Below are positions 1-26,071 of a stretch of DNA of 26,071 nucleotides, piece by piece. Location of the stretch: positions 1-26,071 of IMG/VR virus record IMGVR_UViG_3300032323_002009, one strand, 5' to 3'. Origin of the DNA: a virus. Under the pieces are notes generated by a model. The model did not search any database, was not told the DNA's origin, and saw nothing but the letters and a program-made list of their open reading frames with translations. A program made the position numbers and the translations under genes. Position 1 is the first letter of the stretch. Each line of letters starts with the position of its first letter.

Positions 1-3000
1 GTGGTCATGCCTGCGGTGTTGATCACTGCTTGTATTTCATTAAAATCAAACGGAATATGCAGAGTGTTGGCCGGCAAGCTGTCTATCAAATCTGCTTGTG
101 CTGTGTCAAATGCTGTTTGTATTTCAGCAACATCTGTTCGTAAAGTATCACCATCATATAGAACCAAATCAATATAGGTTTGAACAAAAGATTTGATATC
201 TGCCAAAGCCATTGGATTGCTAGTATCGGCGCCGTAGAGATTGATCACGGCCACATGACTGCTGCCGGATATACCATTGGCATAGAATGTATCTTCATTA
301 GTGTCATCAGACAGGTTGTAGCCACGCATAGCTGAGCTACGACTCAATATAATTTGATTCAGTGATGGATCGTCTTCTGGACCACCATCTTGTTCTGATA
401 TTCGATTTACTGTGGCATAAAATCCACGATAGGCTGCTGGATCGTTATTGTTAGGGCTAACAATTTTGCCCGGAATAGTTAAAGTTCCATTTGAACTTAA
501 TAGAACTGTACTAGTGTCGTTAACCAATCTATCAGCATTAGTTAACGCATAGTTGTTAACAACTATTTCATCACCTTGGTCGTTTTCAGTGATCTGCTGA
601 ATGTTTAGCTGATTGTTCTGTGTACTTAATTTAACATTGCCAAGATAGATACTGCCAGTGTTGACATAGATGTGTCTCCACTGTTGAGTAGGGCTACCTA
701 GGTCGTAGGCATTGTTTGTGTCTGGAATAATATCGCCAGGAGCAGTCAGTGTACCATTTACACCAAATTCCCAAGTGTTAGTAACAGTAGTACCGGTTGA
801 GAATCCTGTTACAATTTGAACGGTGCCGGTGGTTGACGCTAGTGGGCCGTTGACTGCTATGCCCGCGACTTGTACTGGTGTAGTCGTCGAAACTACATTC
901 AAGCCGTCTTCGATCCATTGTATACCAACTGCACCTTGCCGTCCTTGAGCAAAAATTCCTACGATAGTACCGGTGCTTCCTACAATATAATCGCCAAATT
1001 CGCCACCAATACTTAGATTGCCGCTTGGGAAAGTTAGTACACCATCTGTGCTGAATGTCCATAAACTTTGTGCAGATAAGATATCAATATTATTTGCACT
1101 CTGTACTCGAGCATTACCATTGCTAGCTCGAGGAAGATTTAATTGTCCAGTGTTGGCAAACGACCAAGAGTACGGTAATATGCTAGTGACTTCAACTGTA
1201 GCTGTAGTATTGCCTTGTCCGCTAGCTGGGATTGTAACTATATCACCGACTGAAAATATTTCTGTAGATTGTATTACAAAGTTACCGCTAACTAATGGAC
1301 TCGGACCAGATATTGAAGTAACAAAGGTATTAGGATAGTCGGTGGCGTAAGTGGAAGCGGCTAGGTAGTTTGTACCGCTGTTAGTCACAGTTACACAAGT
1401 TTGATCGATATTTCCTCTTGTGCTTGCCGGAACGGATATTACACCAGCTGAATCATTAAGTGGTAATGTTAATTTACCGTCTGCACCTAAGATTACACTG
1501 TAGCTACCTGTAGTTAATCTATCACTTTGACCAGAACCAGCAGGACCGGTTGGTCCTTGCTCGCCCTGTGGTCCAGGTTCGCCCTGATCACCTTTATCGC
1601 CTTTGACACCTTGTGGACCTCCTGGACCAATTGGCCCTTGAACACCCTGTGTTCCTGTATTACCAATGGGTCCTTGTAGTCCTGTTTCGCCTCGAACACC
1701 TTGTTCGCCCTGCGGTCCCTGGGGTCCAACAATAGGACCAATATTTTCCCAAAGGGTAGTTAATGTATTCCAGAAATAAACATCTCCATCTGTGGTGTTG
1801 ATCCAACCTTGTCCAGCAGATCCTATACCCAATGATTCAACTGTAGTAGTTGCACTACTTCCAATTAGTACAAGACTAATACCTTGTGCGCCAGTATCAC
1901 CTTTGACCCCTTGAATACCCTGTGTTCCTGTATTACCAATTGGTCCTTGAATACCCGGAATGCCTTGAATTCCTTGGATACCTTGTGTTCCGGTATTTCC
2001 CTGTATACCTTGAATACCCTGTGGGCCTTGGCTACCAGTATACCCAATGTTGCCCTGTGATCCAGTATATCCCCCACTTGCCAGCTGACCGTTGATGGTA
2101 ATATTATTATTTTCATCAATCGAAAGTGCTTTTCTGTCAATGTAGATTGTGCTACTACTTACATATAAACTGCGCCATTGACTACTTGTGCTACCTAGGT
2201 CGTAGGTTTTATCTTGAGATGGGATAATATTAGAATTAGAAATAATAGTACTAGAAGTCAACCCGGCAATTCTATCAAGTTTAACAGTACCTGTAGAAGA
2301 TATTTCTAATCTCTTTAAAAGGCCGGCACCTGCATCTGTATGAAAAGACATCCTCATAGGAATTCGAAGACCGGGGGTTCCTTCTACTGCAACATTAATT
2401 TGAGCACCGGTAAACGGGATTCCAGAAGTATTAAATGAATCAAAATTAATATCAATGATATCATCGCCGTTTACTGAAACAGAAGTAGCAGTTGACGTTC
2501 CTCTAGCCCTCAAAAATGAAAAATTTGATGAATCCTGTACTTCATGAAATTGAAGAAAGTTAAATCCAGTAAATGGTGCATTTGAATGGCCATTCCTAAC
2601 TATCACTAAACTTCCATCAATTCCACTGATGCCATTTGCTGAATTTGTTCCAATTACAAACGTGCCAGAATTTGTATCGAGTATAGATACTGCTGCACTG
2701 CTTTCTAGAGAGTTACCGCCTTGTGAATATATAGGAAAGAATCTAGGAGGACCAGCGACTATAGATGCACTACCAGTAAAACCAGTTGCACCTTGACTAC
2801 CTGTGAATCCTGCACTGCCTTGAGTACCAGTACTACCTGTGAATCCTGCAATACCTTGACTGCCGGCACTACCAGCAAAACCAGTTGCACCTCGACTACC
2901 TGTGAATCCTGCAATACCTTGACTGCCGGCACTACCAGTGTACCCAATGAATCCGCGACTACCAGTGAATCCATTTCCGCCGCCACCCGTAGTAGTACTC

Positions 3001-3101
3001 AAATAGGCAAAGTTGTTGTTAACTTTAATAAATGCAGATCGTAGGCTATCACCGTTACCGGCATTTGCACTAGATCCTGTATTGATATATTGAATAGCCA
3101 T
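1..3101 (-). CDS. Collagen-like tail fibre protein, C-terminus cut by window edge
   Basis: This is an open frame of at least 1033 codons with no stop before position 1. It starts at ATG 3101, which overlaps by one base the TAA of the gene upstream. The N-terminus (MAIQYINTGSSANAGNGDSL) resembles the start of many marine T4-like phage fibre proteins. Three Gly-X-Y collagen-like blocks follow: a GFTGS-type block (about 2750-2990), a GIQGIQG/GNTGTQG block (about 1865-2080) and a GPQGPQGEQG block (about 1515-1735). Between and after them lie beta-rich, Ser/Thr/Asn-rich segments. A module with YDLGS...QWR...(I/L)Y(V) occurs twice (about 2130-2220 and 610-730). The likely role is a trimeric adhesion fibre that contacts the host surface. 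Gly-rich repeats and the YDLGS-QWR module are common in phage fibres; the exact receptor role is inference. Apparent reading frames on either strand inside this region are low-complexity shadows of the collagen repeats. Confidence 0.88.
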   Translation of the reverse strand, partial: MAIQYINTGSSANAGNGDSLRSAFIKVNNNFAYLSTTTGGGGNGFTGSRGFIGYTGSAGSQGIAGFTGSRGATGFAGSAGSQGIAGFTGSTGTQGSAGFTGSQGATGFTGSASIVAGPPRFFPIYSQGGNSLESSAAVSILDTNSGTFVIGTNSANGISGIDGSLVIVRNGHSNAPFTGFNFLQFHEVQDSSNFSFLRARGTSTATSVSVNGDDIIDINFDSFNTSGIPFTGAQINVAVEGTPGLRIPMRMSFHTDAGAGLLKRLEISSTGTVKLDRIAGLTSSTIISNSNIIPSQDKTYDLGSTSSQWRSLYVSSSTIYIDRKALSIDENNNITINGQLASGGYTGSQGNIGYTGSQGPQGIQGIQGNTGTQGIQGIQGIPGIQGPIGNTGTQGIQGVKGDTGAQGISLVLIGSSATTTVESLGIGSAGQGWINTTDGDVYFWNTLTTLWENIGPIVGPQGPQGEQGVRGETGLQGPIGNTGTQGVQGPIGPGGPQGVKGDKGDQGEPGPQGEQGPTGPAGSGQSDRLTTGSYSVILGADGKLTLPLNDSAGVISVPASTRGNIDQTCVTVTNSGTNYLAASTYATDYPNTFVTSISGPSPLVSGNFVIQSTEIFSVGDIVTIPASGQGNTTATVEVTSILPYSWSFANTGQLNLPRASNGNARVQSANNIDILSAQSLWTFSTDGVLTFPSGNLSIGGEFGDYIVGSTGTIVGIFAQGRQGAVGIQWIEDGLNVVSTTTPVQVAGIAVNGPLASTTGTVQIVTGFSTGTTVTNTWEFGVNGTLTAPGDIIPDTNNAYDLGSPTQQWRHIYVNTGSIYLGNVKLSTQNNQLNIQQITENDQGDEIVVNNYALTNADRLVNDTSTVLLSSNGTLTIPGKIVSPNNNDPAAYRGFYATVNRISEQDGGPEDDPSLNQIILSRSSAMRGYNLSDDTNEDTFYANGISGSSHVAVINLYGADTSNPMALADIKSFVQTYIDLVLYDGDTLRTDVAEIQTAFDTAQADLIDSLPANTLHIPFDFNEIQAVINTAGMT
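2771..2943 (-). repeat. Direct DNA repeats encoding the first collagen block
   Basis: A 44-bp sequence is repeated exactly at 2832-2875 and 2895-2938, 63 bp (21 codons) apart. A related, partly diverged unit begins near 2773 and matches the segment near 2872 at a distance of 99 bp (33 codons). Both distances are multiples of three, so slippage or recombination would change fibre length without breaking the frame. The protein encoded is GFTGS/GIAGFTGS-type repeat. Similar in-frame repeats are a usual feature of collagen-like phage fibres. Confidence 0.8.
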
Positions 3102-3400
3102 TATTTAATCCCTGCCAATTTTCTAATTGATTCGAGCTCAGCTGCTTGTCCTGAGTATTCACTGGCAATTTTATCGTATTGATCCATACTGAGTATGCCC
3201 ATATTCTTAACACTAAGAATTTTTTCAACTAAATCGTGCAGATCTTGATCTGACTTAACATCTTCTCGGACTAATTCAAACAAGCGTATCAATAATGGAA
3301 TATCCATTGATACATAGTCTTGCTGATCTTGCATTTCTTTAATGTTTTGTGCTTTAGCTGGATTTACCAAGCTGGAATGAATAATAGAAGAGTGGCTCAT
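3101..3400 (-). CDS. Small conserved-looking protein coupled to the tail fibre
   Basis: A protein of 99 residues that I do not recognise as a named family. It is mostly helical in appearance, rich in charged residues (for example LLIRLFELVREDVKSDQDLH near residues 36-55), with no signal peptide or membrane segment. Its TAA overlaps the ATG of the tail fibre by one base (TAATG), so the two are probably translated together. This points to a structural or assembly role such as a fibre-associated or chaperone-like protein, but that is inference from position only. A late-promoter-like box lies about 19 bases before the start. Confidence 0.75.
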   Translation of the reverse strand: MSHSSIIHSSLVNPAKAQNIKEMQDQQDYVSMDIPLLIRLFELVREDVKSDQDLHDLVEKILSVKNMGILSMDQYDKIASEYSGQAAELESIRKLAGIK

Positions 3401-3418
3401 GGCAATATTTAGTTTGTA

Positions 3419-3426
3419 TTTTTATA
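3419..3426 (-). promoter_or_regulatory. Candidate T4-like late promoter for the fibre genes
   Basis: On the minus strand this reads TATAAAAA, one mismatch from the T4 late box TATAAATA. If the start site lies six bases beyond the box, as in T4, the leader before ATG 3400 would be about 13 bases, like that of the gene at 11557. No good -35 element is visible, as expected for late promoters. Confidence 0.4.
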
Positions 3427-3472
3427 ATCCAAATGTAAATACTTGATGTTCCTATCAACAAAAAAGATTATC

Positions 3473-3733
3473 ATGCATTACGTTAGAAAGAGTAGACTAG
3501 GAGTAGAACACTCGTATTCGAGAACGAAGACTCTAGCCGTGCTCAAATGTGATGCATGTAGTAATAATTTTGAAAGAGAACAGGGCAAAATGAATTATCG
3601 TAGGGTTAGCATTGGCTACCAACATGTTTGTCCAAACTGTAATCAAAAGCAATTTGCACAATCTCGAGGGGTGGAAAGTCGTAAGTTATGGAATTTGCCC
3701 GTAGATAGTGACATAAAAATAAACAAATTATGA
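3473..3733 (+). CDS. Small zinc-ribbon protein
   Basis: A basic protein of 86 residues with two CxxC pairs, Cys26/Cys29 (KCDAC) and Cys53/Cys56 (CPNC), spaced as in a four-Cys zinc ribbon. The N-terminus (MHYVRKSRLG) and the middle are rich in Arg, Lys and Tyr, which fits nucleic-acid binding. In-frame TTG 3443 and ATG 3446 lie upstream; I prefer ATG 3473 because the conserved-looking part starts there, though no strong ribosome binding site decides it. The gene precedes an HNH nuclease that has its own promoter. Function beyond metal binding and probable DNA or RNA contact is unknown. Confidence 0.75.
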   Translation: MHYVRKSRLGVEHSYSRTKTLAVLKCDACSNNFEREQGKMNYRRVSIGYQHVCPNCNQKQFAQSRGVESRKLWNLPVDSDIKINKL

Positions 3734-3735
3734 TA

Positions 3736-3769
3736 TTGACTTTTATGGTATTATATGCTATAATAAATA
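3736..3769 (+). promoter_or_regulatory. Strong sigma70 promoter overlapping a late-like box
   Basis: TTGACT at 3736-3741 and TATAAT at 3759-3764 are separated by 17 bp, and TG at 3756-3757 makes an extended -10. Overlapping its end, 3762-3769 reads AATAAATA followed by CTAT, one mismatch from the T4 late box TATAAATA with a matching downstream CTAT. The HNH gene at 3801 is the obvious target. This suggests it may be read both early (host polymerase) and late. Confidence 0.72.
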
Positions 3770-3800
3770 CTATGGAACAATATAACCAGCAGTAAACAAA

Positions 3801-4310
3801 ATGTCCACACTAATGCTCAACGCAGACGGAAGCCCAATTTCCTACCTGCCATTATCAGTAATTCCTTGGGAAGACGCTATCAGGTATCTAGTACTTGATA
3901 AAGCCACCGTATTGGAATATCACGAAGATTGGATAGTTCGCAGTGAACACTGGGAAACACAGGTCCCATCAGTGATGATTCTAAAGGAATACGAAAAACG
4001 CAAGACCACAATTCGCTTCTCTAAGCATAATGTGTTTCTTCGTGACGGCTATGTGTGCCAATACTGCGATGACGAGGTTACTCGCAAAACTGCCACACTC
4101 GATCACGTGTTGCCAACTAGCCACGGCGGCAAGACTACTTTTGAAAACTGCTGTACTGCCTGTGCTACCTGTAACGCCAACAAGGGTAACAATAAGAAAA
4201 TTGTGCCCAAAGTCAAGCCTTACAAGCCAACTTATTTCCAATTGGTTGACAAGCGTAAGAAATTACAATGGGATTTACAATATCCAGCGTGGGCTAACTA
4301 CCTAGGATAA
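3801..4310 (+). CDS. HNH endonuclease
   Basis: A protein of 169 residues with an HNH/McrA-type core: zinc pair Cys86/Cys89 (CQYC), the catalytic DH at 101-102 within LDHVLPTSHGG, Asn116, and a second zinc pair Cys121/Cys124 followed by NANKGN. The N-terminal 70 residues (LNADGSPISYLPLSVIPWED) resemble the usual leader of the stand-alone bacterial and phage HNH proteins of this size. It would cut or nick DNA. In phages such genes act either as homing nucleases or in host DNA breakdown and packaging; the sequence does not decide which. It has its own strong promoter and ends at a terminator, so it is a single-gene unit. Confidence 0.88.
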   Translation: MSTLMLNADGSPISYLPLSVIPWEDAIRYLVLDKATVLEYHEDWIVRSEHWETQVPSVMILKEYEKRKTTIRFSKHNVFLRDGYVCQYCDDEVTRKTATLDHVLPTSHGGKTTFENCCTACATCNANKGNNKKIVPKVKPYKPTYFQLVDKRKKLQWDLQYPAWANYLG

Positions 4311-4313
4311 AAG

Positions 4314-4337
4314 AAAAGCACCGCAAGGTGCTTTTTT
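4314..4337. terminator. Bidirectional rho-independent terminator
   Basis: A perfect 9-bp stem AAAAGCACC / GGTGCTTTT with a GCAA loop, followed on plus by a T run. It lies between the plus HNH gene and the minus gene ending at 4336, and the A-rich left arm gives a T-rich tail on minus as well. It can therefore stop transcripts from both sides and overlaps the stop codon of the minus gene. Confidence 0.9.
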
Positions 4338-4617
4338 ATGACCCAAATTTCATTAAAAACAGTAAGTATTTCTTTTCGTCTACTACGGCATATCCTTCTT
4401 TGATGTTACCATGTAGATCTATGTGAGGCCTTAGGCCGTAATTTTCTGCAAGCCAATTATAAAACGCATCAAAGTTCTCAGTCACTGGAAGATTAAAGAG
4501 CTTACACCACTCAACTCGTGCGTTACGCATACGCTTCCAGTGACTGTTACGTTTCCTTTTATATTCTTGGAGTGCCTCTTGATCAGAGGCGTGCATGAGA
4601 ATTTCAACGTCTATCAT
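4336..4617 (-). CDS. Small unknown protein, last gene of the ligase operon
   Basis: A protein of 93 residues from ATG 4617, which overlaps the TGA of the IF-1 gene as ATGA. An in-frame ATG at 4641 would add eight residues inside the IF-1 gene and cannot be excluded. The N-terminal third is strongly basic ([20 protein letters not shown]) and the C-terminal part is mixed ([33 protein letters not shown]). I do not recognise the family. It is the last gene of the unit with ligase and IF-1, and its stop lies in a terminator. A role in nucleic-acid handling is only suggested by the basic helix. Confidence 0.72.
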
Positions 4618-4832
4618 TTTGAACGATATACTATACGACATTTAGTCAAGTCGTATGGGCTCATTTCTACACGAACTTTATCCCCTTGCAGGATTTGAAT
4701 TCGATTCTGACGCATCTTGCCTGAGATGTGTCCTAAAACTGTGGAGCCGTGCTCCAGTAATACACGAAACATTGCGTTAGGTAGTACTTCTTCAACCTTA
4801 CCCTCAAGGCTGATCACATCTTCTTTAGCCAC
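4614..4832 (-). CDS. infA: Translation initiation factor IF-1
   Basis: A 72-residue protein, the exact length of bacterial IF-1. It carries the family's signature stretches in order: MAKED at the start, LPNAMFRV (17-24), [11 protein letters not shown] (about 35-45), GDKVRVE (50-56), [15 protein letters not shown] at the end. The fold is an S1/OB-type RNA-binding barrel that sits in the ribosomal A site during initiation and works with IF-2 and IF-3. Residues expected to contact rRNA (HISGKMR and the C-terminal RIVYR) are kept, so it should be functional. It sits behind DNA ligase and before a small unknown gene in an operon read from a consensus sigma70 promoter, so it is probably made early. 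A cellular gene in a phage operon implies capture from a host. Confidence 0.94.
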
Positions 4833-4834
4833 GA

Positions 4835-5077
4835 TTAAACACTTTCTCCTTTTAGTCCTTTGATGACCATTTCTTTAGCTCTCCTATCTAAATCAGCCAC
4901 TTCGGCTTTATATATATTTACTGCCATCTGAGTCATAAAATCTTTCATGGCAATTTCTCCTCGATTAGTAAAATGACAATATTCAGTGCCTACTTCACTA
5001 CGATAATAATACCTACTATCGCGAATAAGCTCGCAGAACCCGCCGAACATTAAATTTTTAACAGCTTCTTTGTCCAT
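4835..5077 (-). CDS. Small unknown protein between ligase and IF-1
   Basis: A protein of 80 residues starting [20 protein letters not shown] 5077 lies one base after the ligase stop, and GGTGAG upstream can serve as ribosome binding site, so this start is preferred over a longer frame to 5320 that would run inside the ligase gene. The middle part ([22 protein letters not shown]) is Tyr/Arg-rich and the C-terminus looks helical. No motif, signal or membrane segment is visible. Function unknown; the neighbours suggest early expression. Confidence 0.72.
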
Positions 5078-5078
5078 A

Positions 5079-6371
5079 TTATAGTTTCTCACCTGCTGTA
5101 AAACCTCGGAATCGAAGAGCCCGTGGAAATCGGAGGCTGTATACGTCTTCACTATCTTGGCTCCTAGTGATTGCATCTGCTCGCACTTCCAAGACCTGGC
5201 CAATGACCGAATCGTCAATCTCGGCTCTCTGGTCATCTGTCCAACCAGAGCCAACATTAACACGGATGAACTTACCATCCTCTTCGCCTTCGCAGATAAC
5301 TGCACCCATTTTGCCTTCATTTTTACCCGTCCCTGGCTCGATGCCTACAATAGTTAAACTTACTTCAATAAATGGCTTTTGTTTGAGCCAAGCCACGTGA
5401 CGCTTGCAGACATAAGGTGCATCAATGTCTTTGATCATAATACCTTCAAAGCCTGCATCAATGGCATCCTTGTTGTATTGTTTAAATTGCATTTCGCCCA
5501 CAGCGGTATCCAGATCAACTTCAATTTGTGGAATAATATCAATATTGCCCACTTTGTCTAGAACTGACTGCATACTACGTAGAAGATTACTACGGCGACG
5601 CTGACCCATAATACTCTTGCCTTTACGGAATTCGCTAAGTGGAATAATATCAAAAGCCATTAGTCTAGCATCACTAGCGTCTGCATCGCTTTTACGATGT
5701 ACCTGCTTCATCAATGCCTGAAAGCTGGAACTAACTACTTCACCGTCAATCACAACACTCCGCTCAAACAGTTCAATGTTGTCTTCAATACCTTTAGTAA
5801 TGTGTCCAAAGTTCTCTAAGATCTTGCCGTTACGACTATAGACAGTGGCTGTCTTAGCTTCTGCATCAACAATCAGTACTGCACGAACACCGTCCAGTTT
5901 AGGTTCAAGCAGTTTCTTGCCTGTGACTTTGCTTTCGTGGTTAGCACCATCGTGAGCCAACATGCACTCAAACAATGGCACAGCGTCTTTCTTAATCTTA
6001 TTGATAGTCTTTTCACTAACACCGCAACGGAGATCTTTGATTAAGATACGACGGTACCAGTCGTTCCATTGCTTCTGTGTGCTGGCGCTCAATGCCAATT
6101 CAATTGCATCACGTGCGGCATCGCCTGTTAGTTGTCGAGTGCGTAGGAGTTCACACAGCTCTTTAAAAGCAACCCAGGGAAGCCCTTGTCCGCTACCACC
6201 TGTGCTGGTAGGTACTTTCTTTACACCGAATGTAATAAAAGGACTTAGAGCCAGTTGAAAGCCTTCAAACAACTCTGTGTTGTCAATTTCTGCTTCTAGG
6301 ATTGCTTCTTTGTTCAGTCGGCTAGCGTGTTCTTCCAAACTGCGGATTACTGCATCGCAAGGAGTTGTCAT
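5079..6371 (-). CDS. ATP-dependent DNA ligase
   Basis: A protein of 430 residues with the nucleotidyltransferase motifs in order: motif I KLDGVR with the adenylated Lys158, YSRNGK at 178-183, IDGEVV near 208-213 (motif III), AFDIIP at 239-244 (IIIa), EGIMIKD at 309-315 (IV) and WLKQKP at 328-333 (V). A C-terminal OB-type domain follows (about 335-430, with LTIVGIEPGTGKNEG and SLRFPRALRFR). Residues 1-140 form a helical DNA-binding domain with PWVAFKELCELLRTRQL. This matches T4 gp30-like ligases, which seal nicks in phage DNA replication, repair and recombination. It is the first gene of a four-gene minus operon and has a perfect consensus promoter. Confidence 0.93.
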   Translation of the reverse strand: MTTPCDAVIRSLEEHASRLNKEAILEAEIDNTELFEGFQLALSPFITFGVKKVPTSTGGSGQGLPWVAFKELCELLRTRQLTGDAARDAIELALSASTQKQWNDWYRRILIKDLRCGVSEKTINKIKKDAVPLFECMLAHDGANHESKVTGKKLLEPKLDGVRAVLIVDAEAKTATVYSRNGKILENFGHITKGIEDNIELFERSVVIDGEVVSSSFQALMKQVHRKSDADASDARLMAFDIIPLSEFRKGKSIMGQRRRSNLLRSMQSVLDKVGNIDIIPQIEVDLDTAVGEMQFKQYNKDAIDAGFEGIMIKDIDAPYVCKRHVAWLKQKPFIEVSLTIVGIEPGTGKNEGKMGAVICEGEEDGKFIRVNVGSGWTDDQRAEIDDSVIGQVLEVRADAITRSQDSEDVYSLRFPRALRFRGFTAGEKL

Positions 6372-6401
6372 GTGTGCTTCATAGTGTGTTAATATAAGCT
6401 A

Positions 6402-6430
6402 ATTATACAGCCAAATTAAGAAACTGTCAA
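6402..6430 (-). promoter_or_regulatory. Perfect consensus sigma70 promoter of the ligase/IF-1 operon
   Basis: On the minus strand TTGACA (6430-6425) and TATAAT (6407-6402) are separated by exactly 17 bp. Both hexamers match the sigma70 consensus fully. It faces the DNA ligase start at 6371, leaving a leader of about 25 bases. Such a site would be read by unmodified host polymerase at once after infection. Confidence 0.88.
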
Positions 6431-6447
6431 GTTATTTTTTACCATTT

Positions 6448-6771
6448 TTAAATGGAAAAACTGCTGCCACATCCACAAGTACTTTGGGCGTTTGGATTTT
6501 TTATCGAAAAATTGGATCCGGACAGATCTTCTTTGTAATCAATTTCAGACCCTTGTAGATATTGCATACTCATGGCATCCACTAATAGTTTACAATCACC
6601 TACAACTACTTCGAAGTCGTCTTCATTTTTCTCTTCATCGAAGGTGAACCCATAACTGAAACCACTGCATCCGCCCCCTTGAACAAAAGTTCTTAGAGAT
6701 AATTTTGGATTATTTTCCTCTAATAGTAGGTCTGCAATCTTTGCTTGGGCATTTGAAGTAATATTAATCAT
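6448..6771 (-). CDS. erpA: A-type Fe-S carrier, ErpA-like
   Basis: A protein of 107 residues of the HesB/IscA/ErpA family. It has the three cluster-binding cysteines Cys35 ([11 protein letters not shown]), Cys99 and Cys101 ([11 protein letters not shown]). The GGGCSGF-YGF start and the C-terminal [15 protein letters not shown] are the ErpA version rather than IscA. It would carry [2Fe-2S] or [4Fe-4S] clusters from a scaffold to target enzymes. ATG 6771 is chosen because family proteins begin like [11 protein letters not shown]; upstream in-frame ATGs would run into the divergent iscU gene. There is no ribosome binding site, and a late promoter box lies so close that the mRNA may begin at the start codon. 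It is divergent from iscU-iscA. Confidence 0.93.
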
Positions 6772-6776
6772 GCTAG

Positions 6777-6784
6777 TATTTATA
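6777..6784 (-). promoter_or_regulatory. T4-like late promoter before erpA
   Basis: The minus strand reads TATAAATACTA, a full match to the T4 late box TATAAATA with the favoured CTA after it. With the usual six-base distance to the start site, transcription would begin at or next to the A of the erpA start codon at 6771. Confidence 0.7.
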
Positions 6785-6812
6785 GGGTAAATATGTTTGG
6801 AGACAAAAAAAT

Positions 6813-7190
6813 ATGGCATATTCAGATAAAGTTGTTGACCACTACGAAAATCCACGCAACGTGGGAAAATTTGACATAGATGACTCTGTAGGTACTGGTA
6901 TGGTGGGTGCGCCTGCTTGTGGTGATGTAATGAAACTACAGATAAAGGTTGATCATAATACAGGTATTATTACAGATGCGCGATTTAAAACGTATGGCTG
7001 CGGGTCGGCGATTGCAAGCAGTTCTCTTGTTACAGAATGGGTTAAAGGTAAAACACTTGACCAGGCAGCAAGCATTAAGAATAGTGAGATTGCAGAAGAA
7101 CTCGCCCTACCTCCGGTCAAAATACATTGTAGCATATTGGCCGAGGATGCCATTAAAGCCGCGGTAGAAGATTATAAGAAAAAGCACTGA
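6813..7190 (+). CDS. iscU: Fe-S cluster scaffold IscU
   Basis: A protein of 125 residues very close to proteobacterial IscU. It keeps the ligand set Cys36, Asp38 (ACGD), Cys63 ([11 protein letters not shown]), His105 and Cys106, and the HscA-binding motif LPPVK at 99-103, all expected for an active scaffold. It would assemble a [2Fe-2S] cluster with sulfur from the cysteine desulfurase IscS and pass it on with the HscA/HscB chaperones; none of these partners is in the window, so host ones are presumably used. GGAGA at 6799-6803 is a good ribosome binding site. IscA follows four bases after the stop. A weak late-like box, GGTAAATA at 6786-6793, would give a 14-base leader. Confidence 0.96.
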
Positions 7191-7194
7191 TTTA

Positions 7195-7521
7195 ATGATT
7201 ACATTAACAGAACAGGCTGCAACTAAAGTTCAAAGACATTTAGAACGTAGGGGTAAAGGTCTGGGTATACGTATTGGTGTTAAAACAACAGGCTGTTCAG
7301 GACTTGCCTATGTTCTTGAATTCGTAGACCATGCTCCAGTAACCCGTGATCAATTTGTCTATGAAAGTAATGGGGTTAAAGTTTGGGTCGATGGCAGATC
7401 ACACCCGTATGTTCAAGGGTTAGAAATACATTGGGTTCGTAATGGACTCAATGAAGGATTCGAATTTAAGAATCCTAACGAACGCGACCGCTGTGGATGC
7501 GGTGAAAGTTTTAGAATATGA
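7195..7521 (+). CDS. iscA: A-type Fe-S carrier, IscA-like
   Basis: A protein of 108 residues with Cys34 (TTGCSGLAYVLEFVD), Cys100 and Cys102 (RCGCGESFRI). GCSGLAYVLEFVD and NEGFEFKNPNERD are the IscA type, so it is a second, distinct A-type carrier in addition to the ErpA-like protein on the other strand. It binds iron or Fe-S clusters and supports cluster delivery, chiefly for [4Fe-4S] enzymes. It starts four bases after iscU and its TGA overlaps the next ATG (ATGA), so iscU, iscA and the acidic gene form one unit. Confidence 0.95.
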   Translation: MITLTEQAATKVQRHLERRGKGLGIRIGVKTTGCSGLAYVLEFVDHAPVTRDQFVYESNGVKVWVDGRSHPYVQGLEIHWVRNGLNEGFEFKNPNERDRCGCGESFRI

Positions 7522-7877
7522 AATACTGGTCTAGAGATGACACTAAAGAATGGATAGTACAATTAGAACACCGTGTTCAAGACATTGATTACTATCTTAA
7601 TAAAACATTAGAATGGTGCGAGGATTACGGAGTTGAAGACAACCATGTAGTTTTCATGTGCAGTTTCTTAACCTGTATTTGGGTAAGTCATATGCGCGGC
7701 GAACCCATTACCTTTACTGAACTAATGGAAATGCTTGGTGTAGAAGAATGGGAAAGCGATGAGGAAAAAATTTACGAACTTGACGATCGCTGGGGAAATT
7801 TAGATTTCCACGAGTTCCTTGAACAGGTAGTGGAAAAATACAATGATGTAGATGACGACAATGAAGATTATGAGTAA
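7518..7877 (+). CDS. Acidic unknown protein after iscA
   Basis: A protein of 119 residues, strongly acidic, ending in a run of Asp/Glu (VDDDNEDYE). It has several Trp residues (YWSRDDTKEW at the start) and probable helices, with a less polar stretch VVFMCSFLTCIWVS near residues 43-56. I do not recognise it; it is not IscX, ferredoxin or HscB by length or motif. Its ATG overlaps the iscA stop (ATGA), so it is co-translated with the Fe-S genes and may act with them, but this is inference from position. Its end overlaps the convergent small gene by 10 bp. Confidence 0.8.
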   Translation: MKYWSRDDTKEWIVQLEHRVQDIDYYLNKTLEWCEDYGVEDNHVVFMCSFLTCIWVSHMRGEPITFTELMEMLGVEEWESDEEKIYELDDRWGNLDFHEFLEQVVEKYNDVDDDNEDYE

Positions 7878-8113
7878 TCTTTGACAGGACCGCCGTGGGT
7901 CTCGCTCTTGCGTCTTTTGCCTTTTAGTTTAACTCCAGATCCTTTTACACCCTGCTTGCCAGTGCCGTCGGTATGATCACTATCGTGTTTTAGCATACCG
8001 CGGCTCACGCATTGTGCATACCGCACATTACTTAATCTAGAACGGCCAATGGAGCATTGACTAGCAGTTGGTGCGGCTATTTTCTTTTCGGATAGTAGTT
8101 CTATGATTCGCAT
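7868..8113 (-). CDS. Small basic unknown protein
   Basis: A protein of 81 residues with a charged, Gly/Lys-rich C-terminal half (GTGKQGVKGSGVKLKGKRRKS) that looks disordered and may bind nucleic acid or another protein. The N-terminus MRIIELLSEKK resembles starts of many small phage proteins. It is the third gene of the SleB unit, eight bases after the holin-like gene, and overlaps the convergent acidic gene by 10 bp. No function can be assigned. Confidence 0.68.
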   Translation of the reverse strand: MRIIELLSEKKIAAPTASQCSIGRSRLSNVRYAQCVSRGMLKHDSDHTDGTGKQGVKGSGVKLKGKRRKSETHGGPVKDYS

Positions 8114-8121
8114 AGATTTAT

Positions 8122-8442
8122 TTATTTGAATAGGATCAAACTCATAATAACTGTCTGAGCCGCAAAGCCTAAACAGATTGTAGCGATATACAGAAAGTTA
8201 CGTTCAATTAGTGACTTGAAGAACAAGGTAATCAATGCACTCCAAACAAATACCATTAAGTCCACAGGCGGTAGCTTATCGCTCTGTGCCATTAACACCG
8301 ATACCAATGTAGGTATACTAGATAGGTGCAGTAAAATAATAGTAACCCATCCCAGCGTATGAGCACTGACATGTCCTAGATGATCTTTAGCAAATTTAAC
8401 AAGAAATAATACTGCGTCTTTAATTTGATCGATAATAAACAT
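8122..8442 (-). CDS. Three-helix membrane protein, possible holin
   Basis: A protein of 106 residues with three hydrophobic segments at about 28-51, 60-79 and 83-105, and a short amphipathic N-terminus. Size and topology fit a class I-like holin, and it lies nine bases after the SleB-type hydrolase gene in the same unit, the usual place for a lysis partner. AAGGAC upstream is a fair ribosome binding site. No family-specific motif is visible, so holin is a position-and-topology call. It could instead be an unrelated inner-membrane protein. Confidence 0.7.
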   Translation of the reverse strand: MFIIDQIKDAVLFLVKFAKDHLGHVSAHTLGWVTIILLHLSSIPTLVSVLMAQSDKLPPVDLMVFVWSALITLFFKSLIERNFLYIATICLGFAAQTVIMSLILFK

Positions 8443-8450
8443 GATAGTCC

Positions 8451-9032
8451 TTACTTGTAAAAAATGTGGTTGCCGATTTTAGTAATGCGCTCTCTCTTCC
8501 ACCCTGGATTGATATAATCCCCGTGGAAGTACATAGCCTCTTTTAGACCGGGTAATCTAAAGCCTTCTAGGAGAACTTTTTTAGCGACTTCTTCGCTTTC
8601 TTTAAAAGAGGCCTTATTAAGAGCTCTAGCCGTAACGGTCCTATCACAGACCCAACTAAATTGGCAAAGTACTTTTTCGTAGACAATATTCTTTTGGTAA
8701 ATTGTCTTGCAGATATCGCTAGGATACAAGCCGCTTTCAGTCCTATTAATAGTAACTTGTGCAACTGCAACCTTGCCTTCGAATGGCTGATTACCTGCTT
8801 CGTAATAGATGTTCTTGGCTAGACAAGCCAATTGTCTTTCGCGGAGTTCTGTTGTAATTTGAGAACTATCTGTTACTTGATAATTAGATTGCTTATTAGC
8901 AATAGCCCATTGTAATAGGGATACAGATCCATATACAGCTAGAATCATCAGCATTGCTGTGATAATCTTCAACACTATTGAAGAAACTTGCACTGGTTTG
9001 TCTTGCTCCCTATCTAGCGTTAACTCAGTCAT
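8451..9032 (-). CDS. SleB-type cell wall hydrolase with N-terminal membrane anchor (endolysin)
   Basis: A protein of 193 residues. Residues 18-45 form one hydrophobic segment without a clear cleavage site, so it is either a signal anchor or a signal-arrest-release element. From about 65 on it matches the Hydrolase_2/SleB family: NIYYEAGNQPFEGK with the probable catalytic Glu78 or Glu85 region, VAQVTINR, SGLYPSDIC, CQFSWVCD (123-130), and YFHGDYINPGW followed by IGNHIFY at the end. Such enzymes cut peptidoglycan glycan strands. With the adjacent three-helix membrane protein it forms the likely lysis cassette. AAAGGAGGTC at 9036-9045 is a very strong ribosome binding site, and a sigma70-like promoter lies just upstream. 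Confidence 0.9.
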   Translation of the reverse strand: MTELTLDREQDKPVQVSSIVLKIITAMLMILAVYGSVSLLQWAIANKQSNYQVTDSSQITTELRERQLACLAKNIYYEAGNQPFEGKVAVAQVTINRTESGLYPSDICKTIYQKNIVYEKVLCQFSWVCDRTVTARALNKASFKESEEVAKKVLLEGFRLPGLKEAMYFHGDYINPGWKRERITKIGNHIFYK

Positions 9033-9063
9033 AAAGACCTCCTTTTTCGTTAGTGGTAAAATA

Positions 9064-9093
9064 ATTATACAACAATGACTATTATGCAGTCAA
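9064..9093 (-). promoter_or_regulatory. Sigma70-type promoter of the lysis unit
   Basis: Minus-strand TTGACT (9093-9088) and a perfect TATAAT (9069-9064) with an 18-bp spacer, facing the SleB gene at 9032. The expected leader is about 25 bases and contains the strong ribosome binding site. Confidence 0.75.
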
Positions 9094-9131
9094 AGTTGGT
9101 AAAAAGCAACCGGTTTTGGTAAAATCTAGGA

Positions 9132-9683
9132 TTACTTAACGCCAATTAGCATGAATCTGGTAAATTTCCACGAGGGATATTTAAATTCACGTTGGCCTCG
9201 GTACAGTAAGGTACTAACTGGGTAAGTTTTAACAAACTCTTCCAAACTACTGCTGTGTATGTGGTGATCTTCATGCGGCATATCGTTACCTTGCAGAGCA
9301 ACTGTAGTACCACTAGGAATGTTATTCCACCAATCTAAACATTCAAAATGTTCAGTGCTGGTATTTATAATTAGGTCTGGACCGTTCCAATCTAGATCCA
9401 GCAAGTTGCAATCCTGTGTTTTAGACTTAAACTTCCAATTGTCTATAACCCAATTTTCGTTGATCATGTCCGCTACCGCTTCACATTGTGGATCTAGATC
9501 ATAACTGCGTATTTCACCTATACGAATGTTACCTCTACTCTGTAACAGAAATGCTGAGATACCATACCAGCCTCCATAAATCCATACAGAGTCTATAGAA
9601 TCAAACAGTCGTTCCAGTTCTTCGCAAAGCCAAATTTTGCTACCAATCTGGCCACTTGAAAAAGCATCCTTGTTTACCATCAT
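9132..9683 (-). CDS. Class I SAM-methyltransferase-like protein
   Basis: A protein of 183 residues with a Rossmann-type layout: a motif I-like strand and loop VWIYGGWYG (33-41), an acidic motif II YDLDP (61-65), and the motif IV-like DLIINTSTEHFE (103-114), followed by LDWWNNIPSGTTVALQGND. The glycine loop is not the standard GxGxG, so a methyltransferase is likely but not certain, and the acceptor is unknown. ATG 9683 overlaps the TGA of the carbamoyltransferase (ATGA), so the two are coupled. In this operon it would fit a decorating role on a sugar or lipid-linked product. Confidence 0.72.
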   Translation of the reverse strand: MMVNKDAFSSGQIGSKIWLCEELERLFDSIDSVWIYGGWYGISAFLLQSRGNIRIGEIRSYDLDPQCEAVADMINENWVIDNWKFKSKTQDCNLLDLDWNGPDLIINTSTEHFECLDWWNNIPSGTTVALQGNDMPHEDHHIHSSSLEEFVKTYPVSTLLYRGQREFKYPSWKFTRFMLIGVK

Positions 9684-10627
9684 ACCTTAATTTCTATATG
9701 TTTAACAGGACTCCAGTCTTGCCATACTCGCTGTTTGGTGTGATACAATACTGCTCCTAATGCACTACTAGGGTCTCCAGGATTTGGTAAACTCCAGGTA
9801 TGTTCAAAATTCTTAACAACTTGTTTATTAGCAAGGCTATTCATAGCACAGCCACCCATGTAAACTAAGTTATTAGTCTTGATTAACTGTTTTGCCTTAT
9901 ACATAACCAGTTCTACCTGAAACTCAAACATGTCTTGAACTGCGGCTGCAAGGTCACACTTTGCTTGTTCAGTCCATGCGTCACAACTCCATCCAAGAAC
10001 ACCTCGATGGAAATTGTAATCTAATTCCATAATACCAGGCTTGAAGTAGGATGATATGGTATCTTTAAACCTTTTAGGATTTCCACGTTCTGCCATTTGT
10101 TGGAATAGGTATTCATCTCGAATGGGCTGTAGACCAACAAACTTAGTAAATGCAGAATAAAACAGGCCTAGGCTGTGTGGGTAGCTGCGGCTCCATACTT
10201 TCTTCAGCTCTCCGTGGCGGCCTTCCCATATTGTGGCAGACTCAAACTCACCTATTGCATCCAATACAACAACAGCACAATGATTGAATGGGCTTGTATA
10301 ATACCCGGCGGCTGCATGACTAGCATGATGCGGAGTATATGTAATAGGTACACTACCTAATCCACATTGCTTCATACTACGGCTGGGCAATACACTCATA
10401 TCAAACGCTGTACTATATTGCCCGGCCTTTAGTTGACGTGCTTTCTTTACCCAAGGTTGCTCGTACCAAAAGATTCGATCTGGCTTGCCGCTGTGTTCTA
10501 ATTCGTGTTGTATAAACGATTCAGGTAACGTGTCTTGTATAGACTGCGAGCTCGAGATATATTTGTCGTTATGGAATATGGCTAGACTACTGCCATGATT
10601 AAGTGAGTTAATTCCCCAATGTATCAT
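9680..10627 (-). CDS. Carbamoyltransferase, Kae1-like domain only (NodU/TobZ family)
   Basis: A protein of 315 residues that matches the N-terminal Kae1-like half of NodU/CmcH/TobZ: MIHWGINSLNHGSSLAI (ATP-fold start), the metal-binding HHASHAAAGYY (100-110), VLDAIGEFESATIWE (122-135), YMGGCAMNS (256-264) and PNPGDPSSALGA (281-292). Full enzymes are about 550-600 residues and carry a C-terminal YrdC-like domain that makes carbamoyl-adenylate; that half is absent here and no separate copy is visible in the window. The enzyme would transfer a carbamoyl group to a sugar hydroxyl. Its start overlaps the stop of the 37-residue gene (ATGA) and its stop overlaps the methyltransferase start. Confidence 0.87.
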   Translation of the reverse strand: MIHWGINSLNHGSSLAIFHNDKYISSSQSIQDTLPESFIQHELEHSGKPDRIFWYEQPWVKKARQLKAGQYSTAFDMSVLPSRSMKQCGLGSVPITYTPHHASHAAAGYYTSPFNHCAVVVLDAIGEFESATIWEGRHGELKKVWSRSYPHSLGLFYSAFTKFVGLQPIRDEYLFQQMAERGNPKRFKDTISSYFKPGIMELDYNFHRGVLGWSCDAWTEQAKCDLAAAVQDMFEFQVELVMYKAKQLIKTNNLVYMGGCAMNSLANKQVVKNFEHTWSLPNPGDPSSALGAVLYHTKQRVWQDWSPVKHIEIKV

Positions 10628-10737
10628 TTGTAGATGAACGGGTCACGTTTACGCGATTCCTCGAGACGTTGTTTAAAGAGTTTGCGTTCTCGATACCAAC
10701 GTAATGGATTTTTTAAAAATTGTAAAAAGTTTTTCAT
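10624..10737 (-). CDS. 37-residue basic protein
   Basis: A short frame, MKNFLQFLKNPLRWYRERKL to RKRDPFIYK. It starts five bases after the stop of the cytidylyltransferase-cupin gene, and its TGA overlaps the ATG of the carbamoyltransferase as ATGA, filling the gap exactly. It has a hydrophobic/aromatic N-terminus and a Lys/Arg-rich amphipathic helix, no Cys, and could bind a membrane surface. I have a general impression of similar short proteins ending in RKRDPFIYK in T4-like cyanophages but cannot verify it here. Function unknown. Confidence 0.7.
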   Translation of the reverse strand: MKNFLQFLKNPLRWYRERKLFKQRLEESRKRDPFIYK

Positions 10738-10742
10738 ATAAT

Positions 10743-11495
10743 TTATTTACGCTCAATATCCGACTCGTCGCAAAATGTACCGTACTGAATCTCTACAATT
10801 CTGCAGGGCATATCAAACGGGTTTGTCAATTGGTGCCAATCGCCTTGAGCAATTTGATAAGACATGTGTTTAGATAGTTCAACTGGCGGAAGTGAATACC
10901 CGTTGGGCATTGTGGAATTTACCACACATTTGCCTTCGGATACTAACCAATATTCACTCCTATGATCGTGTCTTTGCATACTCAATGACTGTCCCGGTTC
11001 CACTGTTAGTTCTTTAACCTTAGCGCCAACAACTTCGTGTAGTACACGATAGTATCCCCATTGTCGAACTGTCTTGGGAGCTTTCCATTCTTCTAATATC
11101 CAGCTACTAGAATTCTTTTTATCTTCACCACCTACACCAAAAGCAAACTCAACATCATCGAATACCATTTCGGGAATGTTGTCCCGGGTGCGATCGCCAC
11201 CGTTAGCAAAGATGATTTCGTGACCAGGATAGGATTCTCTAACTTTGCGAATTGCGTCAATTGCAGTTCCGTCGTCATCGTTAAAACTGATAACTCTATC
11301 AACATCATGCAGATGAGCAATAATGTTAGCACGCTCTTCCCATGGCATAAACGCTCGACCTTTTTTGCGAGTTAGCCAGGCATCTGAATTGACACCAACA
11401 ACTAATTTGTCGCCTAGCTCTCGGGCGGCTTTAAAGTATGCGGTATGACCGCTATGTAGTGGATCATATCCACCAGTACATACAACTATTTTCAT
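10743..11495 (-). CDS. Cytidylyltransferase-like domain fused to a mannose-6-phosphate isomerase type cupin
   Basis: A protein of 250 residues with two domains. Residues 1-135 are a cytidylyltransferase-like (TagD/RfaE-C type) nucleotidyltransferase with TGGYDPLHSGH (HxGH, His14/His17) and GVNSDAWLTRKKGR. Residues about 145-250 are a type II PMI-like cupin: LSMQRHDHRSEYWLV (171-185), GDWHQLTNP (218-226) and VEIQYGTFCDESDIER at the end. The pair suggests activation or epimerisation/isomerisation of a phosphosugar for glycan synthesis. GTGAGG at 11500-11505 is the ribosome binding site, and an extended -10 lies just upstream. It heads the 11495-9132 operon with the carbamoyltransferase and methyltransferase-like genes. 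Confidence 0.88.
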   Translation of the reverse strand: MKIVVCTGGYDPLHSGHTAYFKAARELGDKLVVGVNSDAWLTRKKGRAFMPWEERANIIAHLHDVDRVISFNDDDGTAIDAIRKVRESYPGHEIIFANGGDRTRDNIPEMVFDDVEFAFGVGGEDKKNSSSWILEEWKAPKTVRQWGYYRVLHEVVGAKVKELTVEPGQSLSMQRHDHRSEYWLVSEGKCVVNSTMPNGYSLPPVELSKHMSYQIAQGDWHQLTNPFDMPCRIVEIQYGTFCDESDIERK

Positions 11496-11513
11496 TCGGC
11501 CTCACAGTTAATC

Positions 11514-11522
11514 ATTATAGCA
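11514..11522 (-). promoter_or_regulatory. Extended -10 promoter of the sugar-modification operon
   Basis: The minus strand reads TGCTATAAT, a full extended -10 (TGnTATAAT) with no good -35. It faces the cytidylyltransferase-cupin gene. Its -35 zone overlaps the plus-strand late promoter at 11531-11538. Confidence 0.6.
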
Positions 11523-11530
11523 GTACTTAT

Positions 11531-11538
11531 TATAAATA
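11531..11538 (+). promoter_or_regulatory. T4-like late promoter of the plus-strand radical SAM pair
   Basis: TATAAATA followed by CA matches the T4 late box fully. The predicted start is near 11544, giving a leader of about 13 bases that contains AAGGA (11545-11549) before ATG 11557. Confidence 0.75.
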
Positions 11539-11556
11539 CACCACAAGGAAAAAACA

Positions 11557-12600
11557 ATGGATCAAACGCCCGGAAAACCGATTAGAACATACGCAGAAAA
11601 TGGACAATGGAGAGATTGGAGCACAGATGAGTTAGTGGGTGCTAAACTAAATTACATTTCGGGTTGGAAATGTGGTGCAGGTGTTGACAGCCTATTCATT
11701 GATATGGACGGATTTGTTTGGACAGCTAGTTGTCGTGTGGGTGGTCGTTTGGGAAATGTTTTTGAAGATTTCAGGGTGCCTGATTCCTGGATCAACTGCA
11801 CTAGAAACGTTTGCAGTTGTGGTGCAGACCTGTTTATTCCCAAGACACAGAAAATAGATTTTAAGCCGTTGTTACGTAGAGGTCAAGGACTGCCAACAGT
11901 CCCAGAACTGCGTAACGATACACTAACAGATTTTGTTGCAGTAGAACGTACTCATGCAAGTACTCAAAAACAAATCTATTGGGAAATTAGTCGCAGGTGT
12001 AATTATGACTGTTCCTATTGCTGGCCGTGGATACATAATAAAACAGATCCGCATAAATCATTAGAAGAACTAATGAAGGCAACGCACAATCTAGAACAGC
12101 ACTTTACCAAAGGCGAAAGCGTTAACTTTATCATCAGCGGTGGCGAACCCACTGTTAACAAAGATTTCTTAGATTGGTTACGTTACCTAAATGCTATGGG
12201 GCATCATGTTAGTCTGCACAGTAACGGAAGTCGTTTACCAGAATATTATAGAGAGATCATTCACTATGGCGACTTGAATCTTAGTGTACACTTCGAATTC
12301 TATGATAGAGCAAAGTTTGTTAAAGTAGTAGAAGCAGTTGCACATGAGAAGGCAACAGCAGGGGGTAACGGGCATCTTGAAATTAAGTTTATGATGGCAC
12401 CTCATAATCGCGAAGAAACTCTTAGTCTTGAAGAAGAATTAAAAGCATTGCCTCACTTTACAGATTATTGTACATGGGCAGTTGTACCAATCCGAGGTGA
12501 CTTAAATAATAAGAACAGTGCTCCTAACCAAGGTTCAGGTAGTGAAGTTATGGAAGGTTATACTAAAGAAGATTACATACTATTTGGAGATCGAAAGTAA
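11557..12600 (+). CDS. Radical SAM enzyme with N-terminal five-Cys module
   Basis: A protein of 347 residues. The radical SAM cluster motif CxxxCxxC is Cys148/152/155 (RRCNYDCSYC), with the SAM-binding ISGGEP at 193-198 and SLHSNGSR downstream. Ahead of it, residues 37-88 form a module with Cys39, 59, 81, 86 and 88 (GWKC...C...C....C.C) that probably binds an auxiliary Fe-S cluster. The same module with nearly the same spacing closes the 941-residue protein at 21842-24667. Such enzymes do radical chemistry on a peptide, sugar or lipid-linked substrate; the substrate is unknown. The gene is read from a late promoter and the next gene starts at the base after its stop. Confidence 0.9.
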   Translation: MDQTPGKPIRTYAENGQWRDWSTDELVGAKLNYISGWKCGAGVDSLFIDMDGFVWTASCRVGGRLGNVFEDFRVPDSWINCTRNVCSCGADLFIPKTQKIDFKPLLRRGQGLPTVPELRNDTLTDFVAVERTHASTQKQIYWEISRRCNYDCSYCWPWIHNKTDPHKSLEELMKATHNLEQHFTKGESVNFIISGGEPTVNKDFLDWLRYLNAMGHHVSLHSNGSRLPEYYREIIHYGDLNLSVHFEFYDRAKFVKVVEAVAHEKATAGGNGHLEIKFMMAPHNREETLSLEEELKALPHFTDYCTWAVVPIRGDLNNKNSAPNQGSGSEVMEGYTKEDYILFGDRK

Positions 12601-15180
12601 ATGGTAATGGATAAAGATACGTGGATTGCAGAAAATGTATTTCCAAAAAATACACAACCTAACGAGAGAAAACTTAGACAAAATGTAAAATCAGTTGAAG
12701 TAGCAGTTGCTACTAGAAAAACTAAAATAACATTTTGTATACTAGGCAGCTGGGCAATCTATATGCCTCCTTACAATCTTTCAAGATTGTCAGCTCTAAC
12801 TAGAGAAGCAGGGTACTACACACGAGTGTTTGATTTTAATGTAGAGTCTCATTATGCATTAAAGGATGCAAATCCAGATTTAGCAGATGCATGGAATGGA
12901 GCCAATTATTACTGGTGGCAAGAACCTGAATATTCTACAAGAATTTTCCCCACATACGAACCTATCTTAAAAAATTATTTAGAAAAGATATTAGAAGAAG
13001 ATACAGATATAATTGGGTTTAGCACGTATTATACTAATTTTCATGCAACAGAGTGGATGATTGATGAAATTAAAAAACGCAAGCCCAATGTTACTATTAT
13101 TATGGGTGGGCCGGAATGTCATCAACAGAATTTTGTAAAACCTAAAAATGCTGATTATTATTTTATTGGCGAAAGCGAACAACATATTTTAGATTTTTTA
13201 AACAACTGGGAAGCCTCGATCAAGCCATCACAACCCGCAATCGGTAGTTTGTACAGCGATACCAGAATTGATATTGACAGTTTACCATACCCTGACTATT
13301 CAGACTTTGATTTAGAAAAGTATTGGGGCAGGAATTCGATTTGCGCTGAAATTAGCCGTGGTTGCATTGCCAAATGTACTTACTGCACAGAAGTGTACTA
13401 TTGGAAATTTAGAGATAGAGGTGCTACAACAGTTGTAGATGAATTAGAATACCAAGTTAAAAAATACGGAATTAATTTTGTATCGTTCGTTGACAGTTTA
13501 ATGAACGGCAATTTAAAAGAATTTAAAAAATTCTGTGAAACTTTAGTTGAGCGTGATTTGGGCATAACTTGGTGGGGATATGCTCGTGCCGATGGAAGGA
13601 TGGATTTAGAATTTTACAAGTTAATGAGGGCTGCCGGTGCCCAGGGATTTAACTACGGCATTGAATCTGGCAGTGATAAAGTACTGAAACTTATTAATAA
13701 AAAGAATACAGTTGCTGAGATTAATCAAAACATTATCGATAGTGATAAAGTAGGCATGCGTGTATCCGCATGTTGGGTAATAGGTGCTCCTGGAGAAGAC
13801 ATTGAAGCATTTACACATAGCTTTAATATGTTATGGAATCATCGTGCAAGAATTTTGGCAGTTAGCCCCGGCCCCGGCCTCGGCGACAATCTAGGTTCCG
13901 ATTATGACAATCGTGAAAAATATAATATGAACCCTAGGGGCCAACAATTTTTAAGTGGTTGGTATACTCTAGATATGATGAATACTAGATTGCACCGTAT
14001 GGTTAGAATTAAACTTATGCACATCTGGTTATATTTGTGTAAAAAGTTCGGCGGCAGAGTAGACAACGTTCATTCAGTCGGTGATATTACTGATCATTTT
14101 TCTGTAGAGTTTCTTGATGACAATACGCTAAACGACAGCGTAGAATATGAAGATTTTGACTATAACATTATCAAATCAGGACATGGGGATTTTGCTGATA
14201 GTTTGATGAATGAAATATTTGGATTTTTAAGAATGTTATGGCGAGTAAAAGGTGGATATGAAATCACCGTCGAGTTTAATGATACATTAGATCACAAAGA
14301 TTTTATATTTGTCATTAACCCAGAGAAGTATTCATACAGTTCAAGAATACGATTTAAAATCGATGATAATGGTAACTATGATGTTTTGAATACTTATAAA
14401 TTTGAAAATTTTGACAAATCGGTAGTCGATCAGTCTAATTTTGAGTATGTATATGAATCATCTGGTCAATGGAAAGATATTAAAAAAACTAAAACTAGAA
14501 AAGTTTTCTATATAGAATCATCGAGTCGCCCAATTCAGCTCCCATTAGAAAGTTGCTTCTCATCGATGGGTGTATCAGAAAGACAAGTATTACACGAAAT
14601 TTCTAGAAATATAGAAACAAATGGAGTTGTGGTTGATATTGGTTCTAGTTTAGGAGGACGATCTGCCATAATAGCTAACGCCAATAAAACATTAACAGTA
14701 TATCTAGGTGACCCATATTCAGAAGATGTTTTAGCTGACTGTAAAAATATGTTAAACGAACAGTGGTTAAAGGAACAACTAATTGATGTTGGAAGAAACC
14801 TAGGATATGATAAAAACAAATCGATAGAAATACTAACTACGTTAAAAGAAAATTTTGATCACGACATTACTGGTAAATTTGCAAGAAGAGAAATTATAAA
14901 AAATTACCCAAATATTACAGTAATCGAGTCTTACACAAAACCAGAGTATTTTAAATGGCCAGCGACAATTAATATGTTAGTAATTTCCTTATCTGATACA
15001 GAAAGATTGTTGAACAGTCTAGAATACTTTTCTAAAATCTTAGCCGAAGATGGAAAGATACTAGTTCACTTATATGGTATTCACGATAATATCACCGATG
15101 CTGTAAATAAGTTTATCGGGACTGAATGGAAAATAACTCGCCAAGTAGAAACTTTAGTGATTATTAAACGAGAGGTTTAA
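12601..15180 (+). CDS. B12-binding-like / radical SAM enzyme fused to a C-terminal methyltransferase-like domain
   Basis: A protein of 859 residues. Residues about 42-205 resemble the B12-binding-like domain of BchE/HpnJ-type enzymes (PPYNLSRLSALTREAGY, IIGFSTYYTNFHATEWM, IIMGGPECH, YYFIGESEQ), though the cobalamin His motif DxHxxG is not seen. The radical SAM cluster is Cys255/259/262 (SRGCIAKCTYC) with a TIM-barrel to about 420 (VSFVDSLMNGN, YGIESGSDKVL, WVIGAPGED). A linker leads to a class I methyltransferase-like fold from about 640 (VVVDIGSSLGGRS, 676-688). The protein is longer than usual class B enzymes (about 450-650) because of this fusion. ATG 12601 directly abuts the previous stop; ATG 12607 is possible. 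The 3' end overlaps the convergent SGNH gene by 17 bp. Confidence 0.9.
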   Translation: MVMDKDTWIAENVFPKNTQPNERKLRQNVKSVEVAVATRKTKITFCILGSWAIYMPPYNLSRLSALTREAGYYTRVFDFNVESHYALKDANPDLADAWNGANYYWWQEPEYSTRIFPTYEPILKNYLEKILEEDTDIIGFSTYYTNFHATEWMIDEIKKRKPNVTIIMGGPECHQQNFVKPKNADYYFIGESEQHILDFLNNWEASIKPSQPAIGSLYSDTRIDIDSLPYPDYSDFDLEKYWGRNSICAEISRGCIAKCTYCTEVYYWKFRDRGATTVVDELEYQVKKYGINFVSFVDSLMNGNLKEFKKFCETLVERDLGITWWGYARADGRMDLEFYKLMRAAGAQGFNYGIESGSDKVLKLINKKNTVAEINQNIIDSDKVGMRVSACWVIGAPGEDIEAFTHSFNMLWNHRARILAVSPGPGLGDNLGSDYDNREKYNMNPRGQQFLSGWYTLDMMNTRLHRMVRIKLMHIWLYLCKKFGGRVDNVHSVGDITDHFSVEFLDDNTLNDSVEYEDFDYNIIKSGHGDFADSLMNEIFGFLRMLWRVKGGYEITVEFNDTLDHKDFIFVINPEKYSYSSRIRFKIDDNGNYDVLNTYKFENFDKSVVDQSNFEYVYESSGQWKDIKKTKTRKVFYIESSSRPIQLPLESCFSSMGVSERQVLHEISRNIETNGVVVDIGSSLGGRSAIIANANKTLTVYLGDPYSEDVLADCKNMLNEQWLKEQLIDVGRNLGYDKNKSIEILTTLKENFDHDITGKFARREIIKNYPNITVIESYTKPEYFKWPATINMLVISLSDTERLLNSLEYFSKILAEDGKILVHLYGIHDNITDAVNKFIGTEWKITRQVETLVIIKREV

Positions 15181-16003
15181 CTTTATCAGCAACAACTATG
15201 GCAAATTCTTTAACTGCCTCCAGACTAGGGTGGCGGTTGTCTGGTGATACAAACTGTTTTCTTTCGGTAATCAGAGTTTGCCAAGATTCTGATAGCCAGG
15301 GGTATTGATTTTTGTTAAAATTAATCCACTCATCTCTATCAAAACATTTTTCGTGGTTAAAAGGAATACAACTGTCACTAAAGCGAGTGTTCGAATACAT
15401 CATGGTATCAATGTCTTCGATATCAAATATTTTGCCTAGACTTTTCCAAAATGTATAAGATATATTGTTTGATTTTAAATAACTCTGTAAAAGAAATACA
15501 TTCTTAAAGAAATTATAAAAATGATCTTTTGTGTCAGGGTTTATTATAGTTTCTTTTATATACTCACGGTACTCTTTATAACTTTTATCATCTAGGTGAG
15601 CACAAGTTAAATTAAAAAATAACCTTCTTTCTACTAGCCACTTAATACGTCTAGTAAATTCTGTCCAACCTATACACACATGATATTGTTGACGTTCTTC
15701 TAGGGATAATCTATTAAGAAATCCTATTGTCGTCATGGCAATATTATCATTTGAATTGCCGTCTACAGATATATCAGTTACATCTGTAGTTAATAGTTTT
15801 TCAAGTTGACCCTTTAAATTATCTACAGGTCTTAAATTTGAATTATAATGTATTCTATATTGTTCTATCTGATTAGTGGAATATATGGGATGTATCTTTC
15901 TAGAGGCAATATATTTTACCCAATCAATATCAGGATGATGTATGTTCCATGTTAAAGCATCGCCGGCTACGAAACTACATCCGTTTAATAATATTTTTTT
16001 CAT
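15164..16003 (-). CDS. SGNH/GDSL-type hydrolase
   Basis: A protein of 279 residues with the SGNH blocks in order: NGCSF with the probable nucleophile Ser10, a GNSND at 82-86 (block III-like), and SPDNRHPSLEAVKEFA with Asp255 and His258 in the DxxH spacing. The middle part (IGWTEFTRR) matches the phage version of this fold, usually annotated only as hypothetical. Such enzymes remove or transfer acyl groups on glycans. It is the last gene of the seven-gene minus operon, eight bases after the radical SAM gene, so it probably acts on the same product, for example as an esterase or O-acyltransferase. No signal peptide is seen, so it is cytoplasmic. Confidence 0.8.
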   Translation of the reverse strand: MKKILLNGCSFVAGDALTWNIHHPDIDWVKYIASRKIHPIYSTNQIEQYRIHYNSNLRPVDNLKGQLEKLLTTDVTDISVDGNSNDNIAMTTIGFLNRLSLEERQQYHVCIGWTEFTRRIKWLVERRLFFNLTCAHLDDKSYKEYREYIKETIINPDTKDHFYNFFKNVFLLQSYLKSNNISYTFWKSLGKIFDIEDIDTMMYSNTRFSDSCIPFNHEKCFDRDEWINFNKNQYPWLSESWQTLITERKQFVSPDNRHPSLEAVKEFAIVVADKVKPLV

Positions 16004-16011
16004 TTAATGCT

Positions 16012-17175
16012 CTAACCTCGATAGCTATTTGCCGTTATAATATTTATTATTCGCTTATTAGTTTCAGTTTCTCTAGTAAGTTGTTTTTGATACCAGTTCG
16101 CAATTTGCTTATTAACAAAATGATCTAATTTTTCCCAATTACCGTGTGCTACAAAATTTGAAAAATCAGTGGGTTTAAGTTCTGCAACACGAGGTCGTAA
16201 TGTCTGTAATATTACACTAAGATCACTACTAGGCAGTTTCCATATACTTAAATGTTCAGGATGATGAATAGTATTATACCACAAATTAACGCTATTTTCA
16301 GTTGTAAACTTTACAAACTCCGGCATTTCCCACCAGTTGTTATTCATGGGATTGACCATTACACTAAGTCCACGATTATGTTCTTTACAGTACTGATTAA
16401 ATGTTTTAAAATTCTCCATCAGTGTATCAAAATCACCGTTGATTCTAATGGCTTCATAATTGTCTTTATCTAGACTATCGATACTAATATTCAAACTTAT
16501 GTTACATTTGGCCAGTATTTCTCTAACCTGTTTATTATATACTGTGCCATTAGTAGCGATGTTAATTCTTAAGCCAGGATTAATCTCTGCAACCAACATG
16601 CAGATATCATATACAATCTTTTGTGCAAACGGTTCTCCACCATTAAATCTAAGTTCTTCTAGGTGAGGTATAAACTCTTTTAGTTGTTCTACAAAGCTAT
16701 CATCATATACCTGCGTCATAGGAGGCAACTTGTCTCTGTTCTTGCGTATGCCAGAACTCAATCTACCCTCACACATAACGCATTCTAAATTACATTGATT
16801 ACTAAGTTCTAACTCTAACAATGTAGGATATTCTTTTACCGTAAACCCATCATAGGCCATAGCTAGTGGCCATGTGTCTGCTTCTATCTTCTGCTTGCAT
16901 ACTCTGCACTCACTTTTGAAAATACCTTCTTTTAGATTGTTTCTATATTCAGTAAACTTTTCTCCAAACCATATATCTTTAATAGATCTATTAGTGGACC
17001 ATTTGTCTAATTTGCCTACTAATAACCAACAGGGTGCTACATTTCCCTCTGTTGTGAAATACATATTATTATAAGGTGCAATGCACGGACTAACAGTGTT
17101 TATATCTCTGCTTTGGTCAAATGCTTTTCTTTTTGTGTTATATTCTGCAATTTGATCTGATGTTAAGTTATTCAT
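16012..17175 (-). CDS. Radical SAM enzyme with N-terminal twitch-like Cys module
   Basis: A protein of 387 residues. The radical SAM motif is Cys128/132/135 (NQCNLECVMC), with GGEP at 179-182 and NIATNGTVYN and SIDSLDKDNY downstream. Before it lies a module with Cys31, Cys49, Cys90 and Cys93 (SPCIAPYNNMYFTTEG, VAPCW, ECRVC) that probably holds an auxiliary [4Fe-4S] cluster, comparable to a SPASM/twitch domain moved to the N-terminus. Unlike its three upstream relatives it has a single Cys, not Cys-Cys, at the second position. It overlaps the preceding gene by 8 bp. Confidence 0.9.
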   Translation of the reverse strand: MNNLTSDQIAEYNTKRKAFDQSRDINTVSPCIAPYNNMYFTTEGNVAPCWLLVGKLDKWSTNRSIKDIWFGEKFTEYRNNLKEGIFKSECRVCKQKIEADTWPLAMAYDGFTVKEYPTLLELELSNQCNLECVMCEGRLSSGIRKNRDKLPPMTQVYDDSFVEQLKEFIPHLEELRFNGGEPFAQKIVYDICMLVAEINPGLRINIATNGTVYNKQVREILAKCNISLNISIDSLDKDNYEAIRINGDFDTLMENFKTFNQYCKEHNRGLSVMVNPMNNNWWEMPEFVKFTTENSVNLWYNTIHHPEHLSIWKLPSSDLSVILQTLRPRVAELKPTDFSNFVAHGNWEKLDHFVNKQIANWYQKQLTRETETNKRIINIITANSYRG

Positions 17176-18340
17176 ATTTGCATCCCATAATCATTTGGCC
17201 CCATTCTCCGGAGACTTCGTTGAAACTCTGATTTCTGAATTTATCTAACTCAGTTGTCCTAGTAATAAATTCTTGGATCAGATTTTCGTCTTCGCAGGGC
17301 AAATGTAAAAAGTTTTTAACTTCAACAAACTCTGGGGATGTTAATCTACTGTCAACAATCTGCTTGAGTTTTACAGGTAGGTTCTTGATACTATTACAAG
17401 GATGATAATGTAGAATATTAAAGTGAGCGTATATATCAAATTGCCTGCTCCACTCCAGATATTCTTGCATATAATAAACGTTATAGATACTAACTGTTGG
17501 GAACAAGGTCAATGAGATATTATTGTTTAACGAGCGCAGTTCTATAAACTTCTGTAAGTTTTCTTCTATTGTTGCCCATTCTGCTGGGTATCGTTGATAT
17601 TCCAATCTACGACCAATATCATCTATTGATAAACAGATTGTTACATGTTTGAATTTTGGCAACAAGTTAATAAACTTCTTATTGAATAGGGTGCTGTTTG
17701 TGTTTAACAATAATGTGATTTCTTTTGCTCTACCACTATTGATTAATAACTCTAAAACTTTAATATTTTCAGGACTGGCCATCGGTTCGCCGCCAGTTAT
17801 TTCAATATGTGATAGTTCATTAGCCCATTGTCTAATTATCGGCTCATTAGCAGTGCCTAGAATCTTGTTTGATAACCAGTATTCGCCGTCCTCTACCTTG
17901 ATATTAAATTGCTCTTGATATTCTTTTAAGAACGTGGAACTAGCTTGTACACCACATATTCTACATTTTAAGTTACAAACATTATTGAGTTTTAAATCAA
18001 GTGCTAGAGGTCCCTTATTGGCTTTAGCGGTAAACTCAATATCGTCTAGTGACATATTTCTATGTTTAGCAAAACTTGTTCTAAAACTAGGCACACCGGC
18101 GGCGTCTTCGTCCCAGCAAGTTTGACATTCTCTGGGCTGTTTACCATCTAAAAATGCTTGTCGTAAATTTTGAAATCGTTGATCATTCCATAATACATCT
18201 AGACTGCCTTCTTTCATATTAGGCAGTTGATATTCATTTGAAATATCCGGCTGTGCAAACTTACAGCACGGACGCAGTGAGCCATTGACGTCTGTAGATA
18301 GATTGATCCAAGGTAATGGGCAAAATGTTTTAGGTATCAT
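17168..18340 (-). CDS. Radical SAM enzyme with N-terminal twitch-like Cys module
   Basis: A protein of 390 residues. It starts with FCPLPWINLSTDVNG and has Cys7, Cys25-Cys26 (RPCCKF), Cys72 and Cys75 (ECQTCWDEDAAG) as the auxiliary module. The radical SAM site is Cys122/126/129 (NVCNLKCRIC), with ITGGEP at 181-186, LLLNTNSTLFN and SIDDIGRRLEYQR. The last motif and the module are shared with the 457-residue enzyme just upstream, so the two are paralogues. No C-terminal SPASM domain is present. It overlaps both neighbours (11 and 8 bp). Substrate unknown. Confidence 0.91.
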   Translation of the reverse strand: MIPKTFCPLPWINLSTDVNGSLRPCCKFAQPDISNEYQLPNMKEGSLDVLWNDQRFQNLRQAFLDGKQPRECQTCWDEDAAGVPSFRTSFAKHRNMSLDDIEFTAKANKGPLALDLKLNNVCNLKCRICGVQASSTFLKEYQEQFNIKVEDGEYWLSNKILGTANEPIIRQWANELSHIEITGGEPMASPENIKVLELLINSGRAKEITLLLNTNSTLFNKKFINLLPKFKHVTICLSIDDIGRRLEYQRYPAEWATIEENLQKFIELRSLNNNISLTLFPTVSIYNVYYMQEYLEWSRQFDIYAHFNILHYHPCNSIKNLPVKLKQIVDSRLTSPEFVEVKNFLHLPCEDENLIQEFITRTTELDKFRNQSFNEVSGEWGQMIMGCKYE

Positions 18341-19703
18341 ATTTTTTTATTATACTATAAAATTCTGTAAATGTTGATTGAAAAGATTCCCGTCTGTATT
18401 CATCGTGCATCTGTGTTTTCTTAAAAAAAGTTTTCAGTAATTCCACGTTATGCTCCGAACCATACATAAAGTTAATAATATTTTCTATACCGGGTGATTC
18501 CCTGGATATCAAATTTGTAAGATCAATAGACAGTAACTTTTCTTTTACTCTATCCTTAACTTCAGTAGGAAGATTGACAATAGAATAATGATGTGGATAA
18601 TGTACCATGTTAAAAACTAATTCGATGCCTAAATCTCTAATTGCCTCAACAAATTCTTTCAAATAAAACACGTTTAGAATTCCCACCGTAACGTATATTC
18701 TTAACTTCATATTGACGTTGTGGAGTTTCGCAAATTTTTTGTACTGATGAATGTTGTTTAGGGATTCGTCCCACTTGGCATTTTTCCTCTGATACTCAAA
18801 TCTTTCTCCTATATCATCGATACTGAAGTTGATAATAACTTCTTTAAATTTCTTCCACAATTTAAAAAAATCTTCGTTACAAATGCTTGAATTAGTATTG
18901 TAGTATAAACTAGTATTAGACGGCGTACCGTGACCATACATAATATCTAAAATCCTATCATGCTCTTGTTGCATTAACGGCTCGCCACCGTAAAATTCTA
19001 AGTAATCAATGCCAGGGGCCCATTCTTTAAGAATAGTTTCATTTTTTGGATTTTCTAAAAACTTTTCTTTAGAGTTACCAGTAAAGGATTCCATAGTACC
19101 CATATCGATGATTTTTAAATCTTTAATTTCTTTAATCCACTGACTGCTTAAAAATGGTGTACAAATTCTGCATTTAAGGTTACATAAATTACTCAGTTTA
19201 ATATCTAATGTTTTTGGATACACCCTGGGAATGTGATGAAAAAATGTTGCAAATGGATGTTCTTTACCACCAGCTTCTCTAGTTAATCGCATACTTTGAA
19301 TTCCAGCAGCTTCTTCATCCCAACAGGCCTTGCATCCATCCGGGCGTTCATTTCTTAAAAACTTATCACGAAGTTCTTGAAATTCTTCTTGTTCCCACAA
19401 AGCTCCGATGTCGTCAGTTGGCAGCTTAGGTACATTATCTTGCCATGATGCATCGCCTACTTTATACTTACAGCAAGGTCTTGCCCTACCATCAGGATCC
19501 AGTTGAAAATGAGCAAAGGGATATAAACAAAAATTATCTGGCACCTTCTGTTCCAGTAGTGGAGTCCATGGGTCGCTACTAGCAAGTATGTCACTGATGC
19601 CTAAATTATAATCTTTATCTAATTCTTTAGCAATTGCCCTAGGAATAGCATTTTCTGTTTTATCTCGAATCTTGAATATTTCTATAAAAACTCTTTTATC
19701 CAT
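18330..19703 (-). CDS. Radical SAM enzyme with N-terminal twitch-like Cys module
   Basis: A protein of 457 residues. After a 55-residue helical lead, FCLYPFAHFQLDPDG opens the auxiliary module with Cys59, Cys77-Cys78 (RPCCKY), Cys124 and Cys127 (CKACWDEEAAG). The spacing C-x17-CC-x45-CxxC equals that of the 390-residue paralogue. The radical SAM site is Cys174/178/181 (NLCNLKCRIC), with YGGEP at 238-242 and SIDDIGERFEYQR. The longer N-terminus and a longer C-terminus (about 400-457) set it apart. It overlaps both neighbouring genes, 8 and 11 bp, so the operon is translated as a coupled series. Confidence 0.91.
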   Translation of the reverse strand: MDKRVFIEIFKIRDKTENAIPRAIAKELDKDYNLGISDILASSDPWTPLLEQKVPDNFCLYPFAHFQLDPDGRARPCCKYKVGDASWQDNVPKLPTDDIGALWEQEEFQELRDKFLRNERPDGCKACWDEEAAGIQSMRLTREAGGKEHPFATFFHHIPRVYPKTLDIKLSNLCNLKCRICTPFLSSQWIKEIKDLKIIDMGTMESFTGNSKEKFLENPKNETILKEWAPGIDYLEFYGGEPLMQQEHDRILDIMYGHGTPSNTSLYYNTNSSICNEDFFKLWKKFKEVIINFSIDDIGERFEYQRKNAKWDESLNNIHQYKKFAKLHNVNMKLRIYVTVGILNVFYLKEFVEAIRDLGIELVFNMVHYPHHYSIVNLPTEVKDRVKEKLLSIDLTNLISRESPGIENIINFMYGSEHNVELLKTFFKKTQMHDEYRRESFQSTFTEFYSIIKKYDT

Positions 19704-21102
19704 GATATAATTCCTTGCACATGTTATGAAATTCTTGATACTCGGGGAACGTTTTTACTAAGTTAAGATTACGTCTTTGATCAAAAGTGTTGTACCATTC
19801 GTAGAACTTCTTTCTATCCGCTGTATAATCACCTGTATTGTTTTTCATACTTTCTTTCAAACTCTTTAGGAATATCATATATTGATCATATCGTCCAAAG
19901 AAATCGGTAACGTTCGGCATTCTAGATACATGTTGCTCCATGTATTCAATTGTATCATTTAGATAGTTCGAAAATTCTGGAGGCAGTATCATTGGGTTTT
20001 GCCACGATGGAAAATTAACAATATTCTGTTTTAATCCAACTGGCCTATTGTACTGATCCGATAAGTTAGTTGCGTACTCGATAAAATCTTTTGTAGTAGC
20101 GATGCTCAACGCACTAATCGACATTAAAAACCCAACTTGAAATTTAGTATCAGTGATCGAGAACAGTTTATGTACGTTTGAATTAAATCGATTCCATGAA
20201 ATACCGTTTCGAATATATTCTGCTCGGTCATTTAATGATTCCATGCTGATCAATATTTCTAGATCAAATGCTTCAGTAATCTTCGGAAGTCTTTCAATGA
20301 ACCTATTAAAATAATTTGCTGGAGTATTAAGATTTGTCACAATACATAGAGTTGGTCTTAAATTCTTAATAGGCATGATCTCAGTAATACGATCTGCCAT
20401 ACGCTCTACATATTCATAAAATTCAGGAATGATAAGTGGTTCTCCTCCTATCATATTGACACGATGTATGTGCCAGCAGCCTACCTTATCAAACCATTCC
20501 CAATACTTTGTTTCAAATATAGATGAAGATTTAGGAAACTCCCTATCATACTGTTCTTGAGTAATTTCTCCTAACTTGATCAGTTCAGTTGCCCACTGTG
20601 TTGAATAATGATGATTACAATACATACATTTTAGATCACAGGTATTTCCCAAACTAATTTCCATCATGTAGGGTTTCTTAGCTTTTAGAAAAGGATGATC
20701 TAGTGAATTAATTTTTCCCAATTCTGCTCTAACGTTCTCTTCTGTATATTCCATGTCTCGTGGAATGACTTTTTCACGTTTTAAAAAATTCCAAAAGTTT
20801 TCAGGCTCTCTTGGACTTTTCATTCCTCTGTCTTCAAGGTTCCAGCAGCTCTGACAATCAGAGTGGCGTACTCCTTGGATTAGGTCTAACCTGCTTCTAA
20901 CAAGATGGTCGTTGTTGAGAAAAGCATTAATACCTTTTTCTTGTAACAGTGATTCGGGAATAGGTACTGACGGAGTGCGGCAGCAACTTCTAAATTCACC
21001 TCGATCAATTTGAAATATAGGATAATTCCATTTGAACTCACACATAGTATCCATTGGATTACCTTTGCTAGGAGATTCGGGTAATATTGGTATTGTTTTC
21101 AT
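19696..21102 (-). CDS. Radical SAM enzyme with N-terminal twitch-like Cys module
   Basis: A protein of 468 residues. The auxiliary module has Cys21 (MCEFKWNYPIFQIDRGEF), Cys40-Cys41 (SCCRTP), Cys83 and Cys86 (DCQSCWNLEDRGMKSPRE). The radical SAM site is Cys155/159/162 (NTCDLKCMYC), with MIGGEPL at 217-223, VTNLNTPANYF and SMESLNDRAEYIRNG. It is a more distant relative of the two enzymes downstream. Its start overlaps the sulfotransferase stop by four bases (ATGA). Substrate unknown. Confidence 0.91.
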   Translation of the reverse strand: MKTIPILPESPSKGNPMDTMCEFKWNYPIFQIDRGEFRSCCRTPSVPIPESLLQEKGINAFLNNDHLVRSRLDLIQGVRHSDCQSCWNLEDRGMKSPREPENFWNFLKREKVIPRDMEYTEENVRAELGKINSLDHPFLKAKKPYMMEISLGNTCDLKCMYCNHHYSTQWATELIKLGEITQEQYDREFPKSSSIFETKYWEWFDKVGCWHIHRVNMIGGEPLIIPEFYEYVERMADRITEIMPIKNLRPTLCIVTNLNTPANYFNRFIERLPKITEAFDLEILISMESLNDRAEYIRNGISWNRFNSNVHKLFSITDTKFQVGFLMSISALSIATTKDFIEYATNLSDQYNRPVGLKQNIVNFPSWQNPMILPPEFSNYLNDTIEYMEQHVSRMPNVTDFFGRYDQYMIFLKSLKESMKNNTGDYTADRKKFYEWYNTFDQRRNLNLVKTFPEYQEFHNMCKELYHG

Positions 21103-21845
21103 TTGGTGTTTTTAAATTTTTGATAAAGATCTAGTAGTTGATCGTAGTTCGTAATAAGTTTACTATATGGTAATTCGTGTACTGGAAAAATATGTGCATT
21201 TTTCATTACGAAACCTAACTGTTTAATATCGTTAGATATGTTATCATATCTAAGTTCAATAGTCTCAACTATGTCGCTAATCATCCTCCTACTAATATCA
21301 TCTCTGACTGCCATGAGTAGTATTCTTGTAAAATTTTTTGGACATATAGTAAATGGTTCAATCTTTGTTTTGTTTTGTTTGCCTTGAAAGGTAGTATGAT
21401 ATTGATTACCATTCTCTTTAAACAAATGTACAATGGATGTTTGATCCATTACTGCCCAACTTAGTGCTCTTGAAAATACATCCCTGTGCAAAGAAATAAA
21501 TTTAAAATTACATGCTTCTAAATTTTTAACAAGTTCTAAATAATCGATAAAGTTAAAAAAATAATCCTGTGGGAATAGTCGCATAGTTAATGATTGACTA
21601 TGATCTCCGTTTACTATCATAGACATTCTATCATTAACCAGTTCTTGATCAGACATACGTTCTTGTTTTCCAGGAACGATTTGATTGTTCCCAGTCAACA
21701 CAAATTGTTCATTTTTAGCAACATACGGATGAAAAAATTCACCCAATCTCCGCGGATTCACACCTTTATATTCTAGATTTCCTAAAACAACAAATTCTAA
21801 CCATGTACTACCACTTCTTGGTCCGGCAACAATACAATATCTCAT
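21099..21845 (-). CDS. Sulfotransferase
   Basis: A protein of 248 residues with the PAPS-binding 5' loop PRSGSTW at 9-15, right after the first strand, and the 3'-phosphate-binding element FISLHRDVFSRALSW (116-130) with Arg121 and Ser125. This matches bacterial and phage sulfotransferases that move sulfate from PAPS to sugars or, less often, proteins. No PAPS-making gene is in the window, so host PAPS must be used. It overlaps both neighbours by four bases (ATGA) in the radical SAM operon, indicating a shared product. Confidence 0.88.
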   Translation of the reverse strand: MRYCIVAGPRSGSTWLEFVVLGNLEYKGVNPRRLGEFFHPYVAKNEQFVLTGNNQIVPGKQERMSDQELVNDRMSMIVNGDHSQSLTMRLFPQDYFFNFIDYLELVKNLEACNFKFISLHRDVFSRALSWAVMDQTSIVHLFKENGNQYHTTFQGKQNKTKIEPFTICPKNFTRILLMAVRDDISRRMISDIVETIELRYDNISNDIKQLGFVMKNAHIFPVHELPYSKLITNYDQLLDLYQKFKNTK

Positions 21846-24667
21846 GTCTTTTCCTTACTGCTCATTATATCAAAATTACAGTGGCACATTGTGCTACCAC
21901 ATACTACTGGACCAATTGATAAGTTTAACTCGGGGTCAGTAATGCGACCAATCATGCCACCTTCCTTGCACCAGCCTCTATGAACGCTGCCATCCTTATC
22001 AACAATTAGTTGTTCAACTCCTGCATAGCATTTCCAACCCGACCAGTCGTTTGTTTTGTCGCTGACAAATCTTTGTGCGCTGGATACTTGTTTGTTACCG
22101 TCTGGAAAGAGTTTAACCATCGCACCGCGATAGTAGTCAAAGGTCTTTGTATATTTGATATGTTTAACAATCAATTCGTGTTGCTTGTCAAAGATTTTCT
22201 TTTGGAATTCATTATAGTCGTATAAAGTATCACCAAAGTCATGTATTAGTGGTTGTAATGCCATTGATATGTTGCCCAGATTCTTAACCTTATTAGCTAC
22301 AGCATAACAGAAGTCAAACTTCTCGGGACTCATCATAATGTTTACGTGAGTGCGTAGATCATTGTGTAGTATCTTAACAACTTCGACAAAATGTTTTTCA
22401 TCAGCTTCTTCTGGATGGAAACTCAAACACACATGATCAAAATATTGTTTGTTTTCTTCCCAGTAACGTAGTGTACGACTGCCGTTACTGATTAATCCAA
22501 CTTTAACACCTTGCTCTGTGCAGAACTGACACAGTTCAATAAAGTGCTTGTATAGCGTAACTTCACCACCTGTGAATTCAAAGTATAATTTCTTATTAGG
22601 GTGTGCCTTCTTAATCTTTAGAATAAAATTCTTAATAACATCTAGCTCAGGCCAAGGAATAGATGCATCGTGTAGATCTTTTGGACAATAGCTGCAACTA
22701 AAATTGCAGGTATTACCCAAACACCAATTGACGACAAACCAATCTGCATGTTCTGGGTTTGAGTGGGCTAACTTTGTGTATACTGTAGGATCGACTACAA
22801 TCTCTTCTCGCTTAACAATCTTAATAGGCTTATAATTAAAGACTGAAGGCTTCTCATTTTTAAACATTGTATATAACCATTCTCCGTTATTTATTTGCTG
22901 TAATTCTGGTGTATCGTAATTCTTATCAAAGAATGCAACGGCTGCTGCTGCTCCAGCTAGGGCATAATTACCATAGGGTTTATCTAGTCCAACTGTTTTC
23001 CATCTATCTAATCTAAAACTGGCATCCTTGTCATTGGGGTCTTTCTTGATTGCATCACACAATTTAACAACTTCTCTAAAGGCACTGCGCCAAGTAGAGT
23101 ATTCATCTGTATTAAATGCTGTAATGTTACTAACAGTATCAACTACCTTTAACTTAGATGCTACTGTTGAGAACAAGTCCAGTGTATTCCAACTTTTAAT
23201 TTTAGTTAATGCTTTTCTAGGAAAGAGCTTAACTCCACCATACCCATATGTTAAATCGTTTACAGGGTTACTACTGTGCCAAACATATGCACAGTCTCTA
23301 TCAAATATACCAGGCTGAAAGTTAAACTGCCAATCGTCAATTAAATATGCATCTCCGTCTACAACAAAGAACATGTCTGTCTTTGCTAACTTAGCAGCTG
23401 CCTTGTGTGCATTAAAGATACCTTTAACACCATCCACACGTTTTGCCCACGGAGCTTTCTGTAATACCCGTTGCCAGTTAGTTTCTGCATTGGACTCTTT
23501 ATAAGAAATAAAGACAACATCTAATTGATCCGCAAACAAGGGAGTTACAAAGCCTATTTCTTTTTCACCAGCAGGGCTATTAGTAGCCTGCATCTGAACA
23601 CACCAAACTTTAGGGTCACTATTGTTTAGATACCATACATGTTTGTAGGCTAGATCATGCCAAGGAATGATATAATCTAATTCATATTTCATCTTAGGAA
23701 GATCTGAATTGTGTTCTATAGTAAATGTAGGACTTATGTAATCTATAATTTTAGATCCAACCTGATCAGATGTAACTTGAATTTTAAACGCCCAGATGTC
23801 TTGTTCGCCATCATTTAAATGTTTTCTATCCAACATCCAGACATGTTCATACTTAAAATCATACCACGGAATAACATAATCTAACTCGTAGTCTAAATTA
23901 GGCAACACTGGATTATATACGACATGATACTGCGGGCTTACAATTCCCATCCATTTCCATTCTTTGGGCTTACGCCAATTGGGAGTAAATTTAACCACCC
24001 ACATACGTTCAGTTAGTTCAGGAGTTTGATGCATAGGATCTAGTTCATATGCACATTCGTTAGACAACTCCCAGAAAGGCGGATAGCACTCGTCTAGGTT
24101 GATGCCTAGACCGGGTAAGTGTTCATTGAAATCAACAGCAACGTCCGGAGTTAAATATCCCATATCTTTTATGCCTGTAATTGCTCTACCGGAAGTATGT
24201 ACTGACATTGCCCAAACTTTGTCACCAGTAGGATCGAATCTAGGATCAACGTACCAAACTAGCCGGTAATTTCTTTCCCACCTCTCAGGTTCGTAGGAAC
24301 TAAACGGATCATCCACAAAGGTCATTAATTTATCTAGCTCTGGATTCTTTGCCCAGACGCTTTTAGGTTTAACAATCTCTACAGTTTCGTAACCGTGGTA
24401 GGGATACCACCCATCTTTGAATAATTTAGCGACCCAATCACCTTGATAGGTAAACACAATGCATTTTCTACTGTGTGGAATTTCTTCTATATAGTGCTTA
24501 AGACTGCGGTGCCACATGTCCTCTATATCACGGTTTGGCAAAATTGCTAAAAATTCATCACGGCCTTCACCAAGTTCATACAATTGAAGGTCGTAGTGAA
24601 GATCATTGCCTTGCCATTTTACGACAGCAACTTGATCAGATGGGAGTTGGTATATATTGTCTAGCAT
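21842..24667 (-). CDS. Giant fusion: repeat region, glycosyltransferase-like domain, radical SAM domain, C-terminal five-Cys module
   Basis: A protein of 941 residues with four parts. Residues about 130-380 hold repeats that begin at Trp152, Trp223, Trp292 and Trp355, the best copies ending YELDYxIPWxDxxYxHVW. Residues about 381-480 look like a GT-A glycosyltransferase core (LDVVFISYKESNAETNW, then VVDGDAYLIDDW with a DxD at 437-439, and GYGGVKLFPRKAL). The radical SAM domain has Cys654/658/661 (NTCNFSCSYC) and TGGEV at 699-703 in place of GGEP. The end carries Cys880, 900, 923, 928 and 930, a module shared with the protein at 11557. It is the first gene of the seven-gene operon. ATG 24667 lies in an mRNA hairpin and has no clear ribosome binding site. 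Confidence 0.88.
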   Translation of the reverse strand: MLDNIYQLPSDQVAVVKWQGNDLHYDLQLYELGEGRDEFLAILPNRDIEDMWHRSLKHYIEEIPHSRKCIVFTYQGDWVAKLFKDGWYPYHGYETVEIVKPKSVWAKNPELDKLMTFVDDPFSSYEPERWERNYRLVWYVDPRFDPTGDKVWAMSVHTSGRAITGIKDMGYLTPDVAVDFNEHLPGLGINLDECYPPFWELSNECAYELDPMHQTPELTERMWVVKFTPNWRKPKEWKWMGIVSPQYHVVYNPVLPNLDYELDYVIPWYDFKYEHVWMLDRKHLNDGEQDIWAFKIQVTSDQVGSKIIDYISPTFTIEHNSDLPKMKYELDYIIPWHDLAYKHVWYLNNSDPKVWCVQMQATNSPAGEKEIGFVTPLFADQLDVVFISYKESNAETNWQRVLQKAPWAKRVDGVKGIFNAHKAAAKLAKTDMFFVVDGDAYLIDDWQFNFQPGIFDRDCAYVWHSSNPVNDLTYGYGGVKLFPRKALTKIKSWNTLDLFSTVASKLKVVDTVSNITAFNTDEYSTWRSAFREVVKLCDAIKKDPNDKDASFRLDRWKTVGLDKPYGNYALAGAAAAVAFFDKNYDTPELQQINNGEWLYTMFKNEKPSVFNYKPIKIVKREEIVVDPTVYTKLAHSNPEHADWFVVNWCLGNTCNFSCSYCPKDLHDASIPWPELDVIKNFILKIKKAHPNKKLYFEFTGGEVTLYKHFIELCQFCTEQGVKVGLISNGSRTLRYWEENKQYFDHVCLSFHPEEADEKHFVEVVKILHNDLRTHVNIMMSPEKFDFCYAVANKVKNLGNISMALQPLIHDFGDTLYDYNEFQKKIFDKQHELIVKHIKYTKTFDYYRGAMVKLFPDGNKQVSSAQRFVSDKTNDWSGWKCYAGVEQLIVDKDGSVHRGWCKEGGMIGRITDPELNLSIGPVVCGSTMCHCNFDIMSSKEKT

Positions 24668-24698
24668 AATACTAATTATCTTAGTATTTAACTGCTAG
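24661..24698 (-). promoter_or_regulatory. Start-codon hairpin with an internal late-promoter-like box
   Basis: An inverted repeat of two stacked stems: CTAGCA (24661-24666) with TGCTAG (24693-24698), and ATACTAA (24669-24675) with TTAGTAT (24681-24687), loop five bases. In the minus-strand mRNA the UG of the start codon at 24667 is paired in the outer stem. The opposite arm contains GTTAAATA followed by CTAA (24692-24681), two mismatches from the T4 late box. A late start near 24679 would leave that arm out of the transcript and free the start codon. This resembles the known late control of T4 gene e. Confidence 0.5.
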
Positions 24699-24705
24699 AA
24701 ATATA

Positions 24706-26071
24706 TTAGGTAGGGAAGGGCACAAGGTTAGTGTTGACTACCCAGGTTTCCGGACTAAAGGATGTTGCTTCAAATCCTCTAAACAGTTGTGTTCTAAGAT
24801 CGCCGGGTTGCGGCGTTTCTAATTGATAGTATCGAGTAGGATAATCTATAGCAGAATAATAGTGGAACGCTCTAGTTAAATTTTCCATCGTTATATCAAA
24901 TTCAGCATCGCCCGATAACTCTCTAAGGTTATTGATATTGATATTAACAGTTCCGTAACCATCATACTCAACAACAAACATAGATCCCACACTTTGTTCG
25001 TAGCCAAAATAGTCAGCATAATTTAGTCCTTCTGTAGTTTTCCTCATATACATCGGGAATCCATCGCCTCCGATTTCTCCACTTCGATATGTACCTGCAG
25101 ATACTAAAGGAATACTGTATACCGTTGACCAATAAGGGTAGGGCTGCTCAATTGTAGCTGTACCAATCGCTAAATTTCTTAGAACTGCAAAGGCTGCGCC
25201 GCCTGCTGCGTATATTGGAGTACCGTCGCCGCCTGCTCCGACACCAATGGTAAGAGTCTTAACGCCAGCAAATATATCAAAGCTAACGCCAACAACACTG
25301 TTGTAACTAGCTGCCGGACTTATCCAAGTAGATAAGTTTTTATATTGTGTATAGTCAATATTAACTGTACTTGAATTAGTAACACTAATAATATCAGACA
25401 GCGCCGAAATAGTTAGAACCGAAGTATAGGGAGTTGTTGAATTTGCATTGTTAACAAGATCAGGGTCCCAAGTGATACTAACCGAGTTACTGCCTGTAGT
25501 AACTTCCCAACCAGGATCTCCCGCCAAAGAAGTAACAATATTCAACGGATAATCAGTATCGGGAATACCGTTGAATACGGGTGTAAGGAATATAGTTTCA
25601 GTTACAGATTTGCCAAGCTCAGTTGTATTAACTATAAAGGTAGTAGTAGATGCTCGAACTTCAACTGTTTCATCGAGAACAATTTGATTTGTAAACAAGG
25701 TTACTGTGCTGATACCTGCTGTAGTTTCTATAGTTAGATAACTGGTAAAATCTCCAATGTCGGTACCATAATAGGCCAGTTCAATATTTTGCGATGCACC
25801 GGCTGCAAGAGTATAGGATCCCACAGCAGAATGCAACACAGGATAAGTCCCAGGTTGACCAAATATAGGAGGAGGAATAGAAAATGTAGGTCTGTAAGGG
25901 AAACGAGGAAACACTGTGATTGCAGCATTGCCTACATTGGATATTGTAATATTCTGTTTGAAGGGCAGTGTCCAGGCTTTTAATACTTCGTTAGTCCCAG
26001 TTCCGTATGTGGCCAGTACCTGTAGGGTGGATGTGTTACCTAATGGAAATTCAAAATCTGTAGGTGAACTA
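24706..26071 (-). CDS. Large virion-type protein, C-terminal part only
   Basis: The frame is open from 26071 to TAA 24706 (455 codons incl. stop) with no ATG before 25914, and the part upstream of 25914 reads as coding (FEFPLGNTSTLQVLATYGTG, ITISNVGNAAITVFP), so the start lies outside the window and ATG 25914 is internal. The composition is Thr/Ser/Val/Gly-rich and beta-strand-like, with segments such as NITISNVGNAAITV that resemble Ig-like (ASPM/SPD-2 or DUF1573 type) repeats. A Gly/Ala-rich part (IGVGAGGDGTPIYAAGGAAFAVL) follows, then an aromatic-rich C-terminus (YYSAIDYPTRYYQLETPQPG). It is probably a fibre, whisker or decoration protein of the virion. It lies just upstream, on the same strand, of the radical SAM operon. 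Confidence 0.78.
   Translation of the reverse strand, partial: SSPTDFEFPLGNTSTLQVLATYGTGTNEVLKAWTLPFKQNITISNVGNAAITVFPRFPYRPTFSIPPPIFGQPGTYPVLHSAVGSYTLAAGASQNIELAYYGTDIGDFTSYLTIETTAGISTVTLFTNQIVLDETVEVRASTTTFIVNTTELGKSVTETIFLTPVFNGIPDTDYPLNIVTSLAGDPGWEVTTGSNSVSITWDPDLVNNANSTTPYTSVLTISALSDIISVTNSSTVNIDYTQYKNLSTWISPAASYNSVVGVSFDIFAGVKTLTIGVGAGGDGTPIYAAGGAAFAVLRNLAIGTATIEQPYPYWSTVYSIPLVSAGTYRSGEIGGDGFPMYMRKTTEGLNYADYFGYEQSVGSMFVVEYDGYGTVNININNLRELSGDAEFDITMENLTRAFHYYSAIDYPTRYYQLETPQPGDLRTQLFRGFEATSFSPETWVVNTNLVPFPT

Follow-up and report, generated by a model that had tools for sequence, protein, structure and literature searches.

Nishimura et al. (2017, PMC5332604) described marine T4-like phages whose genomes combine many radical SAM (rSAM) genes, up to 12 in TARA_ERS488813_N000010, with an A-type Fe-S carrier, IscU or both. 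Many rSAM and Fe-S genes are likewise present in the window analysed here, the whole 26,071-nucleotide stretch of IMG/VR virus record IMGVR_UViG_3300032323_002009, from an aquatic phage. In the excerpts of that paper considered here, the genes are classed as auxiliary metabolic, with no glycan link, gene order, glycosyltransferase (GT) or virion-gene neighbour, or mechanism given. Pelagimyophages have a hypervariable host recognition cluster next to their tail fibres, containing GTs and rSAM cassettes, and modification of the host O-chain was proposed for it (PMC7029224). GT and rSAM genes are combined in the window as well, but that paper names rSAM in passing and does not name a sulfotransferase. 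An earlier note on this DNA knew of no described phage pathway of such make-up; to say that no phage has one is too strong given these two reports, neither of which, as far as the excerpts of the former go, offers a mechanism.

Phage-encoded GTs decorate virion proteins in Che8-type mycobacteriophages (Freeman et al. 2023, cited in PMC12619734). The window also encodes a GT-like domain, and a comparison with a viral structure library placed the Che8 GT among its best matches. We know of no rSAM, sulfate or carbamoyl tailoring in virion glycosylation of the Che8 type. In bacterial flagellin glycosylation islands, soluble cytoplasmic enzymes are encoded beside filament protein genes, an arrangement similar to that in the window, but the window belongs to a phage and has no flagellin, and the acceptor would be the product of a gene that we call adh. 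The Gtr serotype-conversion cassettes of temperate phages alter surface sugars using the membrane proteins GtrA, GtrB and GtrC. In contrast, the window island encodes only soluble proteins with no hydrophobic or membrane segment, and so it has no membrane proteins of the GtrA/GtrB/GtrC type.

Seven radical SAM genes in a compact island

The array joins rSAM genes to a GT-A glycosyltransferase-like domain and to sulfotransferase-like and SGNH-like genes:

11557..12600, plus strand: rS+A, rSAM protein with an N-terminal SPASM-like Cys set, partner of the core
12601..15180, plus strand: B12-binding-domain rSAM protein, PF02310 ahead of PF04055; C-terminal part class I methyltransferase-like, as read from sequence
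15164..16003, minus strand: SGNH-like, with NGCSF (block I) and DNRHPS (block V)
16012..17175, minus strand: Tw1, twitch rSAM, NF033640 at 163 bits, just below cut-off
17168..18340, minus strand: Tw2, twitch rSAM, NF033640 at 311 bits
18330..19703, minus strand: Tw3, twitch rSAM, NF033640 at 337 bits
19696..21102, minus strand: Tw4, twitch rSAM, NF033640 at 237 bits, over cut-off
21099..21845, minus strand: sulfotransferase-like, PRSGSTW P-loop, fast-evolving
21845..22780, minus strand: rSAM core domain, residues 630-941 of a 941-aa protein; CxxxCxxC at residue 654, GGEV at 700, C-terminal SPASM-like Cys set
22853..24667, minus strand: N-terminal part of the 941-aa protein, with repeat domains (residues 1-377) and a GT-A glycosyltransferase-like domain (about 378-605)
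24660..24699, minus strand: hairpin at the adh/GT junction, with the GT gene ATG inside its 3' arm
24706..26071, minus strand: adh, Ser/Thr-rich protein (22%) without Cys, mostly of beta structure; presumably an adhesin or fibre component of the virion

Every ORF lies at the coordinates given in the earlier note. The seven CxxxCxxC sites reported there were found, one in each of the named genes, against 0.06 expected by chance in composition shuffles of all window ORFs. Pfam Radical_SAM exceeds its cut-off in 7/7 of the proteins, which places them in the superfamily. An extra CxxxCxxC in an HNH endonuclease (3801-4310) is not an rSAM site. The GGEP-type motif ascribed to all seven genes is present as GGE[P/V] in six and missing from the B12-type gene at 12601. 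The B12-binding-like domain proposed for that gene is real (PF02310, E 1.1e-10) and precedes the rSAM domain, the arrangement of B12-dependent rSAM methyltransferases, and no equivalog cut-off was reached. The curated cut-off of NF033640 (N-terminal twitch rSAM) is 170 bits, so that Tw2, Tw3 and Tw4 belong to the family and Tw1 does not; judged from its Pfam SPASM and Radical_SAM matches, Tw1 is predicted to work like a twitch rSAM enzyme. The minus-strand genes overlap by 4, 4, 8, 11 and 8 bp and are otherwise separated by one 8-bp gap, in agreement with the values given before. The PRSGSTW P-loop of the sulfotransferase-like protein, a candidate 5'-PSB loop of a PAPS sulfotransferase, is kept in 32/33 homologues, and the protein has no Pfam or PDB match. 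The SGNH-like protein, which also matches nothing in Pfam or PDB, keeps its Ser block in 22/22 homologues, but the Asp of the claimed DxxH appears in 11/22 by a crude motif match.

Six further genes lie on the other side of rS+A:

6448..6855, minus strand: A-type Fe-S carrier (IscA family), which may supply clusters to the rSAM enzymes
6813..7190, plus strand: IscU-type Fe-S scaffold
7195..7521, plus strand: second A-type Fe-S carrier
9132..9683, minus strand: methyltransferase-like
9680..10627, minus strand: short carbamoyltransferase (315 aa), Kae1-like half only; same length conserved in other phages
10743..11495, minus strand: nucleotidyltransferase-cupin fusion

The earlier note listed the last three next to the island's other enzymes. 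The methyltransferase-like and nucleotidyltransferase-cupin genes are present, but they belong to the backbone of the phage group and are also found where the rSAM array is missing. We rejected the nucleotidyltransferase-cupin gene as a pathway marker: it occurs in at least 598 viral stretches, and few of the 80 loci read have the rSAM core. The carbamoyltransferase is present as its N-terminal half, matching only Carbam_trans_N, and does not combine the Kae1-like and YrdC-like halves of Nod/TobZ-type O-carbamoyltransferases. A strict linkage of this gene to rSAM genes was also rejected, as 8/11 loci have no rSAM neighbours within the fetched flank.

A glycosyltransferase-like domain beside adh

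The proposed DxD glycosyltransferase-like core is predicted with confidence to adopt a GT-A fold (mean pLDDT 88). Residues 378-597 match this fold with Z up to 11.1; IspD nucleotidyltransferases score about the same, and a GT-A fold on its own cannot separate a GT from a nucleotidyltransferase. DGDxx is conserved in A3. The best Foldseek matches of the GT part include the peptide S-glycosyltransferases SunS/ThuS and polypeptide GalNAc-Ts, and the VIA-align rows gave no sure family for the domain. In other phages the GT part is a separate gene, whereas in the window it is fused to the rSAM core.

The adh gene encodes 454 aa in the window and 508 aa at full length in L007, and it immediately precedes the GT gene in 8/8 relatives, with a spacing of 26-39 bp (adh-GT pair loci: window, L016, L012, L014/L224, L054, L220, L221 and L222). 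We infer that adh is a virion protein. Its AlphaFold model has low confidence (mean pLDDT 54.7) and was therefore left out of the fold search. In a second, jumbo lineage, a protein with 27% Ser/Thr (f4) is encoded next to tail-region genes and ahead of GTs, and by eye an L224 protein joins an f4-like N-terminus to adh. The PHROGs search returned no family for adh or f4, and thus no known virion family for adh; f4 and the separate GT (f2) have no match among annotated phages.

The junction hairpin has a z of -3.8 in the window, -4.0 to -7.2 in five relatives and -1.4 in L224, and it is not kept in L054. No Rfam match was found, and sigma-70 and terminator scans stayed near background. A T4-type late promoter (ATAAATA) ahead of adh/GT was rejected, since its matches are rarer than chance.

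The array is conserved and exchanged among phages

There are 79 loci with the rSAM core, 51 of them non-redundant. A GT adjoins or is fused to the core in 37/48, and a further rSAM gene is present in 50/51 loci. The earlier note would have been contradicted by genes scattered among relatives or by degraded rSAM sites; the gene order is conserved across phages, and every non-redundant homologue checked is intact, with CxxxCxxC kept in 49/49 core, 33/33 rS+A, 142/142 twitch and 31/31 B12-type sequences. Purifying selection on the genes is strong (dN/dS mostly <0.15), and rS+A shows 71-87% identity in nine other viral loci aligned. A megablast of the window against phages gave no match. Of cultured phages with genes of this kind, Vibrio phage K566 has three rSAM genes in the neighbourhood and the distant KVP40 (about 22% identity) has two.

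In the close relatives L131 and L133, which have the same backbone, three NAD-dependent epimerase/dehydratase genes (E 1e-33 to 1e-43) occupy the slot of the array, along with SGNH-like genes and a transketolase-like gene; the GT is present there without the rSAM core. Among 120 downstream ORFs in the phage loci, the share of sugar genes is modest (4 epimerase, 2 DegT and 2 NTP_transferase).

Bacterial homologues

Bacterial homologues are rare. A profile search found them in 13/291 genomes of one bacterial phylum and a pattern scan of genome_contigs gave only two cellular loci, indicating that the pattern scan undercounts. The homologues adjoin flagellin genes in two genomes of one phylum, or two of the roughly 17 bacterial regions inspected, and several other regions have no glycan gene. 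In a third genome, an Oligoflexia homologue lies beside Wzm/Wzt-like exporter genes, and further homologues have GT2, carbamoyltransferase and SGNH-like neighbours. A short Cys-rich ORF is found near one Oligoflexia homologue.

Proposed function and alternatives

We propose, at what we consider an even chance, that the locus serves a lytic-type tailed phage as an exchangeable cassette for glycan tailoring, with the virion-like adh as the target of the GT. The order of the array, kept in dozens of phages, and the swap of its slot with sugar-making genes suggest an unusual, changeable coat, which probably sits on the phages' own attachment proteins. The glycan or glycoconjugate pathway postulated earlier thus gains a glycan context from the epimerase/dehydratase swap and from the flagellin, exporter and GT neighbours in bacteria, and its target, formerly placed on either virion or host, now leans to a virion protein; a phage adhesin is more likely to be decorated than the host envelope. 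We infer that the rSAM enzymes work on a sugar, with adh as its acceptor and the product located on the virion.

Bacteria glycosylate flagellin in the cytoplasm, and the soluble GT-A enzyme co-encoded with adh would glycosylate adh in the same compartment. The core and rS+A pair, the four twitch enzymes and the B12-type enzyme would alter the sugar, with epimerisation, dehydrogenation, deoxygenation and C-methylation as candidate reactions. Enzymes of the sulfotransferase, SGNH and carbamoyl types would put on or take off groups, and the phage-encoded IscU/IscA may assist Fe-S cluster loading. Since the enzyme sets differ between phages, the coat would be variable.

There is a smaller but appreciable chance that the cassette alters the surface glycan (LPS or capsule) of the infected host and so blocks adsorption of other phages or eases progeny release. 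GTs in pelagimyophage host-recognition islands have been read in this way in print (PMC7029224), and HTVC008M carries an rSAM gene with a methyltransferase, a full carbamoyltransferase and a UDP-glucose dehydrogenase family gene, apart from its structural genes. Similarity of the nucleotidyltransferase to HldE domain II and the Wzm/Wzt-like genes beside the Oligoflexia homologue also point to the envelope. However, the island lacks genes for a flippase, a polyprenyl-phosphate GT, a ligase and membrane proteins of any kind, the constant neighbour of the GT is adh and not an envelope gene, and exclusion gains little for a lytic-looking phage (no integrase seen in the window).

It is rather improbable that the rSAM enzymes act directly on amino acids of virion proteins, by epimerisation or cross-links, while the GT adds a sugar. 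SPASM/twitch rSAM enzymes often have peptide substrates, SPASM-type Cys sets are present here, and the Cys-rich short ORF noted above would suit a peptide pathway. The core's best solved sequence relative in the PDB is the peptide epimerase YydG (profile match, E 4.6e-6), but tetraether lipid synthase and viperin score only slightly lower in the same search. Moreover, adh is Cys-free, the array is swapped with NAD-dependent sugar-type genes at one locus, and with gaps of <=38 bp in the minus unit, intergenic space is too small for a precursor-like ORF, so that a separate RiPP precursor gene cannot fit inside it, though one may lie elsewhere. That a bank of radical enzymes remodels both the sugars and the protein backbone of the adhesin (epimerised or cross-linked residues), creating a variable virion surface with no counterpart among those described, is a long shot. 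Auxiliary metabolism unrelated to the surface, such as cofactor or small-molecule synthesis, is very unlikely: rSAM and Fe-S genes are usually classed this way, as in PMC5332604, but the fixed position next to virion-like genes and the GT, and the replacement of the array by sugar-type genes, argue against it. Least probable of these readings is nucleic acid modification by a deazaguanine or hypermodified base pathway. Weak QueE-like PHROG matches and QueC and thymidylate synthase matches in some phages' flanks would agree with it, but the QueE scores are well under cut-off, QueC, QueD and FolE are absent among the window genes scanned, and genes of the sulfotransferase, SGNH and carbamoyl types are out of place in such a pathway.

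If the glycan-tailoring reading is true, many aquatic phages not yet in culture, among them contigs several hundred kilobases long, would produce an unusual glycan and vary it through cassette swaps, much like bacterial O-antigen variation. The surplus of rSAM and Fe-S genes long noticed in marine viruses would gain a function, with adh named as the acceptor candidate. Bacteria use rSAM-type enzymes for antibiotics and cofactors, and these phages would hold a large untapped pool of possibly sugar-acting radical enzymes.

Gene layout of the radical SAM island

In this linear IMG/VR record of 26,071 bases, the minus-strand unit comprises, in order, a Ser/Thr-rich presumed virion adhesin or fibre (adh), a 941-aa gene fusing a GT-A glycosyltransferase-like part (GT) to a radical SAM (rSAM) domain, a sulfotransferase-like gene, the twitch rSAM genes Tw4, Tw3, Tw2, and Tw1, and an SGNH-like gene, with adh and the fusion gene 38 bp apart. 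Two plus-strand rSAM genes, rS+A at 11557 and a B12-binding-domain type (B12rS) at 12601, are convergent to this unit, and beyond them lie a nucleotidyltransferase-cupin, a short carbamoyltransferase, a methyltransferase-like gene, and an endolysin. Elsewhere the window encodes a DNA ligase, a fibre with collagen-like sequence, and the Fe-S proteins IscU and two A-type carriers. The seven rSAM sites reported in the earlier note are real, with a chance expectation of just 0.06.

26071-24706, minus: adh, truncated by the window edge
24660-24699, minus: hairpin at the adh-GT junction whose 3' arm includes the GT start codon
14518-15180, plus: C-terminal portion of the B12-type rSAM protein, resembling a class I SAM methyltransferase (VVDIGSSLGGRS)
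9680-10627, minus: carbamoyltransferase with the Kae1-like half only
3-3101, minus: Thr/Ser-rich tail-fibre-like protein with collagen Gly-X-Y repeats (Pfam Collagen)

A protein of 200-230 aa similar to the C-terminal portion of the B12-type protein is a stand-alone ORF in other phages. The half-length carbamoyltransferase family, also present in other phages, has a constant 313-316 aa, whereas close relatives have full-length forms.

Spread and constraint of the rSAM array

A total of 86 viral stretches were confirmed to carry the rSAM core, which spans residues 630-941 of the fusion, while the same kind of scan found two prokaryotic loci among 84,980 genomes; a profile search recovered the core from 13 of 291 genomes belonging to one bacterial phylum. 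Among the core-bearing phage loci (79, of which 51 are non-redundant), GT is fused to the core or lies at most three genes upstream in 37 of 48, and a further rSAM gene accompanies the core in 50 of the 51, and at least three are present in 35. The order core, Tw4, Tw3, Tw2, Tw1, SGNH, then B12rS on the opposite strand is found again in four loci (L008, L009, L010, and L014), and L023 and L054 preserve the greater part of it, so the gene set does stay together in other genomes, as the earlier note had asked. Array-bearing records reach 524 kb, with up to 10 twitch-family matches per record. Degraded rSAM sites, which would have told against the pathway proposed in the earlier note, did not appear among the non-redundant homologues: CxxxCxxC is retained in the core (49/49, leaving out one further match that is a GT half without rSAM), rS+A (33/33), twitch (142/142), and B12-type (31/31) proteins. 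The dN/dS values of the rSAM genes are mostly below 0.15, as rough bounds with synonymous sites near saturation; the SGNH, sulfotransferase, and adh genes evolve faster. The named record of Vibrio phage K566 clusters three annotated rSAM genes with several unknown genes, and this phage is possibly a tractable relative.

IscU and two A-type carriers occur both in the window and in the rSAM-rich relative L210, while three relatives without the full array (L131, L133, and L138) have a single A-type carrier within the fetched stretch. In this small sample, the carrier pattern fits a phage that provides Fe-S clusters to its own rSAM enzymes, a supply proposed in general terms by Nishimura et al. 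(PMC5332604).

The GT domain and the adh-GT junction

An AlphaFold model of residues 1-629, with 36 homologues as input, has a pLDDT of 88. Over residues 378-597 the model resembles GT-A enzymes (B4GALNT1, Z 11.1, 136 residues, 2.7 A), and nucleotidyltransferases sharing the GT-A fold score about equally. The best Foldseek matches are the SunS/ThuS peptide S-glycosyltransferases (E 1e-4), polypeptide GalNAc-transferases are within the top 50, and the viral model matches include the GT of mycobacteriophage Che8. Of seven relatives in which the adh-GT junction was folded, six form a stable hairpin there (z -3.8 to -7.2). Five of its pairs are changed on both sides among relatives, and the hairpin may control GT translation relative to adh.

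Bacterial relatives

Flagellin, Wzm/Wzt, GT2, and SGNH-like names were assigned here by eye from sequence. In a Bdellovibrionaceae MAG, core and rS+A are sandwiched by two flagellin genes; in another genome of the same phylum (L121), two flagellins are followed by two twitch rSAM genes, the core, and an rS+A-like gene, and in the vicinity are a GT2 and a full-length carbamoyltransferase. Flagellin thus stands beside rSAM homologues in two of about 17 bacterial regions, which is suggestive and short of proof. Other loci combine SGNH, core, twitch, GT2, and rS+A (L117), or carbamoyltransferase, core, B12rS, and an SGNH-like gene (L119), and in L092 core, twitch, and rS+A adjoin Wzm/Wzt-like genes; no glycan gene was seen in regions L122, L124, and L126. 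Beside the rSAM genes of an Oligoflexia MAG, an 83-aa ORF with a Gly/Cys-rich tail (L092:3444-3695) resembles a peptide precursor.

Target of the proposed decoration

We place a virion protein first as the decorated target, at about even odds. In eight relatives adh and GT form a fixed pair separated by 26-39 bp, and Ser/Thr make up 22% of adh and 27% of f4, the protein preceding GTs in a second, jumbo phage lineage, compared with 9-13% in the island enzymes of the window. Upstream of f4 in that lineage, f6 is homologous to structural and tail-fibre genes of phages 121Q and Atu_ph07. Every island protein is devoid of a membrane segment; phage O-antigen modification normally requires membrane proteins, and flagellin is a filament glycosylated in the cytoplasm. 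Decoration of the host, which we consider rather improbable, is favored by the gene set of HTVC008M and by published readings of comparable islands (PMC7029224). The collagen-repeat protein is a further candidate glycan acceptor. An f4-like N-terminal domain is apparently joined to adh in L224:10553-12691 (by eye), a fusion that, judged from its sequence, appears to link the virion-like proteins of both lineages.

Exchange of the tailoring genes at one locus

Published work covers rSAM-rich T4-like phages (PMC5332604), rSAM cassettes within host-recognition islands (PMC7029224), and virion glycosylation by phages (cited in PMC12619734); among open-licence full texts, no paper uniting rSAM-rich phages or islands with virion glycosylation was found. 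New here are the conserved pairing of core and rS+A, the association of that pair with GT and a virion-like protein, the start-codon hairpin ahead of GT, and the exchange of the array with NAD-dependent epimerase/dehydratase genes; the suggestive flagellin link of the rSAM homologues would also be new.

Relatives found via the nucleotidyltransferase-cupin share with the window a backbone of nucleotidyltransferase-cupin, methyltransferase, endolysin, IscA, ligase, and HNH genes at about 60-95% identity. At the site of the array, next to this backbone, L131 and L133 carry genes for three NAD-dependent epimerase/dehydratases and a 2OG-Fe oxygenase together with one twitch rSAM gene, one transketolase-like gene, and two SGNH-like genes, while L138 carries two B12-type rSAM genes and SGNH-like genes, with only a partial core-like match in its record. 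The relatives with an exchanged site keep adh (56-57% identical) and the GT part (61%) further upstream, the latter without the fused rSAM core. Because adh and GT persist while the content of the site differs between relatives, the adh-GT pair is constant and the tailoring set variable, and this combination speaks more strongly for a glycan pathway than any other evidence.
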